From the NCBI RefSeq assembly GCF_030547005.1, contig NZ_JAUOPN010000002.1, forward strand, positions 186,001-250,000: a stretch of 64,000 nucleotides of DNA. Reading direction: 5' to 3'. The position numbers and the translations under genes are program-made. The DNA comes from Maribacter sp. 1_MG-2023. GTDB taxonomy: Bacteria > Bacteroidota > Bacteroidia > Flavobacteriales > Flavobacteriaceae. The notes below the pieces were generated by a model, which saw only the letters and a program-made list of their open reading frames with translations, made no database searches and was not told the origin of the DNA. Shown here in pieces: positions 1 to 64,000 of the stretch; the stretch's first letter is position 1, and the number at the start of each line of letters is the position of its first letter.

Positions 1-300
1 AAACGTTCAAGTAAAACTTTTTTTTAAAAATATTTTTTTCATTAAAAAAACCCATCTCCGAAGAAAACCCCCTGTAAACAGGGAATCCTAATGAAATGTT
101 AACACTGATAGATCCTCAATTTTTTGAGTTTCAAATATCATATTCAAAAAATATCCTAGCAAAATTTATTAAATTAACATTAATTTATATATTTGCTTAC
201 AGTAGCATAGTGTATCATAGTCTTTTTCTCTCAAAATACTTCCATGAGATTATGATTCCAATGTCAACAACAATAACTAACAACTGTAACAACTAACTTT
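1..300. other. Intergenic region upstream of susC
   Basis: No convincing gene is seen here. The stretch has poly-A/T runs near 20-50 and a small perfect inverted repeat (CCCTGT at 70-75, ACAGGG at 78-83). A promoter-like element lies at 188-195 and a CAA-rich leader at about 263-300, directly before the susC start. An open frame at 96-296 has no recognisable protein character and is treated as chance. Confidence 0.6.
188..195 (+). promoter_or_regulatory. Candidate -7 promoter element for susC
   Basis: TATATTTG matches the Bacteroidota -7 consensus TAnnTTTG exactly. I see no good -33 TTTG at the expected distance. If used, it gives a leader of about 100 nt ending in the CAA-rich stretch. Confidence 0.35.
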
Positions 301-3300
301 ATGAATTATCAAAAAAACTTTCCTAAGTTTTCCATGATTCGAAATCATGTAGGCTTAACGATGATTTTATTTTTTAGTGGATTTCTCTTCACCAGTCTCC
401 ACGCACAAACAACTGTTTCAGGTACTATTACATCAGCCTCAGACAACATGCCGTTACCGGGTGTTTCTGTCATTGATGCAAATAACCCAACAACGGGAGT
501 ACAAGCAGATTTTGATGGTAATTTTACCATCACCATCGATGATGGCAATTCTAGTTTACGATTTAGCTACATTGGCTTTAAAGCTGTAGTAGTGCCCGTA
601 AATAACAAAAGTACCATAAACGTTTCTCTAGAAGAAGATGTTGCCAACTTAGACGAAGTAGTTGTCGTTGGTTATGGTACACAGAAAAAAGCAACTGTAA
701 CTGGTGCAGTTACTGCGGTACAAGGTCCTGTTCTAGAAAGTTCGCCCGCAATTAGTGTATCTAACTCATTGGCAGGTAGACTGCCCGGGGTAGTAATCGT
801 ACAAACCAGTGGTGAGCCTGGTAATGATGAATCTACTATTAGCATTCGTGGTACAAACACTTTGGGTAACAACGAGCCTTTAATCGTTATAGATGGTATA
901 CCTGATAGAGATGGTGGTATAGCCCGTATTAATGCGGATGATATTGCAAATATTTCAGTTCTTAAAGATGCATCAGCCGCTATTTATGGTGCTAGAGCAG
1001 CAAACGGAGCTATTATTGTTACTACCAAAACTGGTAAAATTGGTAAAATGCAGATAAATTATAAAGCAGATTTTGGGATTACCAAACCCACAAGAGTACC
1101 AGAAATGGCCAGTGCTGTTGAGTACCAAACCATAATGAATGAGCTAGCTATTTATAATAGTAACATTCCTTCTTCACAATGGAGTGCTGCAAGTAGTGCA
1201 TTCCAAAACTCAGGTAATTATACTATTCCTGGAAGTAGTCCTGCAGAAACAGTTAACGCCGCATTCAGTCCTGAAACAATAAACAATCATAGAACAAAAG
1301 CAGATCCGTGGCTTTATCCTGATACAGATTGGTTTGGCGCAACTTTTAAAGATTGGGGAGAACAACAAAGACACAATCTATCTATTAGTGGTGGTAATGA
1401 AGATTTAAAATATTATGCTTCTTTAGGGTATTCTGACCAAGGTGCGATCTATAAGAATTCTGCGAACAGGTATCAGCAATATAATTTTAGATTAAATACC
1501 GATGCTAGAATTAACGACTACATTTCTACAAAGTTGAGCATGGCATACAGAAAGGAAGATAGAACTTTCCCTACTGAAGGTGCAGGTGCTATTTTTAGAA
1601 TGTTAATGAGAGGTAGACCAAATGAACCTGCGGTTTGGCCGAACGGCTTACCAGGACCGGATATTGAAAACGGACAACAACCGGTAGTGGTAACAACTAA
1701 TGCTACAGGTTATGACAAACAACCAACCGACTACCTTCAATTTACCGGGTCTGTTGATATTACAAACCCATGGGTTGAAGGCCTAAAATTAAACTTAACA
1801 GCAGGCGTAGATCAAAGTCAGTTACGTAGAAAACTATGGCAAACACCTTGGACTCTATACTCACTTGACCGTGATAAATATATAGCCACTGGTGTACCAG
1901 AACTAACGGGATCTATTCGATCAAACTTTACTGACGCAAGATTACTACAGTCTTCAAACAATGTTCTTAACACGAACCTTACGGGTATATTAACTTATGA
2001 CAAAATCATTGGTGAGGACCATAACATTGGTCTTTTAGCAGGTATAACCCGTGAAAATTTTCAAGGCGAATTTTTCTCTGCATTTAGAAGAAACTATCTT
2101 TCTACAGCTGTTGATCAACTTGGAGTTGGTGGTGAAATTGCACAAGAAACGGATGGTTATGGATATAACAGAACTCGTTTAGGATATTATGGTCGTGCTC
2201 AGTACAATTTTAAAGAAAAATATTTAGCTGAATTTATCTGGAGATATGACGGTTCTTATATTTTTCCAGGAAATGATCGTTTCGGTTTCTTCCCAGGTTT
2301 ATTACTTGGTTGGAACATTAACAATGAAGATTGGTTTAATGTAGACTCAATCAGTTACTTAAAACTTAGAGCTTCTTACGGAGAAATGGGTAACGACCAA
2401 GTTTCTTTTGATACCAATGGTGATGGAGAAATTACTGATGATGAATTACAGGAGTATGCCTATCAGTCTATTTATGAGTTCGGACAGTACCCTATAAATG
2501 GTCAAGTACAAACCACTCTTTTCGAAAACTTATTGGCTAATCCTAGCTTTACTTGGGAGCGTGCAAAGAACTATAACATTGGTTTAGATGGTATAGTTTT
2601 AGACGGCAAATTGAGTTTTACTCTTGAATACTTTTTAAATAAACGTGATCAAATTCTAATTCAGAAAACAGGTTCTACACCAGGTTCTTCTGGTATTTCT
2701 GCCCTATTACCTCCTGTAAATGCAGGTAAGGTAAATAATGAAGGTTTTGAATTTGCCTTTAACTATTTCGGCGGTAATATTGATGGCTTTAAATGGGATG
2801 TTGGTGTAAATGGTGGTTATTCTCAAAACAGTGTTGAGTTTTTAGATGAAATTCCTGGGGCTCCAGACTATCAATTACAAGAAGGAAAACCAATAGGTTC
2901 ATATTTAGTTTATGAATCAGATGGTGTTTTTATTGACCAAGCAGCCATAGACTCTGACCCATTAGATTATAGCGCAGTTAAGCCGACCCTAGAACCCGGA
3001 GATATGAAGTTTAAAGATGTTAATGGTGATGGTGCTATTAATGACCTAGATCAAGTAAGAATTAAAAATAGTATTAATCCTAATTTCAACTTTGGTGTTA
3101 CCTTTAATGCTTCTTATAAAAACTTTGATTTATCTGTTTTATTACAAGGTGCAACTGGCGCTAAATTATTTATCCAAACAGAATCTGGTGATATAGGTAA
3201 CTTCTTAAAGCATAGCTATGATAATAGATGGAGCCCAGATAACCCAAGTAGTATTCACCCAAGACTAGCAAGTCGTGGCGATACATATTATACAGGTGGC

Positions 3301-3552
3301 GATTACGGTGACAACACCTACAATCTTTATAGTAAAGATTACTTAAGACTTAAAAATGTTCAATTAGCATACAATTTTCCTACAAAATTAATTGAGCAAT
3401 TTGGCTTGTCTAAATTTAAGGTATACATGAGCGGTCTGAACTTGGCTACATGGGCTGCACAAGATATCTATGATCCTGAATCGACTAGTAATAGTGGACA
3501 GTTTTATCCACAACAGACTATTATTAACACAGGTTTTAGTTTAACATTTTAA
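301..3552 (+). CDS. SusC/RagA-family TonB-dependent outer-membrane transporter
   Basis: This 1083-residue protein is an outer-membrane barrel that imports oligomeric nutrients into the periplasm using TonB energy, working with the SusD lipoprotein encoded next. A signal peptide ends near residue 35 (LHAQ). A carboxypeptidase-regulatory-like beta domain covers about 37-112. The TonB-box/plug entry motif DEVVVVGYGTQKK lies at 118-130, followed by a plug domain and a long barrel that ends in an aromatic-containing strand (FSLTF). Two calcium-loop-like segments (DTNGDGEITDDE and DVNGDGAINDLD) occur in extracellular-loop positions. The size is typical of the family. The 9-nt gap to susD indicates one transcript. 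The substrate cannot be read from the sequence, and no glycoside hydrolase, HTCS or ECF regulator is nearby. SusC identity is secure. Confidence 0.96.
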   Translation: MNYQKNFPKFSMIRNHVGLTMILFFSGFLFTSLHAQTTVSGTITSASDNMPLPGVSVIDANNPTTGVQADFDGNFTITIDDGNSSLRFSYIGFKAVVVPVNNKSTINVSLEEDVANLDEVVVVGYGTQKKATVTGAVTAVQGPVLESSPAISVSNSLAGRLPGVVIVQTSGEPGNDESTISIRGTNTLGNNEPLIVIDGIPDRDGGIARINADDIANISVLKDASAAIYGARAANGAIIVTTKTGKIGKMQINYKADFGITKPTRVPEMASAVEYQTIMNELAIYNSNIPSSQWSAASSAFQNSGNYTIPGSSPAETVNAAFSPETINNHRTKADPWLYPDTDWFGATFKDWGEQQRHNLSISGGNEDLKYYASLGYSDQGAIYKNSANRYQQYNFRLNTDARINDYISTKLSMAYRKEDRTFPTEGAGAIFRMLMRGRPNEPAVWPNGLPGPDIENGQQPVVVTTNATGYDKQPTDYLQFTGSVDITNPWVEGLKLNLTAGVDQSQLRRKLWQTPWTLYSLDRDKYIATGVPELTGSIRSNFTDARLLQSSNNVLNTNLTGILTYDKIIGEDHNIGLLAGITRENFQGEFFSAFRRNYLSTAVDQLGVGGEIAQETDGYGYNRTRLGYYGRAQYNFKEKYLAEFIWRYDGSYIFPGNDRFGFFPGLLLGWNINNEDWFNVDSISYLKLRASYGEMGNDQVSFDTNGDGEITDDELQEYAYQSIYEFGQYPINGQVQTTLFENLLANPSFTWERAKNYNIGLDGIVLDGKLSFTLEYFLNKRDQILIQKTGSTPGSSGISALLPPVNAGKVNNEGFEFAFNYFGGNIDGFKWDVGVNGGYSQNSVEFLDEIPGAPDYQLQEGKPIGSYLVYESDGVFIDQAAIDSDPLDYSAVKPTLEPGDMKFKDVNGDGAINDLDQVRIKNSINPNFNFGVTFNASYKNFDLSVLLQGATGAKLFIQTESGDIGNFLKHSYDNRWSPDNPSSIHPRLASRGDTYYTGGDYGDNTYNLYSKDYLRLKNVQLAYNFPTKLIEQFGLSKFKVYMSGLNLATWAAQDIYDPESTSNSGQFYPQQTIINTGFSLTF

Positions 3553-3561
3553 AAAAAAATC

Positions 3562-5439
3562 ATGAAAAAAAGAAAATTAGTACTCTTAGGCTTACTAACA
3601 CTAGCGTTGGTACCTATTTCGTGTAATGAAGATTTCTTAGAAACTTCACCATTAGATGCCATTTCAGCAGATGCTACTTGGTCAGATGGTGCACTATCAG
3701 AAGCTTTTGTATTCAATGTTTACTCATCTCTAGGCTATGGAGGATTTGAGGAAGAAGGCTTATCATCATTAACAGACGAAGCAATGTTTACCCACTCCGG
3801 TAGAGGGGTAAATGTAATCACAGAAGGTTCACTTTCACCGTCAGGTACGGGAAACGTAAATATCATTCCGCAATGGAACGAGTTGTATTTAGCTATTCGT
3901 AAAGCAAATATCGCAATACAAGAATTACCAAACGCAGGGTTTGATGACCAAGCACTAAAAGATAGACTACTAGGTGAGTCCCACTTTTTAAGAGCTTATT
4001 ATTACCATCAACTAATGCGCTATTATGGTGGCGCACCATTAATAGATGCTCCATATGGTCTTGATGACGACTATACAATAGCTAGAGGTACATACGCAGA
4101 GAACGTAACTTTCGTATCAGAAGATTTAGATAAGGCAATTACATTGTTAGGCGGTAAAGATGTTACACCTGGTAGAGCATCAGTGTTAAGTGCAATGGGT
4201 TTAAAATCTAGAATACTTACTTATGCAGCTAGTGATTTAAGAGACGGACCTACTGCCAGTGCAAAATCATCAATACTAGGTGGATATTCAAATCTAGAAT
4301 TAGTTGCTTATACTTCAGGTGATAGAGATGCTAGATGGACAGACGCTAAAACTGCAGCCAAGGCAGTATTAGATGCAACAACTGGTTACAAATTAGATTT
4401 AGCAGCGCCTGCATCTGCAGAAGAAGCTGAACAGACTTATATCTCCATTGCTATGGGAGGTGGAAGTGCTGTTGGTGATGCTGCTGCAAGATCTGAACTT
4501 TTATTTGAAAGAACGCATTCACCTTTATTTACAGTTGAAAGTAACTGGCCTTTAGGTGGTATTCACCAAGGTATCAACAATGGTCCGAACGGTTACCACA
4601 ACTGGGCAGGTAATACGCCTATTCAGCAATTAGTAGATGACTACCAGATGATGGATGGTTCTGATTTCGATTGGAGCAATCCTGAGCACGCTGCTTCACC
4701 TTATGAAAACAGAGACCCTAGACTAGCTGCAACCGTTCTTTATGATGGAGCTGCTTGGAAACCAAGACCAGATGACGTTGCTGGAATAGATCCATTTGAT
4801 GAAATTCAGACAGGTACCTATGCAGATGGTAGTGGCGGAATTATTGCAGGTGTAGACATGCGTGATTCACCAATTGAAAACTGGAACGGAAGTAGAACAG
4901 GATATTACGTTCGTAAATTTATCGATTCAGATCCGTCATTAGTAGACAATCAATCAAGTGCACAGGTAGTGCCATGGCCGTTTATTCGTTATACTGAAGT
5001 AATATTGAACTATGTAGAAGCATCTATTGCACTTGGTGATGAAGGTGAAGCTAGAAATTGGCTAAACAAGATTCGTTATAGAGCAGGTATGCCAGCAATT
5101 GAATCATCAGGCACTGAGCTTTTAGAAGACTATATCAACGAAAGAAGGGTTGAACTAGCTTATGAAGAACATAGATACCATGATGCCAGAAGATGGATGA
5201 TAGCTGACCAAACATTGGGTAGAGGTATTAAAGTAATGAAAGTTACTGCGGCACTTAAAGCAGGTGCTACACCAAGAACTCCTTATCAATATGACACAAC
5301 AGTATATGATTACACGTATACCGTTGTTGACAATAATGATAATGAAACCAGAACTTGGGATGACAAAATGTATTTCATGCCTATTAGTAGAGATGAAATC
5401 AACAGAAATAACCTATTGATTCAGAATCCGGGTTATTAG
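3562..5439 (+). CDS. SusD/RagB-family nutrient-binding outer-membrane lipoprotein
   Basis: This 625-residue surface lipoprotein is the substrate-capturing lid of the SusC channel. The lipobox is LVPISC with the lipid-accepting Cys at about residue 21, followed by the typical EDFLETSP start of SusD proteins. The N-terminal helical TPR-like region is clear around residues 110-170 (FLRAYYYHQLMRYYGGAPL). The C-terminal SusD signature includes PFIRYTEVILNYVEA and NERRVELAYEEHRYHDARRW, close to family consensus. It follows susC by 9 nt and ends before a strong hairpin, so susC-susD may be more abundant than the genes behind. Ligand unknown. Confidence 0.96.
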   Translation: MKKRKLVLLGLLTLALVPISCNEDFLETSPLDAISADATWSDGALSEAFVFNVYSSLGYGGFEEEGLSSLTDEAMFTHSGRGVNVITEGSLSPSGTGNVNIIPQWNELYLAIRKANIAIQELPNAGFDDQALKDRLLGESHFLRAYYYHQLMRYYGGAPLIDAPYGLDDDYTIARGTYAENVTFVSEDLDKAITLLGGKDVTPGRASVLSAMGLKSRILTYAASDLRDGPTASAKSSILGGYSNLELVAYTSGDRDARWTDAKTAAKAVLDATTGYKLDLAAPASAEEAEQTYISIAMGGGSAVGDAAARSELLFERTHSPLFTVESNWPLGGIHQGINNGPNGYHNWAGNTPIQQLVDDYQMMDGSDFDWSNPEHAASPYENRDPRLAATVLYDGAAWKPRPDDVAGIDPFDEIQTGTYADGSGGIIAGVDMRDSPIENWNGSRTGYYVRKFIDSDPSLVDNQSSAQVVPWPFIRYTEVILNYVEASIALGDEGEARNWLNKIRYRAGMPAIESSGTELLEDYINERRVELAYEEHRYHDARRWMIADQTLGRGIKVMKVTAALKAGATPRTPYQYDTTVYDYTYTVVDNNDNETRTWDDKMYFMPISRDEINRNNLLIQNPGY

Positions 5440-5462
5440 TTTAGTTTAAATTGAGTTAAATT

Positions 5463-5493
5463 AAAGATCTATCCCTTTTTGGGATAGATCTTT
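5463..5493 (+). terminator. Strong intrinsic terminator or attenuator after susD
   Basis: A 13-bp perfect stem (AAAGATCTATCCC with GGGATAGATCTTT) encloses a TTTTT loop and is followed by a T-rich run. It lies between susD and the next co-directional gene, only 14 nt before that gene's start. It probably limits read-through from the highly expressed susCD pair. Confidence 0.8.
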
Positions 5494-5506
5494 TACTTTT
5501 AAGCAA

Positions 5507-8500
5507 ATGACAAAAAATCTAACTCTCTGTTTTCTTATTATATGTACACTCCTTCAAAGCTGTACAGAAAAGCCTAAAAAAGATGAAGCAACAGCTACTA
5601 TTAATAAGCCAGAAAAACCATCTCTTTTTACTCTTTTATCTGAAAATGAAACTAACGTTACTTTTCAGAACACTTTAAAAGAAGGGCTAAATGCTAATGT
5701 ATTGGTATATGAATACTTATATAATGGTGGTGGCGTAGCTACGGGAGACTTTAATAATGACGGATTACAAGATTTATATTTCACCTCTAATATGGGTGAA
5801 AATAAGTTCTATCTAAATGAAGGCGGTTTTACTTTTAAAGATGTAACCGCAATTTCAAAAGTCACCGGCAGACCAGGACCTTGGAAAACGGGTATTACGT
5901 CTGCAGACGTAAACGGCGACGGTAAATTAGACCTCTACCTATGTTATTCAGGAGCATTACCAGATGCCAAGCGTAAAAATCAACTTTTTATCAATCAAGG
6001 TAACGACGCTAACAACATTCCCATATTTAAAGAACAAGCTGAAGCATATGGATTGGCAAGTGCCGCATTCAGCAATCAAGGCTATTTTCTTGATTATGAT
6101 AAAGATGGCGATTTAGACATGCTGTTATTAAATCATAATCCGAAATCACTGCCAGTATTAAATGAAGTAAGCACAAAAGAATTCTTAAAAAAAGACGACC
6201 CATTTCAAGGTACTCGCCTATTTGAACAAAGAGATAATAAATTTTACGACATCACCGAAAAAGCAGGCATTAGCGGTTCTGCCCTAACCTACGGATTAGG
6301 TATTGCCATAAGTGACATCAATAACGACGGATGGCAAGACTTCTACATATCTAATGATTACACCGTGCCAGATTACTTGTACATCAATAATCAAAACGGA
6401 ACATTTACTGACCAATTGGGCAGCCAAATCGGGCATACAAGTCACTTCTCTATGGGAAATAACGTAGCGGATATTGATAATGACGGTCTGCAAGATATTT
6501 TCACATTAGACATGTTACCAAAAGATAACAAACGCCAAAAGCTACTTTTATCTCCAGATAATTATGAAAAGTTCGATTTAAATATCAGAAGCGGATTTCA
6601 TCATCAGTACATGCGAAACATGCTACAATTGAACAATGGTGATGACACCTTTAGTGAAATAGGTCAGTTATCAGGTATCTCAAATACAGATTGGAGCTGG
6701 GCTCCACTATTTGCAGATTTCGATAATGACGGATTTAAAGATCTATTTATTTCTAACGGATATTTCAGAGACTACACCAATTTAGATTTCATCAATTACA
6801 TGGATAGTTACGTAAAATCTAAAGGCAGGTTACAAAGACAAGATGTTTTAGAGTTAATTAAAGAAATGCCAGCATCTAACCTCACAAACTTCTTTTACAG
6901 TAATAAAGACGGCGTAAACTTTACTGACAATACTAAAAGTGCCGGTATGGATCAACCCGCGAATAGTAACGGCGCTATATATACCGATTTAGATAATGAT
7001 GGTGATTTGGATCTAGTGGTTAATAACATTAACAAACCGGCTTTTATTTACAGAAACGATTCGCCAAATGAAACCAACAATTATTTAAGTATAGAACTTA
7101 AAGGCAGCGATAAAAATACAAATGGTATTGGTTCTAAAGTAAGTATTTTCAGTGATGGAGAAACTCAAGTAATTGAACAGATGCCCACTCAAGGTTATCT
7201 ATCAACTGTTTCATCCATTTTACATTTTGGATTGGCTGATAACACTACCATAGATTCCCTAGTAATCAATTGGAATTCGGGCAAAACGGAAACTCTAAAA
7301 CAAGTTACTAAAAATCAATTATTATTGCTTCAAGAAAGTAATGCAAAAAAATCAGTTTTTGTAGAAGGCAAATCAGAAGTTTTATTTTCAAAGGTCGCAA
7401 ATGCTATTAATTACCTGCACCGATCATCATCAGTAAATGACTTTAAAAGGCAATCACTTTTATTAAAACAAGTATCTCATGACGGTCCGCCAATGGCGAA
7501 GGGAGATATAAATAATGACGGATTAGAAGATCTTGTCATTGGTGGTGGCATTGAGCAAGCAACATCCATATTTATACAGAACAACAATAAGAAATTTACT
7601 CAAAAAGTCAATACTAGTTTTGATGTAGACAAAGAAAACATCGATTCAGACATCGCACTTATTGATGTAAATAATGATGGTAAATTAGACATGTACGTTG
7701 CCAGTGGTGGCTACCATAACTTTACCCAAAATGATCCTTTATTACAAGACCGATTGTATTTAGGTGATGGGAAAGGAAATTTTGTAAAATCTGAATCTGC
7801 ACTACCAAGCATGCAGACTAATACGGCTTCTGTTGCTTTTTCAGATGTAAACCACGATACTTTTTTAGATATTTTCGTTGGTGGATCTGTTACACCCGGT
7901 CGTTTTCCTGAATCATCTAGCAGCTATATTCTAATAAATGATGGTAAAGGAAATTTTACGGACAAGACGGATGCTATTCAGCCAGAATTGAAAAATTTAG
8001 GTATGACCACTCATGCTGTTTGGGCAGACATGGACGGTGATAAAAAAGAAGATTTAATAGTTGTTGGTGAATGGATGCCTATTTCTATTTACCTCAATAA
8101 AAATGGTAAATTAATTAATGAAACCAATCAGTTTTTTGAAGAGCCCTTATCCGGATTATGGACAAGCCTACATGTAACTGACCTTAATAAAGATGGTAAA
8201 CCGGATATAATTGCTGGTAACATTGGTAGCAATACTCAATTTACATTGAGTACCGATACTCCCGCTGAATTATATTATTCAGATTTTGATAATAATGGTT
8301 CTGTAGATCCTATTTTAAATTTTTATATGGATGGCACTAGCTACCCCTATATCACAAGAGATGAGTTGCTAGGTCAGCTTTCAGGTAAACGACAACAGTT
8401 TAATAGTTATGAAAAATATGCCAATGCAACTTTAAAAGAGATTTTCAATGAAACCGAATTGCAGAAGGCCAATAAACTAACCATAACACATCAAGAAACT

Positions 8501-8848
8501 ACCGTTTTAATGAGCACTGCAAATGGCAAATACCAAAACATACCACTACCTATTCAAGCGCAATACTCCCCTATTTCAGAAATTATAAGTTCAGATTTCA
8601 ACAAAGATGGTATTGTAGATTTGCTATTTTTAGGCAACAATGATTTTTATAAACTTAGAATAGGGAAGTTTGATGCCAACTATGGCACAGTACTTTTAGG
8701 TGTTGGCAACGGTACTTTTAAATATGTATCGCAATCAAAATCTGGACTATCAATAAAAGGAAGTAACACCCATGCAGTATTGATAAATGATGAACTTATA
8801 TTAACCAGTTACGGCGCAGCAACTGAAACCTATAAACTTTTAAAATAG
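5507..8848 (+). CDS. VCBS/FG-GAP repeat lipoprotein with ASPIC/UnbV domain (CRTAC1-like)
   Basis: This 1113-residue exported lipoprotein (lipobox LLQSC, Cys about residue 19) is predicted to form calcium-binding beta-propellers on the cell surface. I count 14 acidic loops of the form DxNxDGxxD, for example DFNNDGLQD, DVNGDGKLD, DIDNDGLQD and DFNKDGIVD, spread through the whole protein. An ASPIC/UnbV module sits near 524-600 (NGIGSKVSIF, then HFGLADNTTIDSLVINW). No catalytic motif is visible. Proteins of this class often sit beside SusC/SusD in marine Flavobacteriia, and a binding or scaffolding role is inferred. Only 14 nt separate it from the haloperoxidase gene downstream. Function is otherwise unknown. 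Confidence 0.88.
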   Translation: MTKNLTLCFLIICTLLQSCTEKPKKDEATATINKPEKPSLFTLLSENETNVTFQNTLKEGLNANVLVYEYLYNGGGVATGDFNNDGLQDLYFTSNMGENKFYLNEGGFTFKDVTAISKVTGRPGPWKTGITSADVNGDGKLDLYLCYSGALPDAKRKNQLFINQGNDANNIPIFKEQAEAYGLASAAFSNQGYFLDYDKDGDLDMLLLNHNPKSLPVLNEVSTKEFLKKDDPFQGTRLFEQRDNKFYDITEKAGISGSALTYGLGIAISDINNDGWQDFYISNDYTVPDYLYINNQNGTFTDQLGSQIGHTSHFSMGNNVADIDNDGLQDIFTLDMLPKDNKRQKLLLSPDNYEKFDLNIRSGFHHQYMRNMLQLNNGDDTFSEIGQLSGISNTDWSWAPLFADFDNDGFKDLFISNGYFRDYTNLDFINYMDSYVKSKGRLQRQDVLELIKEMPASNLTNFFYSNKDGVNFTDNTKSAGMDQPANSNGAIYTDLDNDGDLDLVVNNINKPAFIYRNDSPNETNNYLSIELKGSDKNTNGIGSKVSIFSDGETQVIEQMPTQGYLSTVSSILHFGLADNTTIDSLVINWNSGKTETLKQVTKNQLLLLQESNAKKSVFVEGKSEVLFSKVANAINYLHRSSSVNDFKRQSLLLKQVSHDGPPMAKGDINNDGLEDLVIGGGIEQATSIFIQNNNKKFTQKVNTSFDVDKENIDSDIALIDVNNDGKLDMYVASGGYHNFTQNDPLLQDRLYLGDGKGNFVKSESALPSMQTNTASVAFSDVNHDTFLDIFVGGSVTPGRFPESSSSYILINDGKGNFTDKTDAIQPELKNLGMTTHAVWADMDGDKKEDLIVVGEWMPISIYLNKNGKLINETNQFFEEPLSGLWTSLHVTDLNKDGKPDIIAGNIGSNTQFTLSTDTPAELYYSDFDNNGSVDPILNFYMDGTSYPYITRDELLGQLSGKRQQFNSYEKYANATLKEIFNETELQKANKLTITHQETTVLMSTANGKYQNIPLPIQAQYSPISEIISSDFNKDGIVDLLFLGNNDFYKLRIGKFDANYGTVLLGVGNGTFKYVSQSKSGLSIKGSNTHAVLINDELILTSYGAATETYKLLK

Positions 8849-8862
8849 CTTTTTAAATAACG

Positions 8863-10224
8863 ATGACTAGTACCATAAATAAAACATTTACAAGAATTTC
8901 TACCGTACTGCTGCTCTTGCTTATAATGGCATGCTCTACAAATGAGCAGCCAAAAATGAGTGATAAAGAAGTTGCTTTAGAATGGGCAAATATGACCTTG
9001 TTCATCACCAGATATACACCCTCGAACTCCCCCACTTTTGCATCTAGGGCATTTGGCTATACTGGGCTAACCATGTATGAGGCTATTGTACCGGGTTTCA
9101 CTGAATATAAATCAATGAATGGTCAATTGAAAGGGTTAGAAATGCTTCCTATGGCAGATGACTCTAAGGAATATAGTTGGGTATTGGCATTAAATGCTGG
9201 GCAATCAGAAATTCTAAAGAATATCTACGTTCAAACATCCGAAGAAAACATTCAAAAAATTGATTCTCTAGAACAAGTGATATTTACTCAATTTCAAAAT
9301 CGTTTAGACGAACAAACCGTTTCGCGTTCTGTGGCCTTTGGTAAATCTGTCGCACAAACTATTTTCGAATGGTCAAAAACAGATGGCGGACACAGAGGAT
9401 ATCTCAATAATTTCGATAAAACAATGGTACACCCAGATAGACCAGGTGCTTGGAAACCACCATTATTTGCTCAATCATTCAGCCACCACCCATTACACCC
9501 ACATTGGGGAGAAAATAGAACTTTTGCTTCCACAAATAAAGAACTTGAAGACCCAAAGATGATTCCGTATGACACAACTGTTGGTTCTCCTTATTACAAG
9601 CAGTTTGAAAATGTATATCTAAAAGATTTAGAATTAACACAGCTAGAAAAAGAAGCGGCTATCTGGTGGGGCGATGACCCAGATGTAAGTTTTACACCAC
9701 CAGGTCACTCATACTATTTTGCTACCCTAGCCGTAGAAGGTCATGACATTTCGCTTATTGAAACTGCACAGGTCTATGCACAAGTAGGTATGGCAGTTTC
9801 AGATGCTTTTGTTAACTGCTGGAAATGGAAATATCAATTTTTTACCGAGCGTCCAAATACTTTTGTACCTAAATATATAGATGAGGAATGGGAATCTTTT
9901 TGGCCCGACCCTCCATTCCCCTCTTTTCCATCTGGTCACGCTATACAAGCTGCAGCTGCTGCAACGGTCTTAGAACATAACTTTGGAAAAGAATTTACGT
10001 TTACAGACAAAGCCCATGAAGGCAGAGAACGCGATGAACTCAAAGAAACCGATTTTGTAATTCGGTCATTCGACACCTTTTGGGATGCCGCACTAGAAAC
10101 TGCAGATTCTAGATTTTATGGTGGTATACACACACAATTAGACAACGAAGTAGGGCTAGAAAAAGGGGTAGAAATTGCAAAAAACGTTTATGCCCTAGAA
10201 TGGAAGAACAATGATAAAAAATAA
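8863..10224 (+). CDS. Vanadium-dependent haloperoxidase / PAP2-superfamily lipoprotein
   Basis: This 453-residue lipoprotein (lipobox LLLIMAC, Cys 24) belongs to the acid phosphatase/vanadium haloperoxidase superfamily. All oxyanion-binding motifs are intact: K-x6-RP (K323, R330), PSGH (357-359 plus P356) and SR-x5-H-x3-D (R417, H423). The long N-terminal helical region and the 56-residue spacing between the last two motifs fit the haloperoxidase-like branch better than small PAP2 lipid phosphatases. Vanadate and phosphate bind the same pocket, so either halide peroxidation or phosphatase activity is possible. It sits between two UnbV proteins and overlaps the second by 14 nt, indicating translational coupling. 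Surface or periplasmic location is inferred from the lipobox. Confidence 0.88.
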   Translation: MTSTINKTFTRISTVLLLLLIMACSTNEQPKMSDKEVALEWANMTLFITRYTPSNSPTFASRAFGYTGLTMYEAIVPGFTEYKSMNGQLKGLEMLPMADDSKEYSWVLALNAGQSEILKNIYVQTSEENIQKIDSLEQVIFTQFQNRLDEQTVSRSVAFGKSVAQTIFEWSKTDGGHRGYLNNFDKTMVHPDRPGAWKPPLFAQSFSHHPLHPHWGENRTFASTNKELEDPKMIPYDTTVGSPYYKQFENVYLKDLELTQLEKEAAIWWGDDPDVSFTPPGHSYYFATLAVEGHDISLIETAQVYAQVGMAVSDAFVNCWKWKYQFFTERPNTFVPKYIDEEWESFWPDPPFPSFPSGHAIQAAAAATVLEHNFGKEFTFTDKAHEGRERDELKETDFVIRSFDTFWDAALETADSRFYGGIHTQLDNEVGLEKGVEIAKNVYALEWKNNDKK

Positions 10225-11908
10225 TTCAGCACTTATTAAAATAAGCAATACCACATTCTTTCTATTATTCGGATTGATGAGCTATGCACAACAAACTTTT
10301 ACCGATATATCAGAAACTGCTGGCATTGACCACCAATATGAAGTCTATGAGGGTACTTTTGGCGGTGGTGTCACAGTATTCGATGTCAATAATGACGGTT
10401 ACGAAGATTTATATATAACGAGTGGTATAAAATCAGATCGATTATACCTTAACAATGGTGACGGTACTTTCAAAGATGTTTTTAAAAATTCTGGACTAGA
10501 AGTTACAGATGAGTTTGCTACTCAAGGTGTCGTAAGTGCCGATATTAATAAAGATGGATATAGAGATTTGTTCATCACGACCATTACCACTACCGATGGT
10601 AAAAGCGTTATACCAAGGGCAAAAAACTTACTCTTCTTAAATAATGGAGATGCAACCTTTAAAGATGTAACGAATGAATACGGCTTAGAGGATTTAAACT
10701 CCTTCAGTACAGGACCAAGTTTTGGTGATTTTAATGCAGATGGATATACTGATTTATTTGTGGGTAATTATTTTCAAGAATTTACTGGCAAACTGGGTAT
10801 TATAAAAGATGCCACCATAGTTAGTGCGAACCAAACCGCTAGAAGTTATTTACTAAAAAATGAAGGCGGCAAAGGTTTTGAAAACGTGTATGATGAATAT
10901 GGTTTAGGGCATAAAGGTTTTGGTTTCGGTGGAGTTTTCACCGATTATGATAATGACCAAGATCAAGACTTATTGGTGAATCAAGATTTTGGCTATAAAG
11001 CCGTTCCTAATTTTCTATACCGAAATGAGTATCCTGATCTCCATTTTGATGATGCCAGCAAGGAAACCGAAATGGATTTAAAAATTAACGCCATGGGTGC
11101 AGCTGTAGGCGATTATAACGGTGATGGGTGGATGGATTATTACATTACCAACATCAAGTTCAATATGCTAATGGAGAATCAAGGTATCGGTAAACCGTTT
11201 GTAGATAAAGCAAAAGAATTAGGCACTTACAATTTAGCAATTAGTTGGGGTGCGAATTTTGCTGATTTTGATCATGATGAAGATTTAGATTTGTTTGTTT
11301 CTAACGGAGACCTGAATCCGAATTGCACACCTATGGGCAATTTTTATTTTGAAAATAACGACAATACCTTTACTGAAAAAGGAAGGGAATTAGCCATTAA
11401 CGATTACGGAATTGGTAGGGGTTCGGTAATATTTGATATGGATAATGATGGTGATATGGATTTACTAGTTGTAAATCAAAAACCTATTTTAAATTACCCA
11501 ATATCATCTACCACACGACTTTTTAGAAATGATTTAGAAAAAGGTAATTGGCTAAAAGTTGCTCTTAAAGGTTTGGATTCAGAAGCAAATGGCATCGGCT
11601 CTCGCGTAACTGTAGTTGCTAATGGAAAAAGAATTATCAGAGAAATTGATGGTGGTGGGTCTAGTCATTTATCACAAAACTCAGTGATAGCGCACTTTGG
11701 TTTGAGAGATAATACTGCTGTTGATTCTGTAATTGTAAATTGGACAGGCGGTAATACTCAAATACTGACTAATATAAAAACTAACCAACAGTTAGAAATT
11801 GTAGAAATCAATCAACCGAAAAAGGAAACTTCTACTATTTGGTACCTGCTTGGCGCTTTAGTACTTCTTGTTGTTATCTATTTTGTAGATAAAAAGAAAA
11901 AGCAATAA
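10211..11908 (+). CDS. VCBS/FG-GAP repeat protein with UnbV domain and C-terminal membrane anchor
   Basis: This 565-residue protein has a cleavable signal peptide (ending near SYAQQ) rather than a lipobox. It carries seven acidic propeller loops, including DVNNDGYED, DINKDGYRD, DFNADGYTD and DMDNDGDMD, and an ASPIC/UnbV module at about 445-520 (NGIGSRVTVV, then HFGLRDNTAVDSVIVNW). Unlike the larger paralogue upstream it ends with one hydrophobic helix (about 542-559) and a basic tail DKKKKQ, so it is probably anchored in the inner membrane and faces the periplasm. No T9SS C-terminal domain is visible. Its ATG lies inside the haloperoxidase gene. It is the last gene of the cluster. Function unknown beyond likely calcium binding. 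Confidence 0.87.
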   Translation: MIKNNSALIKISNTTFFLLFGLMSYAQQTFTDISETAGIDHQYEVYEGTFGGGVTVFDVNNDGYEDLYITSGIKSDRLYLNNGDGTFKDVFKNSGLEVTDEFATQGVVSADINKDGYRDLFITTITTTDGKSVIPRAKNLLFLNNGDATFKDVTNEYGLEDLNSFSTGPSFGDFNADGYTDLFVGNYFQEFTGKLGIIKDATIVSANQTARSYLLKNEGGKGFENVYDEYGLGHKGFGFGGVFTDYDNDQDQDLLVNQDFGYKAVPNFLYRNEYPDLHFDDASKETEMDLKINAMGAAVGDYNGDGWMDYYITNIKFNMLMENQGIGKPFVDKAKELGTYNLAISWGANFADFDHDEDLDLFVSNGDLNPNCTPMGNFYFENNDNTFTEKGRELAINDYGIGRGSVIFDMDNDGDMDLLVVNQKPILNYPISSTTRLFRNDLEKGNWLKVALKGLDSEANGIGSRVTVVANGKRIIREIDGGGSSHLSQNSVIAHFGLRDNTAVDSVIVNWTGGNTQILTNIKTNQQLEIVEINQPKKETSTIWYLLGALVLLVVIYFVDKKKKQ

Positions 11909-12166
11909 ACTTATTTCACTATCCCGAAGGTTATAACAATCAATTAATTTTAAGATACTTACCTCAAAATACATCAGTATTTAATACCTCATCTTTTCTA
12001 ATTAATACATTTTAAAACGCTTTTATACCCTCTATGTATAATAGCGAAACCTGGTTTTTTCAAAAAGCCATAGTTCTAGCCTCAAGTAATTAAAGCTATA
12101 TAACTAATTACGACTCCCTCAAAATTCGTTGAAAAACTACCGAATATTAAAAAATTGTAAAACTTT

Positions 12167-12194
12167 GGAAACTTTTTTAGTTTCTAAAGTTTCC
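12167..12194. promoter_or_regulatory. Candidate TetR operator at the efflux operon promoter
   Basis: Perfect 9-bp inverted arms GGAAACTTT (12167-12175) and AAAGTTTCC (12186-12194) are separated by 10 nt. A second, nested pairing GAAAC (12168-12172) with GTTTC (12180-12184) gives a 17-bp TetR-sized operator. The site ends 5 nt before the -7 element, so a bound repressor would cover the polymerase site. Autoregulation by the TetR protein encoded immediately downstream is the simplest reading. Confidence 0.65.
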
Positions 12195-12199
12195 TGATG

Positions 12200-12207
12200 T
12201 ATATTTG
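12200..12207 (+). promoter_or_regulatory. -7 promoter element for the tetR-efflux operon
   Basis: TATATTTG matches TAnnTTTG exactly and lies 8 nt before the tetR ATG, which predicts an extremely short 5' leader. Confidence 0.55.
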
Positions 12208-12215
12208 CAGCCGAT

Positions 12216-12821
12216 ATGAAAGAAAAAATTAGGGATACAGCTTCACAGCTTTTCTTAGAACGTGGTTTTAAGAGTATTACCATGGACGATATCGCCAATG
12301 AAATTGGCATGTCTAAAAAAACCATTTACAGCGAGTACAGTAATAAGACTTCGTTAGTAGAAGATTGCGTAATGAATAAGTTCTGTGATTTAAGCAATGG
12401 TATTGACTTAATTATAGCGATGGAGAAAAACGCTATAGAAGAATTGTATGAGATTAAAAAATATGTAATGTCTCATTTAAATGATGAAAAAAGCTCTCCT
12501 CAGTATCAATTAATGAAATACTATCCGAAAATTCATAAAAACCTGAAACTTATGCAATTCGATAAAATGCATAAGTGTATATTATTGAATGTAGAAGGCG
12601 GTTTAAAACAAGGCTTGTTTAGAGACAATATAAATCCGGAGTTTGTTGCTCGAATATACTTCACAGGTCTAAATAGTATAAAAGACCAAAATATGTTTCC
12701 GTTAGAACAATTTCCAATAGGGAAACTTATGGACTCATTTTTAGAATATCATATTAGAGGTATTGTAACACCAAAAGGAAAAACCATATTAAATAATATC
12801 ATCAATTCAAATCAAGAATAA
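12216..12821 (+). CDS. TetR/AcrR-family transcriptional repressor
   Basis: This 201-residue one-domain-plus-ligand-domain regulator has the family helix-turn-helix at about residues 22-50 (TMDDIANEIGMSKKTIYSEYSNK). The C-terminal part is helical and unspecific, as expected of a drug-sensing domain. It is the first gene of the tetR-tolC-mfp-rnd operon and ends directly at the next start (0-nt gap), so it probably represses its own operon through the inverted repeat upstream. The start is the first ATG, placed 8 nt after the -7 element. The inducer is unknown. Confidence 0.9.
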   Translation: MKEKIRDTASQLFLERGFKSITMDDIANEIGMSKKTIYSEYSNKTSLVEDCVMNKFCDLSNGIDLIIAMEKNAIEELYEIKKYVMSHLNDEKSSPQYQLMKYYPKIHKNLKLMQFDKMHKCILLNVEGGLKQGLFRDNINPEFVARIYFTGLNSIKDQNMFPLEQFPIGKLMDSFLEYHIRGIVTPKGKTILNNIINSNQE

Positions 12822-14162
12822 ATGCGAAATCAATTATTAATTTTAATTACTATTCTAAGTATAAGCTTAGGGTATTCACAAGAGCAAACCTATTCGTTTA
12901 CATTAGAAGAAGCGATTCAATTTGCATTAGAAAACAACTATTCGGCAATTAATGCGAATAGAGATATCATAGATGCCCAAAAGCAAAAATGGGAAACTAT
13001 CGCAGGCGGACTTCCTCAAATTAACGGGTCTGTTGGCTATTCTAATCAATTAAAGCAACCTATAACATTACTGCCGGCAGAATTGGTAGGTGGTGCAGCA
13101 GGCGAATTTATACCTGTAGTTTTCTCTCAACCACAATCAGCAACTGCAACAGTTACTTTGACCCAACAAATTTTTGATGGTTCATATATTGTTGGTGTAC
13201 AAGCAACAAAAGCTTTTTTAAGCTATAGTGCAAACAACAAAGAGAAAACAGAACTAGACGTTAGAAAACAAGTAGTTGAAGCTTACGGAAATGTACTTTT
13301 AGCAGAAGAAAGTATAGAAATCTTAGAGAAGAACAAAAGCACACTCGAAAAAAATATTTTTGAAACTACAAAGTTATTTGAAAACGGACTAGGAGAAGAA
13401 GAAAGTGTTGACCAGCTTCAAATTACATTATCATCTATAGATAATCTATTGCAAAATGCTCTTAGGCTAAAAGACATTACATTACAAATGTTGAATGTAA
13501 GCATGGGTCTAGACCTTAATGCACCTACACAATTACAAGAAAACCTAGAAGATCTTACCATGTCAAAAATGGACTTAGGTATTCTTGGTTTCGACTTTAA
13601 TATTAATGACAATGTTGATTACAAGCTTGCCGAGAATTTAAACGAACAACGCTATTTTGAATGGAAACTAGCAAGAAGTCGCGCATTACCAACCTTGAAT
13701 GCGTACGTAAACTATGGTAGTTCAGCTTACTCGGAAAGCTTCGATTTTTTCAGCGGAGATCAGCAATGGTTTGATTCTTCTATTATGGGTTTCGATTTGA
13801 ACATACCCATATTCAGTTCATTGAAAAGAAGTGCTAGTACGCAACGTGCTAAAATTGCTTTAGAAAAATCAGAAACTCAATTAACCGAAGCTGAACAACA
13901 AATTAGATTACAGTTAGAGAATGCCAAAAATAATTATACACTGGCGATAGATAATTACGAAACCGCAAAGCAAAATCTAACACTATCTGAACGTATTGAA
14001 AACAAAAACCAAATCAAATATAAAGAAGGTCTTGCAACAAGTTTTGAACTGAGACAGGCACAAACACAATTATATACTACCCAACAAGAGTACTTGCAAT
14101 CAATGGTAGAGGTAATTAATAACAAGACCGAATTGGAAATCATTTTAAATACAAAAAACTAA
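12822..14162 (+). CDS. TolC-family outer-membrane efflux protein
   Basis: This 446-residue protein is predicted to form the trimeric outer-membrane exit duct of the RND pump encoded downstream. A signal peptide ends near residue 20 (LGYSQ). The two outer-membrane-efflux repeats are recognisable: an N-terminal FTLEEAIQFALENN helix with a following coiled-coil, and a C-terminal repeat around 255-446 with long Gln/Glu/Asn-rich helices. Length is normal for TolC proteins of Bacteroidota. It abuts tetR and precedes the membrane fusion gene by 25 nt. Strong context and fold-level evidence. Confidence 0.92.
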   Translation: MRNQLLILITILSISLGYSQEQTYSFTLEEAIQFALENNYSAINANRDIIDAQKQKWETIAGGLPQINGSVGYSNQLKQPITLLPAELVGGAAGEFIPVVFSQPQSATATVTLTQQIFDGSYIVGVQATKAFLSYSANNKEKTELDVRKQVVEAYGNVLLAEESIEILEKNKSTLEKNIFETTKLFENGLGEEESVDQLQITLSSIDNLLQNALRLKDITLQMLNVSMGLDLNAPTQLQENLEDLTMSKMDLGILGFDFNINDNVDYKLAENLNEQRYFEWKLARSRALPTLNAYVNYGSSAYSESFDFFSGDQQWFDSSIMGFDLNIPIFSSLKRSASTQRAKIALEKSETQLTEAEQQIRLQLENAKNNYTLAIDNYETAKQNLTLSERIENKNQIKYKEGLATSFELRQAQTQLYTTQQEYLQSMVEVINNKTELEIILNTKN

Positions 14163-14187
14163 ATAATCAATCGTTAAAAATACAATC

Positions 14188-15354
14188 ATGAAAAAAATAC
14201 TAATTTTATTAATTGCAACTATTGGCATATACTCATGTGGCAGTGGTGAGCAGTCGGTAGCAGATATTATAGCACAGCAAGACCTAGAGACAATAAGAAC
14301 TAAAAAAAATAATATTAACGCGCAGCAAAAAATAATTGATGCGCAAATAAAGTCTTTAGATTCTGCCATTGCCATTTTAGGTAATGAAGAAAAATTACCG
14401 TTAGTAAATACATTGACTGCTAAAAAAGAGCTATTCAATCACTACTTAGAATTACAAGGTGATGTATCTACCAAGCAAAATGTATTGATATACCCAGAAA
14501 TGGCAGGTACGCTACAAAGAGTATATGTTAAAGAAGGAGACAAAGTTTCTAGAGGGCAGGTATTAGCGACTATTGACGATGGCGGTATGTCAAGCCAAGT
14601 AAGTCAATTGAAATCGCAAGCTGCTTTAGCAAAAACGACTTTTGAACGTCAAGAGCGTTTATGGAATCAGAATATTGGTTCAGAAATTCAATTTTTACAA
14701 GCTAAAACCAATTATGAAGCTGCAGAAAATATGGTCTCTCAGACGCAAAGTCAATTGGGTAAATCAACCATAAGAGCACCTTTCTCGGGTATTATTGACA
14801 ATGTAATTAAAGATCAAGGTACTGTAGTTGCCCCTGGTCCAGGTTCAGAGGTATTTCGTATCGTAAATCTATCTGATATGTATATTGAGGTAGAAGTGCC
14901 AGAATCATATTTAGGTAGTGTCGCAAAAGGTAAAGAGGCTTTGGTATATTTTCCAGTTTTAGGTGATAGCATCATTACTAAAATTAGACAGACAGGCAAT
15001 TTTATCAATCCTTCGAATAGATCTTTCGAAGTTGAAATACCTGTACCGAATAAAGAAGGTAAGATTAAACCTAATCTTTCTGCCAAGGTAGCTATCAACG
15101 ACTACACTAGCGAAGATGCCATATTAATACCAACTAGTATAATTTCAGAAAATGCGGATGGGGAGCAGTATGTATTCGTTGCAGAAGAGCCGAATGCAGA
15201 TGGTGAAGCGTTAGTAAAAAGAAGCGTAATCATCACTGGTAAAACACAAGGTGCAAATATTGAAGTATTATCTGGTTTAGCAGATGGCAACCAAATTATC
15301 AAAGAAGGTGCTAGAAGTGTAAAAGATGGTCAAAAAGTTAAAATCAAAAAATAA
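14188..15354 (+). CDS. RND efflux periplasmic adaptor (membrane fusion protein)
   Basis: This 388-residue lipoprotein (lipobox IGIYSC, Cys about 17) links the inner-membrane pump to the TolC duct. An N-terminal coiled-coil is predicted at about 25-90. The biotinyl-lipoyl-like half-motifs are visible: MAGTLQRVYVKEGDKVSRGQVLATID near 105-130 and STIRAPFSGIIDNVIKDQGTVV near 192-213. Beta-barrel and membrane-proximal domains follow, ending KDGQKVKIKK. It is encoded between tolC and the pump gene, with 6 nt to the latter. Typical HlyD/AcrA architecture. Confidence 0.93.
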   Translation: MKKILILLIATIGIYSCGSGEQSVADIIAQQDLETIRTKKNNINAQQKIIDAQIKSLDSAIAILGNEEKLPLVNTLTAKKELFNHYLELQGDVSTKQNVLIYPEMAGTLQRVYVKEGDKVSRGQVLATIDDGGMSSQVSQLKSQAALAKTTFERQERLWNQNIGSEIQFLQAKTNYEAAENMVSQTQSQLGKSTIRAPFSGIIDNVIKDQGTVVAPGPGSEVFRIVNLSDMYIEVEVPESYLGSVAKGKEALVYFPVLGDSIITKIRQTGNFINPSNRSFEVEIPVPNKEGKIKPNLSAKVAINDYTSEDAILIPTSIISENADGEQYVFVAEEPNADGEALVKRSVIITGKTQGANIEVLSGLADGNQIIKEGARSVKDGQKVKIKK

Positions 15355-15360
15355 AGATCG

Positions 15361-18300
15361 ATGAGCAAAGTACAAAAGAACGCCGATAAGGAATTCGGTT
15401 TATCGTCTTGGGCCATTGATAACCCTTCGGTTATTTATGTCATGATAGCCATTTTTCTTTGGTTAGGATTTAGCGCCTATATGGCAATGCCTAGAGAAGA
15501 TTTTCCTGAAATTATAGAGACCAAAATCTACATTAGCACACCTTACCCAGGTAACACAGCTGAAGATATTGAAAAACTGATAACAGACCCTTTAGAGGAT
15601 CGGTTAAAGAATATAAGTAACGTAGTAGAAGTCACCTCAACTTCTCAAGAAGATTACGCTATTTTGACCATAGAGTTTGATGAAGAGATTACTGTTGAGC
15701 AAGCCAAACAAAAGGTAAAAGATGAGGTCGATAGTGAAAAAGCGAGTGAAGACTGGCCTACTTTTAACGGTGCAAAGGTAGAACCGAATGTGTTTGACCT
15801 GAATTTTTCAGAAGAAGTGCCCATTATGAATATCAACTTTACCGGAGATTATCCTGTAGAAAAGTTGAAAGAGTTTGCTGAATATTTACAAGATGAAGTA
15901 GAAGACCTACCAGAAATTAAACAAGCAGATATACGTGGTGCACAAGACCTAGAAGTTGAAGTTGGTGTTGACATTTACAAAATGATGGCTGCTAAAATCA
16001 GCTTTCAAGATGTAATTAGTGCTATTAGTAATGGTAATATGACAATGTCTGCCGGTAACTTAAAAACCGTTGGACAAAGACGTACCATTCGTATTTTAGG
16101 AGAAGTTGAAAATCCTAAAGAATTGAACAACTTCGTCGTAAAATCTGAGAATGGCGCTGTATACCTAAAAGATATTGCTACCATTAACTTTCAATCAAAA
16201 GACAAAACTACCTATGCTCGAGAATTCGGGAACAATGTAGTAATGCTCGATGTAAAAAAGAGAGCAGGTAGAAATTCTATTTCTGCAGCAGACAAAATAA
16301 AAGAATTGGTAAAAAAAGAAAAAGCCGATTACTTTCCGCCAGATTTAAATATTTCCATTGCCAATGATTCTTCTACACGTACACTGAATCAAGTAGATGA
16401 CTTAGTAAATAACATCATCTTCGGTATTATACTCGTAGTAACCGTTTTAATGTTCTTCTTAGGCTTTAGAAATGCACTATTTGTAGGTTTCGCTATACCA
16501 ATGTCAATGTTCATGTCATTCGTAATATTATCATGGCTAGGCTATACCTTAAACACAATGATTCTTTTCGGAATGATCATGGGGCTTGGTATGCTAGTAG
16601 ATAACGGTATTGTAGTTGTTGAAAATGTATACCGATTAATGGATGAAGGTTTGTCAAGAACCGAAGCTGCAAAAAAAGGTATCGGTGAAATAGCATACCC
16701 AATTATCATATCGACAGCCACAACTGTGGCCGCGTTTGTACCATTAGGCCTTTGGCCTGGTATTTTTGGGCAGTTTATGATCTACTTCCCTATTACTCTT
16801 TCTGTGGTTTTAGGGTCTTCATTATTCGTGGCAATTTTCATGAATTCTATGTTGGTATCGAAATTCATGAGTACCGATGAAAAAGAACTTACTTTAAAGC
16901 AATTGATTAGAATGAGTGTTATTATGGGTGGCATTGGAGCATTAATACTCATCTTCGGTGGCGCTATGCGTGGCCTGGGTTCTGTACTTATACTTACTGC
17001 AATCATGTTCTGGGCATATAAATATATCATTAAAGGTTCTGCTATTAAGTTCCAAAAGAATACAATGGCACGTTTTGAAAATTGGTATGAGCGTCGTTTA
17101 AAGCACGCACTAAAAGGCAGCAATGTATACTGGTATTTTGGTATTACATTTCTAATGTTGATCGGTGTATTCATGTTATTCGGTATGTCTGTTGGTAGCG
17201 GTAGAACTAAAATTGAATTCTTCCCAGATAACAAACCAAATGAAATCTATGTGTATGTAGAATATCCTGAAGGTACTTCTATTGAAAAGACCAATGAGAT
17301 TACTAAAGAGGTAGAAAACCAAGTGTACGCAATCATGGATGATGATATGTACAAGAATGAAAAGGGTGAAAACTTTATGATGGCATCTGCTGTTTCTGTA
17401 GTAGGTGAAGGTGCCGGTAATCCACTTACCGATGGTGGTTCGTCTGCCGAAATGCCACATAAGGGTAAGGTAACCGTAAACTTTAGCGAGTATAAATTTC
17501 GTAATGGTTTAAATACCGAAGATATTCGTGGTCGTGTGCAAGCTGCATTACAGGGCATTTATCCTGGTGTTGCCATATCGGTAGAGAAAGATGCCAACGG
17601 TCCGCCAGCAGGTTTCCCAATTAACATTGAGCTTGAAGGTAATGATTATGATGAGCTGATTAATACTGCCGAAGACATTAAAAACTTTATCAATACTAAA
17701 AATATTGCTGGTATTGAAGAATTGAAGATAGATGTAAACAAGGGCAAACCAGCCATGCAAGTGATTGTAGATCGCGAAAAAGCGGGTGAATTAGGTGTTG
17801 CCGTTGGTCAAGTTGGTAACCAATTAAGACGTTCTATTTTTGGTGAAAAAGCAGGGGTTTATAAAGAAGATGGTGAAGATTATGATATCAACATAAGATT
17901 CAATGAAGATTTGAGATACAATAAAAGTGCCCTATTCAATCAGAATATCATTTTTAGAGACCCTTCTAACGGACAGATTAAGGAGATTCCAATTTCTGCT
18001 GTAGCCACCGAAAAGAATACATCTGGCTATAGTGCTATTAAACACCGTGACGGTAAACGAGTGGTAACTATTTATTCGGGATTAAAACCTGGCTTTACTG
18101 ATGCCGGTGCAATTGTTGCCGAAATTCAAAATGAGATGGGAAGTTTTGATGGAACTCCCGCTACCGTTAAAATTGATTATACAGGTCAATTAGAAGAACA
18201 AGCGAAGCAACAAGCTTTCTTAGTAGGTGCCTTTTTCTCAGGATTAGGATTGATTATGCTTATCTTAATTTTCCAATTTGGTGGTATATCTAAACCATTG

Positions 18301-18864
18301 ATCATTATGATCGCAATTTTCTTAAGCTTTATCGGCGTATTTGGAGGATTGATGATTACCGGATGGTCTTTTGTAATTATGATGACTATGATGGGTATTA
18401 TCTCATTAGCCGGTATTGTAGTAAATAACGGAGTGGTACTCCTAGATTACACCCAAATTCTGATAGATCGTAAAAAAGTACGTCTTGGTATAGAAGACAG
18501 TGATCTTTTAACCATGGATGATGCAACAGATTCAATGATCGTAGGTGGTAAGGCGAGATTACGCCCAGTAATATTAACTGCTATAACAACTGTTTTAGGA
18601 TTGATTCCATTAGCGATTGGACTTAACATTGATTTCTTTGCGCTATTCTCAGAGTTCAATCCACACATTTATATTGGTGGAGACAATGTAATTTTCTGGG
18701 GACCATTAGCTTGGACGGTTATCTTCGGATTAATCGTTGCAACCTTCTTAACCTTAATTATTGTGCCAGTACTATTCAACATAGTATACCGAATAAAAAT
18801 AAAGTTTAGCAGTTTCGGTGGAAATAGTAATGAAGAAAATAAACAATTAGAGCATGTAGCTTAA
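15361..18864 (+). CDS. RND-family multidrug/metabolite efflux permease
   Basis: This 1167-residue inner-membrane proton antiporter is about 100 residues longer than AcrB. The two porter-domain halves and two transmembrane blocks are clear, with the TM4 motif GLGMLVDNGIVVVENVYRLM. That motif has Asp-Asn where AcrB has the Asp-Asp proton-relay pair. The extra length includes a hydrophobic segment at about 518-555, inserted between the first transmembrane block and the second half, that can form two added helices, and an insertion before the last helices (about 1085-1110). It ends the tetR operon and is followed by a strong terminator. Substrates cannot be inferred. Confidence 0.94.
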   Translation: MSKVQKNADKEFGLSSWAIDNPSVIYVMIAIFLWLGFSAYMAMPREDFPEIIETKIYISTPYPGNTAEDIEKLITDPLEDRLKNISNVVEVTSTSQEDYAILTIEFDEEITVEQAKQKVKDEVDSEKASEDWPTFNGAKVEPNVFDLNFSEEVPIMNINFTGDYPVEKLKEFAEYLQDEVEDLPEIKQADIRGAQDLEVEVGVDIYKMMAAKISFQDVISAISNGNMTMSAGNLKTVGQRRTIRILGEVENPKELNNFVVKSENGAVYLKDIATINFQSKDKTTYAREFGNNVVMLDVKKRAGRNSISAADKIKELVKKEKADYFPPDLNISIANDSSTRTLNQVDDLVNNIIFGIILVVTVLMFFLGFRNALFVGFAIPMSMFMSFVILSWLGYTLNTMILFGMIMGLGMLVDNGIVVVENVYRLMDEGLSRTEAAKKGIGEIAYPIIISTATTVAAFVPLGLWPGIFGQFMIYFPITLSVVLGSSLFVAIFMNSMLVSKFMSTDEKELTLKQLIRMSVIMGGIGALILIFGGAMRGLGSVLILTAIMFWAYKYIIKGSAIKFQKNTMARFENWYERRLKHALKGSNVYWYFGITFLMLIGVFMLFGMSVGSGRTKIEFFPDNKPNEIYVYVEYPEGTSIEKTNEITKEVENQVYAIMDDDMYKNEKGENFMMASAVSVVGEGAGNPLTDGGSSAEMPHKGKVTVNFSEYKFRNGLNTEDIRGRVQAALQGIYPGVAISVEKDANGPPAGFPINIELEGNDYDELINTAEDIKNFINTKNIAGIEELKIDVNKGKPAMQVIVDREKAGELGVAVGQVGNQLRRSIFGEKAGVYKEDGEDYDINIRFNEDLRYNKSALFNQNIIFRDPSNGQIKEIPISAVATEKNTSGYSAIKHRDGKRVVTIYSGLKPGFTDAGAIVAEIQNEMGSFDGTPATVKIDYTGQLEEQAKQQAFLVGAFFSGLGLIMLILIFQFGGISKPLIIMIAIFLSFIGVFGGLMITGWSFVIMMTMMGIISLAGIVVNNGVVLLDYTQILIDRKKVRLGIEDSDLLTMDDATDSMIVGGKARLRPVILTAITTVLGLIPLAIGLNIDFFALFSEFNPHIYIGGDNVIFWGPLAWTVIFGLIVATFLTLIIVPVLFNIVYRIKIKFSSFGGNSNEENKQLEHVA

Positions 18865-18882
18865 TCTAAAAAAAGCTGAAAC

Positions 18883-18918
18883 AAAAAAGCCCCGTATCAA
18901 ATGATACGGGGCTTTTTT
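18883..18918. terminator. Bidirectional intrinsic terminator
   Basis: AAAAAAGCCCCGTATCA pairs with TGATACGGGGCTTTTTT over 17 bp around a minimal loop. T runs on both strands let it end both the efflux operon and the convergent MORN-like gene. Confidence 0.9.
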
Positions 18919-18941
18919 ATTGTTGTTGTATTTGATTGAGA

Positions 18942-19289
18942 TTACTTATTCGTTACAACAGGATCTTTTGCTTTTGCTTTAGAAACACTAGCAATTCTGT
19001 TATTATCAAAACTTACTTCACTTTTTACATCACCTTCCCAAAATAACCACTTACCGGTTCTAACACCATTTTCGTAATTACCCATGGCAATTTTATCTCC
19101 TTTTTCATTGAACATTTTCCATTCACCTTCTAACTTCTCGTTTAAAAAGTAACCCTCTTGAGATTTCTCACCATTTGCGTGAAAGTATGTCGCTTTTACT
19201 TTTTCTCCTTCTTTTTCAAAAGTAGGATCAACTTGAGCGTAAGCTCCGAACGACAATGCCATTACAGCTATAATTAAGAATTTTTTCAT
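18942..19289 (-). CDS. Exported MORN-repeat (YwqK-like) protein
   Basis: This 115-residue secreted protein has a signal peptide (MKKFLIIAVMALSFGAYAQ) and about three MORN_2-type repeats: YFHANGEKSQEGYFLNEKLEG, then KMFNEKGDKIAMGNYENGVRTG, then a degenerate third. Such repeats form small beta-hairpins, and the family is sometimes labelled YwqK antitoxin-like, though no toxin is adjacent. It is monocistronic, with the shared terminator on one side and a 258-nt gap to aspS on the other. Cellular role unknown. Confidence 0.8.
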   Translation of the reverse strand: MKKFLIIAVMALSFGAYAQVDPTFEKEGEKVKATYFHANGEKSQEGYFLNEKLEGEWKMFNEKGDKIAMGNYENGVRTGKWLFWEGDVKSEVSFDNNRIASVSKAKAKDPVVTNK

Positions 19290-19517
19290 GATATATTTTT
19301 TTTTGGGATTATTATTTTACAGTACTCTAACGAGATAAAGATACAATTATTTTGCAATTAATCAATGTTTAGGTAACTTTTACATAACATTAAATTTACA
19401 TTGAAGCCATATTTAACTGTTTTTAAGATAGTTAAGTAAAATTCAATTTAATATCAACCAAACCGGTCATCCTATAAAACGTGCGTTTAATATAGACCTA
19501 TAATGAAATAGACTTCT

Positions 19518-19525
19518 TAAATTTG
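19518..19525 (+). promoter_or_regulatory. -7 promoter element for aspS
   Basis: TAAATTTG matches TAnnTTTG exactly, 22 nt before the aspS ATG. The -33 element is not obvious. Confidence 0.5.
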
Positions 19526-19547
19526 CCCTTTCATTAAAGCACATGTT

Positions 19548-21302
19548 ATGTATAGAAGCCATTCCTGCGGGGAATTAAGAAAATCACATATTGGCCAAAC
19601 GGTTACACTATCCGGTTGGGTAGCAAAAACTAGAGACAAAGGTTTCGTAGTTTGGGTAGATTTAAGAGATCGCTATGGTATTACACAACTAGTACTTGAT
19701 GAAGACCGCACAAATGCAGTGCTATTAGAGCAGGCAAGAAATTTGGGTAGAGAGTTTGTTATTCAAATTAAGGGGGAGGTTATTGAAAGAACTTCTAAAA
19801 ACACCAACATCCCAACGGGTAATATAGAAGTTTTAGTTTCTGAACTTACTATTCTGAACGAATCTAAAACACCGCCTTTCACTATCGAGAACGAAACCGA
19901 TGGCGGTGAAGATCTTCGTATGAAATACAGGTATTTAGACATCCGTAGAAACCCTGTGAAAAACAATCTTATTTTTAGAAGTAAGGTTACTATGGCCGTT
20001 CGTAAGTTTTTATCTGGTGAAGGCTTTATAGAAGTTGAGACGCCGTATTTAATAAAATCTACACCAGAAGGTGCTCGTGATTTTGTGGTACCTAGTCGTA
20101 TGAACGAAGGTCAATTTTATGCCTTACCACAGTCGCCACAAACCTTTAAGCAATTGCTTATGGTTGGTGGTATGGACAAATACTTTCAGATTGTAAAGTG
20201 TTTTAGAGATGAAGATTTACGTGCCGATAGACAACCAGAGTTTACACAGATAGATTGTGAAATGGCTTTTGTTGAGCAAGAAGATATACTTAATGTATTC
20301 GAAAATTTAACCAAGTACCTTTTAAAAGAAGTAAATGGTGTTGAAATCGATTCATTCCCAAGAATGACTTATGATGATGCCATGGCTAAATATGGTAACG
20401 ATAAGCCAGATATTCGTTTTGGAATGGAATTCGCTGAATTAAATAGCGTTGCCCAGCATAAAGAATTCGGAGTATTTAATTCTGCAGAGTTAGTAGTAGG
20501 TATTGCTGTACCTGATGCAGCGTCTTACACTAGAAAAGAATTAGATGCTCTTGTAAACTGGGTTAAACGCCCACAAGTTGGTGCCAATGGTATGGTTTAC
20601 GTAAAATGTAATGAAGACGGAAGCTTTAAATCTACCGTAGATAAATTCTACGATCAAGACGATTTAGCAAAATGGGCAGAAGCAACAGGCGCCAAACCAG
20701 GTGATCTTATTTGTGTACTTTCTGGCGATGCCAATAAAACAAGAACACAGTTAAGCGCCTTAAGAATGGAAATGGCAACCAGACTAGGGTTAAGAAAACC
20801 AAACGAATTCGCACCATTATGGGTTGTTGATTTCCCATTATTGGAGCTTGATGAAGAAACTGGTCATTACCACGCAATGCACCACCCATTTACTTCTCCA
20901 AAACCAGGTCAGTTAGAATTATTGGATACTGATCCAGGTGCTGTACGTGCAAACGCTTACGATTTAGTATTGAATGGAAACGAAATAGGCGGTGGTTCTA
21001 TTCGTATACATGATAAGGATATGCAAGCAACTATGTTCAAACATTTAGGTTTTACACCTGAAGAAGCAAAAGCACAATTCGGTTTCTTAATGGAAGCTTT
21101 TCAATACGGTGCACCACCACATGGCGGATTAGCATTTGGTTTAGATAGACTGGTATCTATTTTAGGCGGACAAGAAACGATTAGGGATTTCATTGCCTTT
21201 CCTAAAAATAATAGCGGTAGAGATGTCATGATCGATGCCCCTGCACCAATTGATAATGAACAATTGAAAGAATTGAACTTGAAGTTGGATATTCAAGAAT
21301 AA
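19548..21302 (+). CDS. aspS: Aspartyl-tRNA synthetase
   Basis: This 584-residue class II synthetase charges tRNA-Asp. The N-terminal OB-fold anticodon-binding domain covers about 1-110 ([20 protein letters not shown]). Class II motif 2 appears as [22 protein letters not shown]-like sequence near 220-240. The bacterial GAD insertion lies around 290-400. Motif 3 is [15 protein letters not shown] near 525-540. Length and start match bacterial AspRS. It is monocistronic with its own promoter and a strong terminator. No asparagine-specific diagnosis is attempted, but the GAD domain marks a normal bacterial enzyme. Confidence 0.97.
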
Positions 21303-21324
21303 ACCATCTTGACAAAGTGATAAC

Positions 21325-21353
21325 AAAAAATCCCGCCTAGTGCGGGATTTTTT
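21325..21353 (+). terminator. Intrinsic terminator after aspS
   Basis: AAAAAATCCCGC and GCGGGATTTTTT form a 12-bp stem around a 5-nt CTAGT loop, followed by T-rich sequence. Confidence 0.9.
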
Positions 21354-21431
21354 GTTTGCTCTTCTCTTCAATTAGACACCTTACAAATCAACCACCACAC
21401 TAAGTAAGGTATTTTTTGTTAAATTCACTTT

Positions 21432-21977
21432 GTGAAAAAATGGGTAAAAGTTGTATTGTATAGTTTATTGGGCATAGTTGTAATCATTGGTGGTGTTATT
21501 GGATATTTTTATTATCAATATGATTTGAAATATGAAGTAAATTCTTCAAAATATCAGCACGATATCGGTTATTTATCACCTACAAATCGTGATTTTGTTC
21601 CTAATTTTGAACGATGTAGTAATAATCATCTCAGAGGATATTATTCTAGTGTAGGATTTAATGTTTTTGATAACAGCAAAGCACATTTTAGACAATTTAT
21701 TCAATCTAACTTCAATAGTAAGCGCTATGATGATAACGGTATGCTTAACCTTCGCTTTATTATTAATTGCAAAGGTGAAGTCGGTGATATGGAGGTAAAC
21801 AAGCTAAATAAAGATTATCAAATAACAAAACTCAACAATGATTTGGTTGAAGAAATAATTCAATTAACGGTAGAAAAGGAAAATTGGGTTATTTCAAATA
21901 ACAAATCGGATAATGACAAATACATGTACTTGATTTTTAAAATAGAAGATGGAAAAATTGTTGAAATATTACCTTAG
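21432..21977 (+). CDS. Hypothetical membrane-anchored protein
   Basis: This 181-residue protein starts with GTG and a single N-terminal membrane helix (KWVKVVLYSLLGIVVIIGGVIGYF), followed by a soluble extracytoplasmic domain. The part FRQFIQSNFNSKRYDDNGMLNLRFIINCKGEVGDMEV resembles the TonB C-terminal-like fold used in small Bacteroidota proteins to compare an old and a new value, but this is only a resemblance. It overlaps the next gene by 29 nt, suggesting a two-gene unit. Function unknown. Confidence 0.75.
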   Translation: MKKWVKVVLYSLLGIVVIIGGVIGYFYYQYDLKYEVNSSKYQHDIGYLSPTNRDFVPNFERCSNNHLRGYYSSVGFNVFDNSKAHFRQFIQSNFNSKRYDDNGMLNLRFIINCKGEVGDMEVNKLNKDYQITKLNNDLVEEIIQLTVEKENWVISNNKSDNDKYMYLIFKIEDGKIVEILP

Positions 21978-22803
21978 TTTTTTACTATTAATATCATTAA
22001 GCTGTAAGAATGAAAATCTAAATGAAGGATCATCAGAAGATTCAAAACTAATAGCAAAAGATATTTGGGACACTGAAAATAGTAAGCACGGTTTTAACGG
22101 TAGTTTTCAAGGGACACCAAAAGCGATGACCCTTCTGGATAAAATTATAGCTTTAGATAGTACGAATGCAGATGCATTAAGGGAGATTTCCGTTCCTTTT
22201 CTAAAAAGGGGAATTCCACTTGAATGGAAAGCAAGATTTGACAAAGCAGTAAAACATGACCCAGCGACATGGGTGCCTTGGCGAGGCTATTTATACCTGT
22301 GGTTCTACAGAGATTATGAAAAAGCCATTGCAGATTTTAATGCATCAGATTCTATAACTCCTTATTTAGATTATCCACAAGGGCATAGTGTCTATTTTTG
22401 GCGTGGCATTGCTTATTTAGGCGCAAAAGACTATGACAACTCCATTGCTTATTGGGACAAACATATTACTAAAGAAACAGAGGACTCTGGTGAAGATTGG
22501 GTAGAACTTGAAGCATTTCTATATAGAGGTATTGCGTATTATGAAGCAGGTAACATTGAAAAAGCAAATGAAAACTTTGAAAAAGTCATTCAATACTTCA
22601 CCAATTCTGCAGATGCCAAATATTATAAGGCGCAATTATTATTAAATAAGGGAAATAAAAAGGCGGCTATGAATATGATTGATGATGCCATTGTAGATTT
22701 TAATAATGGGTATTATAATAACAGAGGTTATGTAGAAACCTTACGCCAAATTTATCTTGAAGATTTAGAAGAACTTAAATCAAAAATCATAGCAAGTAAT
22801 TAA
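21949..22803 (+). CDS. TPR-repeat lipoprotein
   Basis: This 284-residue lipoprotein (lipobox LLISLSC, Cys about 19) contains tetratricopeptide repeats from about 50 to 270, for example RDYEKAIADFNASD, GAKDYDNSIAYWDKH and GNIEKANENFEKVIQYF. TPR arrays are protein-interaction scaffolds, here probably on the periplasmic side of a membrane. The ATG at 21949 lies inside the upstream gene. TTG codons a few residues later are alternative starts that would keep the lipobox. Partner unknown. Confidence 0.8.
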   Translation: MEKLLKYYLSFLLLISLSCKNENLNEGSSEDSKLIAKDIWDTENSKHGFNGSFQGTPKAMTLLDKIIALDSTNADALREISVPFLKRGIPLEWKARFDKAVKHDPATWVPWRGYLYLWFYRDYEKAIADFNASDSITPYLDYPQGHSVYFWRGIAYLGAKDYDNSIAYWDKHITKETEDSGEDWVELEAFLYRGIAYYEAGNIEKANENFEKVIQYFTNSADAKYYKAQLLLNKGNKKAAMNMIDDAIVDFNNGYYNNRGYVETLRQIYLEDLEELKSKIIASN

Positions 22804-22804
22804 A

Positions 22805-22812
22805 TACCTTTG
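22805..22812 (+). promoter_or_regulatory. -7 promoter element for the CLC gene
   Basis: TACCTTTG matches TAnnTTTG exactly, 26 nt before the ATG at 22839. Confidence 0.45.
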
Positions 22813-22838
22813 AACCCTATCACTGATATGGCTCAACC

Positions 22839-24623
22839 ATGCCCATCCAAAAGAATAAAATTTTAAAAAGTATTTACAAATGGAGATATAAACATATCTC
22901 TCAAAAGACCTTTGTTTACATTTTAAGTGTAGTTGTAGGTCTTTTGGCAGGCTTGGCGTCGGTAACCCTTAAGAACATAACTTACTTTATAGAAGCATCC
23001 CTTGAAAAAGGAATTAATATCTCCAGTAATCAACTGTATTTTATTCTTCCTATTATTGGTTTAACATTAGTTTATCTGTACGTAAAATATATTCATAAAG
23101 AGAAATTAAAACATGCTGTTTCTTCCATTCTATTTTCACTTTCAAAAAACAAGGGGCGTATAGATGTAAAACAGGTCTATACACAGTTAATTATAGCTCC
23201 TTTAACCGTTGGTTTTGGTGGATCGGTAGGTTTATTAGGGCCGGCAGTAGCAACCGGTGCCGCTATTAGCTCCAACCTTGGTAGGCTTTTTCATATTAAC
23301 AGCAAAACACGTTCTTTATTAATTGCCTGCGCATCGGCAGGTGCAATCTCATCTATATTTCAGTCGCCAATTGCTGCCATTATTTTTGCCGTTGAAGTAT
23401 TCAGTTTAGATTTAACCATGATATCGATGCTACCTCTTTTATTAGCATCTATTAGCGGTGTACTTACCTCCTACTTTTTTATGGGAAACGAAGTGCTATT
23501 CAATTTCTCTATTACAGAACCCTTTGAAGTTAAAGACACCTTGTTTTATATTCTCTTAGGTGTTGGTACCGCTGTAGCGTCTATTTACTTTACAAAAATG
23601 TACTTCGGCATAATCAACCTTTTTAAACCATTAAAGAGTCCGAAATATCGGCTTTTAGTTGGTGGTCTTGCTATAGGTATTATGTTGTATATGATTCCTC
23701 CACTGTATGGTGAAGGTTTTTCCTTTATCAACGACCTTTTAATCGGTGATCATATTAAAGCTTTGGGCAAGACACCTTTCGATGCTTACATTGGCAATAT
23801 TTGGGTAGTAATAGCACTTTTGATCGGTATTACTATTTTTAAGGCGGTAGCGATGACCACTACTTTAGCCGCAGGAGGAGCAGGAGGAATTTTCATACCT
23901 ACAATGGTTATGGGTAGTGCTTTAGGCAATGTAGTGGCAAAATTGATTAACAATTCTGGATTAGGGTTTTCGGTATCTGAAAGTAATTTTACCTTAATTG
24001 GTATGGCAGGTCTCATTGCGGGAGTACAGCACGCTCCGCTAACGGCTATTTTCCTTATTGCTGAAATTACAGGTGGTTATGCCCTATTTGTGCCTTTAAT
24101 GATAACAGCATCTATATCTTATATCATCACAAAAAACACAGTTGATTACACCATTTACACAAGAGAATTGGCTGAAAGCGGAGACTTGCTGACCCACAAT
24201 AAAGATCAAGCGGTACTTACTCTTATGGATTTAGACACTGTAATTGAAACCAACTTTAAAGCTGTACACCCAGATATGACCTTGGGTGAAATGCTACACG
24301 ACTCTGTCGCCAAATCAACACGAAATATTTTTCCCGTTGTAGATGTAAATCACATGTTTTTGGGTATTATTTTATTAGACGATATTAGGGAGTTTATGTT
24401 CGATACCAAATTGTACAACACTACAAAGGTGGAAACATTTACCCATAAAGCACCCGATCATATATATTATGGGCTGGACAGTATGCAAATTGTAATGCAA
24501 AAATTTCAAGATAGTGGCGCGTGGAATTTACCCGTAGTCAAAAACGGAAAATACATGGGCTTTGTTTCCAAATCAAAACTATTAACCGCGTACAGAAGAG
24601 AACTTATAAAATTCACAAAGTAA
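22839..24623 (+). CDS. CLC-family chloride channel/transporter with CBS domains
   Basis: This 594-residue membrane protein has a CLC core (about 20-430) and a C-terminal pair of CBS domains (about 450-590; SVAKSTRNIFPVVD, SGAWNLPVVKNGKYMGFVSK). The segment aligned with the selectivity motif GREGP of exchangers reads GLLGP at 131-135, so the external gating glutamate is Leu133. Replacing this residue in studied CLC exchangers uncouples proton movement, so this protein may be a passive anion channel or have another gate. A second pore-lining signature is seen as AAGGAGGIFIPTMVMGSALG near 345-365. It is followed by a small membrane gene after 8 nt. Confidence 0.93.
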   Translation: MPIQKNKILKSIYKWRYKHISQKTFVYILSVVVGLLAGLASVTLKNITYFIEASLEKGINISSNQLYFILPIIGLTLVYLYVKYIHKEKLKHAVSSILFSLSKNKGRIDVKQVYTQLIIAPLTVGFGGSVGLLGPAVATGAAISSNLGRLFHINSKTRSLLIACASAGAISSIFQSPIAAIIFAVEVFSLDLTMISMLPLLLASISGVLTSYFFMGNEVLFNFSITEPFEVKDTLFYILLGVGTAVASIYFTKMYFGIINLFKPLKSPKYRLLVGGLAIGIMLYMIPPLYGEGFSFINDLLIGDHIKALGKTPFDAYIGNIWVVIALLIGITIFKAVAMTTTLAAGGAGGIFIPTMVMGSALGNVVAKLINNSGLGFSVSESNFTLIGMAGLIAGVQHAPLTAIFLIAEITGGYALFVPLMITASISYIITKNTVDYTIYTRELAESGDLLTHNKDQAVLTLMDLDTVIETNFKAVHPDMTLGEMLHDSVAKSTRNIFPVVDVNHMFLGIILLDDIREFMFDTKLYNTTKVETFTHKAPDHIYYGLDSMQIVMQKFQDSGAWNLPVVKNGKYMGFVSKSKLLTAYRRELIKFTK

Positions 24624-24631
24624 AATAACTC

Positions 24632-24898
24632 ATGAAATATATAATTATCGCCATAGTATTAATCTCAATCGGATTAATTATTTACGGATTCAATTTAGAT
24701 GCCGGTGAAGAAGTGCTATCACATCGGTATATAGGCTCAGGTACCTTATTGCTATTTTTAGTTGCCATGCCGCTCTTTCTTATTCGAGAGAGTAAGGGTA
24801 AAAAATTCAATAATTACATGCTTACCGATGAAAATGTACGGAAAATGCAAGGAAAAGAGCCTAGAAAGACTGATAATCAAGACACTCCGAAAAATTAA
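24632..24898 (+). CDS. Small two-helix membrane protein
   Basis: This 88-residue protein has two hydrophobic helices (about 2-19 and 36-53) and a charged, Lys/Glu-rich C-terminal tail. It follows the CLC gene by 8 nt and is probably co-transcribed with it, which makes an accessory role possible. I do not recognise a family. Confidence 0.75.
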   Translation: MKYIIIAIVLISIGLIIYGFNLDAGEEVLSHRYIGSGTLLLFLVAMPLFLIRESKGKKFNNYMLTDENVRKMQGKEPRKTDNQDTPKN

Positions 24899-24968
24899 TA
24901 GTGCGATTCGCTACCAATGAATCGTAAAATATTGTAAATTAGAATGTTAACATTAAAATTTCAATACA

Positions 24969-25160
24969 ATGATTGGTACCGTCAAATTTTACAATGAATC
25001 TAAGGGTTATGGATTTATAACCAATGAAGAAACTGGAAAAGATATTTTTGTTCACGCCACCTCTTTACACGGCACTGAGCTTAGAGAAGGTGATAAAGTG
25101 AGTTATGAGGAGGAGGAAGGAAGAAAAGGTACTGTTGCCGGACAAGTGCAGGTACTTTAA
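24969..25160 (+). CDS. Cold-shock domain protein
   Basis: This 63-residue single-domain protein is an RNA/ssDNA-binding chaperone. It has the RNP1 motif KGYGFI and the RNP2 motif DIFVHAT, and the expected GTVKFYN start. It belongs to the short CspA family. A short inverted repeat (CGATTC/GAATCG, 24904-24924) lies upstream. The gene is monocistronic and ends at an intrinsic terminator. Confidence 0.95.
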   Translation: MIGTVKFYNESKGYGFITNEETGKDIFVHATSLHGTELREGDKVSYEEEEGRKGTVAGQVQVL

Positions 25161-25190
25161 CAATGTTCTTTTTTTTAAAAAAATTTAGAT

Positions 25191-25213
25191 AACCACGCGC
25201 TTGCGTGGTTTTT
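25191..25213 (+). terminator. Intrinsic terminator after the cold-shock gene
   Basis: AACCACGC pairs with GCGTGGTT around a GCTT loop and is followed by TTT. It may also serve the convergent tadA transcript. Confidence 0.75.
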
Positions 25214-25230
25214 CATTTATGCTCAATATC

Positions 25231-25674
25231 CTATTTTCTTTTCTTGGCAAAAAACTGAAGCAATAAACTAGAAGCTTCATCAGCAAGAATACCACCAGAT
25301 ATTTTAGTTTTAGGGTGAAGAGTTGTTCCCATAACTCCGCAACCACGCTGTTCATCTGTAGCGCCATAAACGATTTTACCAATCTGGCTCCAATACAGCG
25401 CGCCAGCACACATTTGGCACGGCTCTAAAGTCACATACAACGTACAATCTTTTAAATACTTACCGCCTAGAAAATTAGCTGCAGAAGTTATTGCCTGCAT
25501 TTCGGCATGTGCCGTAACATCATTCAATTTTTCGGTTAAATTATGTGCTCTTGCAATGATTCTGTCTTGCACTACAATTACAGCACCCACAGGCACTTCA
25601 CCAGCTTCAAATGCATATTCTGCTTCTTGAAGTGCCTTTTTCATAAAATAAGTATCATCGTAAGGTAAAACCAT
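25231..25674 (-). CDS. tadA: tRNA-specific adenosine deaminase
   Basis: This 147-residue enzyme deaminates A34 of tRNA-Arg(ACG) to inosine. The zinc-binding and catalytic motif HAEMQAI (H56, E58) and the second half PCQMCAGAL (C86, C89) are intact. Length and the FEAGEVPVGAVIV start match TadA rather than cytosine or guanine deaminases. It is divergent from dxs. Its promoter element lies only 5 nt before the ATG, so the message may be leaderless. Confidence 0.93.
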   Translation of the reverse strand: MVLPYDDTYFMKKALQEAEYAFEAGEVPVGAVIVVQDRIIARAHNLTEKLNDVTAHAEMQAITSAANFLGGKYLKDCTLYVTLEPCQMCAGALYWSQIGKIVYGATDEQRGCGVMGTTLHPKTKISGGILADEASSLLLQFFAKKRK

Positions 25675-25679
25675 AACCT

Positions 25680-25687
25680 CAAAAATA
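25680..25687 (-). promoter_or_regulatory. -7 promoter element for tadA
   Basis: Read on the minus strand the sequence is TATTTTTG, an exact TAnnTTTG match, with only 5 nt between it and the tadA ATG. Confidence 0.55.
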
Positions 25688-25710
25688 CGATAGTTTCATT
25701 TTTAAAAAAG

Positions 25711-25718
25711 TATTTTTG
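25711..25718 (+). promoter_or_regulatory. -7 promoter element for dxs
   Basis: TATTTTTG matches TAnnTTTG exactly, 19 nt before the TTG start of dxs and back-to-back with the tadA promoter. Confidence 0.5.
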
Positions 25719-25737
25719 TGCCCATTATAGATACAAT

Positions 25738-27504
25738 TTGAAATCAATTCTAGAACATATCAAGTCACCTAACGAACTAAAAACTTTATCAGTAAAGAAT
25801 TTAGAGCAACTGGCTGTTGAATTACGTGAGTTCATAATTGATATTGTTTCTGTAAAAGAAGGGCATTTAGGTGCTAGTTTAGGTGTTGTAGAATTGACCA
25901 TAGCATTACATTATGTTTTCAATACACCCATAGACAAGTTAATATGGGATGTAGGCCACCAAGCATACGGACATAAAATACTGACCGGTAGAAAAGAGGT
26001 TTTTGATACCAACAGACAATTAGGTGGCATTAGTGGCTTCCCTAAAATGCAAGAAAGCGAGTATGATGCTTTCGGTACAGGGCACAGCTCTACCTCTATT
26101 TCAGCTTTGTTAGGCATGGCTTTAGCAGCACAATTACAAGGGAAGTTAAAACGACAACACATTGCAGTTATTGGTGATGCATCTATTGCAAGCGGTATGG
26201 CATTTGAAGGTTTAAATCATGCTGGTGTAACCAATGCAAATATTCTTGTCGTACTCAATGACAATGCTATGGGTATAGACCCAAGCGTAGGTGCATTAAA
26301 AAAATACTTAACCAACGTAAAAACAGGTACTGCAAAAGAAGAAAATATCTTCGAGTGCCTTAATTTTAATTATACTGGTCCTATAGACGGTCATGACTTG
26401 CCCGTTTTGGTAAAAGAACTAAAACGTTTAAAGAATATTGAAGGTCCTAAGTTATTACATGTAATCACCACAAAAGGAAAAGGGTTACAAAAGGCAGAAG
26501 AAAATCAGGTCACCTACCACGCCCCCGGTAAATTTGATAAACAAACAGGTGAGCTACAAAAGAAAACCAGTGCTATTGAACCGCCTAAGTTTCAAGATGT
26601 ATTCGGTAAAACTTTAGTAGAACTTGCCCTGAAAAATGAGAAAATTGTAGGGATAACTCCAGCCATGCCAACAGGTAGTTCTTTAAAATTTATGATGGAG
26701 GTTATACCAGATAGAGCTTTCGATGTTGGTATTGCCGAACAGCATGCAGTAACATTGGCTGCGGGTATGGCAACCGACGGTTTAATTGTATTCTGTAATA
26801 TTTACTCCACTTTTTTACAACGAGCCTATGATCAAGTTATACACGATGTAGCAATACAAAACCTACCCGTTATTTTCTGTTTGGACCGTGCAGGTTTAGT
26901 TGGTGAAGATGGGCCAACGCACCATGGGGTTTTCGATATTTCATATTTAAGGTGTATACCTAACCTTATAATTTGTTCTCCTCTAAACGAAATTGAGCTC
27001 AGAAACATCATGTACACGGCTCAGTTAGGTTTAGACCATCCTATTGCGATAAGGTATCCACGTGGACGTGGAAAAGAAGTGAATTGGCAAGTACCAATGA
27101 AAAAACTCAATATTGGGGAAGGTCAACTTTTAAAAGAAGGAAGTAAAGTTGCTATTCTAAGCACAGGACCCATTGGCAATATGGTTACGGAATTGATTAA
27201 TGAATTAGATAGCAACCCAGCAATCGCCCATTATAACTTCCCTTTCATAAAACCTTTAGATTCAACTTTATTAGAAGAAATATTTCAGAAATTTAATCAT
27301 ATCATTACATTAGAAGATGGTTCAGCGATTGGCGGATTTGGAAGTGGTTTGTTAGAATTTGCAAATAATATTGGAATCCATAAAATAATTAAGATATTTG
27401 GCATTTCTGATGCTTTTATTACACACGGTGCTACCGAAAAATTGTATGTAAAAGCAGGAATAGATAAGATGTCCGTAAAACAATATGTACAACAATTTCT
27501 ATGA
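25738..27504 (+). CDS. dxs: 1-deoxy-D-xylulose-5-phosphate synthase
   Basis: This 588-residue thiamine-diphosphate enzyme joins pyruvate and glyceraldehyde 3-phosphate in the first step of the MEP isoprenoid pathway. Visible landmarks are HLGASLGVVELTIALH (about 42-57), DVGHQAYGHKI (about 71-81), the ThDP motif GDASIASGMAFEGLNHAG with a downstream Asn (about 147-175), and the pyrimidine-domain motif DVGIAEQHAVTLAAGMA. TTG is the start because no in-frame ATG occurs early and the N-terminal LEHIKSPNELKTLSV matches family starts. It is a little shorter than the usual 620. Its stop overlaps the next ATG by 4 nt. Confidence 0.95.
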   Translation: MKSILEHIKSPNELKTLSVKNLEQLAVELREFIIDIVSVKEGHLGASLGVVELTIALHYVFNTPIDKLIWDVGHQAYGHKILTGRKEVFDTNRQLGGISGFPKMQESEYDAFGTGHSSTSISALLGMALAAQLQGKLKRQHIAVIGDASIASGMAFEGLNHAGVTNANILVVLNDNAMGIDPSVGALKKYLTNVKTGTAKEENIFECLNFNYTGPIDGHDLPVLVKELKRLKNIEGPKLLHVITTKGKGLQKAEENQVTYHAPGKFDKQTGELQKKTSAIEPPKFQDVFGKTLVELALKNEKIVGITPAMPTGSSLKFMMEVIPDRAFDVGIAEQHAVTLAAGMATDGLIVFCNIYSTFLQRAYDQVIHDVAIQNLPVIFCLDRAGLVGEDGPTHHGVFDISYLRCIPNLIICSPLNEIELRNIMYTAQLGLDHPIAIRYPRGRGKEVNWQVPMKKLNIGEGQLLKEGSKVAILSTGPIGNMVTELINELDSNPAIAHYNFPFIKPLDSTLLEEIFQKFNHIITLEDGSAIGGFGSGLLEFANNIGIHKIIKIFGISDAFITHGATEKLYVKAGIDKMSVKQYVQQFL

Positions 27505-28628
27505 AAGCCATAGTCTCAAAATTTCTTAAGAGTATATTTATACTACTTATTTTAACAACCTCATTATCTTATGGTCAAGATACTATACCGGCACCTATAA
27601 TTGTTGATAGTGTAGTGGTAGACAGTATAGCCATTGACACTATAGTTATACGTAGAACGGTAGATAAAATTTATTCGCCTAGAAAAGATGTAAATCTTCA
27701 AATACCGAATATAGATTTTAAAAAGACAGAAACGTTACAAGAAGGATTTCAACGTTTTAGAGTTCCATCTTTTTGGGAAACAGAAAATAGTTTCGGCATC
27801 AATATAAGTGAAGTTGCCTTTATAAATTGGAATGCAGGTGGAGACAATGCCATAAGTGGCCTAGGTTTTTTGAAGTTTGCCAGAAAGTATAAATTCAGTA
27901 ATTTCCAATGGGATAATAATTTAGAACTACGCTATGGTTTAAACGCTCAAGAAGGACGCAAGCTTAGAAAAACAGAAGATGTAATTCGTTTAAGTTCAAA
28001 CCTTGGTTTTAAAAAAAATAATACCAGTAGGTGGTTTTACTCTGTACAACTTAATTTTAATACCCAGTTCTCCAATGGCTACAAGTATCCTGACAGAGAT
28101 ACACCAATTTCTAGATTTATGGCTCCTGGTTATGTACTATTTGGTGCTGGTACCTCTTACATTACCAAAGATGAAAAATTCAATCTCTATTTATCGCCTT
28201 TAACTCAAAGATCAACCTTCGTTTTAGATCAAGAATTAGCAAATAATGGTTCTTTTGGTGTTCAAGCGGCAGTTTTAGATGCTGATGGAAATATTATTAC
28301 ACCAGGAAAAAACCATTTATTGGGAATAGGTGTACTCATTACCAATAACTTAAACATCAATGTTGCCGATAATATTGAATTGAAGAGTAGACTGAATTTG
28401 TATATGGACTATATTAAAAATTTTGGCAATGTTGACATAGATTGGGAACTCACTCTTAACATGAAAGTAAATAAGTTCATAAGCACAAGTTTAGGCACTC
28501 AAATAATATATGATGACGATATTCTTTTTGATGTGGTCAAAAATGATAATGGAACAATAATAGATCCTGGTGTACCTAAAATTCAATTCAAACAAGTACT
28601 TGGCGTTGGTATATTATATGGTTTTTAA
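27501..28628 (+). CDS. DUF3078 outer-membrane-like protein
   Basis: This 375-residue exported protein (signal peptide ending near LSYGQ) is a DUF3078 member, a family largely confined to Bacteroidota and predicted to be a beta-barrel. The motif INISEVAFINWNAGGDNAISGL, followed by amphipathic strands rich in aromatic residues and Asn, supports this. It is translationally coupled to dxs through an ATGA overlap. Its stop codon overlaps that of the convergent dgt gene. Specific function unknown. Confidence 0.85.
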   Translation: MKAIVSKFLKSIFILLILTTSLSYGQDTIPAPIIVDSVVVDSIAIDTIVIRRTVDKIYSPRKDVNLQIPNIDFKKTETLQEGFQRFRVPSFWETENSFGINISEVAFINWNAGGDNAISGLGFLKFARKYKFSNFQWDNNLELRYGLNAQEGRKLRKTEDVIRLSSNLGFKKNNTSRWFYSVQLNFNTQFSNGYKYPDRDTPISRFMAPGYVLFGAGTSYITKDEKFNLYLSPLTQRSTFVLDQELANNGSFGVQAAVLDADGNIITPGKNHLLGIGVLITNNLNINVADNIELKSRLNLYMDYIKNFGNVDIDWELTLNMKVNKFISTSLGTQIIYDDDILFDVVKNDNGTIIDPGVPKIQFKQVLGVGILYGF

Positions 28629-29968
28629 AGCTGTTTTCCCTTAATCTTATTATGAATATGCACAGCTGCGCTATCAGAAAGACTGGCAACATAACAACAC
28701 GTATTCAATACAATTTCATATAAAGATGCATCTGTTTGTTGATAGAAACCCGGTAATGTTCTTAAAATGAGCTTATGATAATTAGATGCCTTATTATTTT
28801 TCTTTCCAATTAAAGCATCGATATAAACATTTAAAATATCAGAAATAATAGTATACCCAGCAATCTCTTTTTCTACCACTTCTTGAGATTGATATAGTTT
28901 TTGAACGCTTAAGCTTATAATATCTTCTATCTGGGCTTTGTATCTACTTTTGTCCAATAAAGAGACTTCAAAAGTGCCATTTAAGATACTTTCTTCATTC
29001 TCGACGAATATAGAAACCGCATCTTGTATAAGCGTATTAATTGCTAAGGCTCGTAAATAGCTAAGCCTATCTTCCATATACTCCAAAGAATTATACTTAT
29101 TGGTATTTATGGTATCCTTAACCAGTTTTATTAAGTATTCTAAGGCATAATCTTCAGAAATAAGACCTAAGTTAATGCCGTCTTCAAAATCAATTATAGT
29201 ATAACAAATGTCATCTGCAGCTTCTACCAAAAATGTCAATGGATGTCTACCATAAGAAATAGTACCGTTGTTGCTTCTAGTTGATAATCCTAAATCTTGA
29301 GCTACTTCGTCAAAAATATATTTTTCACTTTGAAAGAATCCGAATTTCTTATCACAAATGTGTTTACTTGGTTTTTTAGGCAAAGATTCTTTTGGGTATT
29401 TCATGAAAGCACCCAACGTAGCATAGCTAAGACGGAGTCCGCCAGAAACCCCAGCCCTATCTTGTGTCATTAATCGAAATCCGTTAGCGTTACCCTCAAA
29501 ATCGATAATATCTTGGTATTCTACTTCAGAAAGTAACTCCTTAAATTTAAATCCGTTTCCGGTTTTAAAATATTCTCCAATAGCTTTTTCACCACTGTGT
29601 CCAAAGGGTGGGTTACCAATATCATGTGCCAAAGCAGCTGCAGCAACAATACCACCAAAATCATTGAATTGATAGCCATGAACCTCTTTTAAATACGGGT
29701 GTTTCTCAATAATTTTTTTTCCGGCCAATCTACCTAAACTTCTACCGACGACAGATACTTCAAGACTATGGGTTAATCTAGTATGTACGAAATCAGTTTT
29801 TGAAAGCGGTATTACTTGGGTCTTATCTTGTAGACTTCTAAAAGCCGATGAAAATATGATACGGTCGTAATCTACATCGAACCCTAAACGGGTTTCATCT
29901 TGCTCATTTCGTAACCTCTTATTTTTATCGCCTTGTCTTCGTAAAGAAAGTAATTGCTCCCAATTCAT
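28625..29968 (-). CDS. dgt: Deoxyguanosinetriphosphate triphosphohydrolase (dGTPase)
   Basis: This enzyme of about 447 residues hydrolyses dNTPs to nucleoside and triphosphate and belongs to the HD superfamily. The metal site is visible as HTRLTHSLEVS (first His), AALAHDIGNPPFGHSGEKAI (HD pair) and a later Asp in VEAADDICYTIID. A longer frame reaches 30010, but MNWEQLLSLRRQGD is the natural family start, so I place the start at 29968; an ATG at 29974 is also possible. The gene converges on the DUF3078 gene and their stops overlap by 4 nt. Confidence 0.92.
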   Translation of the reverse strand: MNWEQLLSLRRQGDKNKRLRNEQDETRLGFDVDYDRIIFSSAFRSLQDKTQVIPLSKTDFVHTRLTHSLEVSVVGRSLGRLAGKKIIEKHPYLKEVHGYQFNDFGGIVAAAALAHDIGNPPFGHSGEKAIGEYFKTGNGFKFKELLSEVEYQDIIDFEGNANGFRLMTQDRAGVSGGLRLSYATLGAFMKYPKESLPKKPSKHICDKKFGFFQSEKYIFDEVAQDLGLSTRSNNGTISYGRHPLTFLVEAADDICYTIIDFEDGINLGLISEDYALEYLIKLVKDTINTNKYNSLEYMEDRLSYLRALAINTLIQDAVSIFVENEESILNGTFEVSLLDKSRYKAQIEDIISLSVQKLYQSQEVVEKEIAGYTIISDILNVYIDALIGKKNNKASNYHKLILRTLPGFYQQTDASLYEIVLNTCCYVASLSDSAAVHIHNKIKGKQL

Positions 29969-30015
29969 GCTCATCAATTTTAAAGCCAGCAAGATACGGC
30001 ATTTGCCCATTTTAA

Positions 30016-30066
30016 TAACCTTAGTATTAATTACAGTAAAATATTCTGTGCTAGAACCTTAACCTT
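30016..30066. promoter_or_regulatory. Additional TAACCTT half-sites
   Basis: TAACCTT occurs at 30016-30022 and 30060-30066, and GAACCTT at 30054-30060. They lie upstream of the better-spaced pair at 30093-30110. They may be further response-regulator half-sites, but the spacing is irregular. Confidence 0.3.
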
Positions 30067-30092
30067 TAAAACATATATTAATAAAGCTTAGA

Positions 30093-30110
30093 TAACCTTA
30101 TCTTAACCTT
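30093..30110 (+). promoter_or_regulatory. Candidate Pho-box direct repeat
   Basis: TAACCTTATCTTAACCTT holds two TAACCTT copies exactly 11 bp apart, the helical-turn spacing of PhoB-type response-regulator sites, and resembles the CTTAACCT Pho box of cyanobacteria. It lies 32 nt before the gene at 30143 and 7 nt before a -7-like TTTCTTTG. An almost identical repeat precedes the PiT gene. Confidence 0.5.
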
Positions 30111-30142
30111 GAGTCCTTTTCTTTGCAACAGTTATTTTACTT

Positions 30143-30541
30143 ATGAAGAAAATCTACATTCTGTTCGCTTTAATGATTTGCTCTTTGTCTTTTGCACAAG
30201 AGACCAGTTCTATTAAAGGTAAAGTTTTAGACGGCGAGTTTTTTAATGAACCATTATTAATGGCTTCAGTATCTATAGACAACTCCGCTCTTACTACGCA
30301 TACGAATTTTAGAGGTAATTTTGAATTTAATGAGGTAGCACCTGGCACACATAAAATTTTAGTTCAATTTGTAGGGTATGAACCAATGCACCTAGAAATA
30401 ACAGTTAAAGAAGGAGAACAAACTGAAATTTTTGAAACCCTTTATGCTAAAAGCCTACCAATGCCTTCTACAGCTAAAGTTAGTGCCACTACAGAAGATG
30501 CGCTAAGCACCTTAGAATTAGCTGCAAATAAAACGAAGTAA
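30143..30541 (+). CDS. Exported carboxypeptidase-regulatory-like (CarbopepD_reg) domain protein
   Basis: This 132-residue secreted protein has a signal peptide (MKKIYILFALMICSLSFAQ) and one beta-sandwich domain of the carboxypeptidase-regulatory-like type (SIKGKVLDGEFFNEPLLMASV, NFRGNFEFNEVAPGTHKILVQFVGYEP). This is the same module that starts SusC proteins, but here it stands alone with no barrel behind it. The Thr/Ala-rich tail has no recognisable anchor. The Pho-box-like repeat upstream suggests control by phosphate. Partner unknown. Confidence 0.8.
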   Translation: MKKIYILFALMICSLSFAQETSSIKGKVLDGEFFNEPLLMASVSIDNSALTTHTNFRGNFEFNEVAPGTHKILVQFVGYEPMHLEITVKEGEQTEIFETLYAKSLPMPSTAKVSATTEDALSTLELAANKTK

Positions 30542-30711
30542 CCTTTCATTTTTCTAAGCATAAGGTACCTTTCAAGTTTTTCATTTAGAAAAGCCCCTTA
30601 GATTACAGCAGAAAAAATCCTTTTTCGAAAAGAAATTAGTATTTTCATCCACTAAACTTAGTTTCTTTGTGATAATTAAAAATCATTACAACTTTTACGA
30701 AATTAACTTCA

Positions 30712-30729
30712 TAACCTTATTTTAACCTT
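30712..30729 (+). promoter_or_regulatory. Candidate Pho-box direct repeat upstream of the PiT gene
   Basis: TAACCTTATTTTAACCTT has two TAACCTT copies 11 bp apart. It differs from the repeat at 30093-30110 at a single position and lies 45 nt before the phosphate transporter start. Confidence 0.6.
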
Positions 30730-30774
30730 AATGATAATTTATAGTATCATTTTTGTTCCTTATTTAATTTTTTG

Positions 30775-33042
30775 ATGGGAGAGAACATATATTTATTCAT
30801 GATTATTGCTCTAGCAGTTTTAGCAATAACAGATTTAATTGTTGGTGTTAGTAATGATGCTGTCAATTTTTTAAATTCGGCAATAGGTTCAAAAGCGATT
30901 TCTTTTAAAACAATCATGCTTGTAGCCAGCGTAGGTATTGCCTTCGGAGCAGTTTCTTCAAGCGGAATGATGGAAGTAGCTAGAAAAGGAATATTCAATC
31001 CATCAGAATTTGTCTTTGCTGAAATCATGATTGTCTTTATGGCTGTTATGATAACCGATATTCTCTTACTAGATTTTTTCAACACTTTGGGTATGCCTAC
31101 TTCAACCACGGTATCTATCGTTTTTGAGTTATTAGGTGCAGCCGTTGCTATATCATTAGTTAAAATATATTCAGGAGACGGTAATTTTACCCATCTTTCA
31201 AATTACATAAATACAGACAAGGCTACTGAAATTATTATTGGCATACTACTCTCTGTGGTTATAGCCTTTACCATTGGTGCCATTGTTCAATTTTTTACTA
31301 GAATTCTATTATCCTTCAAATTCAACGATAAACCAAAATGGGTCGGTGCAATTTTTGGTGGTATGGCTATAACAGCTATCATATACTTCATACTTATTAA
31401 AGGTTTAAAAGGAACCTCAATCATAAACCCAGAAACAGCTATTCTTATCTCTGACAATCCTGAGTTATTTCTATTAGGTAATTTTATAATATGGTTTGCG
31501 CTATCATGGCTGGCAACTACTTTTATGAAATGGAATATTTATACCATCATTATTATTCTAGGCACGTTTGCATTGGCTATGGCTTTTGCAGGTAATGATT
31601 TAGTAAACTTTATTGGTGTACCACTAGCAGCTTACGAATCTTTCTTAAGCTGGTCAGATTCTGGTCAATTGGCTTCTGAATATAATATGAAAGGTTTGGC
31701 TGTTGCAGTACAAACACCTACCTATTTACTATTAGCATCAGGGGTTATCATGGTAGTAACATTATGGTTTTCTTCAAAAGCTAAAAACGTTGTAAAAACC
31801 AGTGTAGACCTTTCTAGACAAGACGAGGGTGATGAACGTTTTGAGCCTAATTATCTTTCTAGACAAATTGTGAAATTTTCTATTAAAGCATCTGAAAATT
31901 TAAACGGGTTAATACCAGTTTCATTACAAAATAGAATTAATACCCAATTTGTAAAGCCAACTTCATATGCCCTAAAGGCAAAGGCAAAAGACCAACCGGC
32001 TTTTGACCTTATTAGAGCTTCGGTAAACTTAATGGTAGCAAGTGTATTAATCTCTCTTGCAACCTCATTAAAACTACCGCTATCTACTACATATGTAACA
32101 TTTATGGTAGCTATGGGAACATCCTTAGCAGATAGAGCTTGGGGTTCTGAAAGTGCCGTATATAGAGTTGCAGGTGTACTTAATGTAATAGGCGGATGGT
32201 TCTTTACCGCAATCGTAGCATTCTTAGCTGCAGCAATTATAGCTTACATTATTCACTTAGGTGGTATTTATGCCATCAGTGCATTGTTAGTATTCGCCTT
32301 TGTCTTAATTGGTAAAAACTACTTATCTCACACTAAAAAATTAAAAGAGACAAAAGAAGAAGAAATTTTAGAGCGTGCAGAAAGTAGCTCTATTCAAGGT
32401 GTTATTGAAGAAAGTGCAAAAAACATTGCCAACGTTGTAAAACGAGCTAACAAAATATACTCTAATTCTATTAACGGATTAGCAAAACAAGACCTCAACT
32501 CGCTTCATAAAAACAAGAAGCAGGGCGCTAAATTGGCAAACGAGATTGAAGACTTAAGGAACCATACATTCTATTTTATTAAGAATCTAGAAGAAGCTCA
32601 TATAGGTGCCAGTAATTTCTACATTAATGCCATGGGGCATTTGACCGATATTTCACAATCGTTGGAGTATATTGGTAAAGTAAGCCATAAGCATGTTAAC
32701 AATAATCATAAGAAGTTAAAGTACAATCAAATAAAAGAACTTAAGCAGATAGATATAAAATTAGCAGAGATATTAGATAATACTTACCATGCTTTTGAAG
32801 AAAGATCGTTTGAAAAAATCGGTACTATTCTTAATAATAAGCAAGAACTATATGATTTAGTTTCTCAAAAAATAAGTGCACAAGTAGAACGTACAAGATC
32901 TGAGGAATCAAGTCCTAAAAACACGACCTTGTATTTCACCATCTTGCTTGAGACAAAAGATCTAATGACAGCAACCATGGATCTTTTAGAATTGTATTAC
33001 AAAGAACATGATGCCGACGTTGCCCCTGCAACCTTAGATTAA
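30775..33042 (+). CDS. PiT-family inorganic phosphate transporter with C-terminal PhoU-like domain
   Basis: This 755-residue inner-membrane permease imports phosphate using an ion gradient. The PiT signatures are visible in both halves: GVSNDAVNFLNSAIGS near 24-39 and STTYVTFMVAMGTSLAD in the second half. About 12 membrane helices extend to roughly residue 520. The last 200 residues or so (NVVKRANKIYSNSINGLAKQDL onward) form soluble helices like the DUF47/PhoU proteins that usually accompany PiT as a separate gene. I use the ATG at 30775; an in-frame TTG lies just before it. A Pho-box-like repeat precedes it, so induction under phosphate limitation is inferred. Confidence 0.92.
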   Translation: MGENIYLFMIIALAVLAITDLIVGVSNDAVNFLNSAIGSKAISFKTIMLVASVGIAFGAVSSSGMMEVARKGIFNPSEFVFAEIMIVFMAVMITDILLLDFFNTLGMPTSTTVSIVFELLGAAVAISLVKIYSGDGNFTHLSNYINTDKATEIIIGILLSVVIAFTIGAIVQFFTRILLSFKFNDKPKWVGAIFGGMAITAIIYFILIKGLKGTSIINPETAILISDNPELFLLGNFIIWFALSWLATTFMKWNIYTIIIILGTFALAMAFAGNDLVNFIGVPLAAYESFLSWSDSGQLASEYNMKGLAVAVQTPTYLLLASGVIMVVTLWFSSKAKNVVKTSVDLSRQDEGDERFEPNYLSRQIVKFSIKASENLNGLIPVSLQNRINTQFVKPTSYALKAKAKDQPAFDLIRASVNLMVASVLISLATSLKLPLSTTYVTFMVAMGTSLADRAWGSESAVYRVAGVLNVIGGWFFTAIVAFLAAAIIAYIIHLGGIYAISALLVFAFVLIGKNYLSHTKKLKETKEEEILERAESSSIQGVIEESAKNIANVVKRANKIYSNSINGLAKQDLNSLHKNKKQGAKLANEIEDLRNHTFYFIKNLEEAHIGASNFYINAMGHLTDISQSLEYIGKVSHKHVNNNHKKLKYNQIKELKQIDIKLAEILDNTYHAFEERSFEKIGTILNNKQELYDLVSQKISAQVERTRSEESSPKNTTLYFTILLETKDLMTATMDLLELYYKEHDADVAPATLD

Positions 33043-33074
33043 GTCATATTCTATATTTAATAAAAACCATATTT

Positions 33075-33794
33075 ATGAAATATATCATCTTGTTCACGGT
33101 ACTGCTAACAGGTATTTATAATCATGCCCAAGAAATAACCGGCAACGAATTATTAGAACGAGCAATAGCATTTCATGACCCAGAAGACAATTGGCCTACA
33201 TTTAAAGGTAAAATGCTGATTGAGATGGAAAATCCGAAAGGAAGTCCTCGTAGTACAGTAGTAGAAATGAAATTACCTGAGAATTATTTTAAAACTACCG
33301 TTACCAAAGACAATTACGTTATTGAATCTGAATTAGATAACAACGATTGTACTTTAAAATTAAATGGAAGCACTTCTATTTTCCCTAAGATAAAAGATAG
33401 CATGAACATTAGCTGTGATCGCGCTAAAATGATGAAGAACTACTACACATATTTATATGGGCTGCCTATGAAATTAAAGGACCCTGGCACCATTATAGAT
33501 AGCAAAGTGATTAAGAAAACCTTTAAAGGCAAAGAGTACCTAGTTTTAAAAGCTACGTATGAAAAAGAAGTAGGTAACGATACTTGGTACTTCTACTTTG
33601 ACCCAAAGACTTACGCTATGGAAGTCTATCAATTCTTTCATGATGAAAGTAAAAACGACGGAGAATATATTTTACTTTCTGAAATGATAACCGTAAACGG
33701 AATTAAGATACCTAAAGTACGCAAGTGGCATTACAACAAAGGCGATGTATTTTTAGCTACTGATAATCTTCGTAAAGCGAATATTATAGATTAG
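33075..33794 (+). CDS. Exported DUF6503-like protein
   Basis: This 239-residue secreted protein (signal peptide ending near NHAQE) looks like the Bacteroidota family of periplasmic outer-membrane lipoprotein-sorting-like proteins, with a curved beta-sheet pattern such as WPTFKGKMLIEMENPKG, YLVLKATYEKEVGNDTWYFYFDP and KIPKVRKWHYN. The family assignment is from memory of similar sequences and is moderate. It follows the PiT gene by 32 nt on the same strand, so it may belong to the phosphate-regulated unit. Its stop overlaps the nadD stop by 4 nt. Confidence 0.75.
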   Translation: MKYIILFTVLLTGIYNHAQEITGNELLERAIAFHDPEDNWPTFKGKMLIEMENPKGSPRSTVVEMKLPENYFKTTVTKDNYVIESELDNNDCTLKLNGSTSIFPKIKDSMNISCDRAKMMKNYYTYLYGLPMKLKDPGTIIDSKVIKKTFKGKEYLVLKATYEKEVGNDTWYFYFDPKTYAMEVYQFFHDESKNDGEYILLSEMITVNGIKIPKVRKWHYNKGDVFLATDNLRKANIID

Positions 33795-34375
33795 CGATAA
33801 AAATTCATTTCATCCATATATTTCCACACTTCTGGTGGTAATAAAGGTTTAATATTTTTACCCTTCTTATGCTCTCTTCTAATAAAAGTCGAAGAGATTT
33901 CCATAATAGGTGCATTTACACGATGTATCTTTTCATGCTCCTTAAATTGATGCTCAATAGCCCCTTCAGATATTCTTGGATAAACATATAGATGATGAAG
34001 ATCTAAGATAGCTTCATAATTCTTCCACTTATGAAGTCCTTTCAAATTATCCTCGCCCATTATCAATGAGAAATCATATCCTTCGGGGTACTTTTCTCCT
34101 AAATGAACAAGCGTATTTATCGTGTAATTTGGTTGCGGCAGATTGAATTCGATATTACTAGGTTTCAACTTTTCATAATCTTTCGTTGCCTCATACACCA
34201 TTTCGAATCTTTGGTGATTGTCTAAAAGCGTTTTCTTGACTTTAAACGGACTTTGAGGCGTTACTACAAACCAAACCTCATCTAAGTCTGAAAACTCTAC
34301 CATATGGTTCGCAATAACCAAATGACCGATATGAATAGGGTTAAAGGTGCCAAAATATAATCCTACCTTCTTCAT
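33791..34375 (-). CDS. nadD: Nicotinate-nucleotide adenylyltransferase
   Basis: This 194-residue nucleotidyltransferase makes nicotinate adenine dinucleotide from nicotinate mononucleotide and ATP during NAD synthesis. It has the phosphate-binding motif GTFNPIHIGHL near residues 9-19 and the C-terminal ISSTFIRR motif. Length is typical. It is the last gene of a yicC-gmk-nadD unit, 6 nt behind gmk, an arrangement common in Flavobacteriia. Confidence 0.94.
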   Translation of the reverse strand: MKKVGLYFGTFNPIHIGHLVIANHMVEFSDLDEVWFVVTPQSPFKVKKTLLDNHQRFEMVYEATKDYEKLKPSNIEFNLPQPNYTINTLVHLGEKYPEGYDFSLIMGEDNLKGLHKWKNYEAILDLHHLYVYPRISEGAIEHQFKEHEKIHRVNAPIMEISSTFIRREHKKGKNIKPLLPPEVWKYMDEMNFYR

Positions 34376-34381
34376 GCTCAG

Positions 34382-34963
34382 TTATTCTTTATCTTCAGAA
34401 ACGAAATCGGCTACCAAGTCTATTGCCTCTTGTAAAGCAACATCAAGGTCATAATTCTTAATAATCTTATCAAACTGTGGTGCTGTTGCCAATTCTACAG
34501 AAGCTTTTGCAACGCGCATGTTTATTTTGTCTTCGCTTTCGGTGCTTCGCTTTTTAAGTCTAATCTTAAGTTCATCGACACTTGGTGGTTTCACAAAAAC
34601 AGCCAGTGTCTGATCAGGAAACTTCTTTTTAATTCTTAAACCGCCAACAACATCAATATCAAAAATGACATTCTTGCCTTCTGCCCAAAGTCGTTCTACT
34701 TCACTTTTTAAAGTCCCGTAAAAGTTATCTCTATATACTTCTTCCCACTCTAAAAAATCATCATTTTTAATATGATTTTTGAACTCAGAAACTGACATGA
34801 AATAATAATGTTCTTTATTCTTCTCTTTACCTCTCCTTGGTCGTGAAGTTGCAGATACAGAAAAAGCCAAATTTAATTCTGGTTGTGCCAATAGATGGCG
34901 CACAATGGTTGTTTTCCCACTTCCTGAGGGTGCAGAAAAAATGATTAGCTTACCACCTTTCAT
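34382..34963 (-). CDS. gmk: Guanylate kinase
   Basis: This 193-residue kinase converts GMP to GDP. The P-loop is SAPSGSGKTT at about 9-18, the GMP-binding part reads SVSATSRPRRGKEKNKEHYYF, and the lid region KKRSTESEDKINMR is present. Its ATG follows the yicC stop codon with no gap, so the two are translationally coupled. Confidence 0.95.
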   Translation of the reverse strand: MKGGKLIIFSAPSGSGKTTIVRHLLAQPELNLAFSVSATSRPRRGKEKNKEHYYFMSVSEFKNHIKNDDFLEWEEVYRDNFYGTLKSEVERLWAEGKNVIFDIDVVGGLRIKKKFPDQTLAVFVKPPSVDELKIRLKKRSTESEDKINMRVAKASVELATAPQFDKIIKNYDLDVALQEAIDLVADFVSEDKE

Positions 34964-35821
34964 CTATAATACGTTTAACATTTGTTCTTTAATCTTCTCT
35001 AACTCATCTTTCATTTGCACAACAATTTGTTGCATTGGAGCAAAGTTTGCTTTAGAACCGATCGTATTGATTTCACGACCAATTTCTTGAGAAATAAAGC
35101 CTAATTTTTTACCATTACTATCGTCTGACTGTAATGTTTTACTGAAGTAGTCTAAATGATTCGCTAAGCGTACCTTTTCTTCAGTAATATCATATTTCTC
35201 TAAATAGTAAATAAGTTCTTGCTCAAATCTATTGGCATCGACATCTGCCTTTAAATCTTGTACTGCCTTTTCTAAACGTTCGCGAATAGTAGATTGTCTA
35301 TCAGGATCAATGCTTATAACCTCTTCTAATAATTTTTTCAAAGAAGATATTCTTTCTAGAAAATCTTTCTCTAACACACTGCCCTCTTCTGATCTAAACT
35401 CATTGATTTCTACCAAAGCACCTTGTAATGCCTCTTTGATAGCCTCATATTCAGATTCATCTATATCTTCCTTATCCGTTTTCATAGCATCAGGAAAACG
35501 CAATGCCATTTCTAACAATCTTAAATCATCGCCATCGGCAATGCTCTTTAATTGGTTCATGTATTGTTTTACAGCAACTTCATTAACTTGGGTTGAAGTT
35601 GTATCACCTGTAAGCTCAACGTATAGGTTAAAATCTACCTTACCTCTCAACAACGAATTAGCGACCAATTTTCGTAGTTCTAATTCTTTTTCGCGATAAC
35701 TTGAAGGCATACGTGCATTTAAATCAATGCTCTTGCTATTAAGCGATTTTATTTCTACCGTAATTTTTTTATTAGGCAATTGAACTACATGCTTTCCAAA
35801 GCCGGTCATTGATTGAATCAT
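34964..35821 (-). CDS. YicC/YloC-family endoribonuclease
   Basis: This 285-residue protein is a YicC family member, recently recognised as RNA endonucleases. The N-terminal hallmark MIQSMTGFGK is followed by EIKSLNSKSIDLNARMP, and the C-terminal DUF1732 part includes LDYFSKTLQSDDSNGKKLGFISQEIGREINTIGSKA. Full length and highly conserved. It is the first gene of yicC-gmk-nadD and has a clear -7 element 21 nt upstream. Confidence 0.93.
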   Translation of the reverse strand: MIQSMTGFGKHVVQLPNKKITVEIKSLNSKSIDLNARMPSSYREKELELRKLVANSLLRGKVDFNLYVELTGDTTSTQVNEVAVKQYMNQLKSIADGDDLRLLEMALRFPDAMKTDKEDIDESEYEAIKEALQGALVEINEFRSEEGSVLEKDFLERISSLKKLLEEVISIDPDRQSTIRERLEKAVQDLKADVDANRFEQELIYYLEKYDITEEKVRLANHLDYFSKTLQSDDSNGKKLGFISQEIGREINTIGSKANFAPMQQIVVQMKDELEKIKEQMLNVL

Positions 35822-35841
35822 AAATACATTTTAGATTAAGA

Positions 35842-35849
35842 CAAAGGTA
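35842..35849 (-). promoter_or_regulatory. -7 promoter element for yicC-gmk-nadD
   Basis: Read on the minus strand, TACCTTTG matches TAnnTTTG exactly and lies about 20 nt before the yicC ATG. Confidence 0.5.
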
Positions 35850-35898
35850 AGGTAAATGAAAATTTCAACGATAATCATCTCACCTTACATAATTAATA

Positions 35899-35933
35899 AA
35901 GGAGTAAACAAAAAAATATCTTGTCTACTCCTT
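35899..35933 (-). terminator. Candidate terminator of the DUF1080 operon
   Basis: AAGGAGTAAACAA and TTGTCTACTCCTT pair at 12 of 13 positions around a 9-nt loop. It sits 20 nt beyond the stop of the minus-strand gene at 35954. The following T run is weak (TTTATTAATT). Confidence 0.5.
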
Positions 35934-35953
35934 AAATTCTAACTGATAAAATA

Positions 35954-36778
35954 TTAAAGTTCTCTTACCCAAATATTTCTAAAACTAACACGACTATCGT
36001 CGCCGTGATCTTGTAATAGTAATGGTCCCTTACCATGAGCAGGGTTTTTAGGCCAGCCTATATAAGGGGTCGTACCTTTAAGCTCCACATGATCTTGAAC
36101 CAAAATTCCGTTATGGATTACAGTAATATCACCTGATTTTATTTTTCCGCCATCAACATTAAATACTGGCGCATGGTAAATAATATCATACGTATTCCAA
36201 TCACCCGTTGGCACAGAAGCCATAGCTAAAGGCACATGTTGTTTGTAAATAGAACCAACTTGTCCGTTTACATACGTCGGATTATCATTTTGATCTAGAA
36301 TTTGCACTTCATATATGCCGTTTAGAAAAACACCGCTATTTGCTCTATTCTGATTATCTCTCTGCACTGGCAAAGGAGATTTCCATTCTATATGCAATTG
36401 AACGTCTCCAAAATTTTGCTTGGTTTGTATGTTTCCGGTTTTATCATTTACCGTCATACTACCATCTTTGTTTAAATGCCATTTAGCTGCAGTACTATCA
36501 TTTGTACTGATCCAATTATCTAAATCAGTACCATTAAAAAGCACAACAGCATCACTTGGAGCTGTATTCGTCTCCCCAGGTTTTACCACCGCAACTTTAG
36601 GTTCATAAAATTCAGTTCCTTCGGGCGTAGTAGGTTCTTCACCCATGTATTCTTCATAAACGATTACACTATCTATTACAGCTTCAATGCGACTATCAGC
36701 ATCTACCGTTACTTTTTCTTGACAAGATATTACTCCCAAAGAAGCAGCTAACAGTACTAATGAGTATCTATTTTTCAT
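35954..36778 (-). CDS. DUF1080 (3-keto-disaccharide hydrolase family) lipoprotein
   Basis: This 274-residue lipoprotein (lipobox LGVISC, Cys about 20) has one concanavalin-like DUF1080 domain at about 80-274 with WHLNKDGSMTVNDKTGNIQTKQNFGDVQLHIEWKSP-type strands, NSGVFLNG and the C-terminal GPLLLQDHGDDSRVSFRNIWVREL. Characterised members of this family act on 3-keto-glycosides, and the dehydrogenases nearby would generate such substrates. It follows a shorter DUF1080 gene by 12 nt and ends the operon. Substrate unknown. Confidence 0.88.
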   Translation of the reverse strand: MKNRYSLVLLAASLGVISCQEKVTVDADSRIEAVIDSVIVYEEYMGEEPTTPEGTEFYEPKVAVVKPGETNTAPSDAVVLFNGTDLDNWISTNDSTAAKWHLNKDGSMTVNDKTGNIQTKQNFGDVQLHIEWKSPLPVQRDNQNRANSGVFLNGIYEVQILDQNDNPTYVNGQVGSIYKQHVPLAMASVPTGDWNTYDIIYHAPVFNVDGGKIKSGDITVIHNGILVQDHVELKGTTPYIGWPKNPAHGKGPLLLQDHGDDSRVSFRNIWVREL

Positions 36779-36790
36779 ACCTAAATACAG

Positions 36791-37528
36791 TTAAAGTTGT
36801 TTAATTTTTATGTTTCTAAAAGCGACTATATTACCGTGATCTTGTAATCCGATTTTTCCTTTTGTGTATTTACCAAATCCGTCCCAACCTGCAAATTTAG
36901 ATTTTGCGACCATAGCATCCCATTGATCATTTGCTACTGGGAATGTTACCATTACAGTTCCGTTTAAGGTAACACTACCTATGTGCGCATTGTGATCTAC
37001 AGTAATAACCATAGTGTTCCACTCCCCAACAGGGTTAGTAACATCTGTAGCTGGTGAAACCATATCATACAAAGCACCTGCTTGATGCGTTGTACCTGCT
37101 TTAGCATCTGGGTGCTTTTCATTATCTAAAATTTGAATCTCAGGACCTGTTTGATAACCCGTCCCAAATTTTTCATCTTCATTAACGCCCCAGAAAACAC
37201 CACTGTTTCCTGCTTCAGATATTTTCCAATCTAAGCTCAATACAAAATTGGTATAGTCTTGTCTTGTTACAAGATCGTGGTTTGTAGACTCCTCACCCTC
37301 TGCAGGAGGCGTATATACTAAAGCGTCACCTTCAATCTTCCAAGCATCACTTACTCCGTCAGTTTTGAACTCTTTCCATTGATCTAATGATGAACCATCG
37401 AATAAGACTTCCCAGTCATTTTCAATAATGGCTACTTTTTCAACAGCAGCTTCAGATGTCTCTTTTTTCTCTTCTTTACATGCAATGAATGCCAATAAAC
37501 AAGCTACACTAGCTATAACTTTCTTCAT
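36791..37528 (-). CDS. DUF1080 (3-keto-disaccharide hydrolase family) lipoprotein
   Basis: This 245-residue lipoprotein (lipobox LAFIAC, Cys about 17) has a DUF1080 domain from about residue 38 to the end: WEVLFDGSSLDQWKEF, NFVLSLDWKISEAGNSGVFWG, then GKIGLQDHGNIVAFRNIKIKQL. It is a paralogue of the next gene in the operon but clearly diverged, so the two may act on different keto-sugars or in sequence. It is encoded 12 nt behind a TIM-barrel isomerase gene. Location is periplasmic or outer-membrane, inferred from the lipobox. Confidence 0.88.
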   Translation of the reverse strand: MKKVIASVACLLAFIACKEEKKETSEAAVEKVAIIENDWEVLFDGSSLDQWKEFKTDGVSDAWKIEGDALVYTPPAEGEESTNHDLVTRQDYTNFVLSLDWKISEAGNSGVFWGVNEDEKFGTGYQTGPEIQILDNEKHPDAKAGTTHQAGALYDMVSPATDVTNPVGEWNTMVITVDHNAHIGSVTLNGTVMVTFPVANDQWDAMVAKSKFAGWDGFGKYTKGKIGLQDHGNIVAFRNIKIKQL

Positions 37529-37540
37529 TTGTGCTCTATT

Positions 37541-38593
37541 TTAAAGTCCTAGCATTTTCTTCAACATATCCTTGTCAATTTCAGCACCTGCAAAATCATC
37601 AAAAGTCTTTTTAGTCGCTTCAATAATATGGTCAGAAATGAATTTTGCTCCTTCACAAGCACCTTGCTCAGGACTCTTAATACAGCATTCCCATTCCATA
37701 ACCGCCCAAACATCACAACCGTATTGTGTTAATTTAGAAAATATGGTTTTGAAATCTATTTGACCATCACCCAATGAGCGGTATCTACCGGCTCTATCTC
37801 CCCAATCATTATAACCACCAAATGCACCTTTCTTACCTGTTGGATTAAACTCAGAATCCTTCACATGAAAAGACTTTATAAATTCATGATAATGATCGAT
37901 GTACGTGATATAGTCTAATTGTTGCAATACAAAATGACTAGGGTCATAAAGAATATTTACTCTTTTATGGTTACCTGTAGCTTCTAGAAAACGCTCAAAA
38001 GTATCGCCATCATGTAAATCTTCACCAGGGTGAATTTCATAACAAACATCAACACCTTCTTTATCAAAATGATTTAAAATCGGAGTCCATCTTTTTGCCA
38101 GTTCTTCAAAACCCATTTCCACTAAACCTGCTGGCCTTTGAGGCCAAGGGTGCATGGTATGCCATAATAATGATCCAGAAAAAGTAGCATGAACATTTAA
38201 CCCAAGTCTTCTACTTGCAGTTGCTGCTTTTTTAACGGTTTCTATTGCCCATTCTGTTCTTGCTTTTGGATTTCCGTGAACATTTTTAGGGGCAAAAGAA
38301 TCGAACATTAAATCATATGCAGGATTAACCGCTACTAACTGCCCTTGTAAGTGTGTAGAAAGTTCAGTTATTTCTAAACCGTAAGAGTTTACTTTGGCTT
38401 TAAGCTCATCGCAGTATGTCTGACTTTCAGCTGCTTTATCCAAATCAATTAAAAAAGTTTCCCACGTCGGAATTTGAATTCCTTTATATCCAAGATCAGC
38501 TGCCCATTTACACATTCCGTCTAAAGAATTAAATGGAGCTTTACTGTCTACAAACTGTGCCAAGAATACGGCTGGTCCTTTGATTGTTTTCAT
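37541..38593 (-). CDS. Sugar phosphate isomerase/epimerase-like TIM-barrel protein
   Basis: This 350-residue cytoplasmic protein belongs to the xylose-isomerase-like TIM-barrel superfamily. Probable metal ligands sit at strand ends: E186 in CYEIHPGE, D217 in LYDPSH, H243 in FHVKDSE and E300 in VMEWE. No signal peptide is seen. Family members isomerise, epimerise or hydrate keto-sugars. It is the first gene of an operon with two DUF1080 lipoproteins and is divergent from the first GMC dehydrogenase. Its leader on the minus strand is rich in CAA repeats. The exact reaction cannot be assigned. Confidence 0.88.
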   Translation of the reverse strand: MKTIKGPAVFLAQFVDSKAPFNSLDGMCKWAADLGYKGIQIPTWETFLIDLDKAAESQTYCDELKAKVNSYGLEITELSTHLQGQLVAVNPAYDLMFDSFAPKNVHGNPKARTEWAIETVKKAATASRRLGLNVHATFSGSLLWHTMHPWPQRPAGLVEMGFEELAKRWTPILNHFDKEGVDVCYEIHPGEDLHDGDTFERFLEATGNHKRVNILYDPSHFVLQQLDYITYIDHYHEFIKSFHVKDSEFNPTGKKGAFGGYNDWGDRAGRYRSLGDGQIDFKTIFSKLTQYGCDVWAVMEWECCIKSPEQGACEGAKFISDHIIEATKKTFDDFAGAEIDKDMLKKMLGL

Positions 38594-38608
38594 AAAAATA
38601 TACTATCT

Positions 38609-38634
38609 GTTGTTGTTTGAATTTGTTGTTGTAT
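38609..38634 (-). promoter_or_regulatory. CAA-repeat 5' leader
   Basis: On the coding strand of the isomerase gene the leader holds two CAACAACA-type blocks about 16-40 nt before the ATG. Similar leaders precede the genes starting at 301, 42194 and 45057. Confidence 0.45.
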
Positions 38635-38754
38635 TTGGGATGTCACATCTCTCAAAAAATCTTATATTTAAGAATTGTATCAGGTTCTTCTCAATACTTT
38701 GGAGATTTGCTATAAATATAGGGATTACCATCAGAAAAAGATAAAATTTCAAGC

Positions 38755-40458
38755 ATGAATCAAGATGAAATATTCGACGCAATTGTTGTTGGAACAGGAA
38801 TAAGTGGTGGCTGGGCTGCTAAGGAATTAACAGAGAATGGCTTAAAAACGCTTGTTTTGGAACGCGGTCCTATGGTAAAGCATGTAGTAGATTATCCTAC
38901 GATGAACGATGACCCGTGGGATTATCCTTTAAAAGGTAAATTATCTAAGGAGGATGAGAAAAAATATCATGTACAAAAACGCGTAAAATGGGCTCCGACA
39001 GAAGACTCAAAGCACTTTTTTGTAAACGATCTTGACCACCCGTATGTAGAAACAAAACGTTTTGACTGGATTCGCGGATATCAAGTTGGTGGTAGATCAC
39101 TTACTTGGGGTCGTCAAAGCTATCGATGGAGCGATATTGATTTTGAAGCAAATAAAAAAGACGGGGCTGGTGTAGACTGGCCTGTTAGATATAATGATAT
39201 TTCGCCTTGGTACGATAAAGTTGAAAAATATATTGGGGTAAGTGGCGAAAAATTAGGCTTAGATGTGTTGCCTGATGGCATATTTCAACCCGCTATGAAA
39301 TTGAATTGTGTTGAAGAAGATTTTAAAAAAACAACTGCCGATAAGTTTGATGATGGTAGACTTGTAACAATCGGTAGAGCTGCCCATATTACAGACCCCA
39401 ACGCTACATTTGAAGGTCGTGGTGTTTGTCAGAACAGAAATCGTTGCTGGCGCGGGTGTCCATTTGGAGGTTACTTTAGCAGTAACTCATCTACGCTACC
39501 TGCAGCGGAACGTACCGGAAACATGACCTTGAGACCAAATTCCATCGTGCATGAAATCATCTATGACGATACCACAAAAAAAGCAACAGGCGTACGAATC
39601 ATTGATGCTGAAACCAATGAGAAAATTGAATTTAAGGCAAAGGTGATTTTTCTATGCGCATCGGCCATGGCATCGGTTGGCATCTTGCTACAATCTAAAT
39701 CTGAACGCTTCCCTAACGGATTAGGAAATGATTCTGATGCTTTAGGAAGAGGTATTATGGACCACCATTATAAACTTGGAGCAACTGCTAAAGTTGATGG
39801 TTACTTAGATAAGTATTATAAAGGAAGACGTGCGAACGGCTTCTACATACCTCGATTTGTAAACCTGAACGAGAAAACAAAACGCGAAGGTTATTTACGT
39901 GGTTTCGGTTACCAAGGCACTGCAAGCAGAGGAGATTGGTCTAAAGAAATTGGCGAGTTAGGGTACGGAAAAGAGCTAAAAGAATCTGTACTAAAACCAG
40001 GAAGTTGGACCATTGGAGTAACAGGGTTTGGTGAATTTTTACCATATGACGATAACCGAGTTACCCTAAGCCCTACTGAGAAAGACAAATGGGGATTACC
40101 ACAATTGGCTTTTGACGTTGAGTTTAAAGAGAACGAGTATAAAATGCGCGAAGACATTAAAAAAGAAATTGTAACGATGTTCAAAGAAGCTGGCTTTAAA
40201 GAAGTTTCTTCTTATGATGAACCTAGCGGACCCGGCTTAGGCATTCATGAAATGGGTGGCGCAAGAATGGGGCACAGTGCAAAGACTTCGATTATAAATA
40301 AAAATAATCAAGTACATTTGGTACCGAATGTGTATGTGACCGATGGTGCTTTTATGTCATCATCTAGCTGTGTAAATCCGTCATTAACCTATATGGCTTT
40401 TACGGCAAGAGCAGCAAACCATGCAGCCGAACAATTAAAAGCAGGAAAATTCGCATAA
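38755..40458 (+). CDS. GMC-family FAD-dependent sugar dehydrogenase with Fe-S cysteine motif
   Basis: This 567-residue flavoprotein is predicted to oxidise a sugar hydroxyl. The FAD-binding start VVGTGISGGWAAKEL lies near 12-26. The cysteine pattern C-x5-C-x3-C (C225, C231, C235) matches the spacing of the 3Fe-4S cluster ligands of bacterial FAD-glucose dehydrogenase. The C-terminal GMC part has GIHEMGGARMG and SSSCVNPSLTYMAF with the usual His/Asn. There is no signal peptide and no small-subunit gene beside it, unlike its paralogue at 45230. It is divergent from the isomerase-DUF1080 operon. Confidence 0.92.
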   Translation: MNQDEIFDAIVVGTGISGGWAAKELTENGLKTLVLERGPMVKHVVDYPTMNDDPWDYPLKGKLSKEDEKKYHVQKRVKWAPTEDSKHFFVNDLDHPYVETKRFDWIRGYQVGGRSLTWGRQSYRWSDIDFEANKKDGAGVDWPVRYNDISPWYDKVEKYIGVSGEKLGLDVLPDGIFQPAMKLNCVEEDFKKTTADKFDDGRLVTIGRAAHITDPNATFEGRGVCQNRNRCWRGCPFGGYFSSNSSTLPAAERTGNMTLRPNSIVHEIIYDDTTKKATGVRIIDAETNEKIEFKAKVIFLCASAMASVGILLQSKSERFPNGLGNDSDALGRGIMDHHYKLGATAKVDGYLDKYYKGRRANGFYIPRFVNLNEKTKREGYLRGFGYQGTASRGDWSKEIGELGYGKELKESVLKPGSWTIGVTGFGEFLPYDDNRVTLSPTEKDKWGLPQLAFDVEFKENEYKMREDIKKEIVTMFKEAGFKEVSSYDEPSGPGLGIHEMGGARMGHSAKTSIINKNNQVHLVPNVYVTDGAFMSSSSCVNPSLTYMAFTARAANHAAEQLKAGKFA

Positions 40459-40522
40459 CGTTAAAATTAATTAGCGATTATAACGTTTATTAAATCCTAT
40501 AGCTTAAAGAAAATAACAACTT

Positions 40523-40984
40523 ATGGAAAATGCTTCAGCCAGAAATATGTGGGGTGACTATTTAAAAAATCACCTCGAAGATGTCTTTCACGAGACACCG
40601 AAAACGATGTATTTTGGCGACAATGAACAAGATGCCAACGAAAACGCTAGATTAATACAGAGCGGAGTTAGAAAGGCAATTTCACATTCTTTACTAAGTT
40701 TACAAAACCGTAATGAACCTTTACCCAAAATAGGAGATTATATAGTAGTCACAAATTGGAGTGGTGAAGCACAATGTATCGTTGCTACCACCGCCGTTTC
40801 TCTTAAACCGTATTTTAGTATTGATTCGAATTATGCTCAATTAGAAGCAAATGGAGACAAATCATTAGACAGTTGGAAAAAGTATCATTGGGATTTTTTT
40901 ACCAGAGAATTACAAGAATTCAAAAGAGAACCAAGAGAAAGTATGATTGTCGTATGCCAACATTTTAAAGTGGTAAATTCGTAA
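40523..40984 (+). CDS. ASCH-domain protein
   Basis: This 153-residue soluble protein has an ASCH domain, a PUA-like fold associated with RNA binding or small amidohydrolase activity. The hallmark segments are PKIGDYIVVTNWSGEAQCIVATT, then GDKSLDSWKKYHWDFFTREL and MIVVCQHFKVV. It lies 64 nt behind the first GMC gene and ends at a terminator, so it may share that transcript, although no functional link to sugar metabolism is obvious. Confidence 0.88.
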   Translation: MENASARNMWGDYLKNHLEDVFHETPKTMYFGDNEQDANENARLIQSGVRKAISHSLLSLQNRNEPLPKIGDYIVVTNWSGEAQCIVATTAVSLKPYFSIDSNYAQLEANGDKSLDSWKKYHWDFFTRELQEFKREPRESMIVVCQHFKVVNS

Positions 40985-41007
40985 TTATCATTTAAAGTTT
41001 ATAAAAC

Positions 41008-41037
41008 AAAAAGAGCCGCAAATTGCGGCTCTTTTTT
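41008..41037. terminator. Bidirectional intrinsic terminator
   Basis: AAAAAGAGCCGCAA pairs with TTGCGGCTCTTTTT in a nearly loopless palindrome with T/A runs on both sides. It lies between the convergent ASCH and MocA-family genes. Confidence 0.9.
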
Positions 41038-41054
41038 ATACTTAATACTTACTT

Positions 41055-42194
41055 TTAGTTTTCTAAAGCTACCCAAGTATTTCCGCTTTTATGAGAATCT
41101 ACGGTTGCTTCAATAAAATTCATACCACGAACACCATCTGTCATAGTTGGGAATTCACCATCGTTATACTCTTGACCTCTAATTGCTTTTGCCACACCTT
41201 TATAAATGTTAGCCATAGAATCAAAAATACCTTCTGGGTGACCAGCTGGCAACTTGGTTCCGTCTAAAGACAGCTCTGAATTATAAGCATGACCTGGCTT
41301 ATATATTTGCGTTGGCTCAGTATCACTTAATTTATATAAAAAGTTAGGGCGTTCTTGCTCCCAACGAAAAGCTCCTTTCTCTCCGTAGATTGAAATGGCA
41401 AGTCCGTTTTCTTCACCTGTTGCAACTTGGCTACCTCTAATTACCCCTTTAACATGATCTCCCATACGTATAAGAACGGTACCATCAACATCCATCTGGT
41501 TATCTTCATAAAGATAATTAAAGTCGCACAGTAGTTCATTGATCTTAAGACCTGTAGTATACTCTACAAGATTAAAGGCATGAACACCTATATCTCCCAT
41601 ACATGAGCTTATACCAGCTTTCTTAGGGTCTAATCTCCAAACAGAAGATCTTTTCTCTTTATCATGAATAATAGTATTGATCCAACCTTGATAGTAAACT
41701 GCATCAACTTTATGAATTTTACCTAAAGCTCCAGCTTTGATCATTTCGCGCATTTGGCGTACCATTGGGTAACCTGTATAAGTATGCGTTAAAGCGAAAA
41801 CAGTACCCGCTTTCTCATGAGATTTCTGCAAATCTTTTGCTTCATCTAAAGTAGTGGTCATCGGTTTTTCACAAATGACATGGAAACCATTATCCAACAA
41901 CTTTTTAGCCATTGGGTAATGCAAAAAGTTAGGTGTTAGTACAGAACATACTTGAATACGTTCATCTTCTGGTAGTTTTAACTCCTCTTCAATTAAAGTA
42001 TCAAAATCTTTATAAATTCTATTTAAAGGAACATCTATTTCTTTTGCAAATGCTATACTGGCATCAAAATCAGGATTAAAAACAGCTCCCGTAATTTGAT
42101 AATTATCATTGATAAAAGAGGCTACTCTATGTAACACACCTATCAGCGAATCTCCTCCTCCACCTAGTATTCCTAATCGTATTTTCTTTGGCAT
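41055..42194 (-). CDS. Gfo/Idh/MocA-family NAD(P)-dependent sugar oxidoreductase
   Basis: This 379-residue dehydrogenase has an N-terminal Rossmann motif (ILGGGGDSLIG, about 8-18), the family EKPMTTTLDEA motif near 112-122 and a C-terminal catalytic part including SSCMGDIGVHAFNLVEY with the conserved Asp/His. Such enzymes oxidise or reduce ring positions of sugars and are used for 3-keto-sugar formation or reduction. It has no signal peptide. It is transcribed alone on the minus strand, and an unusual tandem repeat touches its start codon. Confidence 0.92.
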   Translation of the reverse strand: MPKKIRLGILGGGGDSLIGVLHRVASFINDNYQITGAVFNPDFDASIAFAKEIDVPLNRIYKDFDTLIEEELKLPEDERIQVCSVLTPNFLHYPMAKKLLDNGFHVICEKPMTTTLDEAKDLQKSHEKAGTVFALTHTYTGYPMVRQMREMIKAGALGKIHKVDAVYYQGWINTIIHDKEKRSSVWRLDPKKAGISSCMGDIGVHAFNLVEYTTGLKINELLCDFNYLYEDNQMDVDGTVLIRMGDHVKGVIRGSQVATGEENGLAISIYGEKGAFRWEQERPNFLYKLSDTEPTQIYKPGHAYNSELSLDGTKLPAGHPEGIFDSMANIYKGVAKAIRGQEYNDGEFPTMTDGVRGMNFIEATVDSHKSGNTWVALEN

Positions 42195-42234
42195 TTTTGT
42201 TGTTGTTTTTGTTGTTGTTTTTGTTGTTGTTTTT
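42194..42234 (-). repeat. Tandem 12-bp repeat (CAA-rich) touching the MocA-family start codon
   Basis: Three exact 12-bp units (plus strand TTTTTGTTGTTG) followed by a final TTTTT cover 41 bp, beginning at the last base of the start codon. In the mRNA this is AAAAACAACAAC-type sequence with no secondary structure and no ribosome-binding purine tract. Confidence 0.9.
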
Positions 42235-42375
42235 ATTGAAAATAGTATTGTTTAAAATCCCTTCAGATTTACATTGTTGTTCCAATTCGAAAACTGCTTA
42301 CTGAATTGAGGCTTTAAAAATAACTGCACCACTGGGTAAGAAACAATTTTCAGGCGTTTAAATTAAAGAATTTAT

Positions 42376-43605
42376 CTAAGACTGATATTCTATTTTCTCG
42401 GTTTTAAAGAAAATGGCGAACAATATAAATACAGCCAACGCAAAACCAGCCGGATACATCCAGATAGTTTCCCAAACATGTTTGCCGTCATCTAAAAGGT
42501 AAGCCGTTGAAATCTTTCCTGCAATCCAAAACCCTATTAACATACCCACACCATAGGTTGCCAATGTTATAAGACCTTGTGCTGAGCTCTTGAATTTTTC
42601 ACCTGCTTTGCTATCGGTATAGATTTGCCCTGATACAAAGAAAAAATCATAACATATACCATGCAGTGCTATACCGATGATGAGCATAAACCCAAGTTCG
42701 TTGACATCACCAAATGCAAATAACAAATAGCGAACGACCCAAGCAGCCATGGCTACAAGAATAGTTTTCTTAAATCCGAATTTGGTAAAGAAATAAGGCA
42801 GTAATAACATAAAGGCAATCTCAGAAATTTGACCTAATGTCATTTTCCCTGTCGGGTTATCCATGCCGATTTCAACAAGAAACGGATTTGCATTCTGATA
42901 GTAAAATGCCAGCGGAATACATATTAAAACTGAAGAGATAAAGAATATTAAAAAATTCTTATCCTTAAATAAACTCAAGGAATCTAAACCTAAAATTTCT
43001 TTTAATCCTAACTTCCCTGAACTAGCTGCTTTTGGCGGTGTTTTAGGTAATGTAAAGCTGAAAAATCCTAATACCAAAGAGGCTATGGCAGTCATTAAAA
43101 AAGTGTTTTTTAATAAACCCTGCCCTATATTTTCACCTTGGTCCCAGCTAAAAACATAGCTAATTGAGAGTCCGGCAATAATCCATCCGGCAGTTCCGAA
43201 TACTCTAATCATTGAAAACTCTTTCGCTGGGTTCTTCATCTGATTAAAGGAAACCGAGTTTACCAATGCCAAAGTGGGCATATATAAAATCATATATACC
43301 AAAACCAACATATAAAAATTATCGAAAGCAGCACTTTGGTACATGAAATACATGAGTACCGCACCAAATAGGTGTAAAATCCCTAAAATTCTTTCTGCAT
43401 TAAAGTATCTGTCGGCTATTATACCGATAACAAAGGGAGCAATAATAGCTCCCCATGATTGTGTTGAAAATGCCAAGGCTATTTCACCGTCTGTTGCTTT
43501 TAAATTGTTTCCTAAAAATGTACCTAGAGTCACGAACCACGCACCCCATATAAAAAATTCTAAAAACATCATAAAGCAAAGCTGGGCTCTGACTTTATTT
43601 TTCAT
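42376..43605 (-). CDS. MFS transporter, nucleoside:H+ symporter (NupG/XapB)-like
   Basis: This 409-residue, 12-helix permease resembles the NUP branch of the major facilitator superfamily. The start LCFMMFLEFFIWGAWFVTLGTFL and the GFFSFTLPKTPPK linker before the cytoplasmic loop are typical. In sugar loci of Bacteroidota, proteins of this branch are often annotated as nucleoside permeases but probably carry sugars. It begins where the DinB gene ends (no gap), and both follow a TIM-barrel gene, so it is likely the inner-membrane uptake step of this locus. Confidence 0.88.
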   Translation of the reverse strand: MKNKVRAQLCFMMFLEFFIWGAWFVTLGTFLGNNLKATDGEIALAFSTQSWGAIIAPFVIGIIADRYFNAERILGILHLFGAVLMYFMYQSAAFDNFYMLVLVYMILYMPTLALVNSVSFNQMKNPAKEFSMIRVFGTAGWIIAGLSISYVFSWDQGENIGQGLLKNTFLMTAIASLVLGFFSFTLPKTPPKAASSGKLGLKEILGLDSLSLFKDKNFLIFFISSVLICIPLAFYYQNANPFLVEIGMDNPTGKMTLGQISEIAFMLLLPYFFTKFGFKKTILVAMAAWVVRYLLFAFGDVNELGFMLIIGIALHGICYDFFFVSGQIYTDSKAGEKFKSSAQGLITLATYGVGMLIGFWIAGKISTAYLLDDGKHVWETIWMYPAGFALAVFILFAIFFKTEKIEYQS

Positions 43606-44049
43606 CTATCTTTTGTAATAAACATAATCTGAACTTATAGGTGTTTCATCATTATTTCTAAAATCTACAGCAATTTGCCCTCTATGACTTGTAGAATGAT
43701 TGATGATATGAAAAAGAATATCTTGCAAGGTATTGGTAAACAATCGCCCTTCAGTATTCTCATAATCTATACGCTTATCAAAATTATCTGCATTAGTGAC
43801 TATCTCGAACGAACTCCGTTGATTTTCATAATGTATATCTGCCCAGTTTTTGACATCATGTTCTTGCCAAACCTCGTAATCACTAGGTTTATTTAAAATT
43901 CTAGCGTTCCAAAGATGATGCGCATTTAATATATGACTAAATAAACGCATAGTTTCTGGCGGCACTGCATCTAGCGCCAAACACTGTTCTATCAGTTTCT
44001 TGTTGCAGTGAAAATTATAATCGAATATTTCATTAAAAAAAGTCTCCAT
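43606..44049 (-). CDS. DinB-family metal-dependent protein
   Basis: This 147-residue four-helix-bundle protein belongs to the DinB/YfiT superfamily. Candidate metal ligands are the His in HILNAHHLWN near residue 42-48 and the pair in HIINHSTSHRGQIA near 114-127. Members act as thiol- or sugar-related hydrolases and transferases as well as stress proteins. It sits between a TIM-barrel lipoprotein gene (15 nt) and the MFS gene (0 nt) in one operon. Reaction unknown. Confidence 0.85.
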   Translation of the reverse strand: METFFNEIFDYNFHCNKKLIEQCLALDAVPPETMRLFSHILNAHHLWNARILNKPSDYEVWQEHDVKNWADIHYENQRSSFEIVTNADNFDKRIDYENTEGRLFTNTLQDILFHIINHSTSHRGQIAVDFRNNDETPISSDYVYYKR

Positions 44050-44064
44050 AAATCATACTCTTGA

Positions 44065-45057
44065 TTATTCTATTTCTTTTGCTGCTTTCAACAAAAGATC
44101 TCTAGTAGCAATTATACCTGCCTCTTCACTAATTTCAGAGCCTTCATATTCCACACCGATAAATCCGGTATATCCAGCATCTTTAACAATTTCCAGCATT
44201 TGAACGTAATCAATACCAGTATCATATCCGTCAGCATCAAAATTATTAGACTTTGCACTTACTGCCTTAGCATATGGCATTAATTCTTTAACACCCTTGT
44301 ATTTATCATACTCCTTTAAACAATCCCAACTTTCTGGCTTACGTTCAATGCAGAAATTTCCAAAATCAGGCAAGCTTCCACAGTTATCCATATTTACGGT
44401 TTTCATCACCTGAGCGTGTAACTCTCCATTAGATGATAATCCGCCATGGTTTTCTACCAACACATTAATATTCTTAGTTTTTGCATAAGTCGCCAATTTG
44501 GTAAGTCCATCAACAGAATTCTTGATCCATTCTTTTGGCACGCTACTACCATTAAGGTTCACTCTAATAGCATGGCAACCCAAAGCTGCAGCAGCATCTA
44601 CCCATTTTTTATGCTTCTCTACAGTTTCGTTTCTTTCGGTTTCATCATTAACCGCTAAATTTCCTTGACCATCGATCATGATCAATACATTTTTCATTCC
44701 GTATTTTTCAGCTTCGGCATTAGATTTTGCTACGAAATTTGCCATAGCCTCCTCAGAATAATCTGCTTCCTCTAATTCAGGATTATACAGCTGACTTACA
44801 TATTCTAATCCTGTAAATCCCCAGTTTTTAGCTTTTTCAGCAAAAGAATATGGATCTACGCCATCTTCTCTGATCATTTTATGCATTGACCATTGTGCTA
44901 GAGATAATTTAAAAAATGGCTCAACATTACTGTCTTTTGCCACGATTTCAGAATTTTCCACTTTTTCTTTTTTAGTTTCTTTACACGCGTAAGATCCTAA
45001 TAACGAGATTCCAATGCCTACAATAGAGGCAATCCGAATAAAACTTTTTCTTTTCAT
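44065..45057 (-). CDS. Exported sugar isomerase/epimerase-like TIM-barrel protein
   Basis: This 330-residue protein has an N-terminal hydrophobic leader with Cys 25 (GSYACKE), a probable though imperfect lipobox, followed by a xylose-isomerase-like TIM barrel. Likely ligand segments are VLVENHGGLS (Glu), CGSLPDFGNF (Asp), and GFIGVEYEGSE (Glu) near the end. An exported isomerase means that part of the pathway may run outside the cytoplasm. It is the first gene of an isomerase-DinB-MFS operon, and its leader contains CAACAACAAAC. Confidence 0.86.
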   Translation of the reverse strand: MKRKSFIRIASIVGIGISLLGSYACKETKKEKVENSEIVAKDSNVEPFFKLSLAQWSMHKMIREDGVDPYSFAEKAKNWGFTGLEYVSQLYNPELEEADYSEEAMANFVAKSNAEAEKYGMKNVLIMIDGQGNLAVNDETERNETVEKHKKWVDAAAALGCHAIRVNLNGSSVPKEWIKNSVDGLTKLATYAKTKNINVLVENHGGLSSNGELHAQVMKTVNMDNCGSLPDFGNFCIERKPESWDCLKEYDKYKGVKELMPYAKAVSAKSNNFDADGYDTGIDYVQMLEIVKDAGYTGFIGVEYEGSEISEEAGIIATRDLLLKAAKEIE

Positions 45058-45066
45058 TTTTGGTAG

Positions 45067-45080
45067 TTTGTTGTTGTTTG
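45067..45080 (-). promoter_or_regulatory. CAA-repeat 5' leader
   Basis: On the coding strand the leader reads CAAACAACAACAAA, about 9 nt before the ATG at 45057. It resembles the leaders at 38609-38634 and 42194-42234. Confidence 0.45.
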
Positions 45081-45229
45081 AAATATAACCTTAACTGTTG
45101 ACGTTAAAATTATGAATTGATACATTAATCTAACTTAACGTTAGTAATAGCGAATTTCGCAAGAATAATGGACTTTAAATGTATAGAATTAATTTTATAT
45201 TTAATAAATTTAGAGATTAAACAACTTTT

Positions 45230-46942
45230 ATGAGCAAATTTTATTATAACGAAGAACAAGAGTCTTACGATGCAATTGTCGTAGGTACTGGAATAAGTGG
45301 TGGTTGGGCCGCAAAAGAACTATGCGAGGCAGGCCTTAAAACCCTAGTTTTAGAACGCGGTAGAATGGTTAAACATATAGAAGACTACGAGACCGCGAAC
45401 AAAGATCCTTGGGATTTTCCGAATGCAGGTGAACCAACCAAAGAAATTATAGCACAACAAGCAAAACAACATAGAACAGGTTACACTACAAACCAAGCAA
45501 ATAATATGTGGTTTGTAAATGACTTAAAGCATCCATATAACGAAACAAAAAGATTCGATTGGATGAGAGGGTACCACCTAGGTGGACGCTCGCTACAGTG
45601 GGGTCGTCAAAGTTATCGTTTAAGTGATATTGATTTTGGAGCAAATAAAAAGGATAAGATTGCCGTTGATTGGCCTGTTCGCTATAAAGACATCGCACCT
45701 TGGTATGATAAGGTAGAGACATTTATTGGTGTAAGTGGTGAAAATTTAGGGCTAGAGCAATTACCTGACGGTCAATTTTTACCAATGATGGACCTAAACT
45801 GTGTAGAGCAGGAATTCAGAGAAAAAGTTGCAGAAAATTTTGATGGTCGTGTAGTAACTGCTGGTAGAACAGCACACATTACAGGCACAAAACAATTTGA
45901 CGGAAGAAGTAAATGTCAATTTAGAAACAGATGTATAAGAGGGTGTCCTTTTGGAGCATACTTCAGCAGTTTGTCTTCTACATTACCAGCAGCAGAAGCT
46001 ACAGGTAATATGACCCTTAGACCAGATTCTATTGTACATGAAGTAATTTATGACCCAAAGACAAAGAAAGCTACAGGTGTAAAAGTAATTGACGCAAATA
46101 CGAAAGAAACATTTGAATTTAAAGCAAAAGTTATTTTCTTATGTGCATCAGCAATTGCATCTACTTCTATATTAATGCAATCTAAATCTGAAACCTTCCC
46201 TAATGGTATGGGTAATGAATCTGACCAATTAGGCCGTAACATAATGGACCACCAATTAAAAGTAGGAGCTTCTGGTAAATTTGACGGATTTGAAGATAAA
46301 TACTATAAAGGAAGAAAACCTAGTGGAATCTATATTCCAAGATTTAGAAACTTAGGTGGTGATTCTGATAGAAAAGATTACATAAGAGGATTCGGCTATC
46401 AAGGTGGGGCCTCTAGAGGTAATTGGCAAGAATCTATTGCCGAACTATCTTACGGTAAAGAATTAAAAGATGCTGTTTTAAAACCAGGTGGATGGACGTT
46501 TGGTATGATGGGCTTTGGAGAAGTACTACCATACGAAAACAACAGATTTACATTAGACTACGATAAATTAGATGATTGGGGTCTACCAACAGTTACTTTT
46601 GATGCTGAGCTTCAAGAAAACGAACTTAAAATGCGTAAAGACATTTTAGAGTCGGCTGTTGATATGTTAGAAAAAGCGGGACTTAGAGATGTAAAGGGTT
46701 ATGATGAAGAAAGTGCATTAGGTTTAGGTATACATGAAATGGGTACTGCCCGTATGGGAAGAGACAGAAAAACATCTGTTCTAAACGGAAACAACCAATT
46801 ACATGATGTATCTAATGTATATGTAACTGACGGGTCATTTATGACCTCTGCTAGTTGTGTAAACCCATCATTAACTTACATGGCCTTTACGGCTAGAGCT
46901 GCGGATCATGCAGTTAAAGAACTTAAAAAAGGAAACATATAA
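45230..46942 (+). CDS. GMC-family FAD-dependent sugar dehydrogenase, catalytic subunit
   Basis: This 570-residue flavoprotein is a close paralogue of the one at 38755. FAD motif VVGTGISGGWAAKEL lies near 17-31, and the C-x5-C-x3-C motif (C229, C235, C239) fits a 3Fe-4S cluster as in FAD-glucose dehydrogenase. The C-terminus has GIHEMGTARMG and SASCVNPSLTYMAF. It has no signal peptide of its own. Its stop overlaps the start of a Tat-type small subunit (TAATG), so export as a folded complex is likely. An oxidised 3-keto-glycoside is a plausible product; the substrate is unproven. Confidence 0.93.
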   Translation: MSKFYYNEEQESYDAIVVGTGISGGWAAKELCEAGLKTLVLERGRMVKHIEDYETANKDPWDFPNAGEPTKEIIAQQAKQHRTGYTTNQANNMWFVNDLKHPYNETKRFDWMRGYHLGGRSLQWGRQSYRLSDIDFGANKKDKIAVDWPVRYKDIAPWYDKVETFIGVSGENLGLEQLPDGQFLPMMDLNCVEQEFREKVAENFDGRVVTAGRTAHITGTKQFDGRSKCQFRNRCIRGCPFGAYFSSLSSTLPAAEATGNMTLRPDSIVHEVIYDPKTKKATGVKVIDANTKETFEFKAKVIFLCASAIASTSILMQSKSETFPNGMGNESDQLGRNIMDHQLKVGASGKFDGFEDKYYKGRKPSGIYIPRFRNLGGDSDRKDYIRGFGYQGGASRGNWQESIAELSYGKELKDAVLKPGGWTFGMMGFGEVLPYENNRFTLDYDKLDDWGLPTVTFDAELQENELKMRKDILESAVDMLEKAGLRDVKGYDEESALGLGIHEMGTARMGRDRKTSVLNGNNQLHDVSNVYVTDGSFMTSASCVNPSLTYMAFTARAADHAVKELKKGNI

Positions 46943-47589
46943 TGGATAGAAGACGCGTATTAAAAAATATGGGTATGTCACTTGGATATATGGTGGCCAC
47001 CCCAACTTTATTATCAATTGTTCAAAGCTGTAAAAGTGAGCCAGCCCTTACTTGGACACCTGAATTTTTAGCTCAAAATGAAGGGTCTGTACTTTCAAAA
47101 TTGGTGAATCTTATTTTACCAAAAACAGATACTCCTTCTGCTACAGAAGTACAAGTTGATATTTTTATAGACAGGTTTGCCAAAGATGTGATGGAAAAGG
47201 AACAACAAGATTTCTTTAAAATGTCTATGACAAAATTTATAAATAAAGCCTTGGCTGATTCTGGTAAAGAAAAAGCTGAAGATTTAACTGCTGAAGATTT
47301 AGAACCAGTTTTAGCAAGTTCTTTGAAATACAACAAAGATGAACAGGAACAAATGTTCAAAACCATTAACAGTTATACAAAGGCTATTGCCGATGGCGGT
47401 ACTGCTGAGTTAGATGATGAAGTTTCAAGATTTGCTTTTGCTAATAATCTAAGGGGAATGACCATCTGGGGCTACAAAGCTTCTGAATATGTAGGTGAAG
47501 AAGTTTTGGCATACTTACCTGTACCAGGGGAATATGTGCCTTGCGGTGATGTACAAGAGCTTACTGGCGGTAAGGCATGGTCCTTATAA
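46942..47589 (+). CDS. Gluconate 2-dehydrogenase subunit 3-family (small, Tat-type) subunit
   Basis: This 215-residue protein is the gamma-type partner of GMC dehydrogenases and is needed for their maturation and export. The N-terminus MDRRRVLKNMG followed by a hydrophobic stretch and a Cys near residue 30 (IVQSC) looks like a twin-arginine signal, possibly with lipid attachment. The body is helical and acidic, with LVNLILPKTDTPSATEV near 50-66, typical of the family. It overlaps the catalytic gene by 1 nt and is followed by a terminator. No cytochrome c subunit is encoded nearby. Confidence 0.9.
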   Translation: MDRRRVLKNMGMSLGYMVATPTLLSIVQSCKSEPALTWTPEFLAQNEGSVLSKLVNLILPKTDTPSATEVQVDIFIDRFAKDVMEKEQQDFFKMSMTKFINKALADSGKEKAEDLTAEDLEPVLASSLKYNKDEQEQMFKTINSYTKAIADGGTAELDDEVSRFAFANNLRGMTIWGYKASEYVGEEVLAYLPVPGEYVPCGDVQELTGGKAWSL

Positions 47590-47610
47590 CCAAATAATAT
47601 TCTAATATTT

Positions 47611-47650
47611 AATAGCCAAGAGCATGATTTGTTATCGCTCTTGGCTATTT
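47611..47650 (+). terminator. Intrinsic terminator after the dehydrogenase operon
   Basis: AATAGCCAAGAGC and GCTCTTGGCTATT form a 13-bp perfect stem with a 13-nt loop, followed by TTTTC. It lies 20 nt before the next start, so the following gene may be partly insulated. Confidence 0.75.
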
Positions 47651-47669
47651 TCATTTAAATACACTACTC

Positions 47670-48593
47670 ATGAAAAGAAGAAGTTTCATTCAAAAATCTG
47701 CATTAACTACAGGTGCACTTTCAGTAGCAAGTACCGTATCATTTGCCAATACATTAACCAACAATACAGCAGCGCATAAATACAATTTAAAATATGCACC
47801 CCACTTAGGCATGTTTAAACATCTTGCAGGCGATGACCCAATTGATCAATTGAACTTTATGGCAGATCAAGGTTATACTGCTTTTGAAGATAATGAAATG
47901 CGCAAACGCCCAATTGAGCAACAAGAAAAAATGGCGGCAACCATGAAAAAGCGTGGTATTGAAATGGGTGTTTTTGTTGCCCATGAAATTCATTGGAAAA
48001 CACCGAATCTAGCATCTGGAGATTTAACTAAAAGAGAAGAGTTTTTAAATGATATAAAAAGCTCAATTGAAGTAGCTAAACGAGTAAATGCAAAATGGAT
48101 GACCGTAGTACCAGGTCATCTAGACCTAAAACTACGAATGGGCTACCAAACTGCCAATGTTGTAGAAAGCCTTAGACAAGCATCTGCCCTATTAGAACCA
48201 CATAATATTACCATGGTTTTAGAGCCATTGAATTTCAGAAATCACCCTGGGCTATTTTTGACCGACTCTCCTCAAGCCTTTGAAATTTGCAGAGCGGTTA
48301 ATTCACCTTCATGTAAAATTTTATTTGACATCTATCACCAACAAATTCAAGAAGGAAACCTGATTCCGAATATGGAAGCCTCTTGGTCTGAGATTGCCTA
48401 TATCCAAATAGGTGATAATCCTGGTAGAAATGAACCAACTACTGGTGAAATCAATTACCATAACGTATTTAAATGGATACACCAACAAGGCTTTACTGGA
48501 GTATTAGGCATGGAACATGGAAACTCAAGAGACAGAAAAGAAGGTGAACTGGCCGTTATAGAAGCTTATAAGAAGGTAGACAATTTTCTTTAA
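47670..48593 (+). CDS. Exported hydroxypyruvate isomerase-like TIM-barrel protein
   Basis: This 307-residue protein has a Tat-like leader (MKRRSFIQKSALTTGALSVA, cleavage near SFAN) and a TIM barrel of the hydroxypyruvate isomerase/xylose-isomerase superfamily. Candidate metal ligands are E185 (VLEPLN), D220 and H223 (FDIYHQQ) and E282 (GMEHGN). The flanking signals suggest that a folded, metal-loaded enzyme is exported alongside the Tat-type dehydrogenase encoded upstream. It ends the sugar locus. Specific reaction unknown. Confidence 0.88.
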   Translation: MKRRSFIQKSALTTGALSVASTVSFANTLTNNTAAHKYNLKYAPHLGMFKHLAGDDPIDQLNFMADQGYTAFEDNEMRKRPIEQQEKMAATMKKRGIEMGVFVAHEIHWKTPNLASGDLTKREEFLNDIKSSIEVAKRVNAKWMTVVPGHLDLKLRMGYQTANVVESLRQASALLEPHNITMVLEPLNFRNHPGLFLTDSPQAFEICRAVNSPSCKILFDIYHQQIQEGNLIPNMEASWSEIAYIQIGDNPGRNEPTTGEINYHNVFKWIHQQGFTGVLGMEHGNSRDRKEGELAVIEAYKKVDNFL

Positions 48594-48634
48594 GCCTAAA
48601 ATCAACAATAAATACATTTATAAGAGAACAAAAA

Positions 48635-48677
48635 ATGCATTTCATCGAATAATTATCACCTTTTCGATGAAATACAT
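48635..48677. repeat. Inverted repeat with 13-nt loop
   Basis: ATGCATTTCATCGAA and TTCGATGAAATACAT pair at 14 of 15 positions (10 perfect in the core). There is no long T run, so it may be a weak terminator for the isomerase gene, an mRNA 3' stabiliser or a protein-binding site near the next gene. Confidence 0.6.
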
Positions 48678-48720
48678 TTTGCATACGTAAGAATTAACCT
48701 ACTTATTCGTTCTTTTGTAT

Positions 48721-48921
48721 ATGTCCCAATACCTACAAACATTACTCGTCTATGCCGGTTTGCTTTTGGCATCAAAAATATCTTTTTATATCTATAAAAA
48801 GATAAAGTCAAATTCATTTGACTTATTTCAAATGAGACTAAAATATAAATGGTTCAATTTTAAAAGTACAGTTAAACTAACTTATTATAGTCTTTTTAAT
48901 GATACTATCCATTTTCCATAA
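48721..48921 (+). CDS. Small single-helix membrane protein
   Basis: This 66-residue protein starts MSQYLQTLLVYAGLLLASK, with one membrane helix (about 5-25) followed by a basic, aromatic-rich tail. An in-frame TTG two codons earlier is less likely as start. Its first 28 residues resemble the 29-residue protein encoded 50 nt downstream in length, polarity and residue order. No family recognised. Confidence 0.55.
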   Translation: MSQYLQTLLVYAGLLLASKISFYIYKKIKSNSFDLFQMRLKYKWFNFKSTVKLTYYSLFNDTIHFP

Positions 48922-48971
48922 TCCAAAATCAGTTTTCATGCGTATATAATTTATACTCTAATACTTAAGCT

Positions 48972-49061
48972 ATGGAAAACTACATCACAATTTTGATGAT
49001 ATACGCGGCAGCGTTATTATTTTCGACTGTATTAAAGCCGTATATCAAAAACGATAAATAA
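48972..49061 (+). CDS. Very small single-helix membrane protein
   Basis: A 29-codon frame starting ATG and ending TAA encodes MENYITILMIYAAALLFS followed by TVLKPYIKNDK. It has an acidic-polar start, one hydrophobic helix and a basic tail. It resembles the first part of the protein at 48721, and a strong terminator follows 36 nt after its stop, which supports real expression. Function unknown. Confidence 0.5.
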   Translation: MENYITILMIYAAALLFSTVLKPYIKNDK

Positions 49062-49539
49062 AATTCCCCTTACTTAACCTCGGCTTAGCCGTATATAAAA
49101 AAGACCTCGTCAACGAGGTCTTTTTTATTCTCTTATTATAAAAATCATATTAAGTAATTATCTTCTTGAAACCAATCTTAAGTTTTAGAAATTAATTTAT
49201 TTTAGATGAAAATAAGATTAATACAAACTTCCTTCCTATTCAATTTAGAAATAAAAAGAACAATATTCAAAGCTGAAATTTAGAAACAATATTAATAACC
49301 ATTACTACTACGAACTGAAGAATAAAATTAGGTAGGTGAATTGGCATTTGATATAAAAAATGTACGGCCCCACTAATGCTTCTATTATGAAAAATGCCCA
49401 CCAAGCCTAAAAAAGGTAGTTCCCCCGAAACCTTTTCTTAGAACGTAATCATACGACGAATCGTAGTTATACTTATTTTGGCGCTCAAACATTAGATATA
49501 AGATAACATACACTATCTTATAAAGAACCGTACTAAATT
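49062..49539. other. Gene-free stretch
   Basis: This 478-nt AT-rich stretch contains only the terminator at 49098-49127. All frames are broken and I see no RNA gene. Confidence 0.65.
49098..49127 (+). terminator. Intrinsic terminator after the small membrane genes
   Basis: AAAAAAGACCTCGT and ACGAGGTCTTTTTT (loop CA) form a 14-bp stem with T runs on both strands. Confidence 0.85.
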
Positions 49540-50097
49540 TTAAACTTTTATATCTGCATTAAAAGAACCTTCAACATTCAAAGATTCTCCGTTAGCATTT
49601 TCTAATTCTACTTCTAACTTGCCATCGACATTGTTAGAAAAATTTTCTGTGATTATAACATCACCCGATTTAATAAAAAAGGGTAGTTCACTAATTCCAC
49701 TCAAATCTGCAAAACCGTAAACACCGTTAAACTTATTAAGTAAACGATCTAAATGCTTTATTTTATATACACCTACAGGTATACCATTATCCATTTTTTT
49801 TGTGGAAGCAATAATAAACTCTAAAGTTTGTTTCTCCCCACCATCCACTGAAGTAAAACTCAACAACAAATTGTCTATTGTATTACCAAATTTGTCTTGT
49901 TCAATTTTCTTGGTAAAGGTTGCTTTACCCTCTAAATGAAAACTTGTTACTCCATCAACATTAAAACTACATGTGCCTTTTTCAACTTTAATGCTTTCCA
50001 AATCGTATTTTGATCCACCTGAAAGTAAAATAAAAGGTATTATTCCGAAAAAAAATACTTTCAAAAACTTAGCTATAAACTGTATTATCTTAGACAT
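49540..50097 (-). CDS. Hypothetical exported protein
   Basis: This 185-residue protein has an N-terminal hydrophobic segment (FLKVFFFGIIPFILLSGG) that is a signal peptide or anchor, followed by a beta-rich domain with alternating hydrophobic strands (TCSFNVDGVTSFHLEGKATF, KLEVELENANGESLNVEGSFNADI). The pattern suggests a small secreted beta-sandwich, with a partly symmetric start and end. No family recognised. It shares orientation with a tiny membrane protein 21 nt upstream. Confidence 0.7.
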   Translation of the reverse strand: MSKIIQFIAKFLKVFFFGIIPFILLSGGSKYDLESIKVEKGTCSFNVDGVTSFHLEGKATFTKKIEQDKFGNTIDNLLLSFTSVDGGEKQTLEFIIASTKKMDNGIPVGVYKIKHLDRLLNKFNGVYGFADLSGISELPFFIKSGDVIITENFSNNVDGKLEVELENANGESLNVEGSFNADIKV

Positions 50098-50118
50098 AGT
50101 TGTAAGAAATAGTTATAG

Positions 50119-50259
50119 TCATGGTTTGTTAATATTTCGTTTCTGAACATCCATTACAACTGTTATATTTTCATTCGCCCCATTTTCATCTTGCATAAAT
50201 TGTGAAGCAACCAATAAGGCAACTATAAATAATGCCAACATTATACCGCACTTTTTCAT
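50119..50259 (-). CDS. Very small membrane protein
   Basis: A 46-residue frame starting at 50259 encodes one helix (KKCGIMLALFIVALLVASQF) and a short acidic/polar tail. The frame is open further upstream to 50436, but that part has no protein-like character and ignores the natural MKK start. It probably shares a transcript with the exported protein downstream. Function unknown. Confidence 0.45.
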   Translation of the reverse strand: MKKCGIMLALFIVALLVASQFMQDENGANENITVVMDVQKRNINKP

Positions 50260-50423
50260 GTCAATTTCATTTATAACACTCTGAATTTCTTCACTAAAGA
50301 TAAATTTAAGCTGAAAAAGCATGGTCCTATAATGTATAACCTGTCTTCTTTTATGTATAATCGGAAACCTAAATTCTGTCATAATTAACAAACAAGAACA
50401 TATGTAGTCTTTTTCTTTCCAAA

Positions 50424-50456
50424 TGTAAAGGCGCAAAAGCTTTTTACGCCTTTACA
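50424..50456. promoter_or_regulatory. Extended palindrome between divergent genes
   Basis: TGTAAAGGCG and CGCCTTTACA are perfect 10-bp arms, and the 13-nt spacer contains its own palindrome AAAAGCTTTT. It lies between divergent genes with no T run on either side, so an operator or 5' RNA structure is more likely than a terminator. Confidence 0.55.
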
Positions 50457-50567
50457 ACATTAATATACCGAATACACTAAAATATCCTCCATTGATACAA
50501 ATTCGCCTATTAAAGCCCTACAAACCCGTAATTTTTCATAACTTTCTAACTTGATACCCGATCTTTT

Positions 50568-51302
50568 ATGTTAAAAGCTGTAATTGTTGATGATGAAATT
50601 AAAGCCCTGCAGAGCCTAACATGGGAGCTTACCAACTTCAGTGATGAAATCAATGTTATTGCCTCATTTACCAATCCCAAAGAAGCACTTTCATATTTAG
50701 AAAAAAACACTCCTGATTGTCTTTTTTTAGACATCGAAATGCCCACTATGGATGGTTTCCAGTTTATTAAAAAACTAACAAACAAGAATTTCCCTGTAGT
50801 AATCACCACTGCTTATAACCAATATGCCTTAAAAGCTATCAAAAGTCAGGCTTTAGACTATCTATTAAAGCCGATAGATACCGATGATCTAGAAGAAACC
50901 ATTATTAAGATTAAAAAATTTAATAACAAGAATTTTTCTGTTGAGAAATTAGAAATGGCACTCTTAAATTATAACTCTAGGTCAATACATAAACGTATTA
51001 CATTAAACACCGATGGTAAATTGTTATTTTTGGAGAGCGATGAGATTCTTTATGCCGAATCTGACGGTAATTATAGTACCATATTTTTAACTGATGGGCA
51101 AAAAATAGTACTTACAAAAAAACTAAAAGAAGTCAATGAGTTGCTTCCAGCAGATTCTTTTTTTAGAATTCACAATTCGTACATCATCAACCTAAATAAA
51201 ATAAAGGAATTTTTAAAGACTGATGGTTACGTGGTTTTAAAGTCTAATCATAAAATACCTGTCTCAAGACAAAAAAAATCAGATTTTTTAGATATGTTGT
51301 AG
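50568..51302 (+). CDS. LytTR-family response regulator
   Basis: This 244-residue regulator has a receiver domain (about 1-120) with acidic pocket D8/D9, phospho-acceptor D55 (CLFLDIEMPTMDG), Thr80/81 and Lys101 (LLKPID), and a C-terminal LytTR DNA-binding domain (about 140-244; ILYAESDGNYSTIFLTDG, then FFRIHNSYIINLNKI). It is paired with the TPR histidine kinase gene 53 nt downstream. LytTR proteins bind direct repeats near target promoters; targets are unknown. Confidence 0.95.
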   Translation: MLKAVIVDDEIKALQSLTWELTNFSDEINVIASFTNPKEALSYLEKNTPDCLFLDIEMPTMDGFQFIKKLTNKNFPVVITTAYNQYALKAIKSQALDYLLKPIDTDDLEETIIKIKKFNNKNFSVEKLEMALLNYNSRSIHKRITLNTDGKLLFLESDEILYAESDGNYSTIFLTDGQKIVLTKKLKEVNELLPADSFFRIHNSYIINLNKIKEFLKTDGYVVLKSNHKIPVSRQKKSDFLDML

Positions 51303-51355
51303 CATTACAATAGCAAGTTCAATAACAAATCTTAAGCTTATATTTAAATTCTATA

Positions 51356-53293
51356 GTGTATAAATTCAAGTTCAAATTTCTATTTTTCCTTCTGTATACA
51401 TTAGTAGCACAACACCCTAGTTATTCTCAGAATATACCCGAAAAATTAAAAGAAATAGTAGATAGTCTATTAACTAAAACTCCGAAAGAATGTCAAGAAA
51501 TACATTCGGCCTTAGCTACCTACAGCAATGACAGTACTGCGTTACGCTATATAAAAGATAGGGCTACAACTAACAAGTATCTTTTAGGAGAAGCATACGC
51601 TTTAAACCAACTAGGAAATCTCTATCGTGACTTATCAATTTACCCAAAAGCAATAGAACTTTATCAAAGTGCCTTAGAAGCATCTGTTAAAACTAATAAC
51701 ATTGAACTTAGAGTACATAGTTTAAATATGCTCAGTAAAGTTTACAGGCACACTGATGCTATAAAATCTGCTTTAGATAGCAGCCAAGAAGCATTAGAGT
51801 TAGCTGAAAATGTCACCGAACCCAATAGTGGCATAAAACGAAGCATCACTGTATCTTTAAACAGTATTGGCGGAATATATCAAATGCTAGAACAGTATGA
51901 TCTGGCCATTGAGAAATATGAAAGGTCGATGATCCTTCAAAAAGAATTGGACGACAAACTAGGTCTTGCCATTAGCCATCAAAATTTAGGCGAGTGTTAT
52001 GAATATCAAGGAAAGCTCCAACCTGCTTTAAAAAATTTTAGAAAAGCACTTGTTTACAATGAAATAATTGATTCGAATCGCGGAAAAATAATCTGTCATT
52101 ATAATATAGCACACGTGTATGTGCACATGGGCAAAATCAAAGAAGCCATTTCTATTTTAGAAAACAATTTATTAAAAGCCATTTCTATTGAAGATCAAAA
52201 AATCATAACTACTATTTATATAAACTTAGGATGGTCATTAATACGGTTTGGCGATTATGACGGAGCAGAAACTAATTTAGAGTCTGGTTTAAGCTTAGCG
52301 ACATCTAACAATTTCAATGCAGAAATAGCCGAAGCGAATAAATTCTTATCTGAGCTATGGATCAAGCGAGATGATTACCAGAAAGGTATGCGCTATTTTA
52401 AAGAATCTAGAAAATACGAAGAACGCATTACCAACTCTCTTAACCTACGGTACGTAAATGACATGATTTTACGATACGAATCTCAAAAGAGAGCCAACCA
52501 GTTAGACCGTCTAGCCAAAGAAAATGAAACGGTACGCTTAAAGTTAAAGAACAACAGAACCATGCTCATTATCATTGGTATCTTCTTAATTCTACTTGTA
52601 GGCATTTTGTATATTCTATATAGGCAGAGCCAATTAAATGCAGAGAAAAAACTATTAACATTAGAGCAAAGCATGTTGCGTAGTCAAATGAATCCTCATT
52701 TTTTATTCAATTCTCTAAACTCGATTAAATTATATATCATTAATAATGAGAAAAAGAATGCTGTTCATTATTTAAATAAATTCTCGAAACTAGTACGAAA
52801 AATACTTGAGGCGTCGTCTCAACGAGAAATCTCTTTGGCTGATGAGCTAGAAACAGTAGCGCTGTATATGAATATCGAAAACATACGATTTTCAAATGAA
52901 ATCAACTTTAACATCCATATTAAAGACGACATAAATACCCATAACATCAAAATACCTTCGCTTATACTTCAACCTTTTTTAGAAAACGCCTTGTGGCATG
53001 GTTTGTCATCAAAAGATGGAGCAAAGAATATAGACCTAGAAGTAAAAAAGGGTAAAAGTGGCTTTATTGAAATAATCATTACCGACAATGGTGTAGGTAG
53101 AGATGCGGCAGAAAAAATAAAGGACAGTAAAGTTCTCAAGAGAAAGTCGGTAGGTATTGACATTACCAAAGAACGACTAGCAAATTTTTCTCGTGACTAT
53201 GAAAACTTTTTTCATGTAGATATCATTGATAAGTTTGACGATGATACCAACCCTATGGGCACACAAATAGTAATCTATATACCTACTATTTAA
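51356..53293 (+). CDS. TPR-repeat sensor histidine kinase (LytS/YehU-type)
   Basis: This 645-residue kinase starts at GTG with a signal peptide (FLFFLLYTLVAQHPSYSQ). About seven TPR repeats fill residues 70-380 on the periplasmic side, one membrane helix lies at 402-422, and the His_kinase domain has H448 in SQMNPHFLFNSLNSIKLYI. The HATPase part shows LILQPFLENALWHGL and ITDNGVGRDAA. This is the standard Bacteroidota partner of a LytTR regulator. The signal sensed through the TPR array is unknown. It overlaps the convergent DUF3109 gene by 8 nt. Confidence 0.94.
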   Translation: MYKFKFKFLFFLLYTLVAQHPSYSQNIPEKLKEIVDSLLTKTPKECQEIHSALATYSNDSTALRYIKDRATTNKYLLGEAYALNQLGNLYRDLSIYPKAIELYQSALEASVKTNNIELRVHSLNMLSKVYRHTDAIKSALDSSQEALELAENVTEPNSGIKRSITVSLNSIGGIYQMLEQYDLAIEKYERSMILQKELDDKLGLAISHQNLGECYEYQGKLQPALKNFRKALVYNEIIDSNRGKIICHYNIAHVYVHMGKIKEAISILENNLLKAISIEDQKIITTIYINLGWSLIRFGDYDGAETNLESGLSLATSNNFNAEIAEANKFLSELWIKRDDYQKGMRYFKESRKYEERITNSLNLRYVNDMILRYESQKRANQLDRLAKENETVRLKLKNNRTMLIIIGIFLILLVGILYILYRQSQLNAEKKLLTLEQSMLRSQMNPHFLFNSLNSIKLYIINNEKKNAVHYLNKFSKLVRKILEASSQREISLADELETVALYMNIENIRFSNEINFNIHIKDDINTHNIKIPSLILQPFLENALWHGLSSKDGAKNIDLEVKKGKSGFIEIIITDNGVGRDAAEKIKDSKVLKRKSVGIDITKERLANFSRDYENFFHVDIIDKFDDDTNPMGTQIVIYIPTI

Positions 53294-53855
53294 GATGGTC
53301 TTTAGCAACCTCTTCTAATTCGTTATACCAAGGTGCACCGAATTTTCTAATTAAAGCTTCTTTAACGAATTTATAAACAGGCACTTTTAACTCTTCACCT
53401 AAAGCACATGCTGGGTCACAAATTTGCCATTTATGATAATTTACTGCAGTCAGTTCGGTATACTCACGTACTCTTATTGGGTACAAATGACAAGACACAG
53501 GTTTTTTCCACTTAATTTCCCCTTGGTTATAAGCTTCTTCTATACCACATTTAGCTATTTTCTTATCGTCGAAGATAACGTAGGCACATTCACTTCCATT
53601 TACTAATGGGGTTTCCCACTCACCATCTTCACCCTTAACAAAAGCACCTTGCTCTTCAATAACAGCAACACCTTCGGGTCTTAAAAATGGTTTAACTTTA
53701 GCATAGATATCGACCATAATTTCAGTTTCTGAATCTTCAACTGGCGCACCTGCTTCGCCATCGACACAGCAACCACCTTTACACGCGCTAAGGTTGCAAA
53801 CAAAATCGTTTTCTATAATCTCTTCAGATACTATGGTTTTCCCTAATTGAAACAT
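53286..53855 (-). CDS. DUF3109-family cysteine-rich protein
   Basis: This 189-residue cytoplasmic protein belongs to DUF3109, related to the YkgJ-type Fe-S/zinc cysteine-cluster proteins. The N-terminal cluster VCNLSACKGGCCVDGEAGAPVE and later Cys residues (AYVIFDDKKIAKCGIEEA, VSCHLYPIRV, ICDPACALGE) form the likely metal site. Length is typical for Bacteroidota. It converges on the histidine kinase gene with an 8-nt overlap. Biochemical role not established. Confidence 0.88.
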   Translation of the reverse strand: MFQLGKTIVSEEIIENDFVCNLSACKGGCCVDGEAGAPVEDSETEIMVDIYAKVKPFLRPEGVAVIEEQGAFVKGEDGEWETPLVNGSECAYVIFDDKKIAKCGIEEAYNQGEIKWKKPVSCHLYPIRVREYTELTAVNYHKWQICDPACALGEELKVPVYKFVKEALIRKFGAPWYNELEEVAKDHLK

Positions 53856-53947
53856 GACCTAATTTAAAGTGCACAAGATACATTTTTTAAAAAGTAATGA
53901 TATTAGAAAATTTTAAGAATAAATATCTAAGTGCATATTTATAAACG

Positions 53948-53955
53948 TAAATTTG
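53948..53955 (+). promoter_or_regulatory. -7 promoter element for the MarC gene
   Basis: TAAATTTG matches TAnnTTTG exactly, 15 nt before the ATG at 53971. Confidence 0.5.
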
Positions 53956-53970
53956 CAAAAAATTTGAAGT

Positions 53971-54549
53971 ATGGAGTTTCATTTTGATTTAAGAGAGATT
54001 GCAACCGCTAGTATGGTACTATTTGCCGTTATTGATATTTTAGGCAGTATTCCTATTATTATTGGGCTTAGGAAAAAAGTAGGTCATATTCAGTCTGAAA
54101 AAGCATCTGTTGTTGCTGCTGTAATCATGGTAGCCTTTCTGTTTCTTGGTGAAGAAATATTAAATCTTATTGGCATCGATGTAAATTCATTTGCCGTTGC
54201 CGGTGCATTCATTATTTTCTTTTTAGCAATTGAAATGATTTTAGGTATTCAATTGTACAAAGATGATGAACCAGAAAGTGCTTCTATTGTACCTATTGCC
54301 TTCCCATTAATTGCTGGTGCAGGTACCCTTACCTCTTTGCTTTCGTTAAGAGCAGAGTACTTTGTTGAAAATATTATTATAGCTATTGTTGTTAACATTG
54401 TCTTCGTTTTTATTGTACTCAAATCATCTGTTAAAATCGAAAAAATGCTCGGCAAAAACGGAGTAAATGTAATTAGAAAGGTATTTGGAGTAATTCTTAT
54501 GGCTATTGCTGTTAAATTATTCGCAGCTAATATTAATGAGCTTTTCTAG
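53971..54549 (+). CDS. MarC-family integral membrane protein
   Basis: This 192-residue protein has six hydrophobic helices and family landmarks such as FAVIDILGSIPIIIGL near 18-33 and SIVPIAFPLIAGAGTLTSLLSL near 104-125. MarC proteins were once linked to multiple antibiotic resistance, but their function is unsettled. A two-helix membrane protein gene follows 36 nt downstream and is probably co-transcribed. Confidence 0.92.
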   Translation: MEFHFDLREIATASMVLFAVIDILGSIPIIIGLRKKVGHIQSEKASVVAAVIMVAFLFLGEEILNLIGIDVNSFAVAGAFIIFFLAIEMILGIQLYKDDEPESASIVPIAFPLIAGAGTLTSLLSLRAEYFVENIIIAIVVNIVFVFIVLKSSVKIEKMLGKNGVNVIRKVFGVILMAIAVKLFAANINELF

Positions 54550-54585
54550 ACCATAAGAAGGTTGTATTTTTATAAAAACAAGTTT

Positions 54586-54789
54586 ATGAGCAAGACATTA
54601 TCCATAATTTTTATAGTAATTGCAGTAGCACTTATAGCCTACAATGTAACTCTAGTGAATTTTGCAGACCCTTTTGAGAAAAATAGTACGATAGCATTAA
54701 TTGGAATTATGGCGTCGTTATGCGCCATTGTACTTCTTTTGGTATTCGTTACCAGCAGAAAGATTCAAGATAAAATAAATAAGGATTAA
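54586..54789 (+). CDS. Small two-helix membrane protein
   Basis: This 67-residue protein has two hydrophobic helices (about 4-22 and 38-58) and a short charged tail (KIQDKINKD). The frame is open from a TTG at 54562, but the ATG at 54586 gives the natural MSKTLSII start. It follows marC on the same strand. Its TAA stop overlaps the stop of the convergent protease gene. No family recognised. Confidence 0.7.
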   Translation: MSKTLSIIFIVIAVALIAYNVTLVNFADPFEKNSTIALIGIMASLCAIVLLLVFVTSRKIQDKINKD

Positions 54790-56414
54790 TTATTGGCTTT
54801 AATCTCGCCAGATTCTTGTTGCTGAATTCCACCTCCGTCTAGTTCTAGTACCTTTTGAAGCATAAGATCTTCATCTGCTTTAATTTTGGCGTGTATATTA
54901 GTATTAAATAGTTGTTCTGCGATATTAGCTTTCAAGAATCGCTTAATGCTTTGCTCATAATCATAGAAGTTCATTCTTAGATTTCTATCTACGGAATACT
55001 GTACAAATCTTTCAAAGAGAATATCGTCAACTTTAAAATCGTTTACAAATTCTTCTTGTGTGTATTGAGCATATCTTTCTCGATCCTCATCTAAATGTTC
55101 GAATACAAAAAAGGATAAGAAGCCTAAATTATCCATACTCTCAACAGCTTCTTCTTCATTGCTTCCGATTGGCACAAATACATCTGGTATAATACCGCCA
55201 CCACCATATACTACTTTTCCTTTAGGTGTGGTAAACTTTAATGAATCTGCCACTTTAATACTATCTACAGAAATCATTTCTCCACTATGAAATCTATCTG
55301 TAAAACGTTGGTAGTAATCTTTAGTTCCGTTAGCATATGTCTTTTGAATACTTCTACCTGTAGGCGTGTAATACCTAGAAACTGTAAGTCTAACTGCCGA
55401 GCCATCACCTAAAGCCATTTCTCGCTGCACCAAACCTTTACCAAAAGATCGACGACCAACAATAGTACCAATATCATTATCTTGCAATGCACCCGCTACA
55501 ATTTCACTAGCCGAGGCAGATCTTTCATTTATTAAAACATAAATAGGTTTATCTTCAAAACTACCTTCATCTGAAGCAAAGCTCTTATTGATTTTTCCCT
55601 TTTTATTTTTAGTGAACAAAATAAGCTTACCATCTTCTAGAAACTCATCTGCCATTTCTTCTGCCATACCTAAATAACCACCAGGGTTATCTCGCAGATC
55701 AAGCACTAGCTTTTTAGCACCTCGCTTTTGTAATCGTACCAAAGCATCTTTAAACTCTTTATAAGTAGACTCAGCAAAACGATTTACTTTTATATAGCCG
55801 ATATCTTTATTAAGCATATAAAAAGCATCAACACTTTTTAAGGGAACAATACCTCGTTTCACCTTTACATCAAATGTTCTATTTTCTGTTTTTCTAAATA
55901 CGGTAAGATTAATAGAAGAACCTTCTTGACCTTTTAATTTCTCCACAATAACTTCACTGGGGAAGTCTTTGCCATACAGCGTATCATTATCTGCCATTAG
56001 AATACGATCACCAGGTAAAATTCCTTTTACGAAACTTGGTCCGTCTTTGACGGTTTTTATAACCGCAATAGTATCGTTATAAGAGTAAAAATTAATACCG
56101 ATACCAACAAAATCGCCCTTCATATTCTCGGTTACACCAGACATTTCTTTTTCTGAAATGTATACAGAATGTGGGTCGAGTTTTTCAAGAATACTGTTGA
56201 CAGTAATATCAACGATGCTATCGGTATTTACATCATCTACATATTCATAGTCAATGTAATCTATAAGTCTGTTGAGTTTGTCTTTTTTAGAATTTGTTGA
56301 AAAAAGACGTTCAGGAGAGTCATTAAAATTCAGTTTTCCGCCTATAAAAAACCCTAATGCGAGCGCAATAGCGATAATTAAAGGAAATAGAGCACTGTAT
56401 TTTTTATTCATCAT
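54786..56414 (-). CDS. S41-family C-terminal processing peptidase
   Basis: This 542-residue serine protease has an N-terminal membrane anchor (about 8-25), a PDZ domain (about 88-175; GIGINFYSYND, VKGILPGDRILMAD) and an S41 catalytic domain with Ser301 in NERSASASEIVAGALQD and Lys326 in RRSFGKGLVQ forming the Ser/Lys dyad. It acts in the periplasm, trimming or degrading proteins by their C-termini. It is preceded by dCMP deaminase (11 nt) in one unit. Confidence 0.94.
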   Translation of the reverse strand: MMNKKYSALFPLIIAIALALGFFIGGKLNFNDSPERLFSTNSKKDKLNRLIDYIDYEYVDDVNTDSIVDITVNSILEKLDPHSVYISEKEMSGVTENMKGDFVGIGINFYSYNDTIAVIKTVKDGPSFVKGILPGDRILMADNDTLYGKDFPSEVIVEKLKGQEGSSINLTVFRKTENRTFDVKVKRGIVPLKSVDAFYMLNKDIGYIKVNRFAESTYKEFKDALVRLQKRGAKKLVLDLRDNPGGYLGMAEEMADEFLEDGKLILFTKNKKGKINKSFASDEGSFEDKPIYVLINERSASASEIVAGALQDNDIGTIVGRRSFGKGLVQREMALGDGSAVRLTVSRYYTPTGRSIQKTYANGTKDYYQRFTDRFHSGEMISVDSIKVADSLKFTTPKGKVVYGGGGIIPDVFVPIGSNEEEAVESMDNLGFLSFFVFEHLDEDRERYAQYTQEEFVNDFKVDDILFERFVQYSVDRNLRMNFYDYEQSIKRFLKANIAEQLFNTNIHAKIKADEDLMLQKVLELDGGGIQQQESGEIKANN

Positions 56415-56425
56415 TAGTGTAAACG

Positions 56426-56863
56426 TTAGATAGTAACATTTATTTCTGGCATATGTTGTAATTCAACACCTGCTTTTGCCAAAAATTGTAATCCCGAATC
56501 ATCTTTGTATCCTACTTGATACACTACACGTTTAATGCCAGACTGATGAATTAACTTACTACATTCTCTGCAAGGCGATAACGTAATGTATAAAGTAGCA
56601 CCTTGGCAAGATTGAGTAGAACCTGCTACTTTTAAAATAGCATTGGCCTCGGCATGTAAAACATACCATTTCGTGTACCCTTCTTCATCTTCACAATAAT
56701 TTTCAAATCCAGTTGGTGTACCATTGTATCCGTCAGAAATAATCATTCTATCTTTTACGATGATGGCACCTACTTGCTTCCGCTTACATGAAGAAAGCTT
56801 ACCCCATTCTTTGGCCATTCTTAAATAGGCCCTATCATACTTTAATTGCTTTTCTTTCTTCAT
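56426..56863 (-). CDS. dCMP deaminase (ComE-type deaminase)
   Basis: This 145-residue zinc enzyme converts dCMP to dUMP for thymidylate synthesis. The motif HAEANAI (H70, E72) and SPCRECSKLI (C98, C101) are intact, and the N-terminal CKRKQVGAIIVKDRMIISDGYNGTP is characteristic of dCMP deaminases rather than cytidine or tRNA deaminases. It lies just upstream of the S41 protease gene. An imperfect nested inverted repeat occupies its leader. Confidence 0.92.
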   Translation of the reverse strand: MKKEKQLKYDRAYLRMAKEWGKLSSCKRKQVGAIIVKDRMIISDGYNGTPTGFENYCEDEEGYTKWYVLHAEANAILKVAGSTQSCQGATLYITLSPCRECSKLIHQSGIKRVVYQVGYKDDSGLQFLAKAGVELQHMPEINVTI

Positions 56864-56890
56864 TTACACTACGCTTTATATAAGCACTTA

Positions 56891-56935
56891 ACCCTAAGGT
56901 ACCTGCTTTGATTAGTACCGACTATATCTTAGGGT
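56891..56935. repeat. Nested inverted repeat in the HupE-dCMP deaminase gap
   Basis: ACCCTAAG (56891-56898) pairs with CTTAGGGT (56928-56935). Inside, GGTAC and GTACC can pair as a second stem. It lies in the 85-nt gap between the hupE-like stop and the dCMP deaminase start, so it could be a weak terminator or a leader structure. Confidence 0.4.
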
Positions 56936-56948
56936 AAACTTTAACAAT

Positions 56949-57533
56949 CTAAAAAGGAAATGTTTCATATAACAACGGTAGCGTAACCAGTATTATGATA
57001 ATGCTACCGACCGTAATAAACAAGCTTTGCTTTACTTTTAAAATGCCTTGAACTACATAAGCTAAAATCAATACTAAAAGGACAATGACAACTTGAGACA
57101 ATTCGATTCCACCAGCAAAACCTAATAAAGGTGCTAATTTATCTTCCTCTCCCATAATCATCATTTTAAAATAATTAGAGAATCCAAATCCATGTATTAG
57201 TCCAAAAAAACCCGTTACCAAGACATGAAACCAAATAGTTCTATCTTCCTTTTGAGCCTTGTTATCTACTAAATTAAAAATAGCGGTTGCGAGAATGGTA
57301 ACCGGTATTAAAAACTCTATCCAGCTTGCTTCTATTACCAAAATCTCATAAACAGAGAATACCAACGCCAAACAATGCGTAAAAGTAAAAACGGTAGCTA
57401 AAAGCAAAACATTCTTCCAACTTTTAAACGTGAAAGGAAGCGCCAGTGCAGTTAAAAACAATATGTGATCATATGCATTTATGTCTAAAACATGATGTAG
57501 ACCTAATTCTATATAAAACCAAAATTCTTGCAT
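56949..57533 (-). CDS. HupE/UreJ-like membrane protein
   Basis: This 194-residue protein has about six membrane helices and belongs to the HupE/UreJ_2 family. Conserved polar residues in helices include LGLHHVLDINAYDHILFL (His/Asp) near 11-28, FTHCLALV, and GFFGLIHGFGFSNYF near 113-127, which may bind a metal such as nickel or cobalt. No urease or hydrogenase gene is in the window. The gene stands between the DjlA-like gene (26 nt) and the deaminase. Confidence 0.85.
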   Translation of the reverse strand: MQEFWFYIELGLHHVLDINAYDHILFLTALALPFTFKSWKNVLLLATVFTFTHCLALVFSVYEILVIEASWIEFLIPVTILATAIFNLVDNKAQKEDRTIWFHVLVTGFFGLIHGFGFSNYFKMMIMGEEDKLAPLLGFAGGIELSQVVIVLLVLILAYVVQGILKVKQSLFITVGSIIIILVTLPLLYETFPF

Positions 57534-57559
57534 ACTAATACATCTAAATAATTGCCCTT

Positions 57560-58300
57560 CTAATTTAATCCGCGCTCTTTTTGAATAGTCTCATAAGCGG
57601 CTTGCACCTGCTTAAACTTCTCTTCAGCACCTTTTTTAATGGCTTCATCTTTTGTGTTCACCCTATCTGGATGATATTTTTTAGCCATTTCTCTATAAGC
57701 TTTCTTTACCTCAGCATCTGTTGCCGATTTCTCAATATCTAAAATTTTATAAGAATTATTCGCCGATTTCACGAACATAGCTTTTATACTTTCAAATTCA
57801 TTAAGAGAAACTCTTAAGTAACCTGCTATTTCACGAATTTTTTGAATTTCGGGGTTACTGATACTACCATCTGCCTGAGCAATACCGAATAAAAAGTGTA
57901 ATAATTGCAGACGGACTTCATAACGGGTGCGTTGTGCCAAAAATGTACAAACGTTTTGTGCAGATATTTGCCCTTTCTTATTTATTTCATTGAAACTTCT
58001 AAAAATAGCATTCGCCTTGTCTTTTCCGTAGGTACTAACAAAATACTGACGTACATAATCCATTTCTGACTGACTCACTTGACCGTCTGCCTTAATAACA
58101 AGTGAACATAACGATAGTAAGTTCAGCTCAAAATCTGCCGCGGTAACATTTGGTCTTGTATAATCTTCGAACACACTACGCGCGCTACCTTTACTAGTCC
58201 CAAAAAAGCTGTCTATAACACTACCGGCAAAGAAGCCTAAAACTGCTCCAGATAAACCTCTTAAAAAAAAGCCGACTACAGCCCCTAACCATTTAATCAT
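57560..58300 (-). CDS. DjlA-like TerB/J-domain protein
   Basis: This 246-residue protein has an N-terminal membrane-inserting helix with glycine zipper features (WLGAVVGFFLRGLSGAVLGFFAGSVI), a TerB-like helical domain (about 55-165) and a C-terminal J domain (about 180-240) with the HPD motif in MAKKYHPDRV. This is the DjlA arrangement, a membrane-bound DnaK co-chaperone. It has its own -7 element 19 nt upstream and is divergent from the bacilliredoxin gene. Confidence 0.9.
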   Translation of the reverse strand: MIKWLGAVVGFFLRGLSGAVLGFFAGSVIDSFFGTSKGSARSVFEDYTRPNVTAADFELNLLSLCSLVIKADGQVSQSEMDYVRQYFVSTYGKDKANAIFRSFNEINKKGQISAQNVCTFLAQRTRYEVRLQLLHFLFGIAQADGSISNPEIQKIREIAGYLRVSLNEFESIKAMFVKSANNSYKILDIEKSATDAEVKKAYREMAKKYHPDRVNTKDEAIKKGAEEKFKQVQAAYETIQKERGLN

Positions 58301-58319
58301 TTCGTATTCTCAATTTTGC

Positions 58320-58327
58320 CAAAGATA
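58320..58327 (-). promoter_or_regulatory. -7 promoter element for the DjlA-like gene
   Basis: On the minus strand TATCTTTG matches TAnnTTTG exactly; the divergent bacilliredoxin promoter uses the identical octamer. Confidence 0.5.
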
Positions 58328-58395
58328 AAATATTACCATCAGAAAGTTAGGCCAATGAAAAGTTAAGGTCTGAAGCACTGCTGCGACTAATTGAT

Positions 58396-58403
58396 TATCT
58401 TTG
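58396..58403 (+). promoter_or_regulatory. -7 promoter element for the bacilliredoxin gene
   Basis: TATCTTTG matches TAnnTTTG exactly, 27 nt before the ATG. Confidence 0.5.
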
Positions 58404-58430
58404 TAATAGTTTAATTAAAATAATAAGAAT

Positions 58431-58841
58431 ATGTACCCTGCGGAATTAGTAAAACCAATGAGAGATGATCTGGCTTCTGCCGGATTTGAAGAATTATATA
58501 CAGCAGATGCAGTAGCAAATGCCATCAATAAAGAAGGAACAACTTTAGTAGTTGTAAATTCTGTTTGTGGTTGTGCTGCGGCAAACGCAAGACCTGCGGC
58601 TAAAATGAGCTTGCAGAACGATAAAAAACCAGACTTTGCAGTAACTGTATTTGCCGGCGTAGATAAAGAAGCTGTTGATGCGGCAAGAAACCTTATGGTT
58701 CCTTTCCCTCCTTCTTCTCCTTCTATGGCTTTATTCAAAAATGGCGAGTTAGTTCATATGATCGAACGTCATCATATTGAAGGTAGACCAGCTGAAATGA
58801 TTGCTCAGAATTTAGCACAGGCTTACGACGAGTTTTGCTAG
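58431..58841 (+). CDS. BrxA/BrxB-family bacilliredoxin
   Basis: This 136-residue thioredoxin-fold protein belongs to the YphP/YqiW (BrxA/BrxB) family, which removes bacillithiol from mixed disulfides. The active site CGC is C46-G47-C48 in VVNSVCGCAAANARPAA. The start MYPAELVKPMRDDLASAGFEEL matches family members closely. It implies that this organism uses bacillithiol, as many Bacteroidota do. It is monocistronic and ends at a terminator. Confidence 0.93.
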   Translation: MYPAELVKPMRDDLASAGFEELYTADAVANAINKEGTTLVVVNSVCGCAAANARPAAKMSLQNDKKPDFAVTVFAGVDKEAVDAARNLMVPFPPSSPSMALFKNGELVHMIERHHIEGRPAEMIAQNLAQAYDEFC

Positions 58842-58882
58842 ATTTTATGGCTTAAGCTATTTTCTTACAAAATAATAGGATT

Positions 58883-58911
58883 AAAAAACCGCTCTAATTG
58901 AGCGGTTTTTT
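58883..58911 (+). terminator. Intrinsic terminator after the bacilliredoxin gene
   Basis: AAAAAACCGCTC and GAGCGGTTTTTT form a 12-bp stem with a short TAATT loop. Its T run merges with the plsC promoter element. Confidence 0.85.
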
Positions 58912-58918
58912 ATTTTTG
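58911..58918 (+). promoter_or_regulatory. -7 promoter element for plsC
   Basis: TATTTTTG matches TAnnTTTG exactly, overlaps the end of the upstream terminator and lies 4 nt before the plsC ATG, predicting a leaderless or nearly leaderless message. Confidence 0.5.
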
Positions 58919-58922
58919 TACT

Positions 58923-59660
58923 ATGCAGAAGTTGCTTTCTTACATTATAACCCCCTTTTTTTTCGTCGCATTTGGGCTATGCCTCCTTATTTTTCATCCC
59001 ATTCAATGGATCGGATTTAAAATATTTGGCTACAGCGCATTAAAACCATCTGTTAGCAAATTGAACTTTTGCTTAATGCGTAGCACCAATATTCTAGGTA
59101 CAACTTACCGCTTTACAAATAACTTTGATTTACCAGCAGACAGACCTTTGATTATTGTAACCAATCATCAAAGTATGTACGATATACCACCACTTATATG
59201 GTATATGCGCAAATACCACCCAAAATTTGTTAGTAAGAAAGAATTAGGAAAAGGCATACCTAGTGTATCATTTAACCTCGTTCATGGTGGCTCTGTTTTA
59301 ATTGACAGAAACGATGGTAAATCGGCAATAATGGAAATAGGAAAACTGGGTACCTATATTGAAGAACATAAAAGAAGTGCCGTAATTTTTCCGGAAGGAA
59401 CTAGAAGTAGAGATGGACACCCTAAGCCATTTAAACCGATGGGACTTAAGATGCTATTAAAAAAAGCTCCATCTGCATTGATTGTTCCTATTAGCATCAA
59501 TAATTCATGGAAATTGGTTCGCTTCGGACAATTTCCGATGGGATTAGGTGCCAAAGTTCGATTAGAGGTGCAACAACCTTTAGAGAACGAGGGCAACTTA
59601 GATGAACTGATCCAACAAATAGAAGCATCCGTAGTTAGCGGGATAAATTCCTTTAAATGA
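58923..59660 (+). CDS. 1-acyl-sn-glycerol-3-phosphate acyltransferase
   Basis: This 245-residue membrane-bound enzyme transfers an acyl chain to lysophosphatidate to make phosphatidate. It has an N-terminal hydrophobic hairpin, the catalytic H-x4-D motif NHQSMYD (H82, D87) and the glycerol-phosphate motif FPEGTRSRDG near 156-165. Length is typical for PlsC. Its stop overlaps the start of the HD hydrolase gene (ATGA type, 4 nt). Confidence 0.92.
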   Translation: MQKLLSYIITPFFFVAFGLCLLIFHPIQWIGFKIFGYSALKPSVSKLNFCLMRSTNILGTTYRFTNNFDLPADRPLIIVTNHQSMYDIPPLIWYMRKYHPKFVSKKELGKGIPSVSFNLVHGGSVLIDRNDGKSAIMEIGKLGTYIEEHKRSAVIFPEGTRSRDGHPKPFKPMGLKMLLKKAPSALIVPISINNSWKLVRFGQFPMGLGAKVRLEVQQPLENEGNLDELIQQIEASVVSGINSFK

Positions 59661-60337
59661 CCAATTCAGAAATTGTAGAAGAAACCATCACATTTGTAAA
59701 AGAAACGTTACAAAATGCCGAAGGTGGGCACGATTGGTTTCATATTCAACGTGTATTAAATAATAGCATGTTAATTGCAAAAGACGAAGATGACCTAAAC
59801 CTGTTGGTCGTTAGTCTAGGCGCACTTTTACATGATATTGCAGATGCTAAATTTAATGATGGTGATGAAGCCTTAGGTCCAAAAATGGCAGAAGATTTTT
59901 TATTAAGTCTTGGTGTGCCGAAAAGAACCATCAACCATGTTACCAACATCATCAAATACAGCTCGTTTAAAGCCAGTTTAACTGACGGAAAGACTAAGAA
60001 GAAACTCTTTACCTCAAAAGAGCTGAAAGTGGTTCAAGATGCCGACCGTTTAGATGCCATAGGCGCTATTGGTATTGCACGTGCTTTCAATTACGGCGGA
60101 TTCAAACATCGTGCGCTCTATGACCCAAGTATAGCACCAAATTTAGAAATGACCAAAGAAGAATACAAAAAATCAGAAGCACCTACTTTAAATCATTTCT
60201 ATGAAAAGCTCTTATTGCTTAAAGATAAAATGAACACAGAAACTGGCAAGAGATTGGCAGAAGAAAGACACCAATACATGGTTGATTTTTTAGAGCAATT
60301 TTATCAAGAATGGAATCCTTTAAAAAATTTAAGTTAG
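59657..60337 (+). CDS. HD-domain phosphohydrolase (YedJ-like)
   Basis: This 226-residue protein has an HD domain with metal ligands His in GGHDWFHIQRVLNNS near 22-36, the HD pair in LGALLHDIADAKF near 55-67 and an Asp in VQDADRLDAIGAIGIARAF. The family is typified by E. coli YedJ; substrates are not well established. It is translationally coupled to plsC and ends at a strong terminator. Confidence 0.9.
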   Translation: MTNSEIVEETITFVKETLQNAEGGHDWFHIQRVLNNSMLIAKDEDDLNLLVVSLGALLHDIADAKFNDGDEALGPKMAEDFLLSLGVPKRTINHVTNIIKYSSFKASLTDGKTKKKLFTSKELKVVQDADRLDAIGAIGIARAFNYGGFKHRALYDPSIAPNLEMTKEEYKKSEAPTLNHFYEKLLLLKDKMNTETGKRLAEERHQYMVDFLEQFYQEWNPLKNLS

Positions 60338-60370
60338 GTTTACAGAACAATTCAACAACATCAAACCATT

Positions 60371-60406
60371 AAAAAAGGGTCTCAATTTACATTGAGACCC
60401 TTTTTT
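60371..60406. terminator. Bidirectional intrinsic terminator
   Basis: AAAAAAGGGTCTCAAT and ATTGAGACCCTTTTTT form a 16-bp stem with a 4-nt loop, between the convergent HD hydrolase and glycosyltransferase genes. Confidence 0.9.
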
Positions 60407-60425
60407 AATTTTATATATTTTTCTA

Positions 60426-61826
60426 CTATTTCTGTGGCAACTCTCTAGTTAACCAACCACTTCTGCTTGCTGTTACAATTGCATAAGGTGTTATCCAAAA
60501 AAGACCGAACGTAAAAAGCACGCTGTAAGAATATGCCCATACAGACTCAGATAACGAGTATCTTTTAGCATAGAACAATACTGGAAAAGTTGATAAAACC
60601 AATATACTTACGAAAGTAGAACTTAAGAATAATAATGGATGTGTAACTACGAATACCAACATGAATAATACAAATGGGTAGCATAATACAATTCTTGAGA
60701 ATTGGCTAAAGAACAATAATCTTGTACCTGTTTTTGGACCTTTTCTAAAGTTAGTAAACACGTATTTAGACATTTGAATATTCTCACGTACATTACTTCT
60801 ACCCCATCTAATGAACATTTTGTAAAGTCCTTTATATTTTTCTGGAACATTAGTATACGCAAATGCATTTCTTTGGAATAAAACGTGAAAACCTTGCTTT
60901 AAGATCATATTCGTCATAGCTCTATCTTCACCTATATCTGAAGCTTGACCCATAAACGTTTGATTGATCCATGCATCTAAACAACCAAAAACCGCAGTAG
61001 CTCTGTAAGCTGCTAAAGCACCTGGAGTACATAAAACAGAATTTAATGTGCTTTCAGAAGAACGTACAAACTCAAAACTAAGTGCAAAACTTACGTCTAG
61101 CATTTTAGGTAGAATCTTGTCATTATTTAATACACGAATATTACCTGCAACAGCACCACAGTTATCATCAACGATAAACGGACTAACTAAATTTCTTAAT
61201 GTGTCTTTATCTACGATAGAATCACTATCAACGGTTACGAATATCTCACCTGTACCTTCATTAAAACCTCTGTACAATGCGTGACGTTTACCCATGTTCT
61301 TTGGCTGCTGACAAATAGAAACTCTATCTCCTAATTCTTTCTTGGCTTCTAGCATCCAATTCCAAGTATCATCTTTACTACCATCATCGATAGCCAATAA
61401 TTGAATTTTTTCTTCTGGGAAATCGCTTTCAGCTAAACTCTTTAATGTAGCCCATACTTGTTTACCTTCATTATATGCAGGTACAATAACCGTAACTGTT
61501 GGTAACTCTTTATCAGAAACAGATGGTATTGCCTTATATTTTAAAAACCTTATAAAAGTGTAAATAAAGAAACTCAATTTAAACACAAAAAAAGCAACGG
61601 CTAAAATCATAAAAATTAATCCGATCATGGTGCTTCTTCTCTCTAGGTGTAATTGAGTAAAGTCGTTTTGCAATATATACGCTAAATAAGCTGAACCAAA
61701 CATTAGTACGAATGTGCTACCCATTACAAAAATACCCCATGCATTGGCATTTTCAATTAGATGTTTAAGTCTTGAAAAGAAAGGCTTCTTTTCAGTTTTT
61801 TCAGTATTGTTTTTTAATGTTTTCAT
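60426..61826 (-). CDS. Processive family 2 glycosyltransferase (hyaluronan/chitin synthase-like)
   Basis: This 466-residue membrane enzyme is predicted to polymerise a nucleotide sugar and export the chain. Two N-terminal helices (about 32-52 and 68-93) precede a GT-A domain with VIVPAYNE (114-121), the DxD-type VDSDS (199-203), GEDR near 296 and the RWGRSN segment (QxxRW-like) near 325. Four or so C-terminal helices follow. A polysaccharide partner gene is not adjacent. The product (N-acetylglucosamine or hyaluronan-like) cannot be determined. Confidence 0.9.
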   Translation of the reverse strand: MKTLKNNTEKTEKKPFFSRLKHLIENANAWGIFVMGSTFVLMFGSAYLAYILQNDFTQLHLERRSTMIGLIFMILAVAFFVFKLSFFIYTFIRFLKYKAIPSVSDKELPTVTVIVPAYNEGKQVWATLKSLAESDFPEEKIQLLAIDDGSKDDTWNWMLEAKKELGDRVSICQQPKNMGKRHALYRGFNEGTGEIFVTVDSDSIVDKDTLRNLVSPFIVDDNCGAVAGNIRVLNNDKILPKMLDVSFALSFEFVRSSESTLNSVLCTPGALAAYRATAVFGCLDAWINQTFMGQASDIGEDRAMTNMILKQGFHVLFQRNAFAYTNVPEKYKGLYKMFIRWGRSNVRENIQMSKYVFTNFRKGPKTGTRLLFFSQFSRIVLCYPFVLFMLVFVVTHPLLFLSSTFVSILVLSTFPVLFYAKRYSLSESVWAYSYSVLFTFGLFWITPYAIVTASRSGWLTRELPQK

Positions 61827-62104
61827 TTCGTTTTTGGTAGTGTTCTTGGTTTTCAGAAATAATCCTCGTATTTATTTCTTCTTCCTATGTACGCTTAGAA
61901 GTATCTTTTGGATTTTATTTTAACAAAACTTATTAAAGAAAATTTTTACCAACAACTATTGCACGCTTTTTAATATTCACCTGCTAATTTAAAACCTTAA
62001 ATTTTTGAATTATTTATAATATTTATCTCGTTTTCATAGAGTTAGACTAAGTATTTGAGAAATAGTCATATCTGACCCATATTAAACAACTAAAATAAAT
62101 TTTC
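61827..62104. other. Gene-free stretch
   Basis: This 278-nt AT-rich gap is divergent between the glycosyltransferase and NTF2-like genes. It should hold both promoters, but I find no exact TAnnTTTG match. Confidence 0.5.
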
Positions 62105-62539
62105 ATGAAATACGCTTTTCTATTACTACTGTTTGCCATTACTTATAGCCACGCAAAAACTGATGAAGAGGCAATTGTTTCACTTTTAAAGAAAGAATCT
62201 TCCACATGGCGTTCAGGTGATATAAAAGCACATGCTTCTTGCTGGTCATTTCAACCCTATAGTAGAATTATTATTTCTATGCCAGATGGAAATAGTATGG
62301 ATGTACCACCGGCAATGATGATCAATCCTCCAGAACATATGGTAGGTAAAGGTGGTGGGTCTAAAAATTCTAATTATAAGATGAATATAAATGGTAATAA
62401 CGCTTGGGTTACTCATGATGAGGAATCTACTACTATTGACGGAGTAACAAATTAAACTTACAAAATACGAATTCTAGAGAAAATTAATGGCAGTTGGAAA
62501 CTTGTAGGGCAATCTATACACCCAAGAAAAATGGATTAA
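62105..62539 (+). pseudogene. NTF2/SnoaL-like exported protein interrupted by an in-frame stop
   Basis: The first open part (62105-62455, 116 residues) has a signal peptide (MKYAFLLLLFAITYSHA) and the start of an NTF2-like fold (EEAIVSLLKKESSTWRSGDIKAHASCWS). After the TAA at 62453-62455 the same frame stays open for another 27 codons, encoding YKIRILEKINGSWKLVGQSIH, exactly the final two strands expected of such a fold, and then stops at 62537-62539. A single change of the TAA (for example from CAA) would restore a 144-residue protein. This is a recent nonsense mutation, a sequencing error or a recoded stop. Confidence 0.75.
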
Positions 62540-62661
62540 TAATTAACTACCTCGACCTAAGCCCGCCAAGTATGCTTCTGAAGATATATTTTTTATTTCG
62601 AAGCCCGCCCGAAATTTACCACTGCGCGTAAGCCAAGGAGAATTAAACCCTCAATGAGATA

Positions 62662-63735
62662 TTAAAATAATTTTAATTGTCCATCCTTATAAGATTCATG
62701 CAGAGTAGTATTTAGCTTTGGGAATGTTTTGCCTTCAAAATATTTACGCTTTGCCAAACGTACCATATCATGAATTTGCGTGGCTATTATACCGTCACCC
62801 CTACTTCTTAAACCAAACCTGCTGTCGTTTAGTCTACCACCATGGCATTCTTGAATTTGATGCAATACCTTCTCTGCTTTGTCGGGCAACGTTTTGTGGA
62901 TCCAATCTGTAAATATTTCACCTATTGCTCCGTTTAGTCTAACTACGGTAAATGCCATAGATAAAGCACCATTTTCTGAAACCGCTTTAGCCAAGTTCAA
63001 AATCTCGTGACTATTAATACCGGGTATAATGGGTGCTAGCATTGCATTTACAGGAATTCCATTCTCAGATAATACACGTATAGCTTCTAGTCGTTTCTTA
63101 ATGGTGGTAGTTCTAGGTTCTAATATTCTTCTTGTTTCTTCGGATAAAGAAGTGACAGAAATGTTGACTCCGATTAATCCGTATTCATTCAATTCTTTTA
63201 GAATATCTAAATCACGCAAAATCAAAGCGTTTTTGGTTATAATACCTACCGGATGCCTATATTTCAAAAAAATCTCTAAGCATTTACGGGTTATTTCAAA
63301 TTCTTGCTCTGCAGGCTGATAACAATCTGTATTACCAGAAAGCACAATTGTACTCGGCTTCCAGCTTTTACTTCTTAATTTAGCTTCTAACAGTTTGGGC
63401 GCATCGTGTTTTACCAAAATTTTTCGCTCAAAATCTAATCCTGCACTATAACCCCAAAATTCATGAGCATTTCTAGCATAGCAGTAAATACAACCATGCT
63501 CACAACCTTGGTACATATTCATAGAATAACTCATACCCACATCTGGACTAGTTACTTTATTAACTATCGTTTTTGGAAAAATAGGAAGATATTGGGTCTT
63601 ATTTCTATCGGCAACTTCGCCTTCTACTCGGCAGAATTCGAGAAAATCATCTCTAGTTTCATAACTATAAGCAGAAAATTTATTGCTGGTATTTTTTTGG
63701 GCTCCTCTTCCTTTAACCGAAGAATTAGAATTCAT
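62662..63735 (-). CDS. PA0069-family radical SAM protein
   Basis: This 357-residue protein has the radical SAM cluster motif C-x3-C-x2-C (C78, C82, C85 in QGCEHGCIYCYAR) after the MYQGCEHGC hallmark of PA0069/SplB-like proteins. Further conserved pieces are LSGNTDCYQPAEQEFEITRKCLEI and PVNAMLAPIIPGIN. The family is related to spore photoproduct lyase, but its substrate is unknown. It has a clear -7 element upstream and is monocistronic. Confidence 0.92.
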   Translation of the reverse strand: MNSNSSVKGRGAQKNTSNKFSAYSYETRDDFLEFCRVEGEVADRNKTQYLPIFPKTIVNKVTSPDVGMSYSMNMYQGCEHGCIYCYARNAHEFWGYSAGLDFERKILVKHDAPKLLEAKLRSKSWKPSTIVLSGNTDCYQPAEQEFEITRKCLEIFLKYRHPVGIITKNALILRDLDILKELNEYGLIGVNISVTSLSEETRRILEPRTTTIKKRLEAIRVLSENGIPVNAMLAPIIPGINSHEILNLAKAVSENGALSMAFTVVRLNGAIGEIFTDWIHKTLPDKAEKVLHQIQECHGGRLNDSRFGLRSRGDGIIATQIHDMVRLAKRKYFEGKTFPKLNTTLHESYKDGQLKLF

Positions 63736-63753
63736 TAATATTAGGATTTAATC

Positions 63754-63761
63754 CAAAAATA
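63754..63761 (-). promoter_or_regulatory. -7 promoter element for the radical SAM gene
   Basis: On the minus strand TATTTTTG matches TAnnTTTG exactly, 18 nt before the ATG at 63735. Confidence 0.5.
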
Positions 63762-63785
63762 TGGAATATGTCCTATATATTATAA

Positions 63786-64000
63786 TTATTTAACACCCAC
63801 TTGAACCAATTGTTTTTTTGTGCCTCTTTTAGCGTAGAACCTTAATTCATCGTTCTGGTGGTCAATGTATGGTACAGATACCATTAATGGCAAGCGAGCT
63901 TCGGTATCATCAATTACCTTATTGTATTTCATATGTCCGTTTTCGTCTAAACGAATTAAGAATACATTTCTGTTTCTGCTTAAACCTTGTTTGAACATGA
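63786..64000 (-). CDS. C-terminal part of an unidentified protein (cut by the window edge)
   Basis: The frame is open to the end of the window. The visible 70 or so residues (NVFLIRLDENGHMKYNKVIDD, then RLPLMVSVPYIDHQNDELRFYAKRG, ending VQVGVK) read like the last beta-rich repeats of a larger exported protein. An ATG occurs at 63998, but the true start is probably outside the window. No family recognised. Confidence 0.6.
   Translation of the reverse strand, partial: MFKQGLSRNRNVFLIRLDENGHMKYNKVIDDTEARLPLMVSVPYIDHQNDELRFYAKRGTKKQLVQVGVK

Follow-up and report, generated by a model that had tools for sequence, protein, structure and literature searches.

A conserved SusCD operon of Bacteroidota with a vanadium-haloperoxidase-family enzyme and two UnbV propeller proteins

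The window, i.e. the whole stretch of 64,000 nucleotides of Maribacter sp. 1_MG-2023 analysed here, carries at positions 301–11908 of its + strand five co-directional genes, which ORF calls and domain searches identify as susC, susD, U1, H and U2 (Table 1); the start of U2 overlaps the end of H by 14 bp. The true start of the functional unit lies ∼1.15 kb to the left, just outside the window, at a divergent regulator gene encoding a GntR protein with a LacI-type sugar-sensing domain. This confirms the composition given in an earlier note on this DNA (i.e. a SusCD pair, two UnbV proteins and a PAP2/haloperoxidase lipoprotein) and also its claim that a glycoside hydrolase is absent: Pfam finds no glycoside hydrolase or CAZyme domain among the five proteins. 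The adjacent susC and susD genes (median gap 10 bp in 43 loci) form a SusCD uptake system, and the locus does not qualify as a polysaccharide utilisation locus, which is defined by a carbohydrate-active enzyme. The operon also contains no H2O2-producing oxidase gene, which counts against the interpretation given below.

Table 1. Genes and putative regulatory elements of the operon (positions in the window)
Feature	Position	Strand	Basis
Putative −7 element TATATTTG, susC promoter	188–195	+	Sequence read
Putative GntR operator GTAGCATAGTGTATCATAG	202–220	+	19-bp direct repeat GTA(G/T)CATAG, 10-bp period
SusC/RagA TonB-dependent outer-membrane transporter	301–3552	+	TIGR04056, 862 bits
SusD-family surface lipoprotein	3562–5439	+	PF07980 5.8e-55; N terminus CNEDFL, export-signal-like
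Terminator-like hairpin between susD and U1	5463–5493	+	13-pair stem
U1, UnbV/ASPIC FG-GAP propeller lipoprotein, 1113 aa	5507–8848	+	PF13517, PF07593, lipobox
H, vanadium-haloperoxidase-family lipoprotein, 453 aa	8863–10224	+	Profile and fold matches, invariant catalytic residues
U2, UnbV/ASPIC FG-GAP propeller protein, 565 aa	10211–11908	+	PF07593 1.9e-18

We then compared the locus across Bacteroidota. All five genes are kept in 46 of the 50 retrieved loci of at least 16 kb to which the count is restricted (Flavobacteriia, Chitinophagia, Cytophagia and Saprospiria), so the arrangement is not due to chance. Spacing is tight, with median gaps of 5 bp between U1 and H and −4 bp between H and U2. 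Among 395 Bacteroidota genomes drawn evenly, four have H at ≥57% identity; all four also have SusD (≥63%) and U2 (≥59%), on the same contig as H and a few kb apart. The earlier note had proposed a neighbourhood search and would have given up its reading had the gene set been confined to this genome; the search was run, and the wide conservation across four classes removes that objection. Two observations count against our interpretation: three H relatives (43–45%) from one family of the phylum draw are solitary, without SusCD, and the close orthologues L068 and L085 likewise have H without SusCD. Flanking genes that recur between loci (for an efflux pump, a prenyl synthase and the pentose phosphate pathway) were considered as a substrate clue and rejected, since they merely track species synteny. 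The H clade includes genera known from freshwater, soil and hot springs, e.g. Flavihumibacter, Sediminibacterium, Flectobacillus and Thermoflexibacter, and the specifically algal role suggested earlier is therefore not borne out.

The −7 consensus of Bacteroidota promoters is TAnnTTTG, and a putative −7 element precedes susC; matches from a generic sigma-70 promoter scan were not above chance. The putative GntR operator coincides with the expected transcription start of susC. In each of the 18 loci that have a GntR gene alongside, susC is preceded by an operator-like site with 0–2 mismatches, and the Maribacter site is the only one in its genome at up to 3 mismatches. A palindromic GntR operator was rejected, as the loci share no inverted repeat and what they conserve is a direct repeat. 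The same GntR and operator are found at SusCD/melibiase-like and melibiase-like/SSF loci; no melibiase-like enzyme was found elsewhere in the Maribacter genome. Conservation supports the operator and the GntR regulator, and the ligand may be sugar-like. However, the regulator is not universal, since some loci have FecR or LacI-type genes or none visible, which counts against our interpretation. The hairpin between susD and U1 folds with z < −2 at the same position in 39 of 41 loci, its stem varying in sequence with pairing preserved, and is probably an attenuator.

H matches PAP2 (2e-10) and, weakly, VCPO_N (9e-5). Its site reads K323-x6-R330P, P356-S357-G358-H359 and S416-R417-x5-H423-x3-D427, letter for letter the K-x6-RP / PSGH / SR-x5-H-x3-D site first described, and is invariant in 40 homologues with P331 as the sole exception. 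The vanadate-site residues that define the vanadium-haloperoxidase (vHPO) family (i.e. K323, R330, S357-G358-H359, R417 and H423) are thus present, and D427, W320 and F352 are also invariant in the 40 H proteins. W320 and the PPF352P motif are of haloperoxidase type; a Trp at Lys−3 (W320 in H) is common to chlorinating vHPOs (PMC11871015). When the H profile was compared with PDB sequences, all 15 matches at E ≤ 0.1 belonged to the vHPO family and none was an acid phosphatase (4CIT 2.5e-64; VBPO and VCPO 4e-6 to 1e-3; NapH3 weak). Structure prediction, as the earlier note had advised, gave an AF2 model of H (pLDDT 83.7) that is closest to vHPO structures: the best 17 Foldseek structures are all of this family, and the Zobellia iodoperoxidase 4CIT aligns over the whole length (431 columns, TM 0.73/0.80), with the double alpha-helical bundle spanning all of H. 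Acid phosphatases, by comparison, reach a TM of only ∼0.28 of H. In a quick tree, H and VIPO form separate neighbouring clades on opposite sides of a branch with support 99, and H lies outside the ZgVIPO1 clade. Judged by sequence and predicted fold, H is a member of the vHPO family. Two points count against a peroxide-using role: apo-vHPOs can act as phosphatases (3BB0 is the structure of one), and the homologue NapH3 catalyses a rearrangement.

Iodoperoxidases of the ZgVIPO1 type are likewise encoded downstream of UnbV genes within SusCD clusters, as seen for one that is 99% like ZgVIPO1 and for its orthologues, with SusCD nearby. Related SusCD lineages carry either enzyme, H or VIPO (e.g. 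the SusCD–U1 sets L143 and L144 carry VIPO-clade enzymes), and both occur together in one cluster in Thermoflexibacter and Sediminibacterium. A second cluster in the Maribacter genome (contig C23, L106) has the order LacI–SusC–SusD–SSF–UnbV–UnbV–VIPO. Relatives of U2 adjoin a di-haem CCP/MauG-family enzyme at L159 and L160 (one genus) and a VIPO-like enzyme at L204. As a strict peroxidase marker U2 was rejected, since only these three loci show the pairing and most distant U2 relatives do not.

Between halogenation/oxidation and dephosphorylation, the two chemistries first considered, the former is favoured over the latter by the sequence, by the fold and by the exchange of H for iodoperoxidase-clade enzymes at related loci. 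The main rival, which we consider unlikely, is that H is a PAP2-superfamily phosphatase acting on an imported phospho-sugar or phospho-compound, as in Flavobacterium Pus loci. PAP2 enzymes and vHPOs share an active site of which H has every residue, F. johnsoniae is known to have SusCD pairs beside phosphatases (PMC8115612), and a phospho-sugar would also be compatible with sugar-type regulators. However, the vHPO match spans the full double bundle of H and that of acid phosphatases only half, W320 and PPF352P are unvarying, VIPO-clade enzymes (one of them nearly identical to a solved iodoperoxidase) hold the same place, and the described Pus loci use PhoA or phosphodiesterases (PMC8115612).

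U1 has seven PF13517 stretches, PF07593 at 540–606 and a lipobox, and U1 paralogues lie next to SusCD at five more loci of the Maribacter genome. U2 carries a signal peptide, a C-terminal transmembrane helix (60/60 complete orthologues) and a basic tail (59/60), and its C-terminus looks like an inner-membrane anchor. The export signal of Bacteroidota surface lipoproteins, e.g. C-x-K-(D/E)2 after the lipid cysteine (PMC5080379), is found in 0/40 H proteins; 12 of the 40 have at least two acidic residues at +2 to +6, and 43 of 50 SusD orthologues keep C-x(1-4)-[DE]-[FYL]-[LMI]. Because this signal is missing, H is probably a periplasmic lipoprotein, attached to the outer membrane on its periplasmic side. 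The initial description of H as a lipoprotein holds, but the surface chemistry first suggested is unsupported, since H lacks the export signal and U2 has an apparent inner-membrane anchor.

We propose, giving it about an even chance of being right, that this is a sugar-responsive SusCD operon in which a peroxide-using vHPO-family enzyme takes the place of the usual glycoside hydrolase. In the proposed mechanism, (i) the GntR repressor would occupy the direct-repeat operator at the susC start until released by a sugar-like inducer; (ii) SusCD would import a glycoside or glycoconjugate; (iii) the hairpin after susD would limit U1–H–U2 expression; (iv) H, by the chemistry of its family, would oxidise a halide with the help of vanadate and H2O2, after which either the oxidant formed or the enzyme could modify the imported compound or consume peroxide; and (v) the lipoprotein U1 and the membrane-anchored, periplasm-facing U2, both calcium-type propellers, would probably hold H and the substrate at the transporter.

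It is rather improbable that the operon instead serves halide (iodide) acquisition or peroxide defence, with H converting iodide and peroxide to HOI/I2 that would be taken up or would destroy peroxide. We know of no SusCD pairs that carry halogens, the H clade includes the freshwater, soil and hot-spring genera named above, and the regulator and operator point to sugars. In its favour, iodine uptake by Arenibacter C-21 depends on glucose, oxygen and calcium, with a haloperoxidase inferred and at least five ZgVIPO1 homologues present (PMC5064120); vIPO3 is up in Zobellia on Ascophyllum (PMC9296495); and FG-GAP proteins would suit a calcium need. Similarly doubtful is that the importer and U1 take an ordinary oligosaccharide, with H and U2 as passengers (e.g. 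making hypohalite against competitors or signals). The same SusCD lineage also has melibiase-like, beta-galactosidase, fucosidase, sulfatase or oxidoreductase neighbours, and the transporter type is therefore not tied to H; but U1, H and U2 stay closely spaced throughout four classes, and HOX made in the periplasm by an enzyme that lacks an export signal would damage its producer. A Pho-type explanation was rejected, as no phosphate-specific neighbour gene was found in the cluster.

One bacterial vanadium iodoperoxidase has a crystal structure. Extending the proposed peroxide-using operon to the whole phylum, we tentatively suggest 'oxidative' Bacteroidota loci, in which SusCD and UnbV proteins might supply an enzyme that uses peroxide with a sugar-linked compound, halogenation/oxidation might replace hydrolysis, and vanadium iodoperoxidases might have their native role. 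The enzymes of such loci could possibly be vHPOs of two clades and sometimes a CCP/MauG-family haem enzyme. New here are the GntR/sugar-sensor regulator, the 19-bp direct-repeat operator, the conserved susD–U1 hairpin and the missing export signal of H. The operon places the bacterial vHPO family in a genomic context and offers a role for it that can be tested: two vHPO clades are standing members of SusCD–UnbV loci, UnbV/ASPIC proteins gain a function-bearing context, and the regulator and operator of one set offer a route to the inducer. The question of what bacterial vanadium iodoperoxidases do in the cell thereby becomes concrete, i.e. which sugar frees GntR, what SusCD imports and what H does to the imported compound.

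Compared with known systems, the operon shares with polysaccharide utilisation loci the SusC/SusD pair, a sugar-sensor regulator and a hairpin after susD, but has a vHPO and two UnbV proteins in place of a carbohydrate-active enzyme. PusCD of Flavobacterium johnsoniae likewise takes SusCD beyond plain glycan cleavage (PMC8115612), but its loci have PhoA or phosphodiesterases and are phosphate-responsive, whereas the enzyme here is of the vHPO family and the regulator of sugar type. The C23 cluster also combines SusCD, UnbV propellers and a vHPO, but has a different SusCD lineage, a LacI regulator and an SSF transporter, and lacks U2. The fungal vanadium chloroperoxidase of Curvularia inaequalis shares the W-K-x-K, PPFP-x-x-PSGH-type and H-x3-D layout with H, but is 609 aa long and only weakly similar in sequence. 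ZgVIPO1 of Zobellia galactanivorans (4CIT, 4USZ) differs from H in clade (∼30% identity), in site letters (TSGH and WDEK, against PSGH and WKWK in H) and in lacking the H-x3-D aspartate, but shares with it the full-length fold, the catalytic residues, the lipoprotein signal and the placement downstream of UnbV genes in clusters that are associated with SusCD.

The operon comprises SusC, SusD, the UnbV/FG-GAP lipoprotein U1, the PAP2/vanadium haloperoxidase (vHPO)-family lipoprotein H and the UnbV/FG-GAP protein U2, and a domain search found a glycoside hydrolase domain in none of the five proteins. Across 84,980 species genomes, a scan yielded 68 loci (best-segment identity 53–96%; closest orthologue among the compared loci in Maribacter spongiicola, H identity 96%) in the Flavobacteriia, Cytophagia, Chitinophagia and Saprospiria. 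Among the 50 that span 16 kb or more, 46 contain all five genes, usually in the order C-D-U1-H-U2 with local rearrangements in some, which bears out the gene neighbourhood proposed in the earlier note. Median intergenic gaps are 10 bp (C-D), 70.5 bp (D-U1), 5 bp (U1-H) and −4 bp (H-U2). An evenly drawn sample of 395 Bacteroidota genomes contains only four that encode H at ≥57% identity, all with matching SusD and U2 genes nearby; the operon is therefore old yet patchy. It is a real, conserved and apparently new variant of the SusCD locus, with a haloperoxidase where the enzyme usually stands. We found no description of SusD or SusC combined with UnbV and haloperoxidase in the open-licence literature.

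Coordinates of features in the window, on contig C12 of the same genome and in compared loci (L-numbers)
Feature	Sequence	Positions	Strand
Five-gene operon	window	301–11908	+
Terminator-like hairpin	window	5463–5493	
CLC-type chloride channel	window	22839–24623	
GMC oxidoreductase	window	38755–40458	
GMC oxidoreductase	window	45230–46942	
GntR regulator gene	C12	184848–185864	
CCP/MauG-family cluster	L159	10709–12094	
CCP/MauG-family cluster	L160	7776–9149	
U1-type UnbV lipoprotein	L109	7818–11153	
U1-type UnbV lipoprotein	L110	11051–14365	
U1-type UnbV lipoprotein	L111	7519–10875	
U1-type UnbV lipoprotein	L112	5595–8936	

On the right, the operon is flanked by a TetR gene and by TolC/HlyD/RND efflux genes; among the compared loci, only near relatives have these downstream of the cluster. 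The CLC-type channel, which carries a CBS domain, lies 11 kb downstream of the operon; the proximity of such a halide transporter to a haloperoxidase operon is probably coincidental. Two GMC oxidoreductases (∼570 aa) with smaller genes around them, 27–35 kb from the operon, are possibly part of a sugar-oxidation gene set.

The family and clade of H are clear. A phmmer search returned the vanadium iodoperoxidase ZgVIPO1 of Zobellia galactanivorans first (4CIT, 2.6e-44) and vanadium chloroperoxidases next, and a profile from 40 H orthologues matched only vHPO-family chains, among them NapH3, a vHPO homologue that catalyses a rearrangement. With the AF2 model of H (pLDDT 83.7, pTM 0.86; weak at 201–215 and 328–333), structure search placed 4CIT/4USZ on top across the full length, and the 17 best matches all belong to the vHPO family; acid phosphatases cover half of the model. 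K323, R330, S357, G358, H359, R417, H423, D427, W320 and F352 are invariant in 40/40 H sequences; chlorinating vHPOs carry Trp at active Lys −3, one residue being insufficient for specificity (PMC11871015). A quick tree separates H from the vanadium iodoperoxidase (VIPO) clade. Enzymes with 41–45% identity to H from a single bacterial family (L153 to L156) are solitary, with no SusCD or UnbV neighbours, and a third H-like group in Flavobacteriaceae (L123, L125, L128 and L133; 27–29% identity) lies away from UnbV genes, adjoining unidentified genes.

That H is a phosphatase is the weaker reading, which survives because phosphatases and vHPOs have this active site in common and an apo-vHPO can dephosphorylate (3BB0 title). 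The genomic setting argues for peroxidase chemistry instead, since H and VIPO enzymes share one niche, the SusCD-UnbV locus, and are sometimes adjacent. Contig C23 of the same genome carries a second cluster (LacI-SusC-SusD-SSF-UnbV-UnbV-VIPO) whose enzyme is closely related to ZgVIPO1 (2.6e-223). Twenty Flavobacteriaceae loci encode H-like enzymes that fall outside the H clade; in 16 the enzyme is of the VIPO clade, and in 14 of these 16 at least one UnbV gene directly precedes it (exceptions: L140, intervening genes; L142, no UnbV). In genome G001, several UnbV genes, and beyond them SusD and SusC, lie upstream of an enzyme ∼99% identical to ZgVIPO1, while L143 and L144 combine VIPO-clade enzymes with SusCD-U1 sets akin to that of the window (SusD 56–57%). 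A VIPO-clade enzyme immediately follows H in L079 (Thermoflexibacter), and H, U2, U1 and a VIPO-clade enzyme stand side by side in L081 (Sediminibacterium). A VIPO-like enzyme also adjoins a U2 relative in L204; most of the distant U2 relatives have no neighbouring peroxidase.

In two loci of one genus (L159 and L160), SusC-SusD precedes a lipoprotein of the di-haem CCP/MauG family, a further redox enzyme type in a like cluster, and then an UnbV protein resembling U2. Four more SusCD pairs of the Maribacter genome have U1-type lipoproteins (∼1110 aa) and no haloperoxidase, which suggests that U1 partners SusCD pairs generally.

The divergent GntR gene to the left of the operon, ending 137 bp outside the window, encodes a sensor domain that matches Peripla_BP_3 weakly, under Pfam's own cut-off. 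A GntR gene adjoins susC in 18 compared loci, each of which has GTAGCATAGTGTATCATAG upstream of susC at 0–2 mismatches; L050, with no GntR beside susC, retains a decayed copy (2 mismatches). The site, a direct repeat of GTA(G/T)CATAG with a 10 bp period, is unique in the Maribacter genome at ≤3 mismatches (reversed control, 0). Conservation identifies the GntR protein and this repeat as a predicted regulator–site pair. The repeat lies immediately downstream of the TATATTTG element at the susC promoter, where a bound repressor could block initiation. L150 has an exact site before susC and a GntR 66% identical to the window-side protein, flanking SusCD, an UnbV protein, a melibiase-like protein and a cytochrome-bearing DUF7133 protein; genes further left resemble those of the Maribacter genome. 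In L178 and L179, a site with 2 mismatches precedes a melibiase-like gene and then an SSF transporter, beside GntR. L180 has a site with 4 mismatches before a true GH36 gene; chance alone would give about 4 such sites across the scan, so this one is only suggestive. Because the same regulator and site occur at sugar loci and at the H operon, a sugar inducer is the simplest inference. Upstream of other H clusters lie FecR or ECF genes (L054, L081) or, in L105, a gene for a LacI-type protein.

The hairpin directly follows susD. Folding z is below −2 at this position in 39 of 41 loci (mononucleotide shuffles), and the stem letters vary between loci with pairing retained. The hairpin probably keeps SusCD output above that of U1-H-U2. 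In Bacteroidota, lipoproteins bound for the surface have acidic export signals past the cysteine (C-x-K-(D/E)2, SDDDD, SDDFE; PMC5080379). A similar start occurs in 43/50 SusD orthologues; C-x-K-(D/E)2 occurs in 0/40 H proteins, of which 12 have at least two acidic residues after the cysteine, and inspection of the U1 N-terminus revealed no such signal. A hydrophobic helix at the C-terminus is present in every complete U2 protein (60/60) and a basic tail in 59/60, as would be expected if an inner-membrane anchor held the propeller in the periplasm. The surface chemistry previously envisaged for H thus finds no support: with the signal absent and U2 anchor-like, these sequence features make the periplasm its more likely site of action.

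We propose that a sugar may induce the operon, with attenuation between susD and U1, and that periplasmic H would oxidise halide and act on an imported compound. Reports on other systems fit such a sugar–peroxide–vHPO link by analogy: Arenibacter C-21, with at least five ZgVIPO1 homologues, takes up iodine dependent on glucose, oxygen and calcium (PMC5064120), and Zobellia vIPO3 increases on Ascophyllum (PMC9296495).
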